Positions 1 through 64,000 of a stretch of 64,000 nt of DNA are shown here, piece after piece. The notes under the pieces are model-generated. The model was given only the letters and a program-made list of their open reading frames with translations. It ran no database searches and was not told the DNA's origin. This DNA comes from Plasmodiophora brassicae (Eukaryota; Endomyxa; Phytomyxea; Plasmodiophorida; Plasmodiophoridae). Position 1 is the stretch's first letter. Each line of letters begins with the position of its first letter. The DNA lies in the NCBI GenBank assembly GCA_039704465.1, contig JASFAU010000006.1:248001-312000 (forward strand). The letters are read 5' to 3'. Both the position numbers and the translations under genes were made by a program.

Positions 1-215
1 GTCATGACCACACGTATACCTCGACTCGTTGCCGTCCACCGCGATGCACTGCCCCGGAGTCGCGGTCGTCCAGTCAACTCAGCCGATCGGCCGCCGCCCT
101 CAGATATTTCCGTTCCCGTCCGTTTTTGCGGGATTGTGACTTCGCCGCTGGAGCCTGATTTCACGGTCGCGAGCGAATGTCATTATCGTATGGCGCTGGG
201 TCCAGGACGTCGGCT

Positions 216-1371
216 ATGCACTGCGGCGCTGTTGACCGGACCGATGAGTTCTTCGCGACCGCCGATTCGTTTAGGAAACAGGGATCGGCGCCTCAGGTCC
301 CGTCCATCAGGCGTCGTCCGTGGCGCATACGTCTGAACGGATTCCGATAGACACCCGCCGCTGCTGCTCCGCTTCCTGGCCCCGCGTCTGCTGTCCAGTT
401 CAACACGGCGGCGACACAAGTCAGCAGGATGATTAACAATACGACAGCCAAATTGGAAAACCTTGCACGAATCGCCCAGACAAGGACGTTGTTCAACGAC
501 CCCGGGTAAAACGCTCTGACGTTTTTATTGTACCACTGGATATTCCGTTTAACGGGTACCATTCATAGGGAGCAGATTGCCCAGTTGACGAGCGTGATCA
601 AGGCCGACCTGGGCACGATATCGAACGAAATCGACCTCCTATCCAGATTCGGCGCTGAACATCAGACGGGAAACCGTCACGTGGACAGTCACACCAACGG
701 CATCATCAAAGACCTACAGTCGCGAGTTGCTGAGCAAACTCGACAGTTTCACGACGTCCTGAAGATCCGGTCTGCCAATATGAAGGAGCAGGATTCCAGA
801 AAGGAGCGATACACAAAGCGAGCCGCGCCGTCGGCGTCGACATCGTCACATGGCTTAAGGCATCGACCAGGTATGATATTTGCTTGTCTACGCTGTTCAC
901 GTTTATTACCGTTTCGTTCCCATAAGAGTTTCGCCGGTTCAACCGTTGTGTGGCATTTCAATGTGTTGACTTCGGTCAGTGACGTCGGCTGCGAAAGACA
1001 TGTTTCAGGAGTCTGCTTCGGCGTCAACAGCAATCGATATCGATCTGGAGCAGCAACAAGCACTGCTGCCGCAGGCGTCGTCAGGAGCGGATGCGTACCT
1101 GGACAGTCGCGCGTCGGCGATCTCCACAATCGAGACTACGATGCAAGAGCTCGGCGAGATGTACCAGCGGCTCGCTGTCCTAGTGGCTGGGCAGGGAGAG
1201 CAACTCGAGCGAATCGATGACAACATCGGGAGGACTCTAGACAACACTAGCGCCGCCCATGAGCAGCTGGAGATCTACTGGCAAAGAATGAAGTCGAATC
1301 GCGGACTGATTATCAAGGTGTTCCTTGCACTGATCATATTCGCGATCATCTTCATTGGTGTCATTGCCTAG
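216..1371 (+). CDS. STX5: Syntaxin-5 (Sed5-like) Golgi Qa-SNARE, four exons
   Basis: Golgi t-SNARE for ER-Golgi vesicle fusion. Exons 216-296, 399-505, 569-870 and 980-1371 join in phase to about 293 residues, close to the family length. Exon 1 encodes the conserved start VDRTDEFF. Exons 2-3 match the Habc region of syntaxin-5 (AKLENLARIAQTRTLFND, then an LTSVIKADL helix and an SRKERYTKR stretch). Exon 4 carries the SNARE motif from SAISTIETTMQELG through ERIDDN, followed by a C-terminal membrane anchor starting KVFLALIIF. The introns are 102, 63 and 109 nt. The first intron has a weak donor (GTCCCG), so the exon 1-2 join is the least certain part. Family assignment is strong because the order of conserved blocks matches syntaxin-5 rather than plasma-membrane syntaxins. 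Confidence 0.9.
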
Positions 1372-1512
1372 TGCGCCGCCAGCATATCGATAAATATGTC
1401 CAGAATATTATACACGACGGTACCGACGAGAACCGGGTGGTTGTTAACGGAACGATGTTTGTATGGGTCTACGTGAGTGATGAAGTCGAGCCTAATTAAT
1501 GCAACGTAGTCG

Positions 1513-2372
1513 TCAGTGGCGCTTGGCCCGACCTCGAGATGGAGATCGACATGAACGCGACCTCTTCCTAACAGGTGATAGCGAATCGGGCAGCGGCCTG
1601 CATAACTGAACGACACGGCCGCATAGAACGGTGTTGTCTAGCACTTCCACCGCTCGTCGCATGGTTCGACCCGACAGGAAATCGATGCGTCCATACTTAT
1701 GGCCGTTGCAGACCCAAACGTCGTAGAACGTGTCCGTCGGAAGGTCTGGCATGCGGTCGAACAGCCATGCGCGCAAATCCCTGTCGAGTTGATGGAGCAT
1801 CCTATCAGTTTGCACGGCAATCGGCTTTCGAGGCGTGCGTTCTGTACTTTGGAGTCGCTTCGAACGGCATACCCAACACGACAACGCGGTTGTGCTCAGC
1901 GGCGCTGGTTGCTCGCTGTGACCGCTCCCGTTTCATTCGACGCCGAAGCGCTTGCTGTTCCTGAAGGTTGGCGAGGAATCGTTCCAGGTTATGGTTAGGC
2001 TTCGCCTTTGATACGAACAGAATGCGTCCATTCCAAAACGAGCAATTCAGGGCCCTGGTTAGGATGCCTTAGTCGGGCGCAAGCATAGGCACGCGAGCAG
2101 ATGAACTACGAGATGGCGCGCTCGGCATCAGCCTTACGGGCGAAATGCACGAAGGCGAATCGCTTGGCGGTATGCGATACGACTTGATAGCCGCTCACTT
2201 CCCCGTACCGGGCGAACATGTCTTCGATCTCGTGGTCTTCAAGCGCCCTACCGCATGGTCCGACGTCATCGCCCCCGGGCCTTCCCTGCGATTGACCTCC
2301 CACCCACCAGTCAAGGTTCATCGCGAAGACAGTCAAGCCGCCGCTGGCCCCAGACCCGCCACTACGCGTCAT
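1513..2372 (-). CDS. SR-type splicing factor with two RRMs
   Basis: Probable pre-mRNA splicing regulator. Exons 2372-2308, 2247-2110, 2054-1848 and 1801-1513 join in phase to 232 residues; introns are 60, 55 and 46 nt. RRM1 begins LTVFAMNLDW and continues through a DMFARYGEV helix and an RNP1-like KRFAFVHF strand. A second RRM-like fold begins RVVVLGMPFEAT and includes YGRIDFLSG and LDNTVLCGRVVQL. The tail is a short Arg/Ser segment (RKRSRSCRSPSRGRAKRH), as in SRSF1-type proteins, though far shorter than in animals. The linker between the RRMs is Gln/Arg-rich. The start at 2372 was chosen because it puts a Gly/Ser-rich leader directly before RRM1. Which SR subfamily it belongs to cannot be settled by eye. 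Confidence 0.8.
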
Positions 2373-2812
2373 GCGTCCCCGTCCTGCAACAGTCACTCGC
2401 CACGACTGAGCCACTGTAGGCGTGTAGCGACGCTCAAACGGAAATAATTTCGGCGCCTCGGAGCATCGCGGACCCGGCTCCGGCGAACCGCGCCTGCCCC
2501 GGACGCTCGGCCCGGCGCACGTGGTCACCATGTGGTGATGGGTTCTCGCCACTGACACTCAGCGTCGTCCTTGTCGGGGTACGTAATCAACCCTGCCTGG
2601 GGGTATGAATTATTATGTGCAGATGTCTAGGAAAGATATCGCGATGCAGTGTGGGTTAAGGCCAATCGTCGTCGTTATGGATACGGGCCCTCGTTGCAAA
2701 TACCTCGTCATACTGCAGCACGATTCAGAAACAGTTGCGCCAACGTGCTGCTCCAGAACTGACCGGTGATGACTTCGCGACAAGCTCCTCGATGTTCTGA
2801 ATGAACGTCGCG
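2373..2812. other. Intergenic, upstream of the SR gene
   Basis: About 440 bases between the start of the SR-protein gene and the 3' end of the next minus-strand gene. No coding signal, repeat or RNA gene was recognised. It should contain the SR gene promoter, but no defined promoter motif is visible. Confidence 0.4.
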
Positions 2813-3952
2813 CTAACAGATTCTCGTTTGTCGTCCGTCGACGGGTACTAGAGTAATGAGTTGACTTAGTTTGGCGCTGTTGAGGGGAACGCAGGTTACC
2901 CTTGAGCGGAACTCCATGCTTCGGCGATGTGGTTGCTGATGCTGCCGTTCCACATCGGAACTGGGCATTGGCGACGACCCCAGACTGCGAATGCTTTTCG
3001 GCTTCTTGACCGTGCCGAAGGGCTTCGGCGTCAGCGTGGCACTCGAAACCTGACGGGTCACCACCTGCCGCTGTTTGATGCGAGTCGGTTTCTGGCTGCC
3101 CTCCTCGTTTGACAACCTGTCGCCCAGGTTGTTCCAGTCCATGCTACGGGACACGTCCATTTCGGCGTCGAAACGTCCCAGGTCAGATGATCGTCGCCCG
3201 GGCGATCGACCTGCCGAACTGGTTGCTGGTCTCCTTCCTGACGTCGGAAAACGAAGTCTGCTAGTAGCGGATTTCGGCGGCATTGTCGATGGAGGCTGCA
3301 TTGGTGCCTTCTTCAGCGACGGTGGACTCTGCCCTTCTCGGTCAGACGCCGAGAGGTCGACGCTCTTGCTTACGTCGATGGAACGGGGGCGCCGCACCTG
3401 GGTCTGCAGTGTTGGCTCTCGTTCAGGGAAGACAGCGCCAGGAATTGACGACACGGACAGCGCTAGGGCCTTTGCCGAATCCAGATCACATGACTTTCGC
3501 CTGGCAAGCTGAAGAGACCGTCTGGTCTTCGGCTGCAAAAGTTGACGACGTGGCGACGACTTGGCTCTCAGCTTTGGGACCTTGAGGTCGGGGCTATGGC
3601 TCCGTATTGGGGAAGCGACTTCGTTCAGCGTCTTGTTCTCTGGTATGCACGTCAGTGAACCGCCTTCCGGGTACTGGACCTGCAAGATGGCGCGACTCTC
3701 GTTCTGAATAGCCTGCAGGCACGAGCTGGTGTACTTCTTCATCAGCGCGTCCACGTGCTGCGACGACGTCATCATCGGGAACAACGTCGCCAGCGCCGAC
3801 ATCGTCCGTAGTTGCAGGCTGATACTGGCGATCGCCTGCGTGGCACACTCGACCTGCTGCTCACCCAAGGCCATCCGCACGGCCTCCCGGATGCGCTGCT
3901 CGATATCGCCCAGGACGCCATCCGGCAGCCCGCCATCAACGACGCCCTCCAT
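2813..3952 (-). CDS. Unknown Ser/Pro/Arg-rich protein
   Basis: Single-exon reading frame of 379 residues from the chosen start (MEGVVDGG); an in-frame upstream ATG at 4018 would add 22 residues. The first ~110 residues are predicted helical (IEQRIREAVRMALGEQQ and a later VDALMKKYTSSCLQAIQ stretch). The rest is low-complexity, basic and rich in Ser, Pro and Arg, with several RRKS/RRS-like potential basophilic kinase sites. No transmembrane segment, signal peptide or catalytic motif is visible. The composition suggests a disordered scaffold or cytoskeletal protein, but I do not recognise a family. The reading is supported by a long open frame with codon usage like its neighbours and by helical periodicity at the N-terminus. 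Confidence 0.6.
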   Translation of the reverse strand: MEGVVDGGLPDGVLGDIEQRIREAVRMALGEQQVECATQAIASISLQLRTMSALATLFPMMTSSQHVDALMKKYTSSCLQAIQNESRAILQVQYPEGGSLTCIPENKTLNEVASPIRSHSPDLKVPKLRAKSSPRRQLLQPKTRRSLQLARRKSCDLDSAKALALSVSSIPGAVFPEREPTLQTQVRRPRSIDVSKSVDLSASDREGQSPPSLKKAPMQPPSTMPPKSATSRLRFPTSGRRPATSSAGRSPGRRSSDLGRFDAEMDVSRSMDWNNLGDRLSNEEGSQKPTRIKQRQVVTRQVSSATLTPKPFGTVKKPKSIRSLGSSPMPSSDVERQHQQPHRRSMEFRSRVTCVPLNSAKLSQLITLVPVDGRQTRIC

Positions 3953-4198
3953 TTTCGAAAAATGGACCGCCACTGATCGGGCGCGCCACTCTGGTCTCTT
4001 CGTCGTCCCCTCAAACACTCCAGGTATGACTGGAGGGGCAGTCCCCCCCCTCTTTTCAGAAGTCGCGCCACTCGGTAACGTATACGTGCCCTGTCGTCAG
4101 CGACCACTCGGAACGTCCATTTATTGAGGCTACATTCGGCAAAGAACAACAAACAGCCACTGGGCGGGCCGGTTTTCTAATTGAGGAGCGGTCCCCGT

Positions 4199-4840
4199 TC
4201 ACAGGACGTGCAACGGGAAGGCGTACCCGTTGCGGCCGCGGCGCTGGTCAGCGTCAGGCGACGACCCGGGGTTGAACGTGACGCCGATGTTGGACGAGAC
4301 GGTGGGGCGGATGTGGGCTCCGACGCCGTTGAAGCCGCCGAAGAAGTTCCTGCCGCGGCGCACCGGTGCGAAGAAGTTACCCGTGAACGGCTGCCTGACG
4401 ATGCGGCGGCCGATGTATGGGTTTGCCAACCCGTCAGTGAAGAAAGGCCCTTGCAGGAGCGAAGGCGTCGTCGGCAGCGGCATCGTCGGAACTCGCCCGT
4501 TTGGATTGGTCCAGTCCGAGTCAGTGCTGTTTGATGCGTCATCGTCTGGGGCTCCAGCAGGTTCAGCGCCATATGGTCCTGGCGAATACGGAGGGACAGG
4601 CTGGACAGCGCTGTCCTCTTGATCATCGCTTGGCTGAGTGTCGTCTGCTGGCGTGTCGCTTGCAGGCGCGGACGCATCGGCTGATGTCGGCGCCGACGAA
4701 TCGTCTGAGGTATCGCCCGTGTTGGGGCTGGGCGCTGATTCCGGGGACACCGCGGTCGTTGAGTTATCAGGCGTCGATTCCTGGGCTAGCGCGGCACCGA
4801 GCAGCGTCGCTGCGAACACCAACGTGTAAACACGGAGCAT
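4199..4840 (-). CDS. Secreted Pro/Ser/Thr/Asp-rich protein
   Basis: 213-residue single-exon protein with a clear N-terminal signal peptide (MLRVYTLVFAATLLGAALAQ, likely cleaved after ALA). Residues ~20-110 are low-complexity and acidic, rich in Ser, Thr, Asp, Pro and Ala, with N-glycosylation sequons (NST, NSTDS). The C-terminal half is different: Gly/Phe/Arg/Asn-rich (NFFGGFNGVG, QRRGRNGYAFP), without cysteines. No transmembrane helix follows the signal, so export to the wall, matrix or surroundings is likely. No known domain was recognised. It could be a mucin-like surface or matrix protein. Confidence 0.7.
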   Translation of the reverse strand: MLRVYTLVFAATLLGAALAQESTPDNSTTAVSPESAPSPNTGDTSDDSSAPTSADASAPASDTPADDTQPSDDQEDSAVQPVPPYSPGPYGAEPAGAPDDDASNSTDSDWTNPNGRVPTMPLPTTPSLLQGPFFTDGLANPYIGRRIVRQPFTGNFFAPVRRGRNFFGGFNGVGAHIRPTVSSNIGVTFNPGSSPDADQRRGRNGYAFPLHVL

Positions 4841-5441
4841 GACGATAGTGAAATGGCGCTATCTATTTCTGTTGGGTCGGGGTCGGAGGCTTCCCGCCGC
4901 GGCCGAGCAGAGGGTGCCGTCCTCAAGGTTGGCCTCACGTGGCTCGGAACAGCTCCCTGCTCCGCTCCTGGTCCCGCGCAGGCTCTGACGTCTGAGACAC
5001 GAGGGCTCGAGCTATTTGCTGGCTGCCACAAAGTGTCTATTGCAATCTTTTGCCGAAATACAGCAAATGGGCCAAACACGCCTGGCCACATGGTCCAATA
5101 TAATGGCCCCTGCCCACATGGTCATTGCCTGCTGCTGTTCGCTGCTTGGTGCTTCGCCATGTATGTAGCAGAGTCGGCCACCTGGTTGCGCGTCTGCACT
5201 TTGGTGCAAGGTTTGACTGACGATCTTACCGGTGGCAACAGTCCTCGTTGTTCGTCACGAGATCCATTCTTCTCGAAATCAATCTACACATCACGCGTTG
5301 CTCCGAGTTGTTGCGTGCTCGACGTTGACGCCGTCCTCAAGCGCCGGAACCGAGATGATGTCCCCGCCAGAAGAAGTTCAGCCTGGACGAAAGGGTCATT
5401 CCGTGTTTCGAGGTCTACAGCTTGGGAATAATCATGAGCGA
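4841..5441. other. Intergenic before the transposon nest
   Basis: About 600 bases between the secreted-protein gene and the left end of the nested transposons. Open frames here show no recognisable family. A short in-frame EVYSLGIIMSE at about 5416-5448 resembles a kinase subdomain but has no kinase context on either side. Confidence 0.4.
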
Positions 5442-5512
5442 GGCGACTGCCACGGGAGTCCAAATGGCAGCAAGGAAGAATATCACGTGGCAGGAACGTT
5501 GCTGCCACTTAC

Positions 5513-5637
5513 ATCGCGATCCGACTTGGTTACTGTCACGTCTACGAAATGGTTGGTATGTCGTTCAAGTCTTATTGCGATACGACATACCAACGATTTC
5601 GCATACGTGACAGTACCCAGGTCGGATCGCGATGTAC
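5513..5637. repeat. Imperfect long palindrome (hairpin)
   Basis: Arms of about 54 bases face each other around a ~16-base centre. The left arm, beginning ACATCGCGATCCGAC and ending TTGGTATGTCGT, is matched on the opposite strand by the right arm ending GTCGGATCGCGATGT with only a few mismatches. Transcripts could fold into a stable hairpin. It lies in the left part of the outer inverted-repeat element and is best explained as part of that foldback structure. Confidence 0.7.
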
Positions 5638-6112
5638 CAGCCCGGATCTCAAGTACCAAAGGGACCTTGCTGCCAGCCATGAAGACGTTTGAACAGTACT
5701 GCGGCCGATAACGACCACGACGACGGCACTGATGGCAACGACAAACAACAGAACCAGTGGCTGCGGCTGACAACAGCGACGACGGCGCCGAAGGCGCCGC
5801 GGTCGACAACGCCCACGACGGCGACACCCACGACGGCGACACCCCACCACAACAACAGCGAATGCCTCGTATTAGTCCGCGTCCCACTCCCGCAACACGC
5901 TGTCCGCCCCGCAGCAACTCTTGCTGCTAGGGGTCGGCGCGGTTTGGTTTGGTTTGAACCGGTGTTTTGGATGGCCGAACCGAACTAAACCAAACCGAAC
6001 TATATCTAAGAGCTACAAACCGGAACCAAACCGAACCGGGGCTCCGAAACCGAAACCGAAACTAACAAACCATGGTTTACTGCAGTCACGACAGGATGGG
6101 ACGCAATGGTCC

Positions 6113-6307
6113 CTAATCTAACTCCTTCAGAAGAAGGTCGATGACATCGTCATTATCGGCGAGGTCACGTTGCTGCCTGGCGTCCAGCTTGTCCATCCTT
6201 TCGCGAAACGCTGCGTTGAGGTCGTTTGGAACCTCAGTCTTGAGCTGTCGGAAGAGGTCCAGCCACGACCGACAACACATCTCTGCTTTAAACATTGGAC
6301 TCGCCAA
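6113..6307 (-). pseudogene. Possible C-terminal remnant of the hAT transposase
   Basis: A 64-residue open frame near the left end of the hAT, in the orientation of the transposase. It is helical and charged (WLDLFRQLKTEVPNDLNAAF, then DNDDVIDLLLKELD) and ends with a natural stop close to the terminal repeats, where a transposase C-terminus would lie. It shows no diagnostic hAT dimerisation motif, so the assignment rests on position only. Confidence 0.3.
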
Positions 6308-6338
6308 TGACTCGCGTCCATCGTAGGCGCGTCCGCCT

Positions 6339-6748
6339 TATTTTGCGACCCTGTCTTCGAAGATCAGCGCAACATTCGATGGATGGTCGAATCCCAGGTT
6401 GCAGGGCTTGTATCCTCTCACATGCCACTGGATAGACACTTACCGTGGTCTTCTTCTGACTTGCCTTCTTGATTTTGCTTACATCGATCCTGGGAAAGGG
6501 GCGGGTAAACGGAGCCGTTATCGTTCACCAACGAAAGAATCTTGCCATCGATTTGGAACTCTGACAGTCGTTCACAAATCGCAGTGCCAATCCGTTTACC
6601 CGCCCCTTTCCCAGGATCGATGTAAGCAAAATCAAGAAGGCAAGTCAGAAGAAGACCACGGTAAGTGTCTATCCAGTGGCATGTGAGACCTGGGATTCGA
6701 CCATCCATCGAATGTTGCGCTGATCTTCGAAGACAGGGTCGCAAAATA
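6339..6748. repeat. Large inverted duplication inside the hAT transposase
   Basis: Arms 6339-6513 and 6591-6748 are near-perfect inverted copies separated by a 77-base spacer. Both contain the transposase segment with FDGWS and HWIDTYRG. The left arm retains 16 bases (about 6393-6408) that the right arm lacks. The right arm and the spacer are in transposase orientation, the left arm is antisense. Without the 16 bases the right-arm reading frame shifts and stops. The structure would fold into a ~160 bp hairpin as RNA. Confidence 0.85.
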
Positions 6749-7246
6749 TTCGATCAACATGGCACGAAGAATGAAATACAGTTTAAGAATCCCCCGCTTG
6801 ACAGTGCGGGCTGACTTCGGTTCGAATCCAGGACAGAGTGTGCGAGAGTACTCGCGGAACGATTCGTCTTCCGATAGAGTATGAACGTCTCCACGACGGA
6901 CGATATACTTCACGACAGCCGCATCGTTTGTCGCCACGCGATGCGACGGCAACGTTGTCGACGTGATGAGAGTCTGACGAGATGTACTGGTCTTTACACC
7001 ATCCTCGAGGACACTGTGCTTCTGCTGCAGATGTTTCAAAATCGTGCCAGTCGACGTCGACATGGACCAAGTCAGGGCACAATGCTTACATTTGCGCCTC
7101 GTCCCATCATTCGATTCGCACCAATGGCTTTGATGCCAATTTCTCCTGTGGGAGCGAGCGACGACGCTTCCGCGATTGAACGACGGTGCCTGATTCGACA
7201 ACAGAAGCGACAACGGTGGCGCTTTGGATTGCTTCGGAGCTGCCAC
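6514..7246 (-). pseudogene. Truncated hAT transposase with BED zinc finger
   Basis: Minus-strand frame of a hAT transposase. A BED-type zinc finger is present near the N-terminus: C-x2-C in RRKCKHCALTW, then STGTILKHLQQKH supplying the two histidines. Next comes a helical region (FREYSRTLCPGFEPKSAR), then the catalytic-core start ISATFDGWSNP. A 16-base loss shifts the frame just after this, but the continuation HWIDTYRGLLLTCLLDFAY and IDGKILSLVNDNGS is readable in another frame through the spacer. Beyond that the DNA becomes an inverted copy, so the catalytic Glu and the C-terminal dimerisation region are missing. Inactive as it stands. Confidence 0.8.
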
Positions 7247-7799
7247 GAGCAGCGGAAGAATCGGTCAGGGCGGTCCCAGAGCGAATGCTTGGGGGAATAA
7301 ACTCGACACCAGTCTCAGACGATGACGACAGATCGTGGTCGCTGACGTTCGCTCCATCTAGGCGATGACCAGGCATGACAGACACGAGAACAGAACCTCC
7401 TATATACGCTTACAACGGCTTCGAACGCGATACAAAGACCGTGGTCGGTGCGCTGCGGGAGCGTGGACAGTTCGGTGACTGCGCGCGCCGCACGGGTTCC
7501 TGATTACTAGCGCATCTGTCATATATAGAGTCACCCAGTGCAAACCACGGTTCAAACCGGTTCCACCGGAGCCAAACCGGTTTTGTGCTGACCTCGAACC
7601 AAACTACAGTATTTGCTTCTAATAAGGTTTCCTGTAATAAGCCCCGAACCCTGAATTCGGTGGCTTATGACCCCAAACCCCATTTTCGAGGCATACCCGG
7701 GGTCTTAATAAGAGACACAGGGCTAAATTTAGAGGTTTGGGGTCTTATTATAAACTTCCACACAACGTTTTGCTACTTATTGCTGCACGGACCGAGGTG

Positions 7800-8144
7800 A
7801 TGCCGCAGCGCAAGCTCATTGTGCATATTGTCGAAGGGTGTTGTGCTGCCTCTGTGCTAATGTCATCGATGCTGGAAGAGCTCCGTGAGCTATCTGAGCT
7901 GCTGAAGGATGATATTATCACACCTTCGGAGTTCGATGATATGAAACGAGCGCTGATCACCCGCTACAAGGGATCGGGCACCACAGGTCCCAGCCACAAC
8001 ACTCAACTTGACGAATCGAATGAAGGTCAGCGAGTTTTTCCACGAACGTTCGTGAATAACTGTGCCGTAGACGTGAATGGGAAGCAAGAGGCAAGAGTCT
8101 CATCGTGTTCGTCTTCGCCAACTGTTTCCGCCAAACATTACTGA
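7800..8144 (+). CDS. Small transposon protein with SHOCT-like helical pair
   Basis: Reading frame inside the Tc1/mariner-type element; the frame is open from 7737, and the ATG at 7800 gives 114 residues. Residues ~20-55 (MLEELRELSELLKDDIITPS, then EFDDMKRALITRY) resemble the short SHOCT-type helical hairpin, whose pattern is L-x-x-L-x-x-G/D-I-I-T-x-x-E-F-x-x-x-K-x-x-L. The rest is Ser-rich and unassigned. It may be the N-terminal part of the element's transposase left by an internal deletion, or an accessory protein. No DNA-binding helix-turn-helix is obvious. Confidence 0.45.
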   Translation: MPQRKLIVHIVEGCCAASVLMSSMLEELRELSELLKDDIITPSEFDDMKRALITRYKGSGTTGPSHNTQLDESNEGQRVFPRTFVNNCAVDVNGKQEARVSSCSSSPTVSAKHY

Positions 8145-8295
8145 AATGTTGCAACCGGGTATGTATTTCGTTCACCTTGATTATTCCATGCTAATTGTCG
8201 TTGACAGTCGATGCCGGCGTGGGAAGGATGATGAAATACCTCATAGCATCGCGGCTGGATTATCAGATGGACAATGACGCTGCGTTCTCATCGAA

Positions 8296-8811
8296 ATGGT
8301 TAGGGGGAAATTCACGGCTCCCGAACGTCGCATCCTCATTACCAAATGGGTGGGTGAAGCTTGGGAGCAGTTCTGGCAAGCGGGGTACATTCGTAAGTAC
8401 TTCGAGAAGACCGGTTGCCTACTTGGGACGGTTGGTGCGAATCCCAGTAGGATCAAGATCCAGGGTCTTGATGATTACCAGTTTATCCCAACCGTCCCGT
8501 TTGTCATCAACATCGACGATGAAACACATTCCGAAAGCAGCGACGGCAGTACTGACGGCGAATTCTCTGAAGGCGACAACGATCTCGAGGACCCCAGTTC
8601 GTCAGACGACGAAGCGCCTATTCAGTCGTTACAACCGGCCAGTTTTCGTGAAGGTGACTGTGTCAAGGTCGTCGACTGTGATGGCCAACCGCTCCTCATC
8701 GGCACTGTTATTGCACCACGTGCGTCTCTATACACGGGCAGCCTGTGCCCGACACCCACATCGTGGTCGGTCGTTATCGAACAACTGCACACGACAAGTT
8801 CTCTGGGTTAG
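8296..8811 (+). pseudogene. C-terminal fragment of a pogo-like DDE transposase
   Basis: 171-residue frame in the nested element. Residues ~8-65 (ERRILITKWVGEAWEQFW, then IRKYFEKTGCLL and IKIQGLDDYQF) match the segment that follows the last catalytic acidic residue in eukaryotic DDE transposases of the Tc1/mariner-pogo type. The catalytic Asp residues themselves would lie upstream and are absent. An acidic linker follows (SESSDGSTDGEFSEGDND), then a small beta-rich tail (FREGDCVKVVDCDGQPLL) that looks like an SH3/Tudor-type barrel. I infer an internally deleted transposase. Confidence 0.6.
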
Positions 8812-9290
8812 GATCCGTTTGAAGAACCAATTGGCGTCGGAGGATACCATGCCGTCCCTGTGAATCGTGCGTACCTGTGCGACAAATAAATGTGCCGTTT
8901 CTTGTTGTTCGGGTTAACCGGGACCAAACTGTGGTTGAATTTCGCGAATAACTCCACGTATAAAGTGTGCTTCTGATAAGACCCCAAGCACTGAAACCAC
9001 ACAAAAATATTTCACAATAAGACCCCAAACCCTCAAAGTGCTCTATGACCCCGAACCCCGATTATTTCAGTTCGGGGCTTATTAGAAGCAAATACTGTAA
9101 ACCAAACCAAACCAACTGGGTCCCCCTGGAACCAAAACCGCGCAGTTTCGGTTTGGTTCACGGTTTCTGGTTCGAAACCAAACCGCGCCGACCCCTACTT
9201 GCTGCCACGGGAAACGACGGGGCAGCCGGCAGGAACGTTCCTGCCCTGGGCTTTTTCCTTGCTGCCACTTGGAATCCCGTGGCAGTAGCC

Positions 9291-9589
9291 ACTCCAATAT
9301 TGTGCCCAGACAGAAGAGATGTTCGGGCAGGGTGGTGCCTCTCAGAACGTATCATACCGTGATCAGAACGGAGGAAAGTACAGGAGTGATGATGTGGCGA
9401 TGCCGATATGTACGACGATGGCAGAATAACTGTGATTGGTCATGTCAGCAACGTTCCGGAAGGTACAGTTGGTTGACGGTTCTCGAACAGATATTAACTG
9501 GTGGCCGCATTCGAGATCGACCGCCCGTGCTCGCTGGGTCTGCAGTATCTCGCGGGCGCTGGTAGCAGCCGTGGACCTGCCCCCCGTAC
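9291..9589. other. Upstream region of the TKL kinase gene
   Basis: About 300 bases between the right end of the transposon nest and the kinase start codon. No gene seen. It presumably includes the kinase promoter, so the transposons sit immediately upstream of it. Confidence 0.4.
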
Positions 9590-12500
9590 ATGGGCAACCA
9601 TAAGAAGAGCAGCCGGGGCTCTGAGAGTAACGGCGGCACGATCAGCCATTGCGGGTGGCTGACCAAACAAGGCGGCGCGCGAGGTGGCTTCAAGAATTGG
9701 AAGAAGCGATGGTTCGAGATCAAACGCGACTGCATCTTCTATTACAAAGCGCGACCGGTTGCCGGCGCCGAAGATGAGCAACCCGTCCTAGGCGTCCTGC
9801 CGTTGTCAGGCGCCGCCGTGTTTGCCCACGACGCCACCACGGCCGCTGACGACAAAGTCAAAGCCGTCTGCTACGAGTGCAAACGTACATTCAACATGAT
9901 CTACAAGCGCCAGAAGTGCTCGATATGCTCCGAGTCGTTCTGCAAAGACTGTGCGTCTCTGAAGGTGGCCGTCCCCTCGTTCGGCTTCGACAAGCCCGTC
10001 AAGGTATGATCTACTGACGCAACCACCATCGCGTTATCTGACTCTGTCCATCCGATGCTATGCTAGGTTTGTCGGCGGTGCTATAATTCGGTCGTTGGCA
10101 GCCAGGCGACCGTGAAGGATATAGGCCAAGACAATGCCAAGAAGGCGATTTTAAGCCGGATTGCAACGATCAGCGGGGATCGGCAATTCGCGTTCCTCAT
10201 CCATACGCCCGATCGTGAATTGCTCGTACACGCCGATACCGCTGAGGAGTACGAGGAATGGGTCAGCGCCATTCGCAGCGCCATTGCGAGGCAGACGCTT
10301 GTCGCCGAGATTGCAAAGCCCGTTTCGCAGCGCGAGCACTGGGAGATTGACTATTCGCAGTTGACGTTCCTGACCAAAATCGGCGACGGCGCGTTCGGCG
10401 AGGTCTTCAAAGGCCGCCTCTGGGGCACCGACGTCGCTATCAAGAAGCTGAAGGATTCCGAAGTCGACGTACGTTTCGATTCCGAAACGTCGAGTACCTG
10501 GTACTGATGCGCCGTGCGAAGGACAAAGTTCTGGCCGACCTAAAGAACGAGGTTGCCATCCTTTCCCAGTTACGCCACCCAAACGTCGTCCTGTATATTG
10601 GCGCGTGTACTGTCCCGCCGAACGTGTGCATTGTCACGGAATGGTGCGACCGAGGATCGCTGTACGATATCATCTACAAGCAGAAGGCAATTATTGATAC
10701 GCGCAAGATCATCGACATCGCGACAGGGCTGGCGCAAGGCATGTCGTACCTACACAGCCTGGAGCGGAGTATCATCCACAGGGACCTCAAGAGTCACAAG
10801 TCAGTGCCACTGGGGGGACGCTCCTGGCTCTGTTGTATAACGTCTGCTGCTGCAGTGTGTTGCTCGATCAGAACTTTACAGTGAAGATCGCCGACTTCGG
10901 CCTGAGTCATGTGAGGGAGCTGGCCGAGAAGTCGCCACACGCCGACCCGTCTGCGGAGACTGATGAAGCTGGAGGCAAGTATGGCGTCTTCGGCACGCCT
11001 GAGTGGATGGCACCGGAAGGTATGCGCTAACGTATCCTCGAATCTACCTGCCGTTCATATGTTCTGCAGTGATGGAAGGGTCCGCATATACGAACAAGAT
11101 CGACATCTACTCTTTCGGGGTCGTCTTGACTGAGCTGACCGCAAGGCAGATTCCTTTACGGGATCGGTACAAGATCACATCATACGTGTACGCCGACCGA
11201 TGTCTCTGTTGACGCGCTGCGGCATGCACTGAATGGTGCTGCTTAGGGACGTCTTTGAAGCCGTTCTGGAAGATGGTGCTCGCCCCACCATTCCAGGTTC
11301 TACATCGCCCTAGGACGCCAGGTCGTGCCAGATTAACAGTCGTGCCGCATAGATTGGATCGGACCAACGTTAACGGAGCTGATTAACGACTGTTTCAACG
11401 TACTGCCGTCGAAGCGGCCCACCTTTATGGATATCATCGCCCGCCTGACGCACATGTTCCACAAATCGTCCAAGACAATCAGCAAGGAGTTTGACGTACC
11501 GCGCCTGACGTACATGCTGGAGAACAGCCGGCAGACCATGCAGGTAGTGGCAGCAAGGGTATGGAACGACGCAACGGTTGCTGACATGCATGGAACCCAG
11601 GAGCTGGCCGCTCGTGAGCTGGCACAAATGAAGCCGTCATGCGAGCCCTGTGGGCAATGCGGCAGCACCCAATCGTCACTGTCGGCACTTGACGACGACG
11701 TCAAGCTTATGTTCGTCGAGAAACTGGTCTGCGGCCGACACGACGAAGTGAGAACTGTCGTTCGAGCTGACTTCTGACCTCGACAGGCCATACTGTTAAG
11801 CATCGGGCCACCAAAGGTGGCCAACCAGTGCTGTGCTGCCCTGGTGGCGTTGCTGACATGCGCCCGGGATACGACGTTTCGCTCGGCATCAACCGCAGTC
11901 ATTCTAAAGGTGACGTCGTTTGTTAAACATCTTCACGGCGGAACTCTGAATCGCAACAGGAGCTGGGCCTTGCCAAACTTCTCGGGTACTGCGAGAGCCC
12001 CGATGAAGAGCTCAAGGCCAGCGCGAAGAAACTAGCGATTGCCCTGACACCAGACCTGATGACCATTGGGAAGGACGCTGTCAATGAGCTCGACAGGAAA
12101 CTGGCCTCGAAACTGGAATCCATTGTGACTGAAGAGATGAGCAGGTATGCTCGTCTCAGCTATGCGTTTGTCGTTGACTAACCGGCGGCGTACTGCAGCC
12201 TGTCTGGTCAGCTAACGCACGTCCAGTCCCTATTGGACTCCAAACGTGCGCTTCTGAACAACCTGCAGAAGACCTCGCTTCCGGGTCGTGAGCACCGGCT
12301 GAAGAAGCGTATACGCCGTCAGGGCAGGATATTGTGATCGTGGGCTGACGTAATGCAAACAGCGCCGTCAAACGCACAACGGATATCGAATTCGCCTACT
12401 ACGGAAGAGCAAGCCCCCATTCTCCAAATAGTGGCCGGCCAGATCATCAACATGTCGTTCGCGGCGCCAGACCTGACGTCAATACCGAGGCCGAGTCGGC

Positions 12501-14464
12501 GCTAGACGGCTCCGCTTGCTCCCGGCCAGGCCTGACGGGTGCTCTTGCGTTTATTAGGGCAATTGTCCCCGGCGTTCATGAAAGGCTTCAACCTGAGAAT
12601 GAACGACTTACGGCACTACGACCTGGGCCTAATCTACGACCAGGCAACGGATCAGTGGCAGCCGTCGCTTATCCTCCTGTTCGATCGCGAACTTCACGTA
12701 TTCGAGGCCCGCGCGGGACAGGTCGGCCAACGTTTACAACCGCTCCCTGTCAGATCATTCGCTGATCGACAGCAGAGTACGACGGACGAATGCCTGGCCA
12801 TTGTGCGAATCGTCGACAACCCCAACACCAGAGTGCTCCTCGGGCGTAAAGGATCCAAACCACATTGCGTATGACGCCGTCCTGCCACAGCCGCTCCTGG
12901 TCGCATCTGATGTTCCCGACAGGTCCACATATGCGAGGATCAGGACTCGATTGTGTTCTGTGCACGGTCGTTGGCCGTGGCATCCCTGTGGACTAGCATC
13001 CTCGCGCCCGAGTCATTCACTGCACCGGCCATGTCTCGTAAGCCGCTGGTAGCCAGACCGTGTTAACTGTTCCACGCTGATGGGGCGAAACAGCGCCGGT
13101 TGAATCGATTTCGCAACGAGCCCTACTAGATATGCTGTCGGAGGTCGCGTTGCGCTACCAGATCAAGTCGAACTCGACGAACGCATGGGTTCTGTCCTTC
13201 GACCCTCAGATCCAGATCTGGTTCCCGTGTTTCGCGTCCCTTGCCGATGACGGCGTCATGATGCTGTACGAGACATCCCATAAGCGAAACCCGATCGTGA
13301 AGATTCGTGTCACCGGTATTCACCATAATAGTAAGGCCATGAACAGGCACTACTCGTCACCACTTTGTAACCCCGGTTCGTGTGCAGACGAGCCATCAAC
13401 TTCACCGACGAACAAAGTTCTGACAAAGCAGCCTTCCGATACGACGGAATGGATGACCCGTCAGTTCGAAATCGAAGGCACCGTCCTGTCGCTGGTGGAG
13501 TCGTCGCCAAAGGCCACAAAGCAATCGGAGAGGGTCGCCGATAGGACACAGTTTGCCTTTTGTGCACAGTCCATCGGGGAACGCCATACCTGGCTCCAGC
13601 AGTGTCGTCGCGTCATATCGGGAACGACAACGATCGACCCAGAGAGCGTATCTGACAGCCTGCTGATGACGATACCGCAAGACTTGAAGGATCAGCTGAG
13701 GCGCAACGAGTTGAGCAACAAAGGGAACGTCATGCACGTACGGGATGTGAGTGGAGATGACGACGGTACGCTTGGCGCTCCGCCATATGGGAACGAAGAT
13801 CTCAGACCCGCCGCCACAGACCTGCGATCGTTCCCTCAGGAACTGGAGGTGGTCGAAGCCGGCGACGGGGACGACGTCATACCGACAAACGCGAACGTCG
13901 GTTTCAAGCTAGCGGCCCACGCCGAGTTTGTTCGCCAGTTTGGAGAGGCTACCAAGCACGGGTTCGCCACTTTCTGCCTTCCATATCGTCGAGCGCGACA
14001 CTCAGGATTGCATCATCCAGGTATCTCTTGAAGCGCGGAGGGTTTCGAAGGAATTGGAAGTTGCGATACTTCTACCTCGTCGGAAACCAGCTCCGCTATT
14101 TCCCGTCCCACAACGTAGGGGAATCGCAGGACTGAAGCAGCGCCTGTCTTTCGCTAACACTTACTGCTTAGAGTTTCCCATCGGAATGTCTGGGCATCAT
14201 CTACACGGCGACAGGATCGGGTAACAGCACGTGCGCGCTTGACGGATGTGATGTCGCGCTGAGAGGCGTTGCCTAGGCAAGCGGTTTGAGGTATACGCCG
14301 ACAAGGCCCGGCGTCAGTTCTGCTTCTGCATCGAGAACCCTAGTAGAGTATGGCATCTGGAGGCGCAATCGGAGGCGCAAATGCTGGACTGGATGAGGTG
14401 CATCCGGGAAGCCGCTGCGTCGATGGCAGCTGAACAGAAACATACAGCAGCAACGACCGCGTAG
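9590..14464 (+). CDS. PH/FYVE-like/TKL protein kinase with C-terminal PH domains
   Basis: Large signalling kinase with at least ten introns. Placed exons: 9590-10003, 10067-10468, 10522-10799, 10856-11019, 11070-11166, 11247-11296, 11353-11747, 11787-11909, 11960-12144, 12199 on; from about 12300 to 14000 the exact exons are unresolved. Domain order: a PH start (HCGWLTKQGG, NWKKRWFEI) is interrupted by a FYVE-like zinc finger with eight Cys (CYECKR, KCSICSESFCKDC, VCRRCY), then the PH end (EEYEEWVSAIRSAI). A TKL-type kinase follows: IGDGAFGEVFKG, Lys in VAIKKLK, HRDLKSHN, DFGLSH, WMAPEV, YSFGVVLTEL, KRPTF. Next is an armadillo-like helical stretch, then two weaker PH-like modules (~12540-12720, ~13170-13610). 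A clear C-terminal PH (YLLKRGGFRRNWKLRYFYL ... MLDWMRCIREAAASM) ends at 14464. The last domains could belong to a second gene, since the middle splice chain is incomplete. Confidence 0.75.
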
Positions 14465-14529
14465 GTCAATTTCCCATAACAACACTGCACCCTTACATAA
14501 GGTTTCGCTCGTATATTCCGGTGGGGCGG

Positions 14530-15281
14530 TTATAAGATGTCCCATTTCTTCTCGAACGCATTAAGAACGCGGGCGACGGCAGTGGATGCCGACAACGGGT
14601 ACTGGGAAACCGAAATGTAGCGATCTGCCCAATCCACCTCGCATTTGCCATGGGCATGCGCACCGAACATGAAGACGACGGGCTGGTCGTCAGGGATAGT
14701 CATGACGAACTGGTCCATTTCAACGAGCTCGCCGGTAACGGAGGTCCCAATACGAAGCGCGCCAATAGGGAGATGGATCGTGACAGGGTTCTTGACGACC
14801 TTGAGAAGCTTCTGGCGACTGTCCGCAGCACGAATCGATAGCTTGTGCAGAAGCTGGACCATGAGTCCACAGAAGCGCTTGAATGTTCGCGGGATCCGAA
14901 TCTCAGGATTGACTTCAATAAGAATGTTCTGCGACGTAGAAGTAAGCAACCTGCATAGCCTGCCGACGCATACAAACATACATTTCTGGTATGCATGAAC
15001 ACCTTCAGATGGCCAGCCTTGTTGAGAGGGCTGTCCAACAGAGTCAGCAGGACCTGATGGACAATGTCCGCACGGTACTCGGACGGATCCTTCTTATGCT
15101 TCGTCAGGAGACTCTTATGCTCATCAACATGAAGCAACTCGAACCCCTTCTTCGTCTTGACCGTCTCTAACGAGCAGTTCTCCAGCACGACAACGACCTG
15201 CCTGCTCTGGTTGCTGGTCGTAGCGGGCTCCATGATCGATGCTGCAGAGGAGTCCGTGGGAAGTGCGGCGGACTCCGCCAC
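14530..15281 (-). CDS. EMG1: EMG1/NEP1 18S rRNA pseudouridine methyltransferase
   Basis: SPOUT-fold enzyme that N1-methylates a pseudouridine of 18S rRNA and is needed for small-subunit assembly in the nucleolus. Exons 15281-14982 and 14928-14530 join in phase (53-nt intron) to 232 residues, close to the usual ~240. Diagnostic blocks: LENCSLETVK, LLTKHKKDPSEYRADI, HQVLLTLLDSPLNKAGHL, NILIEVNPEIRIPRTFKRF, CGLMVQLLHKLSIRA, LLKVVKNPV, MFGAHAHGK and ISVSQYPLSAS. The knot-forming region and the Arg of IPRTFKRF are present. It lies tail-to-tail with the kinase gene (66 bases apart). A later in-frame ATG, 16 codons downstream, is an alternative start. Confidence 0.93.
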
Positions 15282-15305
15282 GCGCTCTCGACAAGGTTGC
15301 GGAAC

Positions 15306-17120
15306 TTATAACGAGCTCGAGACCGGATTCAGGGTCCTATGTACATAGTTATAACTAGGGCATCTCGACTGGTCATATGTTAACGCAGCTTCAGTTTGCA
15401 GGCGGTTCAGAGCAATGGCGTCCGGAGTCAACATTGCGCTCAGTCCTGTCGAGATGACCAGGAACCACGACTGGACCAGGTAATGAAGCGCATGCCGGAT
15501 GGTCGCCATCGAGTCCACGTAATCGAGGCTGTGAATGAAGTTCATGAAATCGCGAAGGCGAGACCAAGCGGATCCATGATGGTTTCGTCGAGGAAAAATC
15601 GACCCAAAGGCACAGGCAGCCGTAGACCAGAGGCGACGTTGGGGAGCCGCGCCATGGCCCAACATTGCTGTCCGGCGTGCGCGCCGCGGTTGTAGAACCG
15701 ACCTGGATTGATCGACGACCCGTCGAACACGGCGTTGAAGCAGTCCTCGAAGATCTGCACAACGTTCAGCGTCTGGCGATCGATGTTGGATACGAACGGA
15801 GATCGGTGACCGCGCTCCATCCTGCGGAACAAGGTACATCTTCCGCGGGAACATGGAGTACTGCGCTCGGGTTTCCGCTTGAGATGTGCCCACACCGCCT
15901 CCGCCTCCAGCAGCAATATTAACGTGGCGTTTCCGTCAGCCTCATCGATCTCCTGCCACATGCTGATGAAACACGCCTGTCGCACCGTCAGGTTGGCGAT
16001 GAACTCGACGTGGTGTACGACGGGAACACGATCCGCGACCATCAGGCGACAGAAGAGGATTCTTGACGTCCTCCTTCTTGACCTGACCGTACTTGCGAAG
16101 GGCATCGGGCAGAACAACGATGGACTTCAGCACCTTGCCTTTCACGAACGTGGCCCGGACGGCCGCGTTAAGGTTGCCAATGAGCGCAAAGCGGGCGGGC
16201 GCCGCCAGCTCGCGTCCACGATCCCGCATGCGCTGCGACACGGTGCCGTTGTAGCGCGAGCGCGCGCAGTCCATCAGCGATGACGGCCAGAACGTTCGCA
16301 AGTATCGCCGGACCTCCAGAACGTGATCGCCGGCAGACGTCATCTTCATCATCGAGCGCACGCCCACCATCACGGAGTCGTCCAGTTCATCGTCAAGTGC
16401 CTCCAGGACAGCGAGGGCGGACGAAGGAGGTAGAAGCACCGGACGGCGGTGCTCGCCGAACTGGTTGCAGTAATCGGTGACCTCGTCCAGCAGATCCGCT
16501 ACGCAAGCTCTGAACGCGGCCGATACCGCCCTGGAACAGTTCTGCTTGAATTGCGAATGCGTCCAACGGGGGCCGGCAGAGATCAAGATCATTGGGTTGT
16601 TCGCGATTGGCGAGTAGTCGACTTGCTCCAGGAGGGAACGTGGCAACTGCATCACGGATCGCGACGTCTTCTCGTCGTCACGCTGCACCCGGAGGTCGTG
16701 CAGCGAGCTTCCCGTATGAGAATGACGAGTGCCATACTTGCCGAACCTTGGCAACAGGTGAAAGACTGCAAACGACTTTGCTTTCTGTGGTAGAAATTCT
16801 TGCAGCCATGTACCGAACGACGAGCAGATCGCTTGCAACGAGTCCACATCATAGGTGGAGCGCAGACGCGGACGACCCGCATGAGCGTCCGCTACATCGG
16901 CGATGCTGCGTTGGCAAGCGATGCTGTGGCCACGTACACAGCCGTTCTCATCCACGCATATGGACGAGTACGATGAAGTTGATGAAGTGGAAAGTGGATC
17001 CATCAGTATCGTGGACCCTGTTCCTGGCGGGCTGTTTCGGGTGCCGGGACCTGCTTCTGCGGCTTCCTTGCCACGCTCGCCCGTCGTTAACGACAGCAGC
17101 ATTCCCCAGAAGCATGTCAA
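15306..17120 (-). CDS. Unknown multi-exon protein
   Basis: Conserved-looking but unrecognised. A first exon of about 330 codons ends with FALIGNLNAAVRATF and LPDALRKYGQ. A phase-0 intron (donor GTCAAG near 16077, acceptor ACAG near 15978) then joins it to ACFISMWQEIDEADGNATL. Two more frame changes follow near 15840 and 15590 and lead to blocks including LNVVQIFEDCFNAVFDG and FMNFIHSLDYVDSMATI before the stop at 15306. The protein is mainly helical, without signal peptide or membrane segments. The Ser-rich N-terminus (STSSTSSYSSI) is probably disordered. Exact splice sites in the second half are not settled. It is head-adjacent to EMG1 on the same strand. Confidence 0.5.
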
Positions 17121-17262
17121 CTCATTGCGATCAGGCGCAACGCGATGTGGGGCACTGGGACGGCAGCTATTGCTATTGCAGGACTAATCGGAGAGCAAAT
17201 TCAGTATATGCCAACGGAAATGTGTTCCATTGCTCTCTGCAAATGACGCTCCCGTGATTACG

Positions 17263-17598
17263 TCACGATGGTCCAGGGCTCCTGTGCGGTTGTTGCTGGG
17301 CGATCTGCTGTAGTAGCTGGGCGATCTGCTGTTGCAGCTGGGAGATCTGCTGTTGCAGCTGGGAGATCTGCTCTTGTTGCTGGGCGATCTGCTCTTGTTG
17401 CTGGGCGATCTGCTCTTGTTGGCGGCGCACAACCTGCCTCAGCTCGTCGTTCTCTCGCCGTAGATCTGTGCAACGCGATGTGGACGTCAGTCCTGCTTTC
17501 AGCGGGGCACATCCGCACGGGGATAAGCAGCATGCCGAGCATGCATGCAGCCGAACCATTGTGTACAATAGAACCGATCGAGCAATATCTACCATCAC
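17263..17598 (-). CDS. Duplicated small coiled-coil protein, copy A
   Basis: 111 residues. The first ~50 (TMVRLHACSACCLSPCGCAP, then LKAGLTSTSRCTDLRREN) contain six cysteines and are nearly identical to copy B. The rest is a low-complexity coiled coil built from heptad-like repeats of QQEQIAQ and QLQQQIS, ending QQPHRSPGPS. The repeat tract is encoded by tandem CTGCTGTTGCAGCTGGGAGAT-type units on the opposite strand. No membrane segment. The function is unknown; conservation of the N-terminus against divergence of the coil argues that the coding frame is real. Confidence 0.5.
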   Translation of the reverse strand: MMVDIARSVLLYTMVRLHACSACCLSPCGCAPLKAGLTSTSRCTDLRRENDELRQVVRRQQEQIAQQQEQIAQQQEQISQLQQQISQLQQQIAQLLQQIAQQQPHRSPGPS

Positions 17599-17690
17599 GT
17601 ACCTTCCGGCTGTACGCCGTACGACGGCGCTTCAACGCCCCTCAGGTTGAGGCGAGATATGCCTTCAGGACGGTTCGACATAATTTGTTG

Positions 17691-17876
17691 CTATGAATTC
17701 CATAGCCGTGGCTCGGCGACGTCGGGCATCCTCCACGCGCATGGGACCATGACACGACTGCCTACCGCGTCGCGACGTGGGCAGCACCTGCAGTCATCGC
17801 AGTGGATCCAGGCATCCTCAAGTCCGCAACTGCAGTACCGCGTCGCGACGTGAGCGGCCTCGTCGACGGGCAGCAT
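17691..17876 (-). CDS. Small Cys-rich frame in duplicated unit A
   Basis: 61-residue frame with a compact cysteine cluster (CSCGLEDAWIHCDDCRCCPRR) that could bind zinc. A near-copy of the cluster, with Thr for Ile, lies in unit B at about 18860-18790 on the same strand. It may be an upstream exon of the coiled-coil gene downstream of it, but no convincing splice was found. Low confidence as a separate gene. Confidence 0.3.
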   Translation of the reverse strand: MLPVDEAAHVATRYCSCGLEDAWIHCDDCRCCPRRDAVGSRVMVPCAWRMPDVAEPRLWNS

Positions 17877-18317
17877 CCGACTCTGGACATGCTAACCCAC
17901 TTTCACCATCGTCTGCTGCCTCTCGAGTCCTCTGTTGACGAATCTGTATACTGGGCGAGGATGTCGTTCATGGTCCAGCAAGGGTCCACGAAAACCGTTC
18001 GTGAGCCTGCGTGCTTTCGATACGTCCACAATAGTTGACGCGACAACTTCGTGCATTAGAAAACGCATTGTGGCCTGTCCCGCGCCCTTGCGACGCAGGC
18101 GCCGGGATATTCACCGAGGACGTACTTCAGCTATGGTGCCACGATCGCCTGTCGTTAACGACAGCAGCGTTTTCTAAAAGCACGTCAACTCATTGCGATC
18201 AGGCGCAACGCGATGTGGGGCACTGGGACGGCAGTGATTGCAATTGGAGGACTAATCGGAGAGCCAACGACAGTACTGTACTGCATGGCTGTGTGAAACT
18301 GGCAGTCCTTTAATACT

Positions 18318-18620
18318 TCAGGTTGCCCCTGACGACCCGTTGGCGATCTGCTGTTCCAGATCCGTGATCTTCTGTTGTTGCTTGGAAATTATCTCTTGCT
18401 GGCTGTGGACGACCTGCCTCAGCTCTTCGATGAGCTCTTCTTGGCGGCGCACAGCCTGCCTCAGCTCGTCGATCTCTCGTCGTAGGTCTGTGCAACGCGA
18501 TGTGGACGTTAGTCCTGCTTTCAGCGGGGCACACCCGCACGGGGATAAGCAGCATGCCGAGCATGCATGCAGCCGAACCATTGTGTACGATAGAACCGAT
18601 CGATCAATATCTAACATCAC
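18318..18620 (-). CDS. Duplicated small coiled-coil protein, copy B
   Basis: 100-residue paralog of the protein at 17263-17598. The Cys-containing N-terminus is almost the same; the coil differs (ELRQAVRRQEELIEELRQ, then SKQQQKITDLEQQIANG) and is less repetitive, closer to an ordinary heptad coil. It probably preserves the ancestral sequence before copy A expanded its Gln-rich repeats. Function unknown. Confidence 0.5.
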   Translation of the reverse strand: MMLDIDRSVLSYTMVRLHACSACCLSPCGCAPLKAGLTSTSRCTDLRREIDELRQAVRRQEELIEELRQVVHSQQEIISKQQQKITDLEQQIANGSSGAT

Positions 18621-18865
18621 GCACCGTCTGCATCTTGCGGCTGTACGCCGTACAAAGGAGCTTCAATGCCAGTGAGGTTGAGGCGCGATACGCCTTCTGG
18701 GCGACGAGACAATGAATTCTAAAACCGTGGCTCGGCGACGTCGGGCATCCTCCACGCGCATGGGGCCCAAGACACGACTGCTTACCGCGTCGCCACGTGG
18801 GCAGCACCTGCAGTCATCGCAGTGGGTCCAGGCATCCTCAAGTCCGCAACTGCAGTGGTCGGTGC

Positions 18866-19515
18866 TTAAAGTGAGGGTGTTCTACCTATGCGAAATCACC
18901 CCGGTTTAAGCACATGTGCTGAGTGAGGGCTGGCGCTATTTTAGTCGCCGGAATGACGAGGCTGGCGACCCCGTCGCGGCTTTGTCACTGCCGCTAGTGG
19001 CATTGGCGTTGCAGCTGTGCCCTAGCTGGACGATGAACGACAACCTCGCCCAGTGTACAGATTCGTCAACAGGCGCTGACTGCAGGTGCTGGCCTATTAT
19101 AACTCGCAACCTTGCTCTCGATGGGTCGGCACATGCCAACCCGAAACACAGATCAACACAAAGTCCAATATCGAACTGGACCGCCTGTCACGTTCATCTG
19201 CGATATGACAATACACGGACAGACCAATGCTCAGTGGCCACCACATGTCGAACGTAGCCGTCATTGGTTGCTCCTACCTACATAGACGCGGACATCGAAA
19301 TTAGGATCGGAACCGCAACGCGGATGCGTTCAGCAGAGCGCGCGCTAATAGAGTACAGCAGCGGAGAATGGGCTGCACTGTAATAGAGGACAATGGAACC
19401 GGGAGAGAATGTCGGTCAAGTTGCGCAATATTTATTGCGCAGGCGGTGGACGGCAGCCGGCTGTGTGGCCAATCGTGCCGTCAGGCCATTGTTGAAATCG
19501 CCTCGGGGGAGGGCC
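18866..19515. other. Intergenic with an inverted fragment of the duplicated region
   Basis: About 650 bases upstream of NUP98. A stretch near 19025-19095 (WTMNDNLAQ, then DSSTGADCRCW on the plus strand) is an inverted relative of sequence near 17990-17915 on the minus strand, so the duplicated family has a third, inverted piece here. No intact gene is supported. Confidence 0.4.
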
Positions 19516-22369
19516 ATGTCGTTCGGCGGGTTCGGCACGACCGGCACATCGCGTGAGCCGCGCGCGCATCCCATTGACCTCGGCATGCGTCCACTGACCT
19601 ATTCGTGCACAGCGTTCGGGTCCGGGTTCGGGCAGCCCGCCCAGCAGTCCACCGGCCTGTTTGGGTCGTCGTCCGGGTTCGGCGCGCAGCCGACCACGAC
19701 GACGGCGACGGGCGCGTTCGGCGCTCAGCCGACCACGACAACGAGCGCGTTCGGCGCGCAGCCAGGGTCGGCAACGACCGGCGCGTTCGGCGGCATGCCG
19801 CTGTCCACGCCGACGTCGTCCATGTTCGGTGGCGGCGGCGCTGCGACCGCCGGATCCCGTCCCGGGACACAACATACCGCCTATGCGAGCAGCCTGGAGA
19901 CGGGCCCCAACGCCAAAGGCCGCCTCGTATCGATCACGGCCATGCCCGCCTACAAGGAGAAATCGTTCGAGGAGCTTCGCTATGAAGATTACGCGATGGC
20001 GAAAGGCCAGACGCCCATCACGACGGCGAGTGCTCCGGGGGCGATGACGCCGGCAGCGACGCCGGCGCCTGCGTTCGGCGCTGGTGCGTCCACGTTCGGG
20101 TCTGGATTTGGGGCGTCTGCCACTACGCCTGCTGGATCAGGCGCATTCGGGTCAGGAGGCGGGTTTGGGTCGTCGTCGACGGCGACGACGACGACACAAC
20201 CATTTGGTGGCGGCGCACCGAGTCCGTTCGGTCAGCAGTCAGCGGCGCCTTCGTTCGGCTTCGGCTCCAGCTCAACGACGACGGCAACGACTGCGCCGAG
20301 TCCGTTTGGATCGGGCGGATTTGGGACGTCGAGCGCAACGCCGTTCGGAAGCTCGACGCCCGGAAGGACCGGGTTTGGGACGTCCACTGCTCCACAGCAG
20401 CCGTCGACGCCGCTGTTCGGTTCGTCATCGGCCGCCACGCCGTTCGGCGCGTCGTCTACGCAGCCGCCGGCAGCGCCTGCGTTCCCATCGTCGTCGTCGT
20501 TCGGGTTTGGGTCAACAACCGCACCCTCGACACAACAACCGTCGACCGCGTTTGGTGGTGGAGCAGCGGGCGGATTCGGCACGTCTACGCAGCCGTCGAC
20601 CGGCCTGTTTGGAGCACCGTCATCGACGGCCACCCAGCCTACTTCGTCCATGTTTGGTGGTGGGGCCCCGTCGACGTCAACGACGCCAGGAACGGGATTG
20701 TTTGGCGCGCCGAAACCCCCTGACAGCACGTTCTCGTTTGGGGGTACGGCACCTTCGACGTCTACGCCTGCGTTCGGGTCCGGGACACCTGGCGGCGGGC
20801 TGTTCTCAGGAGGGGCCACCGGCCCCTCCACGCAACCTGCTTCCGCTACCCCGTCTCTATTCGGGCAAACATCGTCCACGACGCCTTCGCCATTCGGCTT
20901 TGGAGGTTCGTCAACGACAACTCCAGCTCAGCCGTCGCAACCTGCCGGTGGGTCGTTGTTCGGGAGCAGTCAAATGCCTACAACGGGGGCCACGTCTGGA
21001 ACAAGCAGCTTGTTTGGCGGGCTCGGCACCCAGCAACCATCCACCGGACTTGGAACATCATCGCTCTTTGGCGGGGCGAAACCCGGAACGCCCTCTATGT
21101 TTGGAACGGCCCCAGCGCCATCGACCCCGGCACCTTCAACGACGCAGCCGTTCTCTTTCCAGACGCCGGCCCAACCACAAACCTCGCTATTCGCGCCGTC
21201 GACTCCAGCACCTTCGACGTCGACCCTGTTTGGATCGGCGACCCCCCAGCAGCAGCAGCAGCAGCAGCAGTTAATGTCCCAGAGTATGCAGCAGCAAGGT
21301 ATATACCCTGTGCCACCTCCCATTGCTGATGCGCCTGACGCTCCCTCTTCATAGCAACGCCTCAGCATAGTCGAATCACACCAACGATCGATTCGAACCC
21401 ATTCGGCTTGACCCCTCTTCCTGAAAAGCGTCCAGAGTCTACGACGTTGTCGTTCCAAGCGCCCTCAACTCCTGCTCCAGCTTCGCGAACCGGTATGCGA
21501 CCTTGTTGAACTCTACCCACGATAACCGTCCTGATTATGTGCCGTTAGGTGTTGCTCGTCCGTCGCCGACATTCACTGGTGTTCGCCCCACACCGCAATC
21601 TGTGGCCCGCCTGCGTGGTCGTACGCGCCAGTCGGCACCGGCAACGCCTGCAGGGTCGCCTTTCGACGAACGGCTGTTCTCGATCTCGACGCTGACATCT
21701 GCAACGAAGCTGGCGATGCCACCTGTGTTCCGACCGCATATGCCGCCGCGCGTCGAATTGCCTGAACGATCGCCCCAAACGACAACTTCACAAGAACAAC
21801 AACGACAGCAGCTGGCCGCTGAACGTTCGCCTGCTGCCAGAGATGCGCAGTCACCGAGGAGGAGTGAGCGCGCTGCACCACAGCCGACGTCCCTGCCCAG
21901 CCCGGCCCCTCAGCAACCTACCAAGCGGACTGCCCTGCCATCTCTCCAGGCCCTGGTCGACGCTGGATACTCCTTGACTCCTTCACTTGACGAACTTGAG
22001 GCGATGACTTCGGAACAGCTTGCGCATGTGACGCTCCAGGTCACTCGAGACGGGTATGGATACGCTCGCTGGACTGACCTGGACATTCGCGATTGGGCCG
22101 ACCTTGACTTGACGAAGCTCATCGTGATATCCGACAAGTCGGTCCGTCTGGTCGGGGCCGCCAAGCGCGGCGTTGTTGTCTGTGGAATCGGAGCGAGGAC
22201 TCCGGCGCAGACGACCAAGGCGTACGAAGAACGCGTCCGCAAGTTCCTTGCCGAGAAGGGATTCGTCCTCCATGGACTGCAGAACGGGTACTACTCATTC
22301 AGCTGCGACTTCACGAAACCATCCGCCAGCCCAAACCGGTCTGGCGCCCAGTTCGCTGCCGCCCGCTGA
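19516..22369 (+). CDS. NUP98: NUP98-type FG nucleoporin
   Basis: Barrier nucleoporin of the nuclear pore. Exons 19516-19552, 19613-21298, 21355-21492 and 21549-22369 join in phase to about 893 residues. The start MSFGGFGTTGTS is followed, after a 60-nt intron, by dense FG/GLFG repeats (TGLFGSSSGFG, SSLFGG, PAFGSG). A GLEBS-like motif for Gle2/RAE1 binding sits early in the FG region (MPAYKEKSFEELRYEDYAM). The C-terminal domain from YSLTPSLDELEAM resembles the NUP98 autoproteolytic fold, with DGYGYARWTDLDI and VRKFLAEKGFVLHG. However, where families have His-Phe-Ser the sequence reads CDFTKP, so the catalytic site is missing, and no NUP96 part follows. AATAAA lies at about 22419. Confidence 0.9.
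21250..21270 (+). repeat. CAG microsatellite in NUP98
   Basis: Seven CAG units encode a short polyglutamine run near the end of the main FG exon, just before an intron donor. Likely length-variable. Confidence 0.7.
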
Positions 22370-22416
22370 CTGGATCCGGACGCACAGTGCTAGCCTGTAT
22401 CGTACACTTATTCAAG

Positions 22417-22423
22417 AGAAATA
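22417..22423 (+). promoter_or_regulatory. Probable polyadenylation signal of NUP98
   Basis: AATAAA about 50 bases after the NUP98 stop and about 65 bases before the convergent RhoGAP stop. Confidence 0.5.
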
Positions 22424-22487
22424 AATGTGCTGCCTTAAATGCAACGCCTGTCTGCTATGATGGCGATCTGGTGAATGGGAGATTTAG

Positions 22488-25400
22488 TTACAGTTGTTGT
22501 GGTGATGCTGCCCTCTGCTGTTGTTTCGCACCCGCACCGCCGCTTTCCACCAATGTGCACGGGCTCTGGGAGAAGACCTGCACCTTAAATACGCCTTCCA
22601 GCCCAGGGTTGAACGTGCAAGCATAGAGCGTGTACGGCGCCTCCTCACGCTTGAAGACCATCTGCCCAAATACCTCGGGCGCCAGGGAGAACGTCCCTTT
22701 GCACCGCGTCTTGCCATTGGTATCGGTGACGTAGAATCCGATCGGCAATATACAATCCGGGTCCGGCTGCGAGATGATGCACATGGCCTGCCAGGACGCC
22801 GAACCATGGTGCGTCGCATTCGGACATGACAGCACGAACGTTGGGTTCTTCTGCCACGTGTCGAAGTTCCGGCAGCCACCGCTGTTGCCGGCAGCCCAGG
22901 TCGACGTGATGAACGGCGTCGAGCACCACCGTCTTGCGTCCGGGATCAGGTCAACTTCAAGTTGCTGATCGGCGAAGACCGTCAGGGTGAAGCCGTCGAT
23001 TATGCCGGGCTCGTACGTGCACGGGATGGCGATGACGTTCTTGACATCGCCGTCAGCGACGGCGACGACGCTGCCGCTGCTGCCAGCGCTGGGGATCGAT
23101 GCTTCGACAACGGTGTCGCTGCTGGTCACGAATTCGCTGCGCGCGAGCACGTCGCCGTCGCAGACGCCAAGTTTCTCCTGAGCGGGACCGTTGTTGGACA
23201 CGACATAGATGCCGATGGCGCTGTCGTCATCGGCGACCGAGTCGCGCTTCAGGTGGACCAGCACCCGTACAGGGATCGACGGGTTCGCCGGCCTCATAAT
23301 GAACTGCGGGTTCGTCCTCCAACTGGAGAAGTTCGGATAGCAGCCGCCAGCGGTCGACGACGTCCATGCACCGCGAACGGAGACGCTCTTCCAGGCACTG
23401 CCGTCATCGGCCACTTGCGTGATGCTGATCGGGACGCTGCAGGAGACCGACATGACAAAGTCGCCCAGGACGCCGGCGGTATTCGTCGACGGGACGATCA
23501 TCAGAGAGCAGGGGCCGACGACCCTGATATCCGTCGTCGCCTGACGCGGTGTGGCGTCGGACGCAGGTTCGTCGTCGGAGAACGGGCCGATCGCAAGCAG
23601 GCGCTCCTCAGACGGTATCATCAGGAGTCGACCGTCGTCAACGGTGCGCCCCGATTCCACAGCGACCACATGGACGCCGATGGGCGAGGGCGCACATGCG
23701 CCCAGGCACACCCGGAAACGAGCGGGACCGTCGGCCGCCAGGTGCACGATCCACTGGGCGTTCTGGAACCAGGTCACCGCCGGGAAACACCCGCCGGCAC
23801 TTCCTTGCGTCCATTTGCCATTGACAGCGTGCGCGAACTCGAGGTCGTCGAACGTCAGGCTGGCGAGCGGGTTATGCACCGAAGGTCGAACCCAGACGCA
23901 TTCCTTGGACGTCTCGTTGTAATAGTATGGGACACCGGTTGCGTCGTCGCGAAACTCGACCCAGTCGGGCGGCAGCGTCCCACCCGCAACCGACGACGAA
24001 AGGCGATGGGTCAGCTGGTGGTTGGGGGTTGCCGGCGCCAACGGCACGGCGCTGGTGCTGCCCTTCCGAAGATGCTCGGACACGGAAGGAGGGGACGCAG
24101 GCGAGGGCGCCGTCGACGTGGGCGTCGAAGGGCGAGGAGTCGTCGCGTCTGCCGATGTCGGGCGATCCCAGCGGCTTTCGTTCGTGACGACGTTGTAGAA
24201 GAACGGAGCGCCGGTTGTTTCGTCGAGGTAGACGGTCCAGTTCTCGGGCAGCGGCGTGTCGTCTTTCGACATCGTCGCCGTGGGATACTCGGACGACACG
24301 GACGGCGCCAGTTGATTCAGGGCGACCTCAACGAAATGCTTGATCGTGGCGATCGTCACCGGCGTGTCCCTCGCGATCGCCTCGAACGTCTCGACGGCCG
24401 GCCTGATCAGGTTCGGGGCGAACACGATCGCCAGGTTCGACGGCGTCATCTTGTTGACGTCGGATTTCATGCTAACCTCAGCCAGGAACGTGCACAGGTA
24501 CCGGAAGATGGTCCGGTTCGGCTCGGGCAGGCCGGCTTCCAGCTGTTCGAGCCCGGCCCAGTCCTCATTGCGCGTGCACCGCACCATGTCGTCGTAGAGC
24601 ACGAACGTCAGCAGGGGTTCGGGGAGCTCGCGGACCCAGAGCTTGACAATGCCAGCAACGGAGTGTGGCGAAACGTTGTCCAGCGAGAAGTCGGGCGCGT
24701 AGTCGATCATATGCTTGACCTTGAGCACCTCCTACAGCAGCCGGTGGTGTCAGCCGTCGTCGACATCACGTACGATCCCGCACACATGTATCACGTACCG
24801 ATTGCTCACCGGACACTCGGAACACGCCGACCTTGTCCATTGCGTTCTCGCGCAGGAAGTCACAGCAACGCACGAGGAACGTCGGGACCCGGTTGACGTT
24901 GCCCCTGGCGACGACTTCGGCAAGCGGGCGGCCGAACGCTTTCGGTGCCTGGACAATGCCCTTCTCGACGAGCGCGGAGATGTTCGGCCGCCGGGACAGC
25001 AGGTTGCCCAGCTTCGTGATCAAGGAGGCCAGGTTGGACTTGGACTGGGGCGCCGGCACCAGCTTCGACGTCGCGCTGGGCGGCATCATGACGCTGGCGC
25101 GATGCGTCAGGTGGGGCGCCAGTTGCTTGCCGCCGACGCCAAGATTCATGCCAGGAACCCCCGATCCCAGGGACGATTTTTGTCCATGGGTGGGCAGACC
25201 ACCGCCCGATTCAGCAGCGTCGTCGGTCGAGTCGCCCAGCGGTATTTGACGGCCATGCGCCTGGAGCAAATTCAGGATGATCGTTGCCTTCGGCCGCGTC
25301 TCCTTCACGGCCAGCGACTTATCCAGTCGTATGGCCTTGAACGACGCGTCGTCCAGCGACAGGAGGACGCGGATGTACGCGGCCGCATGCCGGTTCTTGG

Positions 25401-25754
25401 CCTCGTCAAGCAGGTCCGCCAGCAGGTCGAGCGACTTTATGCTGGACGTCTTCATGCGGAACGATTTCCAGGATATCTGCCCGCAGGCGTGCAGCAACCC
25501 CTTGCGATTCGCATCGCCGCAGAACATCATCCGGATGTGCTCGTCGTCGTACGCGGGATGCGAACGGAAGTAGTAGCCGGTGAAGGTTGCGATCTGGGCA
25601 ACAACGGGCGCATCAGCAATTGAGTCAGGGCGCGCTCGATCGACCCAGCCCATACGGCGTCCTTCTTCTTGGTCCAGAGGTGCGGCTGCAGTTCGTCCAG
25701 CAGGAAGTTCAGCATGCATTTCGCCATCTCCGGGTCCTGCTGGTCGCGCGCCAT
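22488..25754 (-). CDS. RhoGAP with two WW and three calpain-III-like domains
   Basis: Predicted GTPase-activating protein for Rho-family GTPases. Exons 25754-25656, 25593-24799 and 24731-22488 join in phase (62- and 67-nt introns) to 1045 residues. Residues 1-200 are helical and unassigned. The RhoGAP domain contains the arginine finger in GVFRVSGEQS, then WVRELPEPLL and MTPSNLAIVFAPNL. WW1 is LPENWTVYLDETTG...SRWDRP; WW2 is LPPDWVEFRDDATG...VWVRP, with the second Trp kept in both. Three C2-like calpain-domain-III modules follow, each opening G/S-x-W-x-x-G-x-A/S-G-G-C (KWTQGSAGGCF, AWTSSTAGGCY, TWAAGNSGGCR). These modules usually bind Ca2+ or acidic lipid, so membrane recruitment is inferred. 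No calpain protease is present. Confidence 0.88.
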
Positions 25755-26305
25755 GGCCGACGACGAACGCGGACCGAGCCCGCCGCGACCTGTGTGGTGC
25801 AGACGCTGCGCACTGGACGACGACGGGGCGGTCGCGTTGCAGCGCCCACAGACGCCGACCCAAAAAAAAACTGCAGACCGAAAACGTTCCGACAGCGAGA
25901 GCCCCCGACGACGATTGACGTGGGGCGGTCGCTGTCGACGCCAAAACAGGGCGATCGCCCCCCGAAAGCAGCGGCTCCGATGCCCGTCGTGAGCGTCCCG
26001 TGTCGCGCCTCCTCTGTAGAGGCGAACGCCCGGCGGCTTGCAGTAAAATTAATAGGTTTCGTCGGCGACGACCCTGGGTCTAATTCGGGAACGGGTCCAA
26101 GACTATTTTCGTGCAGGTCGGAAAGCGCATCTCGGTCACGATCGGACAGACATACGGGTAACAGGACATGTACGGTTAGTAGATCGATTCGGGTCCAATG
26201 CCCAGTGACCACGGCGCGTCCGGACGGAATGGGTCGCCATGGTACGGCTCTTCGACCGCTTCCTAACCCGATTACCATTGCTGGCTGTACCTAGTACATA
26301 GAAGC
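25755..26305. other. Divergent promoter region
   Basis: About 550 bases between the RhoGAP start (minus) and the reeler-protein start (plus). It has a short A-tract near 25862-25870; no other element recognised. It probably holds both promoters. Confidence 0.4.
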
Positions 26306-27209
26306 ATGCGACGCAGCTGGCGTCGCTCAACGGCCTTTGTCGTTGCCCTGCAATGTTGTGCGACGGCGGTCGTCTGGGGCTATTCGACTGGTGCCGGCAT
26401 CTGCGACATCGCCGTCGCCTCTGACATCCAGGCGATGATCACGGGCGGCATGGGCGGTACGTGCCATGTGCCTCACGGCCCGGTCAAACGCTTCAGCAGC
26501 GTCACCTGACGTATCGTATGCAAACCAGGACCAGGGTCGGCACCAACGCAGTTCGTCAACTTGACGTTCAGCCGGACGAGCGTCCCGCAAGGCGGGACCG
26601 TCATGGTTGGACGGCACTCTGTTGTGCAGGTTGCTCAGTCTGAGTGCACGCCTGCAGGTCACTGCCACAGGGTCGTTCACTGGCGGCAGCACGTTCAACG
26701 GCATCCTGTTGGTGTCGCGAACGGGCTGCTCGACGGGGATCGGGTCGTTCTCGAAGGTGACCACGGCGACCGGGTCGGTCATACCGATCAGCAGCGACTA
26801 CAGCACCGATTACGCGTTCGTAAGCACATCCATGGCCAAACAAGTGGCCTGCGACGGCAGCGCACAGTCGCGCGTGACCCACACGTCTGCGAACCCGAAA
26901 TCGATGCCCGTCGTCTTTCAGTGGGCGGCACCGTCGACAGACACGCTCGTCGAATTCGACGTCATTGCCGTGGACGGGACGACATCGAACTGGTACAAGA
27001 AGGTCGGGCGACTGCCACCCGTGATTAGGCGCCGCCACTCGCTAATGCAGTGGCAATTGCAGACCGGCGCACGGGTTCTCGTCGGCTCCGCTAGCCCGAC
27101 GACGCCCAGCGCCGTCTGCGCGCAGCCGCCGCAGAAGAGCGGGACCCGACACGTCAGCCCTGGAGCCGGTCTGGTCGCCCTGCTCGTCTCCGTCATCCTG
27201 TTGGCGTAA
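26306..27209 (+). CDS. Surface protein with reeler domain
   Basis: Exons 26306-26456, 26529-26605 and 26658-27209 join in phase. An N-terminal signal peptide (STAFVVALQCCATAVVWG) precedes the mature start YSTGAGICD. The reeler-type beta sandwich includes FVNLTFSRTSVPQGG, TGSFTGGSTFNGILL, AVACDGS-like RVTHTSANPKSMPVVFQW and LVEFDVIAV. The C-terminus ends in a hydrophobic stretch (GLVALLVSVILLA), which suggests a GPI signal or membrane anchor. A further 51-nt intron within 27006-27056 is possible because the frame stays open across it. Reeler domains occur in extracellular matrix proteins and some cytochrome-b561 reductases; no redox domain is present here. The start is the first ATG and fits the signal peptide. 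Confidence 0.75.
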
Positions 27210-27507
27210 TGCGCCCGCCCGCGAACCCGCGACGTTGTATAATACACCCGTCCGCTGGATTCGAGACGCCAGGCCAAGACAGCCGTGGCGACGGGCCTGT
27301 CCCCGAAAACCCCGTGACTGCCGCGCGGCTCGCCGTGACGTCGTCCTGCCGTCGACGTCCACCACATCGCGGCCGTGTCGTATACGATGGCCGGCGGCGC
27401 TGGACGCGACGATGACGTTACGTTCAGGAGGCGGTCGGCAGCAGCCGATCCGTTGTTTTGGGGCGGGTGTCGCGCGCCTCTGCGCACAGGCAACGGCGCC
27501 CCTGGCG

Positions 27508-29163
27508 ATGTCGCGCAGTGGCTCGACGACGGGCCGGGCGTCCCGGTCGGAACCCGGGTCGTCGTCCGGCTCGTGGATGGACAACGACGACGACGACGAC
27601 GACGACGAGATGCTGGAGATGGGCGACGACGTCCTGCGGCGGTCGTTCTCGCAGATCATGGCCCAGGATGCGTACCTGGTGACCCGGCTCGCCATTGTCC
27701 TGATACGCCTGTTCGGGTTCGGATGGAAATGTATCGCGGTCCATGGCGCGCGCGTATAGGCGTCCAGCGCTGACGCCTCGTAGGGATGGTCATGCTCCTG
27801 CGCTTGCTTGTCTTCATCGGCGTTCTCCTGCCCGATTTCCTGCACATGTTCTACCGATATGCCACGTCCCGTCGGATCCATCGTAGTATTCGATACGGGT
27901 TCCACGGTAGAAGCCTGCTGGACGTGTCGGCACTCGTTGTCCCCGGATGCGCTCGTCCATCGGCTCACACACGTGCGCGTGCCGACAGGTACATTCCTGA
28001 GGATGTGGCCAGCCGACCCGCGAAGGGGTGGCCGGTCGTCATTTTCTTCGCAGGTGGCCTTGCGCGTTGCCGACTCGCCCCCACACCGTCCTGTGCTGAA
28101 ACGCAATGCCACGTGGCAGGCGGGGCATGGATCATCGGGCACCGAGCCTGGGCGGCGCTGATGGGCTGGCAAATGTGCCAGAAAGGCGTGCTGTTCGTCT
28201 CCCCGGACTACAGGTGACACCGTTCTGTGTGTGCTTGGGCGACTGGCCACCCCCGAGGCTGAAGCGTGCGTTGACGCCCACAGGAACTTTCCGCAAGGTT
28301 CGCATGCGCGTGCTGGATTGACGGCAGTAACGGCCTCGTCCAACATCACGCCTTGGTAGGCCAGATCGTCGACATGCTGATCGACACGTCCGATGCCGTC
28401 GCCTGGGTCTTTGACCACATCATCGAGTTCGGCGGCGACGTCACCAACATCACGCTGTCGGGGCAGGTACACGTGCGGGTTTCCATCATCGGCTGTCTGG
28501 CTCGCTCGACGCTCACGCCTCGTGTGTCGCGCGTACAGTCGGCCGGGGCGCATCTTGCGGCCGTGTCCCTGATTCGCCAGGCGGCCTGGGAACGCATCGA
28601 GACGCGTGTCGCGTGGCGTGCATCACGCCTGAGGCGCTTCATCGGTACCGTATTAGCGGCCCGTACGTTCGCGACGCGTTGTTGTGCTCGCTGACCCGAA
28701 CGGTCCAGGCATATCGGGGCCGTACGACCTCGATGCCGTCTGCACCAACCTACACGGTCGCGGCCTGTACAGGAGAGTCATCTGCCGGATCATGGGCAGG
28801 GACCTGGCGTTGTTCTCCCCGACCGTGTCGGTATCCAGAGCGGATCGCGGCAAGCTGGCCCTGGACCTGCTCCCCGACATCGTCCTGTTCCACGGCGACG
28901 CCGACCGGACCGTCCCGCACGCGTCCAGCATCGGGTTCTGCGACGCCCTGCGCCGGGCAGGCCTGCAGCCGACCCTGCACATCTGCCCGGGGAAGTCGCA
29001 CACCGACATGATCCTGGAGGACCCGATGGGCGGTGTCGACCCGTTCCTGCCCCGGTTCGTCGCCATCGTCAAGGAAGAAGCGGGTCCCGGCGAGCACGCG
29101 CCGGTGCCGCCCGCGTCCGCCAGCCTGAGGATCCGGCTGGCGCGATGGGTGAACCCGTTCTAG
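27508..29163 (+). CDS. ICME: Isoprenylcysteine alpha-carbonyl methylesterase (ICME)
   Basis: Removes the methyl ester from prenylated C-terminal cysteines of small GTPases and similar proteins, at ER/Golgi membranes. Eight exons (27508-27730, 27784-27925, 27989-28053, 28120-28213, 28284-28297, 28360-28466, 28539-28644, 28709-29163) join in phase to 401 residues; plant enzymes are ~430. N-terminal membrane segments (YLVTRLAIVLIRLFGFGW, LLRLLVFIGVLLP) precede an alpha/beta-hydrolase fold. Landmarks are GGAWIIGHRAW (oxyanion region), DYRNFPQG, the nucleophile elbow GQSAGAHLAA, ISGPYDLDAV, the acid in FHGDADRTVP and the base in KSHTD. An acidic Asp run at residues 25-32 is encoded by GAC repeats. 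One exon is only 14 nt and an intron splits the nucleophile motif just before its Ser. Confidence 0.9.
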
Positions 29164-29306
29164 GGGCGACCCCGGCGGGCGCCTGCTCATCTACCTATGC
29201 GGTTAGATATGATCGTCGGCATTATGTATAATATACACATACACGAGCGATTGGGGCCTCCCGACAGGAGGCAACAACCATGTCGGGGCCGCGCGCCCCA
29301 TCGCCT

Positions 29307-29322
29307 CACACACACACACACA
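29307..29322 (+). repeat. CA dinucleotide microsatellite
   Basis: Eight CA units just before the start codon of the PUB-PP2C gene, within its probable 5' leader. Confidence 0.8.
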
Positions 29323-29329
29323 GGCGACA

Positions 29330-30850
29330 ATGTCGGTCAGTACGGGGGCGACGGGCACCCCGATCGACCTGCTCCTGGACGACCTGGCCGGGTCGCGGGA
29401 CAACAACCCGTTCGACGTCATCGAGGCCATCGACACGGCCCTCGTCATGGTCAACGCCATCATTGACGCGCCCGGCGACCACCGATTCAGGCGGATACGC
29501 CTGTCGAACCTGAACTTCCACGTACGTCGGCGTACACTCTGCCGACGACGCCCGACGTCACCCGTCTCCGTTTAGGAGCGCCTCGGGCACGTCAAGCACG
29601 GCGTCGACCTGTTCCGGCGGATCGGGTTCCAGCCGGACGCCAGCGACGGCGACTTCATCGTCCTGCCGCCCGACAGCGACGACGCTGGGCGGAGCCAGAC
29701 GCTGACCTCCGTCCGGCAGGCGCGCCTGGCCATGATCAAACGCAGGAAGCAGCTGGCCCTGCAAACCGACGGCATCCCCCGCCTCAGCGATACGCATACG
29801 TACGCGCCCATCGTCCAGCCGCCGGTGGTTCGCCCGTTGCCCTAAACCTCGTAGGTGGGTGTCGGTTCGTCAGGCGGGCCTGGCGCACAGCGTTGGGCGC
29901 CGGCCCGCCAACGAGGACGACTACGTCATGGTCGACGGGTTCGCGGGCGACCCTCGATGCGTACGACGTCTCTGCGTCCCCGCCCGCGCGCTTCGCTGAA
30001 CGCCTGGTCGTGCCTGTAGGGCCTGTTCTGCGTCTACGACGGGCACGGCGGCCGCGAGGCGGTCGACTTTGTCGTGCGAAGCTTCCACGAGGTCGGCACC
30101 GACGGTGACCGGCCCGCGAAACGTCTCGCTGACGCGCGCGCGTCGGTTGCAGAACCTGTCCTGGATCATGTCGCGTCGGCGGAAGCAGGACGCGACGACC
30201 CCGTCCTGCATCGAGGCGGCCTACCTGTACACCGACGCCCAGCTGCGACGCCGGTCCATTCTCGAATCGGGCGTCACGGTCGCGACGGTCCTGTTCGTCG
30301 ACGAGGGCGGCGACCGCGTCCTGTACTCGGCAAACGCCGGCGACACGCGGGCGGTGCTGGCGTCATGGGACGCGACGAGCAACCGCGTCGTGTCGAAGCG
30401 GTTGTCGATGGACCACAAGCCGTCGTTGGCGTCGGAGGTGGCCCGCGTCAAGGACGCCGGCGGCTTCATCGCCGGCAATCGCGTCAACGGCGTCCTGGCC
30501 GTGTCGCGCGCCCTGGGCGACCACGTCCTGAAGCCCAGCGTGTCGGCCGTGCCGCATATCAGTGCGTCTCATCGTCGTCCCGACCCGCCTGGCACGATGG
30601 CCGACCTGACTGGGCGTACGCGCCAGCGCGCCATGTTCTCACAGGGGACGACCGGTTCGTGATTGCCGCCTGCGATGGCATCTGGGACGTCATGACCGAC
30701 GACGACGCGGCGCTGTTCGTGAACGACCAGCTGGCGGCGGCGGCGCCGACCGAGGGGAACCCGGCGGGGCGCGCCGCCAGCGCGCTCGTCACGCGCGCCT
30801 TCGAGAAGCAGAGCATGGACAACCTGACCGCCATCGTCATCACCCTGTGA
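29330..30850 (+). CDS. PUB domain-PP2C phosphatase fusion
   Basis: Six exons (29330-29521, 29576-29799, 29855-29960, 30020-30091, 30153-30561, 30645-30850) join in phase to 402 residues. The N-terminal ~140 residues form a PUB domain, the p97/Cdc48-docking fold: NPFDVIEAIDTALVMVNAII, RFRRIRLSNLNFHERLG, HGVDLFRRIGF, DFIVLPPDSD. A 55-nt intron with donor GTACGC then leads into a PP2C-type Ser/Thr phosphatase carrying all metal motifs: RRPANEDDYV, VYDGHGG, SGVTVATVLF, NAGDTRAVL, DHKPS, SRALGD, ACDGIWDVM and DNLTAIVI. If that intron is not used, the PUB frame stops at 29845 as a 153-residue protein, and the PP2C would lack a start codon. No signal peptide. Inferred role: dephosphorylation near Cdc48/p97. 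Confidence 0.75.
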
Positions 30851-30868
30851 ATGAATCGGCCCCCTGCA

Positions 30869-33346
30869 TCAGTTGCCGCTGTTTATCGGCAGAAGATCGG
30901 CAGTGGTCGCCTTCGTCGCCTGCTGCTTCTTCTTCTTCTTCGTCTTTCGCGAGGCCGGCGCCCTGTCGTCGTTGTCGTCGTCTGGAACCCGTTTCCCGAG
31001 CGCCGACTCGATGGCCCCGTTGTTGTTCGGTTCGGCGGCGGCAGGGTCGCCGAGGGCACCCTGTGCCTTGAGGACGTAGTCCATGAGGAACGTCTTCCGG
31101 ACGAGGCGGTCGATGCGGTCGAAGTGGCGCTGCGAGTAGGCGGCCAGGGCGTCCAGGACGGCGCCGGCGCCCTTCACGCCCAGCAATCGTTCCGGGCGCG
31201 CGCGTCGGCAGATGACCCGCAGCAGGCGCTGCCCGACAATGCACCGCTTGGCGACCGTGTTCCAGTCCCGGATCCAGGACAGCGCCTCGCCCAGGTCGTC
31301 GTCGGTCAGCGCGTCGACGATCGCGTCGAGATCGCCGTCGGGGCACGCCTCCAGGATCGTGTACAACCGCCGCGGGTTGCGAAGTCGGACGGCGAGCGCG
31401 GCAGCGTTGACGTGATCGCGCGCCTTCATCGCGTTCTGCAGGGCCTGGTCGGCCAGCGTGCGCTCGTCAGCGGCGCGGCGCTCCTCCTCGGCGTCGTCCA
31501 GCGTGAAGTCGCGCCAGACGTTGATCTTCGAGTCGGTGGCACCCGTGACGAGCCGGGCGTGATCGGGCGTCAGGGCCATGGCCCAGATCTTGCCGTCGTC
31601 GTGCGCGTCCTCGAACGTCGCCGTGCACTCGTTCGTGTGCACCGTCCACAGCTTGACGAGCGCGTCCGCACCGGCCGACAGGATCTGCATGCCGCCGGGC
31701 AGGAACAGGAGGCGAAGCACCGACCCGGTGTGGCCCTGCAACGTCCTGACGCACGTGTTGTCGCGCAGCGACCAGATCCTGATCGTCCGATCGCCGGACC
31801 CGGTCGCCAGGCACTTGTCGACGGGGGAGAACGCCATGCACCAGACGCCACGACGATGGCCACGAAGCGTGGCGACTGGTGCCAGGTCGCCGGTCTCCCA
31901 GATCTTGACGGTCTTGTCCTGGGAGCACGTCGCCACGAGCTTGTCGTTGGGCGACACGGCCACCGCGTTCACGTCGGCGTCGTGCGCCAGGACGGTCGCG
32001 AGGGCGTCCGGGCGCACCGTGCCGCCCTGCAGGTCGACCTGCCAGCGTTTCAGGGTGCGGTCGGCGCTGGCCGAGTACAGGGCGCCGGCGCGACCCCAGG
32101 TGCACGCGGACACGTCCCGGGTGTGCCCCTGAACGACGGCCGTGCACGCGAACGTGCGAAGGTCCCAGACGCGCAGCGTGTTGTCCTTGGAGGCGGACGC
32201 CAGGAACGTGCCGCACGGGCTGACGCTGACGGCGAGGACGACGGCCGTGTGCCCAGACAGCAGGCGCGCGTTGAACGTGCCCAGGTCGATGATGCGGATC
32301 AGCTGCGAGTTGGTGGCGACAGCGGCGCGCTCGCTGTCGGGAAGGCACTGGATGTCCAGGATCTCGTCGTTGTACCCGATGATGCAATTCGTCTGCGCGA
32401 ACGTCGCCAGGTCGCGAACGTGCAGGTTGTGGTCCGAGCTGACCACGATGAAGTCGTCATCGCGAACCAGGACGCCCGTCAACGCGATCGCGTCGTCCTG
32501 CGCCGTCGTTTCGTCCGCGTAGACGCAGCGCATGTCGTCCAGCGTGTAGACCGCGGGCAGGCCACGTTGGCCGACCGTCATGAAACGCTTCGAGGACGAC
32601 GACGAGATCGCGACAGGGAGCGCGCAGGAATCGGGCAGCCATGCAATGCCTTCGAGTTCCTCCAGGACGGGAATCGTTCGCAGAAGCGTCAGCGTATCCG
32701 CCGCCCAGACGTTGATGACCTTGTCGCGGCCGACCGACAGCAGCCGCTCGCTGTCGGCGTCGACAGCGAGATCGGTGACCGTGGCCATGTGGTTCGACAG
32801 CGACGTGTCCGTCTGCTTGCGAAGGTCGTACGCGACGATACTGCCGTCCCGAGCGCCAGAGTACACGACGAGGGCGGATGGGTTCGGATGGAACGTGAGG
32901 CAGGTGATGACGTCGTTGTGCGCTGCGTACGTGTGTGTGGCGAACCCCTTCGTGGCGTTCCAGATGCGAACTTGCCGGTCGACGGCACCCGTCGCTAGAA
33001 GGTTTCCCGTGGAATCATACGCGATGCAGGTGATGGGGAGCTTATGGCCTTTCCATTCGCGCAGGCGCTCCCGCGTTTCCAGCGACCAGATACGAATCAG
33101 ACCACTACGCTGTACAGTGGCCAGTTCGGGTGCGGACGGGTGCAAATCGAATGCAATAAAGGCATCGTTGTCGTCTTCGAACGACGCGACAACGTGACCG
33201 TCGGCCAAGCGCACGAGTTTCACAGATTCGTTGCACCAGCAGGCGACCAACGTCTTGCATGACGACAGGCGCACCCGACCGCCCGTGTAGCAGTCCGTAT
33301 GCGTCCCGATCACGCGCCATGATTTAGACAACGATAAAGGTGCCAT
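30869..33346 (-). CDS. UTP13: UTP13/TBL3 WD40 component of the SSU processome
   Basis: Nucleolar U3 snoRNP (UtpB) subunit for early 18S rRNA processing. Unusually here it is a single exon of 825 residues, typical of the family length. Two tandem WD40 propellers are seen as repeated GH...WD/WS units (HKLPITCIAYDSTGNLLATG, HTAVVLAVSVSPCGTFLASA, HRRGVWCMAFSPVDKCLATG, HTGSVLRLLFLPGGMQILSA). They are followed by the helical Utp13 C-terminal domain (DFTLDDAEEERRAADE, TFLMDYVLKAQGAL). The tail is Lys-rich (KKKKKQQ), probably a nuclear/nucleolar signal. The stop lies 18 bases from the PP2C stop on the other strand. The long plus-strand frames across this gene are antisense artefacts. Confidence 0.9.
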   Translation of the reverse strand: MAPLSLSKSWRVIGTHTDCYTGGRVRLSSCKTLVACWCNESVKLVRLADGHVVASFEDDNDAFIAFDLHPSAPELATVQRSGLIRIWSLETRERLREWKGHKLPITCIAYDSTGNLLATGAVDRQVRIWNATKGFATHTYAAHNDVITCLTFHPNPSALVVYSGARDGSIVAYDLRKQTDTSLSNHMATVTDLAVDADSERLLSVGRDKVINVWAADTLTLLRTIPVLEELEGIAWLPDSCALPVAISSSSSKRFMTVGQRGLPAVYTLDDMRCVYADETTAQDDAIALTGVLVRDDDFIVVSSDHNLHVRDLATFAQTNCIIGYNDEILDIQCLPDSERAAVATNSQLIRIIDLGTFNARLLSGHTAVVLAVSVSPCGTFLASASKDNTLRVWDLRTFACTAVVQGHTRDVSACTWGRAGALYSASADRTLKRWQVDLQGGTVRPDALATVLAHDADVNAVAVSPNDKLVATCSQDKTVKIWETGDLAPVATLRGHRRGVWCMAFSPVDKCLATGSGDRTIRIWSLRDNTCVRTLQGHTGSVLRLLFLPGGMQILSAGADALVKLWTVHTNECTATFEDAHDDGKIWAMALTPDHARLVTGATDSKINVWRDFTLDDAEEERRAADERTLADQALQNAMKARDHVNAAALAVRLRNPRRLYTILEACPDGDLDAIVDALTDDDLGEALSWIRDWNTVAKRCIVGQRLLRVICRRARPERLLGVKGAGAVLDALAAYSQRHFDRIDRLVRKTFLMDYVLKAQGALGDPAAAEPNNNGAIESALGKRVPDDDNDDRAPASRKTKKKKKQQATKATTADLLPINSGN

Positions 33347-33982
33347 GGGCGGCCCAGCTCACAAGTCTGCCTCGAGGTAGCCCTGCGCCGCGCGCCACGG
33401 ACCCCGCGACGGACTTCACGGACTTGCTGCACACCCACAGACACGCACACAGAGGATGCGCCATTCAAGCGGCCGATGTGCCTACTTTCATTGACCTACC
33501 AGGAACGATGATGTGCGGGTGAGCTGGCCTATGATGGGCTTGGGGAGGTTGTGTGCTATCTGGATGGTTCTGAGCCGTCATGGTTGTGGCGGTAATCAGC
33601 TCTTTGCGAAGAGCGGCTGGCGCAGACGGGGTCGCCAGTTTAGGTGACAGTCACTCCGTTCCGTGAGGCGAGCGTTGAGCCGAGGTTGCAATGGTTGGTG
33701 TAGTCGCTGGTGGCGTTCTCGCTTGTGCCACTGTCTGACGGTGGGCGGTACAGTTCCGTGGTGCGCTTCGACGCCTTGCATGTCGAGTGAGCGTTCATCT
33801 GCATGTCGTTTCCGGGATCCGGCGCCTGTCGACTATCGATGAGAAGCTTGGCACCGTACCACCATGGTATATGCACGCTTCTGCACTCGGATTGAATGCT
33901 GGTATAGGCGGCCAAGTTTCGACTTGGCGCTTGTGACCCGTTCGAGCAAGGCGGGTCCTGCCTACCGCCAAAGTTCGTAGCA
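33347..33982. other. Intergenic upstream of UTP13
   Basis: About 640 bases between the divergent UTP13 start and the first recognised exon of the pterin-dehydratase-like gene. No gene family recognised; an upstream exon of the latter could lie near 33950, where the frame is open across GSCLPPKFVAM. Confidence 0.35.
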
Positions 33983-34461
33983 ATGCTGCACAAGAGCGTC
34001 AAGGAGTGGAAGGTGAACAAGGAGTCGACAAAGCTGACCCGGACATTCACGCTAGCATCAGTGGACCTCCTGAATGCGTTCGCTGCCAAAATCTACAAGA
34101 TCGGTGAAAACCGTAAGCGTCCATGGTCGTCTGTGCATTATTGACCGCTAACAGGATTCCCACAGTTGATCATCCACCGCATTCGGTAAGTACAGCTGTC
34201 CGCGGTCCATGGCCGAAGAACACATGTTGACAATCGACACGAAAGGTCGTCCTGCGAAGTTCGGAACTGGCCGCTGAGGTGACCTTGTACACCCCAAAAT
34301 TGGAAGGCTTGTCGTACCGCGACTTCCAGATGGCCCTGATGATCCCGTACCTCGGCGAACTGAAAGGTAAATCCTGTGGCCCTGCCTGCGACCCTGTATC
34401 GTCCACGTCCACGAGCGGCCCCACCGAATCCTCGCAGCCGACAACCAGCCCGGCTCCATGA
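33983..34461 (+). CDS. Pterin-4a-carbinolamine dehydratase-like protein
   Basis: Exons 33983-34112, 34155-34185 and 34260-34461 join in phase (42- and 74-nt introns) to about 120 residues, the usual size of this family. Matching blocks are KEWKVNKESTKLTRTFTLAS at the start, a central helix (LLNAFAAKIYKIGE) and the strand-turn-helix VTLYTPKLEGLSYRDFQMA, which corresponds to the THxxxGLTxxDxxxA signature. The catalytic HHP is replaced by RFPQL, so dehydratase activity is doubtful. The C-terminal Ser/Thr/Pro tail is unusual. The family call rests on the last block and on length; the start could be further upstream. Confidence 0.5.
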
Positions 34462-34704
34462 CCGCTTGCAATACATCATGTGGGTTACCGTGTATATGTG
34501 GCGGCACCACGTCATACCGTCCGGGTGACGGTGCTTGTGGCAACAAGCAGGCTAGCAGCACCGATAGTTCCTGCCATCTGTCCACGTTTCGAACAGGTTT
34601 AGTTAGCACCACGACAGCGATGCCTCGACGATCCGCGCCGATGCGCCATCGCCATCTATTCCAGGGTGGTGCGTGACTGCTGACCCGCTAGCTGCATGCC
34701 CCCA

Positions 34705-34893
34705 AATCAGGACACTGTTGCGACCTCGAGTTCGCAGTCCGTGGCGGAGTCCGTGGCGGAGTTCGTTGCTGACTGACCTATCTGGCTTTGCGGACATTCC
34801 GGACATTCTCACGGTGCTGCCATGGCAGTTCACGGACTACTAAAGTCATTCTGTTATTGTCCTGCTTGAGTTCACGTGTCCCGTGCTTCAATT
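34705..34893 (+). repeat. 5' LTR (189 bp)
   Basis: Starts AATCAGGACACTGTT and ends GTGCTTCAATT. It contains a GTGGCGGAGTCC/GTGGCGGAGTTC near-repeat and a GGACATTCC GGACATTC repeat in the middle. It must contain the element's promoter, though no TATA box is obvious. Confidence 0.95.
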
Positions 34894-34917
34894 GGTTTTG
34901 GGCCCATCCCAAGCCTA

Positions 34918-35038
34918 CCTCTGTCCCTGTTTCTGTCCCTGTTCCTGTCCGTGTTCCTGTCCCTGTTCCTGTCCTTGTTCCAGTCCCTGTTCCTGTCCCT
35001 GTTCCTGTCCCTGTTCCTGTCACTGTTCCTGTTCCAGC
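34918..35038 (+). repeat. 12-bp tandem repeat in the element's leader
   Basis: About ten imperfect copies of CTGTTCCTGTCC between the 5' LTR and the Gag start codon. Imperfect members (CTGTTTCTGTCC, GTGTTCCTGTCC) suggest gradual expansion. Located in the untranslated leader, where packaging or translation signals usually lie. Confidence 0.8.
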
Positions 35039-35114
35039 GTCCGAAGCCCCTCGTGATCCAGCTCGCGTCGTGACCGCCCGCGTTCCGTCTCCGTCTCTCT
35101 CGTGATCGCCCGCA

Positions 35115-36065
35115 ATGGCGGAAGACTGGAACCAGCTCGTTACAGGCCTTACCTCCCAGATCCAGATCCTTCAACAACAGCAACAGCAGCAGCAGCAGCT
35201 ACTGCAGCAACAGCACGACCAACTGCTGCAACAGCAACAACAACTGACGCAGGCCCAGGCCTCCCCACAACAGCGAACGGTCTCACAGCATCATGCTCCT
35301 GAGCCCAAGGTCAAGCTTCCGCCCATGTACAACGGCGGCCGGGGCGAACTTCGCGGCTTTCTGAACCAGATCAAGCTGGTTATCACTCAGCGGCCCAACA
35401 CCTACGCGGCCGACGCTCAGAAGGTCGCGCTGGTGGGCCAGCTGTTGGGTGGGGACGCCCTAAAGTGGTTTAACCCACTGTTCGAGCGGAATAACGACCT
35501 GATGAAGGACTTCAGCGCCTTCGTCTCCGCAATCAAGAGCAGATTCGGGGACCCGAACCTCGCAGAGACCGCGGCCCGCAAGCTCCAGCACCTGCGTCAG
35601 GGCAGAGGCACTGTCGCCCGCTTCGCCACAGAATTCCAGAATCTGGCGGCGGACGCTGGGTTCAACGACTCAGCCTGCCGACACATGTTCCGCGCCGGCC
35701 TGGCCAGGGACGTGCAGTTCCTGCTGCTGTCCCTACCCGTCGCCGAGACGCTTGACGAGCTTGTCATACAGGCAATTCGGTGCGACAACCGCCTGGCCGA
35801 GCACCGATCGGCCACCGCCCTCGTTCCTGTCCCTGCTGTCTCCGCCGCCGCAGTGCCGTCCGCTCCTTCCCCAGCCCCGGCCGCCGCGGTTGGGGATCCT
35901 ATGGTTATCGACGCCGCGATCGGCGGTGGGCCCCGCGCGCCCTTAACCCAAGACGAGAAAGATCGCCGTCGTCGCGAAGGCCTGTGCCTCTACTGCGGGG
36001 TGGCTGGTCATGTCGCAGTGTCCTGCCCTGTGCGTCCGCAGGGAAACGCCTCCCGGCGTGGCTGA
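35115..36065 (+). CDS. gag: Gag of the LTR retrotransposon
   Basis: 316 residues. The N-terminus has a Gln-rich coil (QLLQQQHDQLLQQQQQLTQA) encoded by CAG/CAA runs. A retrotransposon-Gag capsid domain follows (KVKLPPMYNGGRGELRGFL, ALKWFNPLFE, FVSAIKSRFGDPN, FATEFQNLAADAGF). A Pro/Ala linker leads to one CCHC zinc knuckle (CLYCGVAGHVAVSC). The capsid pattern resembles Ty3-like rather than Ty1-like Gag. The Pol frame overlaps the 3' end in the -1 register, so Pol is probably made by frameshifting or reinitiation. Confidence 0.9.
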   Translation: MAEDWNQLVTGLTSQIQILQQQQQQQQQLLQQQHDQLLQQQQQLTQAQASPQQRTVSQHHAPEPKVKLPPMYNGGRGELRGFLNQIKLVITQRPNTYAADAQKVALVGQLLGGDALKWFNPLFERNNDLMKDFSAFVSAIKSRFGDPNLAETAARKLQHLRQGRGTVARFATEFQNLAADAGFNDSACRHMFRAGLARDVQFLLLSLPVAETLDELVIQAIRCDNRLAEHRSATALVPVPAVSAAAVPSAPSPAPAAAVGDPMVIDAAIGGGPRAPLTQDEKDRRRREGLCLYCGVAGHVAVSCPVRPQGNASRRG

Positions 36066-39000
36066 AATACCGGTCGGTCGCCACGTCTACCAATACACCT
36101 GTTCCATCATGTAACCCCGACCACTTCTCTCCCGAGCCAAGTATGATTTCCGCGTCCACCAACCTCGTCGAGCACTTGGACCGTGTCCTAAGCATAGACG
36201 TGTCCCTTCAACTCGACAATGGCAAGACTGTACAGACGAAGGCACTTATCGACTCAGGAGCAACCAACGACTTCATACACTCCGACTTCGCCCGCGCTCA
36301 CAACGTTCCGCTCACCAAGAAACCCGCACCGGTAGATCTGGAGGTAATTGACGGGCGGCGGCTACCGAAGGTGGCGCTGGAAACGGCCCCTGTCCGCCTC
36401 AGCATCGGCAACCACTCCGAATCGATCGTGTTGAACGTAATCGACTCCCCACGATTCCCGATTATCCTCGGCATGACCTGGCTCTCGAGGCACAACCCGA
36501 ACATTAACTGGACACGCCGAACGATGGAGATTACTCGTGTCACTCAGGACGCCGCGCGCGAACAGAGCGAACCCAAGGAAGCCATCACAGCCCTAACCTT
36601 GCACGACACTGACGTATTCCCTCAGCAACCAGACCCACCACCTCAAGACCTCTCGCCACCCCCACGACACGAACGGCGGTCGAGGGCCCGTGTTGACAGC
36701 GGCAAGGCACCATACGCAGTCCCACTTCCCGGTGATTGGAACCAAGCCCAATGCCTCAAGCGGTGGCACCACCGACTCGGCCATCGTAACCTGCGGGACG
36801 TCATCCTGATGGCAAACCACGACCTCACCGAATCCATGGAGATTCTGGCGCAGAAGGTTGACAAGTTCTGTGAAGGGTGCACTGTCGCGAAAGCCAAGGA
36901 ACGCCCTTTCCCGTCGGAGTCCAAAGACAAGGAGTGGAATGTTCTCGAGAGAATCGACGTCGACGAATGCGGTCCGCTTCCCGTTGCGTCACTCAATGGG
37001 GAACGGTACTTTATCACGTTCACAGAATTCGCAACCAGGATGAAATTCACATTCCTGCTGCACCACAAGAACGAGGCGCTGACCAAGTTCAAAGAGCTCA
37101 AGGCACGAATTGAGAACCGCCTGGAGAAATCCATTAAGATCCTGTTCGGTGACAACGATGGAGTATTCATCAACGACGAGTTCAAGGCGCTCCTGCAGGA
37201 ATGCGGGATCGAATGGAGATCAACGGTGGAGTATTCTTCTAAGCAGAACGGCGTCTCCGAACGTGGCCACCTGACGCTCATGGACTCCGGCCGCGCAATG
37301 CTCGTACACGCAAGGCTTCCCAAGCAGTTCTGGGGACCCGCAATCCTGACTGCCAGCCACGTCCATAATCTCTGCCCCCACCCTCGCGATCCCACGACAA
37401 CGCCCCATGAAAAGCTGTCGCGTTCGAAACCCGACATCCGCTATCTCAGAACGTTCGGGTGCGACGCATATGGCTACGTCCCGTCCAGCCAGAGAACGAA
37501 GCTGGATCCACGCGCTGTGAAAGGCATCTTCATCGGATACGCGGACCACCAGAAAGGGTACGTTCTCTATCACCCGTCGTCCGGCCTAATCAAGGTGTAC
37601 CGCAGCGTGACGTTCAACGAAGACAGCTTCGGCGGCCGCAGTGCAGATGACGCACTCGCTGATCCCGACGAGCCCGAGTCCGAATACGACGGCAACTACG
37701 TCCCCTCCGATGACGAATCCGCCGTCGAGGGGGCGCAGCTTGCAGGCCCCAGTGAGGATCCGCGGTCTCCCATTCAACGGGCTCGGCGTACCCCCCGCAA
37801 GCCAGACCGTCTTGGAGACCCCGTTCATCACGCCTGGATCGCGTCACTGCAACCTACCCACGACGCCCCCATCCACCACATGTGGATAGGTTCCACACAT
37901 CAATGCGAGGACGACGACGGCGCCACACCCAGCGCAGAGGACCCCGACACTCCAACCACATACGAAGACGCTATGGCGAGTCCCGAGGCAGAGTTCTGGA
38001 CCAAGGCGATGACCGATGAATTGAACAGCCTGACAGAGCACAAAACATGGGAAGCCGTCGAGCGACTACCCGTTGGGGCCCGTCCCATCGGATGTCGCTG
38101 GGTGTACAAGCGCAAAATCATGAAGACAAGTCAGGTTCCGCCAGACTCCACCTGGGTGCTTCGCCACGACCCCGATGGTGTCACCACCCACCGGTATAAG
38201 GCTCGCCTGTGTATACTTGGCTACAAACAGCGCGAAGGCGTCGACTACACCAAGACGTACGCGCCAGTTATTCGCAGCGACATCCTCCGCCTAGTACTAG
38301 CCCTATCCGTCCACGACAAGGAGATTATCGCAGAGCAGATGGACGTGATGACGGCATTTCTGAACGCCTACCTCACCGAAGAGATCTACATGGACTCTCC
38401 GAAGGGGTCGAAGGCCAGAACCCGCTTCGTCAAGCTCCTTCGATCGATCTACGGCCTGAAACAGGCACCAAGAGAATGGTTCAAGGTCATCGACGCCTTC
38501 CTCGTCAACGAATGTGGGTTCCAACGAGCCAAGTCCGCGTCGTGCTTGTACTTCAAACGTAGTCCAACCGGAAGGCTCGTCGTCGTTGGGGTCTACGTCG
38601 ACGATATCCCCATCGTCGGACATCCCGAACTTGTACACGAAACCAAGTCATCCCTCTCAAGGAGATTCAAGATGTCTGACATGGGTGAACTTCAATCCGT
38701 CATCGGCCTCGACGTGGATAGACAAGGTGGATCGGTGTTTCTGTCACAGGAACGCTACACGAAGACCATCATCGACACCTACGGCATGGCTGAATCGCGC
38801 CCCGTCTCGACACCGGCAGACGCGAACTTGAAGCTATCCACATCACTGTGCCCGCAGAACCAAGCTGACCGTGAACTGGTCGCGTTAGAAGGCCAGCGCA
38901 TCAACTACCGAGCGGCAGTAGGCCACCTAATGTGGCTACTACACACTCGCCCAGACATCGCCTACGCTGTGAACGAGGTCTCACGTTATGTTCAAGACCC

Positions 39001-39679
39001 AGGGCCAGCCCATTTCGTCGCGCTGAAGCGGATCTTCAGGTACCTCAACGGCACGCGCAACTACGGGCTCCTGTTCGAAGGAGGTGGGGAAGCAACCACA
39101 CCATTCCTAGTCGGCTATTCCGACTCTGACTGGGCAGGAGACGTCGACTCACGTCGGTCAACTTCTGGATACGTGTTCCTTCTGAATGGCTGTCCGGTTT
39201 CGTTCCGTTCTAAGAAGCAGACCACAGTCGCGTTATCATCGTGCGAGGCGGAGACGGTGGCATCAACACTCGCGGCAACAGAAGGCGTATGGTTGCGCAA
39301 TGTGCTGGACGAACTAGGTTTTCCACAAGCTCAGCCTACGCTCCTAAACGTGGACAACCAGGGGGCGATCGCGTTTGCCAACAGTGAAATCAACCACAGC
39401 AAAATGAAACACCTCGCGCTCAAGGATCACTTCGTCAGAGAACTGGTGGCATCCAACCTGATCAAGGTGCACTATGTTCGCTCAAGTGACAATCTAGCCG
39501 ATATCTTCACGAAGCCGCTGGGGAAGGTCAAGTTTGTCGAATTCCGGCAGGCTCTCAAGTGCGTACCTCGTCCTGACCGAATCCCGAACTCTTCGGTCGA
39601 GGGGGCGAATCAGGACACTGTTGCGACCTCGAGTTCGCAGTCCGTGGCGGAGTCCGTGGCGGAGTTCGTTGCTGACTGA
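36063..39679 (+). CDS. pol: Pol polyprotein (PR-IN-RT-RH)
   Basis: One uninterrupted frame; it is open back to 35780 within Gag, in the -1 register, and the first useful ATG outside Gag is near 36144. The aspartic protease has ALIDSGATNDFIHSDFA and later ILGMTWLSRHNP, a Ty3/chromovirus-type signature. The integrase begins with an HHCC finger (HHRLGH...CEGC); the core keeps Asp in DVDECG, Asp in FGDND and Glu in NGVSERGH. Copia-type reverse transcriptase has RLVLALSVHDKEIIAEQMDV, LKQAPREWF and the YVDD box; the RNase H part has GYSDSDWAGDVDSRRSTSGY. The stop codon lies 72 bases inside the 3' LTR, so the last ~20 residues are LTR-encoded. All domains look complete. Confidence 0.93.
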
Positions 39680-39796
39680 CCTATCTGGCTTTGCGGACAT
39701 TCCGGACATTCTCACGGTGCTGCCATGGCAGTTCACGGACTACTAAAGTCATTCTGTTATTGTCCTGCTTGAGTTCACGTGTCCCGTGCTTCAATT
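39608..39796 (+). repeat. 3' LTR (189 bp)
   Basis: Read as identical to the 5' LTR over its full length. It follows a GAGGGGGCG polypurine stretch and includes the Pol stop codon. Confidence 0.95.
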
Positions 39797-39911
39797 CCCC
39801 AGTGCTCGGCTCGGAGGCGGCGGCACGTGAAGTAGTTCGCGCGGGTATAGGCCGCTGGTGCGCGAAGCCGCGTCGGTGCCGGCCATTTTTCATGAACGGG
39901 GCAACGGGACC

Positions 39912-40469
39912 ATGTCGCGGGACCTGGGCCTGCTGACGATGTACTGCGACATGGGCACGTATGTCATCGTTGACCGGGCCGCCGTCGAGCGTGAAATGGC
40001 GTGTGAGCCGGTCGCCGCGCGCCGGCGTGCCGGAACGGGCGCCGCCCTGCCTGGCCTACTGCGGGCGCTGTCAGGCATGGCTGGGCGTGCTGTGTCCGTG
40101 CTGATCGATCGGGCAAGTCCACAAGGTGGCCTGTTTGGGCGGGCGCTTCGTGGGCATCGCGATGCCGAATTTGAGGTCGGGCGGCTGCTGGAACAGGGAT
40201 CCGATGCGATCGTCGCCGATGCTGCCCTGGCGATGCATTTCTACAGAAGGGCTGCCGCGCGAGGCCATCGCCATGCACAGCTTCGGTTAGAGTACCTGGA
40301 GGACCTTGACGACGTGTACGACAATGATGGTAACGACGGGCCCTTAGCGGGTCCGCTCAATGTGATCGGCCAGTATGTTCGGCGCTGGTGGACGGGCGAA
40401 GAGCCACTGCCCATCGATGACTACGTTGAGATACCGTACACGCTGGACGACGGTGGCGCCGTTTACTGA
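39912..40469 (+). CDS. Sel1-like repeat protein
   Basis: 185 residues from the chosen start MSRDLGLLTM; an upstream in-frame ATG at 39858, 18 codons earlier, is nearer the retrotransposon. One clear Sel1-type repeat is present: EFEVGRLLEQGSDAIVADAA, LAMHFYRRAAARGHRHAQ, then LRLEYLED. Preceding residues (GGLFGRALRGHRDAE) may be a degenerate repeat. Sel1 repeats are helical protein-protein adaptors, so a scaffolding role is inferred. The C-terminus is acidic with aromatic residues. The retrotransposon inserted about 110 bases upstream of the start and may influence its expression. Confidence 0.65.
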   Translation: MSRDLGLLTMYCDMGTYVIVDRAAVEREMACEPVAARRRAGTGAALPGLLRALSGMAGRAVSVLIDRASPQGGLFGRALRGHRDAEFEVGRLLEQGSDAIVADAALAMHFYRRAAARGHRHAQLRLEYLEDLDDVYDNDGNDGPLAGPLNVIGQYVRRWWTGEEPLPIDDYVEIPYTLDDGGAVY

Positions 40470-40595
40470 TCGCCCTCATTCACATTGGTCGTAATATTCT
40501 ACACAACATTCTAGTAATTCGACGACAGCGAAACCCCTCAACGCATCCTGGCCGGACTGTCGGGTCTGTATTAATTGCCCAGTGGCGTAACGCGG

Positions 40596-42114
40596 TTATT
40601 TGCGTTGCTCATCTAGAGCAGCCTTGAGAGCAGCACAGCACAGCTCAATGTTCTCACGCCGACTGTTGAACCCCATGAGACCTGTAAGAGAACAATCAAC
40701 GCACAAGGATCGCGAAACCGATTCCACGTAGAGGTCGTACCAACGCGGAAGATCTTGCCAGCGAGCTCGCCAAGGCCGCCGCCGATTTCGACGTTAAAGG
40801 TGTCCAGGCAGTACTTGCAGGCCGCCTTGGCATCGATGCCATTGGGAACGGTAACAGATATCAAGGTGCTCAGGCGAGTCGCTTCGGGGATGAAACACTC
40901 TAGGCCAATGTCCTTCAGGCGCGCCGCGAATAGTTTAGCGTTGTCGGCATGACGCTTCCAACGCGCCTCCAGGCCTTCTTCGCTCACTAAGCGAAGAGCT
41001 TCCCTGAGCGCATAGTTCCTGGATATTCTGGCATGAGAACCGTATTGGCAAAGGGACTCATCACCGCACATACATGTTGATGGGCGCCGTGTGATGGTAC
41101 GTGCGCTCACTTCCCCAGTATTTGCCGACCATCGTCAGGTCCAGATACCAATTGGCGACCTGGCCAGTGGATCAGGCGAATGCGACGCGATCTCAGGGTC
41201 AACCCACCTTAGATTTGCGGTTGTTGACCTTCTGCATTGCGCGATCATTAAGCGTTACAGGGGCAATTCCTGAGATGATGAGTTTCAGCTCAAAGGCTGA
41301 CTGCGAAACGGGGCCGCAGTGTACCAACCTGGCGGGCACGACAGGCATTTCTGGCTACCAGAGTAAGCCGCGTCGACATCCCATTGATCGATGAATAACG
41401 GTATGCCGCCAAGGCTGGTCACCGTGTCGAGGATGAGCAACGCATTGTGCTTGTGGACGAGTTCGCCGACGCCTTCCATTGGCTGCAGGACTCCGGTACT
41501 CGTGTCCTATAGCACATTCAGTACCACTGCATGGGACGCCGGTGACCGAGTTTGTACCGCATGGACGATGCCGACAATCTTGGGCGAGTACTGTTCAAGG
41601 CCAGCACGGATTTCATCAACTGTGAAGGCGCTGCCCCACGGTTTCACCACCTTGGCGACCTTGCCGCCATACCGCTCTGCCATGTCAATCATCCGCAGGG
41701 CAAAGTACCCCGCAGTGAAGACAAGCACTGATCGAGCGCGCACGAATCAGGTGCAGATACGCAGGCCGGCAGCGGACGGGAGACCTGTATCACCAGGTTC
41801 GACGAGGTTCGCGAAGCAGGCTTCCATGGCCGCAGAGCCGGTTCCGGAGACGGGGATCGTTACCTGGTAGCGAACGCGTCCATAACGAAACGACGTCAAC
41901 AGTGAATAACGGGACCAACCTTGTTCTTTGTCTGGAATGCATAGCGCAACAGTTGCTGGTTCTCCGACATGATGTCAATGAACTTCGGGTCCAGGTGCCC
42001 GATCTGTCGCATCGACAGCGCCTGCAGGACGCGCGGGTGCGCGTTCGACGGCCCAGGGCCCAACAGCACACGGGGCGGCACGTCCAGCTGCCCGACCTGG
42101 AACCCACCGATCAT
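40596..42114 (-). CDS. AGXT: Alanine-glyoxylate / serine-pyruvate aminotransferase
   Basis: PLP enzyme of glyoxylate and serine metabolism, usually peroxisomal or mitochondrial. Eight exons (42114-41920, 41863-41785, 41727-41558, 41506-41329, 41269-41208, 41159-41074, 41027-40741, 40681-40596) join in phase to 380 residues, near the family norm. Matches include [64 protein letters not shown], the PLP lysine in [42 protein letters not shown] and [14 protein letters not shown]. There is no C-terminal SKL-type peroxisomal signal (ends EQRK). Upstream codons remain open, so an N-terminal extension is possible. Confidence 0.92.
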
Positions 42115-42388
42115 CGGACCCTTGGCGTGCGCCGCGCTTCCCTTCGACCCACCTTGATGCGGCTGCTCTCGTCGACCTTCGCGTCGTGCGTCATCGTCGT
42201 CGTCGATGTTGCAAAACCCCGTCGAATGATCGACTGGAACGACGACACCGCCACACGACGACCACGCGTTACGTGCCACATAAGGTGCGGGTCGACAGTC
42301 GCCGAAACTGACGCAACGGCAAGGCACGTATGTGTATTTGGTCTCCATAAACGTGAACGAATGCGAGGCATGCAGAAGGTATGTATGT

Positions 42389-43615
42389 TTACCGAGGGCG
42401 GGCGGGATACCGGCGGGAACGATGCGCATCGCGGTGCTGTACGAGGGAGTGGACGACCTGGACGGCGGCGAAGATGACCCAGGCGGACACGACGATGGCG
42501 ATGACGCGGAAGGCGCGGCCGAGATCGCTGGGGATAGTTTTGGACAGGGCGACGACCAGCATGATGATGACGAAGAGGATGTTGCGGCCGATGACAAACT
42601 TGCACTTCCTGTTCAGAAGAAACCCGTCCGGCGACGTTCGCGACTGGAGCACCTGTCCCAGGCTGGCGAACCGCGCGTCACTACGAGAAGCGACGATCAG
42701 GTCGGAGTACGATATACGCGCGTGGTGCAAGATCGACGTGACACGGCACCAGAACAACGCCAACAGGCCTCGTTGAGCAGCGAGTGCATACAGGAAGCAG
42801 ATGTCAGTGGCGGTTAGCCCTCGCCCAACCAGGATCTCGTGCGCACTCAGCAGGCGCGGTCGCCGTATATAAATCGTCGATCGCCATCGTTCGAACGCCA
42901 CCCATTCCTGCCGAGTCGGGCTGCCTCTGCCTGTCGCAACACGATCTGCTGCTAATGGCGGATTCGCGCGACGGTCGTTCAGGATTCTCAGCGCACAATC
43001 GATTGGATCCCGCTCTGCCGTTAGCAGGTGTCGTAATCCGGTCTCGTAGAGTAGGTCACACGGGAACACATTGGGGAGGTGGGATGTTTCCCTTAGGATA
43101 CGCCTGACTCGGCCCACGTTTCCCGTCGTGCATGCCGTATTCAGACAGACGAGGAGGTCATTGTAGAACGCTTCGGCGCGACGATCGCCGTATAGCATTG
43201 TGGCAACCGTGAAGACCATCCCGTCATGTTCGACGTATTGTGCCAATTGCAATGTCGTCGACAGCGCCGCACCGCGCTGAACGCGAACGTCAGTGGCGTT
43301 GTTCGACACATATCGGGAGATACACCGAGAGAACGCCAGAGCAACGGCGGAGACCCGAGACGCCGTCATGTCAACATGTCGTTGTCCATGGCGGTGTTTC
43401 GCTATGCTGACCAGCGCTGGATCGTACAGCAGACTCCGCCGCAAAGAATCCAGAGCGCACGCCGGGAGCGCGCACGTCGCATACGAGCAGCACGCGTCGT
43501 CGACCATGGCCACATCCGACAGCAGGCGCAAGACGGCGCCCGTGTCCGGGCCGGCCACGAACCGGCCCACATTGGCGAACACCTCGACGGGAATCGAGCA
43601 AAGGCCGGGCGCCAT
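42389..43615 (-). CDS. Unknown protein, F-box-like start and two C-terminal membrane helices
   Basis: Single exon, 408 residues from the chosen start; an upstream in-frame ATG at 43789 would add 58 residues of low complexity. The first 20 residues (GLCSIPVEVFANVGRFV) resemble an F-box helix. The middle is helical and weakly repeat-like (ALDSLRRSLLYDPALV, CLNTACTTGNVGRVRRIL), reminiscent of ankyrin-type helices but not diagnostic. Two adjacent hydrophobic segments near the C-terminus (NILFVIIMLVVALS, VIAIVVSAWVIFAAVQVV) indicate a tail-anchored or hairpin membrane protein. Function unknown. Confidence 0.55.
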   Translation of the reverse strand: MAPGLCSIPVEVFANVGRFVAGPDTGAVLRLLSDVAMVDDACCSYATCALPACALDSLRRSLLYDPALVSIAKHRHGQRHVDMTASRVSAVALAFSRCISRYVSNNATDVRVQRGAALSTTLQLAQYVEHDGMVFTVATMLYGDRRAEAFYNDLLVCLNTACTTGNVGRVRRILRETSHLPNVFPCDLLYETGLRHLLTAERDPIDCALRILNDRRANPPLAADRVATGRGSPTRQEWVAFERWRSTIYIRRPRLLSAHEILVGRGLTATDICFLYALAAQRGLLALFWCRVTSILHHARISYSDLIVASRSDARFASLGQVLQSRTSPDGFLLNRKCKFVIGRNILFVIIMLVVALSKTIPSDLGRAFRVIAIVVSAWVIFAAVQVVHSLVQHRDAHRSRRYPARPR

Positions 43616-44047
43616 CGTTGACCACAAGTCCCGCGGCGACGACGGGGATCCCGTCAACGGTCCCGTGCTTTGTAACGTGGCACGCGCTGAAACGGACGGA
43701 CGACAGGCCAGGCAGTGCCGGCGATGGTCCAATTTTGGTGCCATGGCCGGAGTGGCGATCGACGGACTTTTTGTAAGGGGGGCATGCACCTCGTGTGTGG
43801 GACACAGTTTTGCGGCCCCATCGTGCCGGTATGTCGATCGTTCCGCTGCTTGGGAGTGCAGAGCCGTGACTCCACATGGACGGGGTTCGCAATTGCGGAA
43901 TGTGCAGATTCCTCATCGTATCACGGGCGGTCCACGTGTGTCGGCCATCGGGATTTGGATTGACTCAACTGGTGTGGGCCCTGGCCCATGGCGCATGCCA
44001 GCAACGGGCAACCGCGTCAGATACTTCTCGCGTTAGACCTATCGACG
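43616..44047. other. Divergent intergenic region
   Basis: About 430 bases between two divergently oriented membrane-protein genes. Both genes could start slightly further into it. No further feature recognised. Confidence 0.35.
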
Positions 44048-44878
44048 ATGGTCGTCCTGGCATACGCTTCGCCGCATGAGATCGTGGCGGTTGACCCGGA
44101 GTTGTCAACGAGCGGTGGCGCTGACACGATCGTCGATTTCGACGACCTCCTCCAGGGCAAGACGGCGTTTCCGCTGACGCTGGACGGCTTCACGAGGTTC
44201 CTGGATAACGTCGAATTCAGCGCGGAGAACATCCGATTCTACATGGATGTCGTTCAGTACGAGGAGGCGTGTGAATCGGGATCGTGCGATGTCGTCAAGC
44301 GGCTCCTTACCGGCATCGTAGAGAAGTACATCAAGGATGACGCTCCCGAGATGATCAACATCAATGGCTGTACCAGGCAGAGAATCCTCGACGAGTTCGA
44401 GGCCTATCGTCGCGTGGAACCGAGTCGTTTACAGTCCGCCAAGCAAGAGACCTATCGCATGATGAGACATGGTGCGTTCCCTCGCTGGATCGATCGTCAG
44501 GTCACGCAGAACTTGGGGGCGAAAGGGATCTGTCTGAGGCGGAATTGCTTCTTTGCATCTAGCGTAGTCCTGTTGACAAGTTTGTCTCTTATGGTTGGTC
44601 TACGCGCGTCGATCCTGTACCGACTCCTCTTGATTCTTCCTTGTTTGGCCGTTGGCTACTGTTTCGAGAACTGGCGATCGAAATTCTGTATAATTGTTGC
44701 TAGACGTGGCGAAACGGCTGACGTTGACGGGACCATTCGCCCAATCCAAGATGAAGCCCTGAAGCGTAAGGCGAAGGCGTATACCCAAGAGGTCGTCCGG
44801 CGGGCGTTCTGCAAATCGATCGCGCTGTTCGCTCTGATCTTCTGCATCCCGGACGCTGACGGACGATGGAATGTATAG
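44048..44878 (+). CDS. RGS-domain membrane protein
   Basis: 276 residues from the chosen ATG; a start at 43988 would add 20. An RGS fold occupies about residues 40-150: PLTLDGFTRFLDNVEFSAEN, IRFYMDVVQYEEA, IVEKYIKDDAPEMININ, RILDEFEAYRRVE. Three hydrophobic segments follow (FASSVVLLTSLSLMVG, LYRLLLILPCLAVGY, SIALFALIFCIP), so it is membrane-embedded with the RGS domain N-terminal. This is the order seen in fungal Rax1-type proteins and the reverse of the two 7TM-RGS proteins at 55.9-58.9 kb. It may accelerate GTP hydrolysis on G-alpha or act in polarity. GAP residues cannot be judged by eye. Confidence 0.75.
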   Translation: MVVLAYASPHEIVAVDPELSTSGGADTIVDFDDLLQGKTAFPLTLDGFTRFLDNVEFSAENIRFYMDVVQYEEACESGSCDVVKRLLTGIVEKYIKDDAPEMININGCTRQRILDEFEAYRRVEPSRLQSAKQETYRMMRHGAFPRWIDRQVTQNLGAKGICLRRNCFFASSVVLLTSLSLMVGLRASILYRLLLILPCLAVGYCFENWRSKFCIIVARRGETADVDGTIRPIQDEALKRKAKAYTQEVVRRAFCKSIALFALIFCIPDADGRWNV

Positions 44879-44910
44879 CCAGCGCGTATATATACATAAA
44901 GCGAGCAATG

Positions 44911-46176
44911 TTACCCCACTGTTAATTCCCCACGACCACCGCTCCTGACGCGCAGGTCTTGATCAGCTCGTGGGGCGCCAACTCTGTCGGCGTCGCACCG
45001 GGTAAACGCAGACTCGAAGGCGTGCGCGATGGATTCGTCGTCGACTAGGCCATTGTTACCGGCATGCTCGTGCAAGGTTTCCAAGGCCGGGCGATCCGCG
45101 AATGACCCATAGGCGCCGATAAACGCACTGGCCACGCGGTGGTCCAAGAGCAGCGCGCTGTGCTCATTCGCATACCGGTGCAACTCGGTGACCGATGCGA
45201 CATCCGAGCGGCGCCTGCAGGAGTCGACCAATTCGGCGAACGAGCCAGCATTGGCGACCCGTTTGCGGTTCGCCATATTGCGGAGCAGGTCCAGCGCCCG
45301 ATTCGTTCGGTCAGCCTGGGCAAGTGACGACAGCACGTCCGAGTACGTTTCTTGAGACGGCACGTACCCGTACCTATCCATGAGCAGCAGCACGTCATGG
45401 GCACGGACGGAACGACTATCACCAAGCAGGGCTTCGACCAGGTTCGGGAATGAATTTCGCTCTGGAGCGCCCCGGATCAATGTCGAAGGCATCAGGGCCA
45501 GCAACTGTTCAGCGGCGTCGGCCGCCTCTGGAGATCCCGCACCGGCGCCACAGCACTCGGCGAGCAATGCGACCAGTTTGTGGCTGAACTCAAGGCTGTG
45601 CTCGATGCTGTCCTGCACAAGGAAGATGCCCCACTCGGGATGCCCCGCCGACTTGCACATCTCAACGATCGCAATCACCGACATCGGGCCACGCATGCCA
45701 CATTTCCGGTAGAAATCGATGGCTTCACGAGCCATCGGTGGCGTCGTTTGCAGGCAGGAGTCCAGGAAATCGCGCATGGTCGCATGACTGACAGCGATAT
45801 GGCGACGGACCGCAACGTCCAGTACGGCAGGGGCTTTGGACGGGGAGAACCGCTTGCAGAAGCGCATCATCTTCTCGAACAGCAACGAGTTTGGTGGTTT
45901 GTCGCAGTCGAGAGCGCGCTGGAACACAGTCCATCCGCGGTCGCGGTCGACCTCGAAATCCAGGACGCGAATCGCATACGAGACCGACGGTTTGGCCAGG
46001 AACGCCCTGTACATCCCGAACGGCGGCGGCCCGCTGTGCAGCGGGTCGTAGTTGCGCACGTATTTCGAGCTGGCCAGGCGCCCGTAGGTCGGGTTCAGCA
46101 GGTTGTCGGCGTGGCCCAGGTTTCCCATGCCGCGGCGCCATACCCTGCGGCAGATCGAGCGGCCGCTGAGCATCAT
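44911..46176 (-). CDS. Pentatricopeptide-repeat-type protein, probably mitochondrial
   Basis: Single exon, 421 residues from the chosen start MMLSGRSICRRVWRRG, which gives an Arg-rich amphipathic presequence typical of mitochondrial import; the frame is open 47 codons further upstream. Helical-pair repeats of about 35 residues are visible, e.g. MAREAIDFYRKCGMRGPMSV, SVRAHDVLLLMDRYGYVPSQ, ETYSDVLSSLAQADRTNRAL, DLLRNMANRK. Their spacing and the Y/V-P position fit PPR repeats. PPR proteins bind organellar RNA; the target here is unknown. No extra catalytic domain. Confidence 0.65.
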   Translation of the reverse strand: MMLSGRSICRRVWRRGMGNLGHADNLLNPTYGRLASSKYVRNYDPLHSGPPPFGMYRAFLAKPSVSYAIRVLDFEVDRDRGWTVFQRALDCDKPPNSLLFEKMMRFCKRFSPSKAPAVLDVAVRRHIAVSHATMRDFLDSCLQTTPPMAREAIDFYRKCGMRGPMSVIAIVEMCKSAGHPEWGIFLVQDSIEHSLEFSHKLVALLAECCGAGAGSPEAADAAEQLLALMPSTLIRGAPERNSFPNLVEALLGDSRSVRAHDVLLLMDRYGYVPSQETYSDVLSSLAQADRTNRALDLLRNMANRKRVANAGSFAELVDSCRRRSDVASVTELHRYANEHSALLLDHRVASAFIGAYGSFADRPALETLHEHAGNNGLVDDESIAHAFESAFTRCDADRVGAPRADQDLRVRSGGRGELTVG

Positions 46177-46453
46177 GCCATTGATGCGCGGCAAAAGCAC
46201 GCACACGACTGCGCACCACCCGTCGTGAACTGCATGCGGCCGGGTCCAGAGGACGACTTCGAAACTGCAGGCCACGCACTGTTTGGCTGAAGCAGGGCCC
46301 GTTCCCCGGCGGGACAAGCCTTGTCGGAAGCAGCAGCCCGGTTGGCAGACTGCTGTCAGTCCAGTTGCGCAGATGCCAGGTGCCGCTACTCGACAAAGGT
46401 GCGCGCAGGGTTTATTGCCAGCGTGATTGCACCAGTCAACATCCGGTACGAGG

Positions 46454-48864
46454 TCAGACCCGGGGAGACGAGCGCTTCGGGCGGCGCCGAACGAGGGCCT
46501 CCTCGTCTTTCTTGGTTAGGAGTTTCAGCAGGACGAGGCCACCGAGGGCGACGACCAGGATGGCGGCGGCGCCGCCCAGGTACCAGGCCAGGTTCGATTC
46601 GGTGGACTGCCCCGGCGTGTTGTACACCTGAGGCGGACGATATGTGACGTTGAACTTCGTGGTGACCATCGGCGTCGTCGACAGCTTCACGCACGAGACC
46701 TGCCACTGGAGGAACAGCGTCGACGTCCAGCTGCACAACTTCGTGATCTTCAACGATGACCGGACGATCGTGCTGAAGATGGTCGAGTTGCTCAGGAACA
46801 CGTTGTCGCGTGCCACCAGTGTCGACAGCGTCCCCCGAACCGTGTTGACGTTCGCCAGGTTCCGCACGCTGACCTGCAGGGCGACGTCCGTTCTGTTCGT
46901 CTTGTTGTGCGCCACGTCGGCCAGAACAGTAATCGCGAACGTATCGTTGATGCTGCTGGCGCGAAGCCCGTTGACCAGCGTCGATGTCAATGTCGACTCA
47001 AACACGGTCCGGTTCGCGAACAGTGTCCCCAACGTGAAGTTCACATAGGTGTACAGCCCGACGTTCGCTACATGTTGCAATTTCACTGAGACGACGACAA
47101 ATGGATATCGTTCCTGCGACTAACGTTTCGCAGCAGTGCTTGTTTTCCGTTTCGGGGGCCTGGTGGTTGGCCGGCGAGTCGTAGGGCGCGTCGTCCTGTG
47201 GCGGTGATCAGTACTGGTGGCACGTTGTCAGATTACCCGCGGCCTGACCCGCATCGAGGCAGGGCGGTCGTGAAGTTGTGCCCGTTTGGCGGTGGTTTCG
47301 GCAAACAGGTTAGGTATGGGAGCATTGCTGTCAGGTTGCTGTGCCGGTGCGGGTCAGTGGCTTGGTGTTAGGATCCGGGCTCGATGCGGGTGTACAGTGT
47401 CGATGTGTAACTCGTCAGATTGCGGAAGATGTCGGGATGGAGCCACGTGATCGGGAACGGGGCCACCTGACGGGACAGGTCCAGGAGCGTCAGCTTGCGT
47501 AACGGATCCAGGGCCCCTGGAGCCATGTACTGCAATCCGGAACCGTCCAGGTCCCTGTGGGAACCCGTCATCCAGCAGACACTCGGCTAGTGTCGGATGT
47601 GACGGACAGAGTCTGCAGGTTCGACAACGTCGTGAGCCCGTTCGCGGGTAGGCCATGGAGGGCCGGCGCAGAGACACGCCTGACGGACACATGGTCAGTC
47701 TGGCCTCCCCGTCCTGCTCGCAATACTCACAATGTCGTCAGCGATGTTATGTTCCGGAACAGACGGGGTGCAGGCCAGTCCGTTAGGCCCACTTGCCAGA
47801 GCGTCCTGGCCGAAGCGTTCAGGTTGTGCACCGAAATCCATCGCAACGACCTACAGTTGCGTAACGTTGACGAGAGGGTCGAACGCGCCGATACTGACCA
47901 GCGTTAGCTGCGGGCCACCCAAAGACCTAACTGGCGTAAATATTTCGAGCGCATGTCCGTTCCTTCGCATTGCCATACAATGTCGTCAGCGTCTTTGTCA
48001 TGTTGGCGAAATCGAGTGACCCGATCTGGGTCTGCTTGCTTGCGGTGAGATCCCTAAGTACCATCGATCAGCGATGATCGGCGGATGGCTGGGATGGCAT
48101 GCGTCACGAACAGTGTCGCCAAGCTCTTTAGCGGGTCAAACAGGTGAGCCGGCAATGACACGAACGGGTTGCTCGACAAGTACCTGTTAGACGTCAAGCG
48201 TCAATCCCCAAGAGCCCGACCAGGACCACGGCAACGCATACAATGCTGTCAGCGCCGTCAATCCACCGAACAGCGTTGCAGGGATTGATGTGATCAAGTT
48301 GGAATTGAGACGGCTGCAGGCCATGCCCGATTAGGCCTACGGTAACGCAACACCAGACAGGCGACCGACAGTGTCGTCAGCGTGGTGAGGTTCGCAAACG
48401 CCAGCGCATGGACGATGGTGATGTTGTTGCGGGATAGGTCCAGGTACGTTAGGCCATGGAATGCAGAGAAAGTGCCCGCCCGGACAGCTGTGATAGCGTT
48501 CTTATCCAGGTACCTACGTAGGTGTGGTAATCAGCGCTCGCTGATCGCGTGTCGAATCGACGCCCATATACATCTCACGAATGCCACCGGGGTTGGTCAC
48601 GTTACTGAAGGTCGTCGCGTTGATGGCGCCGGATAAATGAGTGTTGTTCAGATACCTACGTGGCGGGCGGTTAGCGACGATGCCCACGCGCCGTGGGCTT
48701 CACACGATCGTACAAGACGTTCGCTGCCTGCGCGGACGGTGCAACACACAGGAGAGCTGCCCCAGATGAGAGACGCTGAGATCCCGATCATCAGTGATGC
48801 AGTCTTCGTCGCTACCTGTGGCAAGAGCAATGGCGAAGAAACGACGGGTCGCGGTTACTGCCAT
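46454..48864 (-). CDS. Leucine-rich-repeat type I membrane protein, one exon per repeat
   Basis: The start at 48864 gives a signal peptide (TRRFFAIALATAS after a short intron). Successive short exons each encode about one LRR: YLNNTHLSGAINATTF; YLDKNAITAVRAGTFSAFHG, LTYLDLSRNNIT; NLITSIPATLFGGLTALTAL; YLSSNPFVSLPAHLFDPLKS. Introns recur at the same place, after ..TL and before YL, in phase 2. The last exon (about 47086-46454) has an ectodomain with many NxT/S sequons, one membrane helix (LAWYLGGAAAILVVALGGLV) and a short basic tail (KKDEEALVRRRPKRS) without kinase or TIR. I infer a cell-surface recognition or adhesion receptor. Several exons between 47100 and 48600 are only approximately placed. 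Confidence 0.65.
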
Positions 48865-49081
48865 GGTTGATGTCGGTGGCCACCAACCCTCCTCTACCCC
48901 ACAATCTTGTTATGCCGCACGATGCAGGATCGAACCCGAGTACTAACGCCACGAATTACGTACTGAGGTAGAGCCTCCCACTGTGGGTCGAATGAGTGCT
49001 CACGAATCAGTTCAGGGATTACTAACGCTGGTGGAAGCGGCACAATGATAGACCCGTCGGTTCGCTCGAATCGCCCCGCTA

Positions 49082-50341
49082 CTATCCAAACGTGTATTCA
49101 GGTCGGAGTCTGCAATGCGGTGGCGATTCGACGCCGTCAAACGCGGCGTGGCCGTTGACATGGTACTGGCAGTGCGGGGAGTAGTCGGTTTCGTCGACGA
49201 ACCCAACGTATTCGCACATGCTGGACCTGGCCTGCCGAATAAGCAGACGCCAGGTGTTACGCGTGTGCTTGTCAGCGCACCTGACTAGAGGGAACGTCTT
49301 TGACAGATCGTTGTACGTCCCGCAGGCGAACGCGTCTTGGTCGACACAGTCCCAGCGCGCATACGGCCATAATCGATGGCGAAGCCATTCCTGGTCGTTG
49401 CTCTTGCCGGCGAAATGCCCAGTCTCCTTGACCCAATCCAGCACGCTCTGGCCGACGTCCAGGTACCGGTTCGCACCGGGCACGTACGCGCCCCACATGC
49501 CCTGCATCGACACAGCTCAGCACGAAGGCCAACCGTTAACACGACCTGCAGATTCACCCCAAGTATTGGGACGCTGTGGTATGGGTCTGTAGGCATTGCC
49601 ATCAATGGACGAACACGAATGGCCGAACTCGGGACGTACGATCGCGCATGATGTGGAACGTGGCATTCGACTGCAACCATTCATTGACGGCTGCGACCTC
49701 GCGGGCCGACACACGCGAATCTGAGTCGCGAATCTGCCGAGAGGGAATCAATGCCACCGGCGGGAACTCCAGCGCGCGCGAACCAGACCATGACGTATTC
49801 GACGTCGGGGTCGGCTAACGCCATGAATCGCCACATGCGTCGGCTTTCGCCCCAGGATGCCATCGAATCGTCCACGTGTATGACTTGCGCGCCAGCGTTC
49901 TCCAGCTGGGCGACATGCTCACGTGACACCGTGTTATCGACGTAGAACCTTGCCTGCCAGCCCAGGAACATCAGCGGAACGCTGATCGCGTTCTCCAGCG
50001 CCCCTGAACCCATCTGCTCAAAATTCAGCAGCAGCGTACACGGGGCGGGCGACCTCTCATATCCATGTCTCGATTCCCATACAACGTGAACGCCACGACC
50101 TTCATCCGGTGCTGGTATCGCCATCGCTTCACGTGTGGTAACGCTCTGCACCACGTTCAGGCACCGGTGTTCGTGTCAGCCATGGCGCAATGGTGCACCT
50201 TTCGTCGTCCGCTGATGGCGGCGCTGTGCTAATGGTACTGCTATCACGAGGAGACCGCGGGCCCTGGAAGAAGACCGCCAGCGTGGCCAGCTGGATGATG
50301 GACGTAGCGACGACGGTGATCGCCAGCCACCGCGTCGACAT
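49082..50341 (-). CDS. Type II membrane glycosyltransferase-like protein
   Basis: Exons 50341-50155, 50099-49789, 49733-49640, 49586-49558 and 49501-49082 join in phase to 346 residues; one exon is only 29 nt. A signal anchor near the start ([20 protein letters not shown]) gives a Golgi-type type II topology. The lumenal domain has a GT-A-like layout: [16 protein letters not shown], then [19 protein letters not shown] with an Asp-Ser-Asp metal motif, [29 protein letters not shown], and an acidic-aromatic region [13 protein letters not shown]. These blocks resemble bacterial and protist glycosyltransferases of unknown sugar specificity. The start was chosen to place the anchor at residues 6-26. 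The acceptor is unknown. Confidence 0.7.
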
Positions 50342-50733
50342 CCCGAGCGCCTCCGCGGGAGCCGGTCGTCGGTACCAGCAGGCCGGTACAGCCCTGCTGA
50401 CAGGAACGCCGACGTTCGCCCAAACGGATCGGAAGCGTGACGGGTTCGAAGTTCGAACCCGTTGGCCCGACGAGAGGCCGCGCTGCCGTGCAGAGACGGC
50501 TACCTGCCGCGTGTCGTTTTTCGCCCGGAGCCTCCGACCCGATTTTCCGGATGGATCTGGACCGCATCCCACTCAGCGAGCTATAATTGGCGCCCCGGTG
50601 CGTGGACTTGGCGCGCATAGTCCCCGTGACCCCGTCTCTGGACGCCTCAAGCCATTTGTCAACCACGCTGGTTGTAGCGCTGTGTAGAGGCCGCTCGCTC
50701 GCAAAGTAGCATACTATCAGTGACGGGTGGGCA

Positions 50734-51477
50734 ATGAGCGCCGGGGACGCAGCGCCGTCTGGCGGGGATGATCAGGCGCCAAAGTTTGGGCGACGGCAGC
50801 CAGGTCGGCGAGGCAGTGGTGATTCGGCGATAACGGCGGGCGCACCGCCATCCGCAGGTCCCTATGCGCCAACCGGCGCCATGGTGGCTCCACTGAACGT
50901 GTCGATAGCGTCGTCGCCGACCTCGGCGCAGGGGGCCGCACCTGCAGCGACCGGTGCCAACTGGGTCGACGACATCGTTGCCGATGTCGATGCCATCCCC
51001 GATCTGTCCGATGAGAAGGCGGTGCGAGGGCCACCAGTGATACGAACTCCATGCCCCGAGCTGACCCGCGCTGCAGAACGCTGGTCTAGGGTCGTCCATT
51101 AGCGCCCCGGTCTTCCAGTCCAGAGCGGATATCCAGTCGCTGAACGAGCTCGATAGGGAGATCGGGTTCCAGCTAAATTCCAACGTGCATTGCCTGAAAA
51201 TCGCATTGCCAGCGTGTGTCATCTGATGGTTGTCCAGGCGGATGGCTGTGATCTGTCGTTGCTGACGCGAGTTCTGTTTGCGCCCGAGCTGCTGGAGGAG
51301 CCCGATGTCCCATGGAGCGTCGACATGCTTCTGTCGCAGATTGCATCCGACATGCAAATCGCGAAGGACAATCGTCAGGCGGCGCTCGATGCTAACAGCA
51401 AGGCGTCGGCGGCAGCAGCAGCGGAAGGCTCGTCGGCACAGCAGCCGCGACTTGTCGCGCCTGTTCCCCAGCAGTAA
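50734..51477 (+). CDS. IFT43: Intraflagellar transport protein IFT43
   Basis: IFT-A complex subunit for retrograde ciliary transport. Exons 50734-51021, 51077-51184 and 51238-51477 join in phase to 211 residues, like the human protein (~208). The N-terminal half is disordered and Gly/Ala/Pro-rich. Core matches are NWVDDIVADVDAIPDLSDE, SLNELDREIGFQLNSN, then DGCDLSLLTRVLFAPELL and PWSVDMLLSQIASDMQ, corresponding to the conserved IFT43 C-terminus. The first intron could start at 51037 instead of 51022 without changing the frame. Its presence means the organism makes cilia or flagella. Confidence 0.85.
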
Positions 51478-51640
51478 ACCTTCGCAATAGCATAACCAAC
51501 ACACGTCGAGAACATATTGAGGGGTGTCGCGATAACCGACCAGAGCAGAGAGTACGATATCTGCAGCAAGTGCCTACCGACAGGCGAGGGTGGTACGGTC
51601 GACGGGCAACCCTGCGTACGTATTTGAAATAGAAAGCGCC

Positions 51641-51952
51641 ATGACGATCAAGTGCGCTACCTTCGTTGCTGCTGTCCTGGTGTCGTTGTCCGTGGCGACC
51701 GACTTCACATGCCCGCAGCCGTCCCAGATCCATTGTGCGGCGTCGCCGACCGCAATCGGCAACTGGAAGGCCAACGGCGGCCAGAGCGCCGTCACCGGCT
51801 TCGTGCCCAACGCCGAGTGCGCCAACGTTATCCCGCTGGCCGGCGGCTTGTCGCGCCTGTTCTGCTGCTACACCACCTGTGGCGTCTTCTACCAGGACGT
51901 CCCTTACACCGGGTGCTCCAAGACGAGCCAGTCCACGTTTACCTGCGCCTGA
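51641..51952 (+). CDS. Small secreted cysteine-rich protein
   Basis: 103 residues with a signal peptide (IKCATFVAAVLVSLSVATD). The mature part, ~82 residues, has eight cysteines including an adjacent pair (FTCPQ, IHCAA, AECAN, FCCYTTCG, GCSKT, FTCA). Spacing with one CC pair recalls small disulfide-stabilised surface or secreted proteins such as hydrophobins, but the pattern is not a clear hydrophobin match. Single exon. ATAAATAAAAAA follows within 60 bases and may be the poly(A) signal. Candidate secreted or cell-surface factor; function unknown. Confidence 0.65.
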   Translation: MTIKCATFVAAVLVSLSVATDFTCPQPSQIHCAASPTAIGNWKANGGQSAVTGFVPNAECANVIPLAGGLSRLFCCYTTCGVFYQDVPYTGCSKTSQSTFTCA

Positions 51953-52198
51953 TACATGTCTTCGACGCCTCCTTTGTCGGTGGAATCATTTCCGGTCTCG
52001 ATAAATAAAAAATGGCGCCCTTCTGGACGAACAGGGCCGGCCACGTTTTGCGGGTGGCGCCGGTGCCCTCAATCAGCGCCGGTGCATGCGGTCCCAGTGG
52101 GGTCTGCGCGCCAAAAAATTGGTGGTGGGCGGCGCCCAGTCGGAGGAGATCGTCGGGGGAGCCGCCGCCGCCGCTGACCGGCCGTATCGACCCCCGCC

Positions 52199-53948
52199 AT
52201 GTTCTTCTCGTCGCTGCTGTTCACGAAGCGGGGCAGCCTGGCCAAGGTCTGGCTCGCCGCGCACCACCAGGACAAGCGCCTGTCCAAGACGGTGGTCCTG
52301 ACCACCAATATCGAAGGTGGTGCGCGCATGCCGCCCGAAGACGCCACCCTGATCCGCCTTCTCTAGAATGTTCGCACGAACTGTGTGAGCCTGCGGCGCC
52401 CTTGGCGTTGCGCCTGTCCGGGCAGTTACTGCTCGGCGTCTGCCGCATCTACCAGCGTAAAGTCAAGTACCTGCAGGAAGACGCCCAGGTCTGAGAACGG
52501 CCCGCCCTTTCCGGTGCGAACGCTTACTGGGTATCGTACAGGAAGCCCTGACGAAAATCAAACTGTCGTTCCGAGGTGGGGCAGGTGCAGGCGCGTTGCT
52601 CGAGTTGCCGTCGACAGCGGCCGCTGCCGCTCAAGTTACGCTGCTGGAAACCGCCGAGGAGCTGGACTTCGACTTTGCCATACCCGATATTCCACTGAAT
52701 CGTCTTGAGCAGCTGTACGAAGAAGAGGATCGCCATGAGATTGCGCGGGCCGCCGATATCACTCTCGACGAGGAAGACATGTACCTGATGCGGGCTGCGC
52801 AGGCCGAGCGGGCTCGTCGCTACGAAGAACCGTCCGCCGACATTCTCTATGGGCCCGAGGAAGAAGACCTAATCGCCATGGCACCGCTTGGTGAGGAGGA
52901 GGCGTTCCTCTACGAGCCGATCGAAGTTCCTCGTGAGGCTGCCGTGCCGCCTGGTGAGGCTGAGGAGGTCGTTGGTCTGCACGTCCCGGAGAAGGTCGCG
53001 CCTGTGCCAGAACCGCTCGAGATAGAGCATGAGCCTATGCCTATTGAGATTGAGCACGAGGTCTCGACGATCCCCGAAACCTTGGAGGCGCCGTCCGTGG
53101 AACTGGGCGTCGGGCCAGAGTTTGAAGAAGAAGCACCCGTCAGGATCGGCGTTCGCCGAGGTGGCGTCAAGCGAGCACGCGGTGAACGATACGATGCGGA
53201 GACCCAGCTGTCGTCTAGAGAGCTGGCGCCTCAGGATACGACCCCGTTCGTCGTTGAGTCGCACGGCGTCATTGAACCTGGACATGGCCCTGCCCGAGCA
53301 GTGCATGTTTCTCCCGGTACGCTGCCAGACTGGCTCGCAAAGTCGTCGGTCCAGACGCTGGCCCCACACCTTGCTTCATACCTGTCATCGTGTTTCATAT
53401 CGGCGCCTGCCGCACGTCCTGAAATTCCACCGCCCAAGGCTGAAGGCGAAGGTGTACCGCCTGAGGAGGCCATGCTTGAGGGCCCTCCCGAGGTCTACGA
53501 GGAGTTACCGCCGCCAGTTCACGAAGAAGAGTACGAAGCGATGCCTTTGCCTGAATATCAACCGGAGGAATACGAGGCTGAGGAGATCCCCCGTCCCGAG
53601 ACCCGCGATATCGATGAAGTCCTTCTTGCACCTGCCGAGGAGGTCCCCGGCGTACAACCGCCGGAAGGCCAACCTGCATTTGCGGGCTGGAGCGACCGTA
53701 CCATCAAGATGTTCTACGCTCTTCGCGGGCGCCTGACAGACGCGACGCCGTCCACTACCCTGCAGACGCTGATCGAGGGTAAATCGCGGTCCACGGCGGC
53801 GGCGATCTTCCTCGAGACACTCGTCCTGAAGACGCACGACTATATCGACATCGCCCAAAGCGAACCATACGGCGACATTGCAATAACCCGGTCCTCAAGA
53901 TTCGACGAGGAAGTACCTGGCGAGATCCAGCAACCTGTTTCCGCTTGA
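52199..53948 (+). CDS. RAD21: Cohesin kleisin subunit RAD21/SCC1 (REC8 family)
   Basis: Closes the SMC ring that holds sister chromatids. Exons 52199-52316, 52367-52488 and 52542-53948 join in phase (50- and 53-nt introns) to 548 residues. The N-terminal helical domain is diagnostic: MFFSSLLFTKRGSLAKVWLA, AHHQDKRLSKTVV, RLSGQLLLGVCRIYQRKVKY, ALTKIKLSF. A long acidic, Glu/Pro-rich middle follows, with repeated PPEEYEAEE-like text; it is disordered, where separase sites usually lie. The C-terminal winged helix reads TLQTLIEGKSRSTAAAIFLE, TLVLKTHDYIDIAQ. Mitotic versus meiotic paralog cannot be decided. AATAAA follows about 4 bases after the stop. Confidence 0.9.
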
Positions 53949-54029
53949 CAAATAAAACAATGACACGTTCAAACCTGGGTGCAGCCAAGCGACCTCCCTC
54001 AATAGAAAGAATACAGGTGTAGATGGGTG

Positions 54030-54845
54030 TCATGAGGTGGCCGCAAACGCCGGTTGATCATGCAGGCGCTTGTAGCAGGCCAACGAGCAAACGGGTCGTA
54101 ATGTCGAGGGGCACGTATACCGGCGCTGGTTGCCGCAGGCGCAGAACGATGTAGGACGGATTGGTATCGGGTCGGGCGCAGCGGACGTGGGCGGTTGCAC
54201 GTCGACGTCATCGGGGAATGTCACCGTCGACTCGATGCGATCGTCGCCGACAATGTACGTCCTGAAGCGGATCACGCCGGGATGTGCAATGCTGCGCTCC
54301 TGGGCGCGCCGCTTGACGGCCGACAGGCGAACTTTGCCTTCGTGCCGGGACTTGAACCGATCCGACTTTGCTTTCCTGGTGCTCGTCTTCTTCAGCAACC
54401 GCTCAATCGTCTCCTGCTTCTCTTGTTCTTCCTGCCTGTCCAGGGCCAGCTTTCTCCTTCGCTGTTGCTCGCTCTTCTTCAGGGCGGCTTCCTCGCTGAG
54501 GGCTATGGCTGGCGTCGAAACGTTATCATCCCCATCATCCATGTCGTCCTCTTCGTCTTCGTCGGGACGCCCGAACCGCATCGACCGCTGCCGACTCGTC
54601 AGGCGCGTCGGCTGCCGGTCTTCCTGGTCGACCTCGTCCTCATCGTCGTCGTCAACCTCCATCAACGCGCTGCTATCCTGCGATTCATAGGCTTCGTCGG
54701 CATCCGCATGGTGGCGGCGCACGACGACGACAAGCGGTGGACCGGGGCGAACGTCCACGAAGTCGTAGGCGGTGGCCACGACCTCGAAATCCGAGTCCGG
54801 GCGCCGTCGCAGACGGACGCGTATGCCCCGCGATCCCGCCGCCAT
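54030..54845 (-). CDS. INO80B: INO80 complex subunit B (IES2), PAPA-1 and HIT zinc finger
   Basis: Chromatin-remodelling subunit. 271 residues from MAAGSRGIRV; the frame is open 75 codons upstream but that part looks non-coding. The middle is very acidic (DDDDEDEVDQED, DEDEEDDMDDGDD). The PAPA-1 segment is a charged helix: EQQRRRKLALDRQEEQEKQE, TIERLLKKTS. The C-terminal HIT-type zinc finger has CACGNQRRYTCPSTLRPVC, SLACYKRLHD, with Cys-x-Cys, Cys, Cys, Cys and His in order. This domain pair is characteristic of INO80B/IES2. Tail-to-tail with RAD21, about 80 bases apart. Confidence 0.82.
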   Translation of the reverse strand: MAAGSRGIRVRLRRRPDSDFEVVATAYDFVDVRPGPPLVVVVRRHHADADEAYESQDSSALMEVDDDDEDEVDQEDRQPTRLTSRQRSMRFGRPDEDEEDDMDDGDDNVSTPAIALSEEAALKKSEQQRRRKLALDRQEEQEKQETIERLLKKTSTRKAKSDRFKSRHEGKVRLSAVKRRAQERSIAHPGVIRFRTYIVGDDRIESTVTFPDDVDVQPPTSAAPDPIPIRPTSFCACGNQRRYTCPSTLRPVCSLACYKRLHDQPAFAATS

Positions 54846-55318
54846 GGTCGGTGCGGACGGCCGGAGGTCGCGTGGAATTATGGCATCGGGACCCGCGCAG
54901 TCGCAGACTCGGGCCGCCACACGCAACAGCAACCAGCGCTCAGCCCCACCCACCCCCGCTGCATCCGGGGCGCCCGCCCCCCGGAAGTCCGACGCCCCGC
55001 GGACATACCGTAAATAAGTAGACCGGCGACGGGTGCCCACGCCTGGACACGGTCTTATTAATGGGCCCATACCGTCATGTCGTTCGACAGCCGGGCGCCC
55101 TCGTACGTGCGCAGGACACGAGCCGTGTCGGGCGATTCGTCAAGCGTCGACACCGAGTGAGGGACGCGCGCTGTCCGTGGAGCGCTCCTCGCAATGGGCA
55201 GCACGCCAACGTGGAACACAGTACTCGCAGAGCAGTGGTGCGCATGGGTTGGACGCCTGCAGGCGACAAATCTATATAGCGTTCAACGTTGTTGTTCGAA
55301 ATGGCGGCCACATCTCCG
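54846..55318. other. Intergenic upstream of INO80B
   Basis: About 470 bases between INO80B and the next minus-strand gene. GC-rich; no further gene or RNA recognised. Confidence 0.35.
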
Positions 55319-55729
55319 TTAGACGACGATGTCATGCTTGCCGGAGCTGACATCGTAGGCGATACGAGACTGGCACCAGTCGGCCCACATGTCTTCGCGC
55401 GCCTGCAACCCCGGCGACGACATCCAGGCGCCGTAGCGCGGCGTCGGCATCGCCCAGCGACGCCTGTTGATCTCCATGCCCCTGAACGCCCGGTCGCACA
55501 CCGTCTTCATCTTCGCGCGACGCTCCTCGGGCGACTCCATGCACCGCGCGATGAACCGCGTCACAAAGTTCCAGCCGTTCTTGTCATCGCCCGCCCAGTT
55601 CGTCAGCGTCACCGTCGGCGTCGCCGCCGCCGCTGCAGCCTCGCCCTTCTCGACGCTCATCCCGCCGTACCCCGAATCCACCGCCAATTTATTGACGATA
55701 GCCGTCGGTTTTTTGTGGCTGCTCGTCAC
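55319..55729 (-). CDS. Small unknown basic-aromatic protein
   Basis: 136 residues. An Ala-rich stretch (EKGEAAAAAATPTV) is followed by a Trp/Arg-rich part (NWAGDDKNGWNFVTRFIARC, EINRRRWAMPTPRYGAW, REDMWADWCQSRIAYD). No signal peptide or membrane helix. High Trp and Arg content and a helical C-terminal half suggest a real folded protein, but no family is recognised. Confidence 0.5.
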   Translation of the reverse strand: MTSSHKKPTAIVNKLAVDSGYGGMSVEKGEAAAAAATPTVTLTNWAGDDKNGWNFVTRFIARCMESPEERRAKMKTVCDRAFRGMEINRRRWAMPTPRYGAWMSSPGLQAREDMWADWCQSRIAYDVSSGKHDIVV

Positions 55730-55930
55730 ATCTCACCGGTGCAAACAGCTCTCTGGGCACCTCTGGTTCCAGAACGCCGATTCACCGGCGGGGGTCGCCC
55801 CCTCCTGTACCACCTCACTCAATACGCGTCTGCGCTGGGTATCTGTCCAGAACAGCGGCTTCGTCGAGATCGTAGAAGGCGATGATGGTATATTGGGGTT
55901 GAGTTCCGTACCCATGGCCGTCGTGGTCGT

Positions 55931-57319
55931 TCAGCCGGCGCGCAGGAGCTGGCGTCCTACGTCGCTGCGCAGGAAGCGCACGTACGATGAGGGCTCGAGG
56001 ATGCGTTTGATTTCGGCGGCGGCCTCGTCGAAGACGGTGACGGGGAGGGCGCGGGCCGACTCCATCGCCGCCAGGAGCCCATCGCGGCACCGGCCGGACA
56101 GGTTGACCGCCAGCGGCGCGTCCGGTTTGACGTGTGCGTCGCAGATGTCGTTGGCGTGATCCCGCATCGCGTCGTCGCCGCCCGACCTCGCCGCCTCGGT
56201 CTCGCCGTCGTGCGAGGACATGGACAACGCGACGTTGTCGCCGGACGTCGTCCAGACGTTCGCCTTCTTGTCTCTCCCGAACTTCTTCTTGAACGCGTTT
56301 ACCGCCAGCAGGAACTGGAGGTTCTCTACGGCGAACTCCTGGCACAGGTACTCGGCGAACGCTGCGATGGCGGCCGGGTCCGACGTCAGGAAGTCGTCGA
56401 GGCGCATGGACGCATCCGCCGTTTGCTCGCTGAACCTGGTGTACGACAGGACGAGCGGGATCCAGACGCTGACGACGTAGTCGGCCAGGATCAGGACCCA
56501 GTAGAGGACCACGAGGACCGGGTACGTCGTGGCGTCGTACGCGGCGACGTCAGGCGTGAACCAAAACACGAAGTAGATCATCCCGAACGCGAAACTGGAC
56601 AGCAGTTCGCGCTTGATGAAGAACCTGTCAACGCAGACGCGAAGCCGGAACGAGTAGTACCCGAGGGCGGCGACCCAGACCACATACCAGACCTGACGGC
56701 CCGCGTTGAGTGCCGGGTTCACCTGGGTGCAATCGCTGAGCCAGGTCCCCGTCGCGACTGATGCGACCAGGAACGCGATCAGGAGCAGCGCAACGACAAT
56801 CCAGAATGTGACGATGAACCGGTTCGACGTTATCCATTGGTGCTCGAGGTACCACGTATCGGACGTCGATAGGGCCGGGGTGGCGACCGCGTCCTGGACC
56901 TTGCTGGTCGATTGCCGCGGTTGCGACGGCTGTGCTTGCTTCTGTCCAGCTAGTCGAACCTGCTGCTGGTACGTCCTGGATAACTTTGCGGACGACGACA
57001 ACAGCTTGGCGCGTATGATGCGGCATTGCCAGAAGAAGACGGCGCTGCGTAGCGTGTACCCGATGGTGCCAATGGTTCCCAGCGTATTCTCGATGCAGTA
57101 CGCCGGCAGGCACGGCAGAGGGCTCAGGTAGCCAATGATGGAGGTCTCCAGATGTATCGTCAGCACGATCAGCGTCACGGCCGCTGACACTGGAAACCGG
57201 GCAGCGATCGGCTGGCGGTGCCGCCGGTACAGGAACCAGATCTGCCCGACGACGGCCACGATCACGTGCGCAATGCCCAGTACCCACAACGATGCGGTCG
57301 TCGCGGGCGACAGCTCCAT
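55931..57319 (-). CDS. 7TM-RGS protein, copy 1
   Basis: 462 residues, single exon. Seven hydrophobic segments in the first ~300 residues (e.g. LWVLGIAHVIVAVVGQIWFL, AAVTLIVLTIHLETSIIGYL, FIVTFWIVVALLLIAFLVAS, FAFGMIYFVFWFTPDVAAY) are followed by a C-terminal RGS domain: MRLDDFLTSDPAAIAAFAEY, LCQEFAVENLQFLLAVNAFK and, after an insert, FDEAAAEIKRILEPSSYVRF. This receptor-like 7TM plus cytoplasmic RGS plan is known from plant AtRGS1 and several protists, where it keeps G-alpha inactive. The insert inside the RGS domain (about 50 residues, Ser/Asp-rich) is shared with the neighbouring copy. Tandem with copy 2, same strand. Confidence 0.85.
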   Translation of the reverse strand: MELSPATTASLWVLGIAHVIVAVVGQIWFLYRRHRQPIAARFPVSAAVTLIVLTIHLETSIIGYLSPLPCLPAYCIENTLGTIGTIGYTLRSAVFFWQCRIIRAKLLSSSAKLSRTYQQQVRLAGQKQAQPSQPRQSTSKVQDAVATPALSTSDTWYLEHQWITSNRFIVTFWIVVALLLIAFLVASVATGTWLSDCTQVNPALNAGRQVWYVVWVAALGYYSFRLRVCVDRFFIKRELLSSFAFGMIYFVFWFTPDVAAYDATTYPVLVVLYWVLILADYVVSVWIPLVLSYTRFSEQTADASMRLDDFLTSDPAAIAAFAEYLCQEFAVENLQFLLAVNAFKKKFGRDKKANVWTTSGDNVALSMSSHDGETEAARSGGDDAMRDHANDICDAHVKPDAPLAVNLSGRCRDGLLAAMESARALPVTVFDEAAAEIKRILEPSSYVRFLRSDVGRQLLRAG

Positions 57320-57511
57320 CAGTCAACCGGAACGCATAATGAAGTAGTACACGAGCGCGAACCTTAATAAGAGGTACCAGAGACGCGGTCGGTGAGGTTC
57401 GCCTGCTTCGTTTGTAAGCCCCTTTCCGCCGCTCCCTCCACCGGGCCTCCGCGTTGGGCATTCCGGGTGAACGCTTAGGAGATGGGGGGTATAACATGCA
57501 ACGTGTATGGT
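57320..57511. other. Spacer between tandem 7TM-RGS genes
   Basis: 192 bases with the copy-1 promoter and copy-2 3' end. No ORF of note. Such a short spacer suggests compact regulation. Confidence 0.4.
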
Positions 57512-58906
57512 TCAGCCAGCTCCTATGAGCTGGCGCCCTGTTTCGGACTGTAGGAAGCGCATGTAGGACGACGGTTCCAGGATGCGTTTGATCTCCGCCG
57601 CGCCTTCGTCGAACAGGGCGACCGGGACGGCGCGGGACGAACCCATCGCGGCCAGGATGCGGTCGCGGCACTTCCCGGAGAGGTTGATCGCGGACGGCGC
57701 GTCCGCGTGGACGTACTCGTGGCAGATGTCGTTCGCGTGCGCCCAGATCGCGTCCTCGCCGCTCCATCCGGTCGACCTGGGCGCGTCCACGTCGCCGTCG
57801 TTTGACGACACGGACAACGCGACGACGCTGCCGCCGGTCGACGCCCACGCGTGCGCTTTCCTCTTGTCGCCGAATCTCCTCTTGAACGCGTTGACGGCCA
57901 GCAGGAACTGGAGGTTCTCCACGGCGAACTCGCGGCAGAGGAACTCGGCGAATGCTGCAATGGCGACCGGGTCCGACTTCAGGAAGTCGTCCAGGCGCAC
58001 TATGCCCGACACGTCTGCCGTTTGGTCGTCGAACTTCCTGTAGGACAGGACGATGGGCACCCAGACGCTGACGAGGTAGTCGAACTGGATCAGGACCCAG
58101 TAGCCGATGGTCAGGATCGGGTACGTTGTCGCATCGTACGCGGTGACGCCGGGCGCAAACCAGAACACGAAGTAGACGATTCCGGACGCGAAGCTGGACA
58201 GCAGTTCGCGTTTGATGAAGAGCCCATCAACGCAGACGCGGAGGCGGAACGAATAATAGCCGAGGGCGCCGATCCAGCCAAGGAACCAGGCCTGTCTCCA
58301 CAGGTAGAATCTCGGGTCCATATCGATGCAGTTGTCCCGGCCGCCATCCCAGTTCGTGGACAGCAGCGACACGACCAGGTACACGGCCAGGAGCAGCGCT
58401 ATGACAATCCAGAACGGGACGACGAACCGGTTCGACGTGATCCACTGATTGGCGAGGTACCAGGCATCCGACTTCGACAACGCTGGAGCGGCAGCGCCCG
58501 CGTCCTGGATCTTGCTTGTCAGCTGCGACATGCGCCCCTGACCCGCTCGGAGAACCTGGTTCTGGTACAGCGTCACTGACGATGCTGACATCTTGGAGCG
58601 TACAATGCGGCACTGCCAGAAGAACATGGCGCTTCGTAACGTGTACCCGATGGTACCTATGGTCCCCAACGTGCTCTCGATGCAGTACGCCAGCAGGCAC
58701 GGCAGCGGGCTAACGTAGGCCAGGATGGACGTCTCCAGGTGAATCGTCAGTACGAGCAGAGTCACGGCCGCTGACACTGGAAACCGGGCGACGATCGGCT
58801 GTCGATGGCGCCGGTACAGGAACCAGAACTGGCCGATCGCTGCCACGAACAGGTGCACGGCAAACAGTATCCATAGCGATGCGGTGGCCGGTGATGACAG
58901 CTCCAT
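57512..58906 (-). CDS. 7TM-RGS protein, copy 2
   Basis: 464-residue tandem paralog of the gene at 55931-57319, alignable end to end. Shared blocks include FLYRRHRQPI, RFPVSAAVTL, YCIES/NTLGTIGTIGYTLRSA, ALGYYSFRLRVCVD, FIKRELLSSFA and EIKRILEPSSYMRF. The membrane part is more conserved than the loop between TM3 and TM4 and the RGS insert. The extracellular loop around TGTW/STNW differs, which might reflect distinct ligands. Single exon. Both begin MELS and end with an AG dipeptide. Confidence 0.85.
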   Translation of the reverse strand: MELSSPATASLWILFAVHLFVAAIGQFWFLYRRHRQPIVARFPVSAAVTLLVLTIHLETSILAYVSPLPCLLAYCIESTLGTIGTIGYTLRSAMFFWQCRIVRSKMSASSVTLYQNQVLRAGQGRMSQLTSKIQDAGAAAPALSKSDAWYLANQWITSNRFVVPFWIVIALLLAVYLVVSLLSTNWDGGRDNCIDMDPRFYLWRQAWFLGWIGALGYYSFRLRVCVDGLFIKRELLSSFASGIVYFVFWFAPGVTAYDATTYPILTIGYWVLIQFDYLVSVWVPIVLSYRKFDDQTADVSGIVRLDDFLKSDPVAIAAFAEFLCREFAVENLQFLLAVNAFKRRFGDKRKAHAWASTGGSVVALSVSSNDGDVDAPRSTGWSGEDAIWAHANDICHEYVHADAPSAINLSGKCRDRILAAMGSSRAVPVALFDEGAAEIKRILEPSSYMRFLQSETGRQLIGAG

Positions 58907-59037
58907 CGGATGAATGTGGTAACTCGTAGTACACGCCCGCGATCTTAAGGGTTAGAAAAGGTGATCGCTGTGTGTGGCCTCTAATACGCTTGCAATGCCC
59001 GAGGTGGCAGGGGTGGATTATATCGACATAGTTTTGC

Positions 59038-62000
59038 CTATAGACAGCAGCGGTGTGGATCGTCACGTTGTGGATACAGGATGTTCAAGACGCCCCTGCT
59101 CCCAACCGCGTCGGATTCCGCCACCGGTTTCGTCTTCCTCGGCGACGGATGCGTGCGTTCATAACGCCTGACGATGGCCTTGATCAGCTCGACGGCCAGA
59201 ATCTGAATGCCGACGGTGACAAGGACGACGAGCCAATCGAGGGCATACAGATGCGTCGACTCGAGGAAGTCGCTGAGACCGGGCAGGTAGAGGCCGACCA
59301 CCAGAGACACGGTCGAGACGAGACAGGCCCAAACCATGATGCGATTGCCCAACACGCCGGTGGTCAACAGCGAGTTCCTCGCGCTTCTGCTCAACACGGC
59401 TTGAACGATCTGGACCATGGTGAGACATGTGAACGCCAGCGTGCGTTGCCGCATCAGATCATTGTCGAAGCTGGGCAGGACGTGCCAGAACGCGAGGAGG
59501 AACGCCACCAGCGAGGTGACGGCCATGGTGAGGCCCTGCGAGAGGATGATCAATGAGTCGATCAGCGGCAGCACGCCTTCGTTCTGCAGACGCGGGCGCC
59601 GCTCCATGAGATCCGGTTCGGGCGGCTCGAAGCCCAAGGACATGGCCGGCGGCACGTCGGCAATGATGTTCGCCCACAGGATCTGAATCGTCGAGAACGG
59701 CGCCTGCGTGAGCGCGTCTGAGACCCCAATCATGATGACGTGAACAGGAACGACAACGCAGAACGGACCGGTACGTTGATGATGGCGGCGGCGAGGAACA
59801 GGAAGATCTCGGCGCTGTTGCAGCTGAGCAGGTACATGCAGAACTTTTTGACGTTGGCAAACACGATACGACCCTCGCGAACCGCCGCCACAATCGTCGA
59901 GAAGTCGTCGTCGGCCAGAACGATGTCGGCGGCCTGTTTCGTGATCTCGGTGCCGCCGACGCCCATGGCGATGCCGACATTGGCGCGTTTAATGGCCGGC
60001 GCGTCATTGACGCCGTCGCCGGTCATGGCCACGGAATGGCCCTGCGCCTGCAACGCCTTGACGATATTCAGCTTGTTATCCGGCGACACGCGCGCAAAGA
60101 CGACCGGGAATGGGTTCAGTTTCGACAAGGCCTCGGCCGACAGCGAATCGATCTCAGAGCCGGACATGCTGCGGTTCCGGTCGCCGTCGTCCCTGTCGTA
60201 GATGCCGAGCTGAGTGGCGATGGCCAGCCCGGTGGCCATATGGTCACCGGTGATCATAATCACATTGATGCCGGCCGATTTGCATTGCCTGACGCTCTCG
60301 GCGACGCCTGGGCGCGCCGGATCGATCAGGCCGACCAGGCCGATGAACACCATCGCCGTCTCGGCCTGTGCCGAATCCACCATGGCGTCGACCTGCGACC
60401 GAGGTACGGCACGACACGCCAGGGCGAGCACACGTAGCCCCTGTGCGGCCATACGCTCCGATCGCGTACTCACGTGGTCGACAAAGGCGCCGGTCAGCGG
60501 CGTGGCCTGGTCCAGATCCAGGAATCGCCCCGTCGACGAAGGCAGGTAGGCGTCGCAATGCGCCAGGACGCACTCTGGGGCGCCTTTACAGAGCAGGAAC
60601 GCGGATTCAGGCGGCAGATGCAGAGCGGCGTCGTCCAGAGGCGGCGGCTGCTGCTGCTGCTGCTGCTGGGCGACGACGACCGACATGAGTTTGCGGTCGC
60701 TGTCGAACGCGAATTCACCGATTTTCGCAATGCCCATCTTGGTTGCGAACCAGTCGGCGGTGACGCCGATCTTCATGGCGGCGACGAGCATGGCCACCTC
60801 GGTCGGGTCGCCGGTGGAGCGCCACAACCCCTCATCGGTCGACGACTTGCGGACGGACGAATTGTTGCAGAGGGCGCTGATCATGGCGGCGGTCAGGAGA
60901 TGGCCTGGGGCGGCACTGAGATCCACCGGTGACGACGACTGACCATCGTGATGATCATCCCGATCCAGATGACGCGTGACGACTCCCAGGGTCGGGTCCA
61001 TGGCGGTGGAATGTGAGAACGTGTAGAGCGAACGATCACAGGTCCACATCTGCTCGCAACCCATCTTGCCTTCGGTCAAGGTCCCCGTCTTATCCGAGCA
61101 GATGACGGAGACGGACCCGAGCGTCTCCACACCGGCCAGGCGTCGGACGATGACATTCCTGGCGGCCATGCGACGCACGCCAATGGCCATGGTCACGGTG
61201 ACAACGGCGACGAGACCCTCGGGGATTACGGACACGGCCAACGAGATGCCATGATGCACTACATCTAATGCATTGTTGCGATAGGCGAGGCCGATGGCGA
61301 CGACCAGGCCGCAAAGGCCGATGGAGATGGCGACCAGGGCCTTGCCGAGTGTTTGTAGCTGCCGCTCGATGTTGGTCTGCTCGCTTGGCGACTCGGTGAT
61401 CGCCCTGCTGATCTTGCCGATCTCGCTGTGGACGCCGGTCCGAACGGCAATGCCCAGGCCACGCCCACGAGCCACGACAGTGGACATGAACGCCGATCCG
61501 GCGCAATCGCCCAGCGGCAGACGACGCGTCCGCTTGCGAATCGTATCGACAGACTTGACGGTCGGCACCGACTCGCCGGTCAGTATCACTTCGATGATCT
61601 CCAGCTGCGATACCTGGAACAGACGCAGATCCGCCGGCACGTAATCGCCCTCGTCCAGGACGACAATGTCGCCGGGCACCACCATCGCAGCACTGCATCA
61701 GCCAGTCAGACGCCCCAGAACGGTTCCGAAGAAGCAAATGGACACGTTTGGAAACATGACGGGGGCGACAACGACGGGGATACGAATGCGACCTACTCGA
61801 TGACCTGTTGCTGCGAGTCGCGGATGACCGTTGCCTTGGGCACGGACAGGGTCATCAATGCTGCCAATGATTTCGAGGCCTTGTAATCCTGTGTGAACCC
61901 GATGAGGACGTTGACAACGACCACGATCATGAGGACGACGGCCGAGTCGTATTCTTTCATGACCAGCTCGAGGATGACAACGGCAATGAGGATCAGGACC

Positions 62001-62641
62001 ATGAAGTCGGTGATCTGCTGCCACAGCAGGCCCAGGGTGGATGTGGACTTGGCCGACGGGATCACATTGCGTCCGTAATGCTCCCGCATCATCTCGATAC
62101 GTTTCGGCCCAAGCCCAGTACTGAGGTTGGTGGCGAACATATCCGCCAAACGACTCGGGTCCTTGTCGAAATACAGGGCTGGCGGTGGAAACAATGCCTG
62201 TTGCTGCTGATGATCGGGCATCGCCGGATGCAGAAACTTGTCCGCATGGGCGTCCATGAGTTTCTCCACTTCACGATGGTGGCTGCGACGGACGATGTCG
62301 CGCCAGTCGAATGATTTGGCAAAGAAGCGCATGAGGAGGGCGAGGACGGAGGCGGCCTGCTCCTTCTGTGTGTCGGTGCACCAGGAGCGGCAGTGCAGGT
62401 CCAGGCGCAGCTGCTCGCGCAGGTCGGTCGTCGACAACTTGGCCACGGCCTCACGAAACTCGCCCACGTTCTCCAGGAACTCGCCGAACAGCACGAAAGC
62501 GAGTTCGGCCTCGGTCGTGGGTCGCAATCGGATCAGGTTGCCGGTCTGCTGGCCGAGTAACGGCAAGAGCGCGGCGAGAAGTCGATCCATCAGGTCGCGG
62601 TCGAGATGTGGCAGCTTCCCACCTTTGATTCGATAATCCAT
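59038..62641 (-). CDS. Type II P-type ATPase cation pump
   Basis: ATP-driven membrane pump. Exons 62641-61797, 61692-59769 and 59703-59038 join in phase (104- and 65-nt introns) to 1144 residues. Landmarks in order: LGLLWQQITDFMVLILI (M1), VPGDIVVLDEGDYVPADLRL, LTGESVPTVK (actuator), VIPEGLVAVVTVTMAIG (M4), the phosphorylated Asp in ICSDKTGTLTEGKM, KGAPECVL (nucleotide), MITGDHMATGLAIA, TGDGVNDAPAIKRANVGIAM, then M5-M10. This is the P2 subfamily (Ca2+ or Na+/K+). M4 reads PEGLV rather than PEGLP, so P2A SERCA is less likely than a P2D/ENA-like exporter; ion specificity is inferred. An N-terminal extension of ~180 residues precedes M1. The ATG at 62731 would add 30 residues. Confidence 0.88.
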
Positions 62642-62645
62642 CCTG

Positions 62646-62954
62646 TCAACAAACAACATATGAACACGTGCGGAATGGCCTTGCAACATGGCGGTTGCAT
62701 ACTGACAGGTACTTGATCCCGTACAGGACATCCATCACCGCATCCGCCGATGCGACCATGTCCAGCACATGGATATCGATCTGATGCTCAATGGACGCCT
62801 GACCGTCCACGTACGTGCGATCGCTGTTGAGAATGGGCAATGCGATCGATCCGACCCGGTCCGTCATGGTGTCGGTCGGTTGAGCTAGCACGTCACGCCG
62901 CACGGACGCGCTGTTTCTGAACAACAATATAAAAGGTGACGCCAGGTTTGGCAC
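62646..62954 (-). other. Open frame upstream of the ATPase, doubtful gene
   Basis: 102-residue frame (ASPFILLFRNSASVR, then HQIDIHVLDMVASADAVMDV). It has some helical regularity but no recognised family and lies where the ATPase promoter or an upstream exon should be. Confidence 0.25.
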
Positions 62955-63647
62955 GTGATATCCGGCCAGATGTCGGCACGCGTTGGGAAGTTCCTGTTCA
63001 CGCTGAACGGTCAGGAATTGTTTCCTCTGCTCGCGCTCTTCGTCTTGTTACGGGAGCAGTCCGCTATTCGACATTGTCGCGTCTGGATCGAGCTTCTGGC
63101 ATGAACTAGCCGCTGAATTGGACGTGGGCGAACGCATTCGACGACGTGCTGCACATCATCCGAATGCTCCTGCTGACAAAGGGCAGCCTTACGTCACCAA
63201 GCGAATCGGATAGCTGTACGGGAAATGAAACCAGTAGCAGCTGAAGAGTATTCCGCTAAGTGACCGTGCTGGCCCCGCTATTACATTGTGATCCTAGAGG
63301 CAACAACGAAGCCCCTACATTCGCTGTGGTTTACGGACACCTGTCGTGGCTCTGGGACGCGGCGAGGGGAGGGGGGAGGGGGGGGGGACAGTCGCACTTT
63401 TCAATTGGTGCGCCCGTCGGCCAGTTCAGGGTTGACCGTAGTTCGGAGTCCGTAGGTGTTCAAAGGCGTGCTGTGTGCGTTTTGAGTGTTCAACGGATAT
63501 CGGTGGTGCGTTCGTGCATCTTGGTGATGAAGCAAGCGGTGGTTGATTCCTTCAGGGTTGGGTCGCAGCAGCGAACAGTATTCTCAATTATTAACCTTTT
63601 GACAGTTCTCTGTCCGACTGTTTGCGTCGGTAACGTGCCTGTCGTTC
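62955..63647. other. Intergenic with a G-rich tract
   Basis: About 690 bases without a supported gene. A G-rich run at 63361-63390 (GGGGAGGGGGGAGGGG-type) could form a quadruplex. An upstream exon of the final gene may lie here. Confidence 0.4.
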
Positions 63648-64000
63648 ATGGCGGGATTTATTCTGATCCTGTATTCGGGCACGTTCCCTGCATCGGACGG
63701 GACCCGTTTCGTCATAATTGCGATTGGATGCATTTTCTGTGTTGCGTCTTTCGTGATTCCGTTCGTTGCACGAAACATGATCGTACAAATGCTACGGAAC
63801 GGGAAATCAGATGATGATGATGGTGATGATGATGATGATATCAATAGAACCGGCCGCACATTATCGTTACCTTCCGGACTGGGTCCCGATTCGCTTGAAC
63901 CACTTGACCCACAACCTGCTGTTCCTGGTGAAATTCGACGCATCATTACTGCATCACAAGTCGACGAGCTTCTTTCACTGATGGTTTCTGGGAAAGGTAC
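63648..64000 (+). CDS. Partial membrane protein running off the window
   Basis: The ATG at 63648 opens a frame that stays open to the window end (at least 117 residues). It encodes two hydrophobic segments (MAGFILILYSGTF and RFVIIAIGCIFCVASFVIPF), then a polar part with an Asp run (DDDDGDDDDD, from GATGAT repeats) and a helical block RRIITASQVDELLSLMVSG. The family was not recognised. Either this is the true start or an earlier exon joins upstream, since the frame is open a little further 5'. Confidence 0.5.
   Translation, partial: MAGFILILYSGTFPASDGTRFVIIAIGCIFCVASFVIPFVARNMIVQMLRNGKSDDDDGDDDDDINRTGRTLSLPSGLGPDSLEPLDPQPAVPGEIRRIITASQVDELLSLMVSGKG

What the first reader, a model, noticed from the sequence alone, without database searches (positions are those of the whole stretch)
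5442..9290. Three DNA transposons nested like dolls
A ~570 bp inverted-repeat element contains a hAT (perfect 8-bp duplication CTTGCTGC) that contains a Tc1/mariner-type element (TA duplication, perfect 20-bp ends). Insertion order is readable directly. The hAT target lies in a TTGCTGCCAC motif repeated in the outer element, which hints at target preference or reuse of inverted-repeat ends.
Basis: seen in the sequence. Interest (0 to 1): 0.75.

Follow-up and report, generated by a model that had tools for sequence, protein, structure and literature searches.

The report
Three nested jumping-gene relics in clubroot
Three different DNA transposons, all worn down and apparently unable to move by themselves, landed one inside another in the genome of what is most likely the clubroot parasite; it is a clean, readable example of an ordinary process.

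Summary
A pogo-like (Tc1/mariner superfamily) element (7605-9099) sits in a hAT (5928-9197), which sits in an older inverted-repeat element (about 5436-9292). Empty sites exist in the same genome, most likely Plasmodiophora brassicae: two hAT copies (C1, C15) have one TA where the pogo sits here, and two relatives of the outer element (C13:573k, C9:1080k) run through the hAT target with one, slightly diverged, copy of its 8 bp. Each element's ends also occur alone. The outer element can be named: its terminal or subterminal sequence lies just upstream of a MULE (Mutator-like) transposase at C9, C5 and C16, with the ends themselves only at C9. All three copies here are deletion derivatives. The proposed hAT target preference is not supported: none of 5 other copies with a recognisable duplication resembles CTTGCTGC. 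Both fit repair with inverted filler. Verdict: real and ordered by nesting, but ordinary.

The parts
5436..9292 (.). Outer element: deletion derivative related to MULEs (about 571 bp without the hAT)
   Evidence: inverted ends; relatives at 12 other places by my grouping; terminal or subterminal sequence beside a MULE transposase at C9, C5 and C16
5436..5509 (+). Left end of the outer element, GAGCGAGGCGACTGCCACGGGAGTCC..., with GTGGCAGCAAGG-type subterminal motifs
5510..5636 (.). 127-bp hairpin: two inverted copies of a subterminal stretch (M) that is single-copy in C5 (L086) and C16 (L087)
5711..5927 (.). ACGACG-rich body shared with C13:573k and two C4 places at about 70% identity
5920..5927 (+). 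hAT target-site duplication, left copy CTTGCTGC
   Evidence: single copy in relatives L080 (CCTGCTGT) and L088 (CCTGCTGC)
5928..9197 (-). hAT element, internally deleted; transposase remnant on the minus strand
   Evidence: 14 other places by my grouping; C1 copy 97.8-99.0% identical by piece
5928..5950 (+). hAT left terminal inverted repeat TAGGGGTCGGCGCGGTTTGGTTT
6339..6513 (.). 175-bp inverted filler in place of about 1071 bp present in the C1 copy; pairs with 6591-6748
6591..6748 (.). Direct arm of the palindrome; lacks 17 nt that the filler and the C15 copy have
7605..9099 (+). pogo-like element with its two TA duplications (7605-7606, 9098-9099); internal deletion at about 8121/8122
   Evidence: empty TA in the C1 and C15 hAT copies
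9175..9197 (-). hAT right terminal inverted repeat
9198..9205 (+). hAT target-site duplication, right copy CTTGCTGC
9206..9292 (-). Right end of the outer element, ending CCCGTGGCAGTAGCCACTC(C)

Best explanation
Three unrelated cut-and-paste DNA transposons inserted in turn. Oldest is a MULE-related copy that lacks a transposase. A hAT then inserted into it and duplicated CTTGCTGC. A pogo-like element then inserted at a TA near the hAT's right end. Each is an internal-deletion derivative, so probably none can move alone. The two palindromes inside the nest arose when a gap or break in an element was repaired by copying a nearby stretch in reverse orientation (inverted filler). Shown: insertion order, target duplications of the two inner elements, empty sites, independent occurrence, deletions, inverted filler. 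Inferred: which transposases moved them, and the exact repair route.
For: Empty pogo site in the C1 and C15 hAT copies: AAACTAAACC against AAAC-TA[element]TA-AACC. Empty hAT site in outer-family relatives: C13:573k (score 210; best of 200 composition shuffles 44; target 6 of 8 identical, no gap across it) and C9:1080k (102 against 40; target 7 of 8). A pogo copy at C14, 98.7% identical (1468 of 1488), shares the internal deletion and has its own TA empty site in the C11 paralogue. None of the 14 other hAT places coincides with any of the 20 other pogo places, by my grouping. A longer hAT relative has the hAT dimerisation domain at 1e-14; a longer pogo relative has DDE_1 at 1.5e-4. MULE transposase: C5 open frame, PF21056 1.2e-20 and PF10551 4.5e-7, with broken relatives at C16 and C9; at all three the outer family's sequence lies on its upstream side. 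hAT filler: 175 of 175 identical to the C15 copy, with about 1-2 bp of overlap at its junctions, read by eye.
Against: No target duplication was found for the outer element, and its left half is rearranged (end - M inverted - M - body), so its original edges are unproven. The MULE link is in pieces: C9 has the ends, body and transposase relics but only a weak trace of M; C5 has only an inner piece of the motif array plus body and M; C16 has body and M only. The DDE_1 match (21.8 bits) is just under Pfam's cut-off (22.0), and the zinc-finger and CENP-B_N matches are under theirs. C14 has a MULE end about 550 bp from its pogo copy, so the two families lie near each other twice. A weak MULE-like end at C16:236.9k lies 0.8 kb from a hAT fragment, which by strand is outside it.
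Confidence: 0.9

Rival explanations
1. One composite element with three sets of ends that moves as a unit.
For: All three ends lie concentrically; pogo and MULE ends are also near each other at C14.
Against: Each element's ends occur without the others at other places, and empty sites exist for both inner insertions.
Confidence: 0.02
2. The outer unit is not a transposon copy but a host repeat or segmental duplication that happens to have inverted arms.
For: No target duplication. C11 and C14 share about 550 bp beyond the short end array, and the two C4 places are a 2.8-kb paralogous pair.
Against: Ends of the form GAGYGAGGCTACTGCCACGGG (0-2 mismatches) stand next to flanks that by eye are unrelated at C14, C4, C2 and the window; both ends occur together in a short unit at C2; MULE transposase sequence lies inside at C9, C5 and C16.
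Confidence: 0.1
3. The hairpin 5510-5636 is a fourth nested transposon, a TA-flanked foldback MITE.
For: It begins with TA and ends with TA, and its 55-nt arms are 91% complementary.
Against: The same stretch is single-copy, in the same element family, at C5 and C16, and the homology with C5 runs on past the right TA. The hairpin search at E up to 10 found only itself, though its first look passed on one candidate. The same stretch is also inverted-duplicated in C13:620k.
Confidence: 0.05
4. The palindromes are kept because hairpin RNA from them silences related transposons, as Mu killer does in maize.
For: The only inverted pairs in the 64-kb window (60 bp or more, 75% identity or more, E up to 1e-6, within 6 kb) are the three in this nest. 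Some other hAT, pogo and MULE copies also carry inverted duplications. P. brassicae is reported to have argonautes and a protein resembling Dicer-like 1 and Drosha, but no detected RNA-dependent RNA polymerase (PMC4471660, one passage).
Against: No expression or small-RNA data were seen here. The loci compared were picked because they hold transposons, so their palindrome rate has no proper control, and 10 of 11 fetched blocks with long pogo copies show no inverted pair at these settings. Repair alone explains the structures.
Confidence: 0.06

Closest known systems
hAT superfamily (Ac/Ds, hobo, Tam3; these names and their general traits are recalled)
   Same: 8-bp target duplication, TAGGG-type ends, subterminal repeats; hAT dimerisation domain (PF05699) in a longer relative
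   Different: This copy lacks about 1071 bp and carries an inverted filler; its coding region is broken
pogo-like elements of the Tc1/mariner superfamily (subgroup naming recalled)
   Same: TA duplication; longer relatives have CENP-B-type and DDE_1 matches, both under Pfam's cut-offs
   Different: This copy is a 1.5-kb deletion derivative of elements about 3.1 kb long; relatives also have an N-terminal C2H2 finger match
MULE / Mutator-like elements
   Same: Terminal or subterminal sequence of the window's outer element lies upstream of MULE transposase sequence at three other loci
   Different: The copy here has no transposase, no detectable target duplication and a rearranged left half
Mu killer of maize (PMC3440606; start of abstract in the search listing)
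   Same: Inverted duplication of part of a DNA transposon that could be read into hairpin RNA
   Different: No evidence of transcription or silencing here

Membership tests
hAT | 8-bp target-site duplication | tested here: met
   8 of 8 in the window; of the other copies examined, 8 of 8 in two, 7 of 8 in one, 7 bp in one, 6 bp in one, none recognisable in two with both ends
hAT | hAT transposase with C-terminal dimerisation region | tested here: met
   PF05699 at 1e-14 in the C3 relative; the window's own 74-aa remnant gave no Pfam hit
Tc1/mariner | TA target duplication | tested here: met
   TA on both sides here and single TA in two hAT relatives
pogo-like | DDE_1 transposase with CENP-B-type DNA-binding domain | tested here: inconclusive
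   In longer relatives DDE_1 21.8 bits (cut-off 22.0) and CENP-B_N 17.2 (cut-off 21.2); the public P. brassicae relative P0003 is listed with PF03184
MULE | MULE transposase in fuller relatives | tested here: met
   L090 ORF (C5): PF21056 74.2 bits (cut-off 27.2), PF10551 30.7 (cut-off 27.6); broken relatives at C16 and C9. Ends and transposase are together only at C9
MULE | 8-11 bp target-site duplication (feature recalled) | tested here: not met
   No convincing duplication outside 5436 and 9292 or around the short copies, judged by eye; hence filed as MULE-derived, not as an intact MULE

The most novel reading that the evidence does not exclude
In a parasite reported to have argonautes and a Dicer/Drosha-like protein but no detected RNA-dependent RNA polymerase, inverted duplications inside transposon copies, such as the two palindromes in this nest, would be the main source of double-stranded RNA against transposons: a set of Mu-killer-like loci serving the hAT, MULE and pogo-like families.
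Probability: 0.05. Interest if true: 0.65.

Novelty: new member of a known kind. Interest (0 to 1): 0.3.

Why it matters
It is a clean nest in a poorly studied eukaryotic group (Rhizaria), with empty sites for both inner insertions in the same genome. It orders three transposon families in time at one locus, shows non-autonomous hAT, pogo-like and MULE-derived copies side by side, and gives two clear cases of palindromes formed inside transposons. A specialist would find it useful but not surprising.

Tried and rejected
Target preference of the hAT: compared the duplications of other copies; none of 5 recognisable ones is similar, two copies with both ends showed none, and 6 places were not fetched. 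Fourth nested MITE for the hairpin: dropped after C5 and C16 showed the stretch as a native, single-copy part of the family. Divergence clock: hAT against C1 (97.8-99.0%) and pogo against C14 (98.7%) are too alike to order by identity; order rests on nesting. Outer target duplication: none found by eye. Public-protein searches: the hAT frame found 2 proteins, both labelled P. brassicae; the pogo frame found 2, one labelled P. brassicae and one unnamed; the MULE frame found nothing at E up to 0.001. Literature: no paper in the held library has 'Mutator-like', 'hAT' and 'Plasmodiophora' together; 3 papers hold both 'Plasmodiophora brassicae' and 'MULE', none opened. Passages of PMC6823432 and PMC4471660 were seen; other papers only as listings. 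I make no claim that these families are unpublished; repeat libraries of this genome were built in both papers. One genome search was left unused.

Full report
What it is in. The genome that holds the window has 25,344,181 bases in 21 contigs. A hAT open frame from contig C3 matches a Plasmodiophora brassicae protein at 100% identity over 72% of the query, and the published e3 genome is about 25 Mb in 20 nuclear contigs plus one mitochondrial (PMC6823432, start of abstract and passages). The organism is therefore most likely P. brassicae, the clubroot protist. The strain is not known; the longest contig among the loci seen (C1, 2,115,091) is not the 2,120,846 given for e3.

The observation. 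An exact 8-bp duplication at a set place would occur by chance about once in 65,000 (arithmetic).

Independent occurrence. The hAT part gives 37 matches, at 14 places besides the window by my grouping. The pogo part gives 39 matches, at 20 places besides the window by my grouping. These searches report lower bounds. The outer ends are found at C13:620k, C11:1190k, C4:1209k, C14 and C2, and sequence of the outer body or motif array also at C13:573k, two places on C9, C5, C16:745k and two more on C4. No other hAT place coincides with a pogo place. Two near misses: C14 has a MULE end about 550 bp from its pogo copy, and C16 has a weak MULE-like end (2 mismatches; in the same search the reversed control pattern gave 3 matches at up to 3 mismatches, against 5 real ones) 0.8 kb from a hAT fragment that by strand lies outside it.

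Empty sites. The C1 and C15 hAT copies read AAACTAAACC where the window has the pogo between two TAs. Two relatives of the outer element run straight through the hAT target: C13:573k reads CCTGCTGT (6 of 8 identical; alignment score 210, best of 200 shuffles 44) and C9:1080k reads CCTGCTGC (7 of 8; score 102, best of 200 shuffles 40). The shuffles kept base composition only. Together these settle the order: outer, then hAT, then pogo.

The outer element. The family's parts, from the end inward, are GAGYGAGGCTACTGCCACGGG, an array of GTGGCAGCAAGG-type motifs, an ACGACG-rich body, and a stretch I call M. Next to these lies MULE transposase sequence at three places. At C5, an inner piece of the array, body and M are followed by an open frame with PF21056 at 1.2e-20 and PF10551 at 4.5e-7, both above their cut-offs. 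At C16, body and M are followed by a broken relative of it. At C9, the end, array and body are followed by a broken relative, with only a weak trace of M. In all three the transposase reads away from the terminal side. So the complete chain is pieced together from three loci; ends and transposase are seen together only at C9. The window copy has ends, M and body but no transposase, and is best read as a MULE deletion derivative. No target duplication was found, and M lies inverted next to itself in the window, so its original borders are not certain.

Palindromes. (a) The hAT copy lacks about 1071 bp present in the C1 copy and has in that place 175 bp that are the reverse complement of a stretch 77 bp further in. 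The filler is identical (175 of 175) to the C15 copy, while the window's own direct arm lacks 17 nt of it. Overlaps of 1-2 bases at the junctions, read by eye, fit template switching during gap repair. (b) The 127-bp hairpin of the outer element consists of two inverted copies of M (scores 92 and 60 against C5; best of 200 shuffles 32 and 26). M is single at C5 and C16 and is also inverted-duplicated, in a different arrangement, at C13:620k. In the window, the only inverted pairs at the settings (60 bp or more, 75% or more, E up to 1e-6, within 6 kb) are three, all in this nest: the outer ends and these two palindromes. Other fetched stretches carry inverted pairs too (C6:237k pogo, C6:750k hAT, C3:556k hAT in hAT, C4:1209k, C2:1689k, C15:812k, C13:620k), while 10 of 11 blocks with long pogo copies carry none; the eleventh, C2, has one beside the element. 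Loci L078-L080 and L085 were not in that call; L078 and L079 do hold inverted pairs and L080 none of 18 nt or more. These stretches were chosen for their transposons, so this is no measured enrichment.

Target preference. Recognisable duplications of other hAT copies are CGCTCAAC (C7), ACGGTGCC (C3:1.80M), GGGTTCG (C1, 7 bp), CTCCCC[A/G]G (C3:557k, 7 of 8) and TGGCCG (C3:0.57M, 6 bp). None resembles CTTGCTGC. Two further copies with both ends (C6:748k, C3:556570-557880) show none, and 6 places were not fetched. The position of this insertion in a TTGCTGCCAC motif is best taken as chance in an element that holds many copies of it.

Verdict. The finding is real and its order is now shown rather than inferred, but nested non-autonomous DNA transposons with filler-repaired deletions are ordinary. 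The most novel reading left open is that such palindromes feed transposon silencing; the evidence for it is circumstantial.

Noticed in passing
window 34705-39796: A complete-looking LTR retrotransposon with two identical 189-bp direct repeats, a 1307-aa open frame with a strong RVT_2 match and an integrase-core match under its cut-off, and a gag frame; possible CCCCA duplication at its edges. Identical repeats suggest a young insertion.
   Followed up: partly
window 55929-58907 and 17069-18856: Direct duplications of about 1.4 kb (76% identical) and 0.8 kb (78%), perhaps duplicated genes.
   Followed up: no
G000:C3:556570-557880 (L020, L022): A hAT copy apparently inserted in inverted orientation inside another copy of the same family, with duplication CTCCCC[A/G]G.
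   Followed up: partly
G000:C4:1209459-1210496 (L005) and C2:1689639-1690770: Palindromes of about 1 kb beside transposon sequence; the C4 one has similar open frames in both arms.
   Followed up: no
G000:C3:1801961-1804937: hAT copy whose right end is duplicated in tandem, with the 8-bp duplication ACGGTGCC outside the second end.
   Followed up: partly
G000:C6:237335-240476: A longer pogo-like copy of the same subfamily (95-97% identical pieces, with an inverted duplication) lies about 15 kb from the one in the window.
   Followed up: no
window 9566-10884: Open frames with PH, FYVE and protein-kinase matches begin about 270 bp from the right edge of the nest.
   Followed up: no
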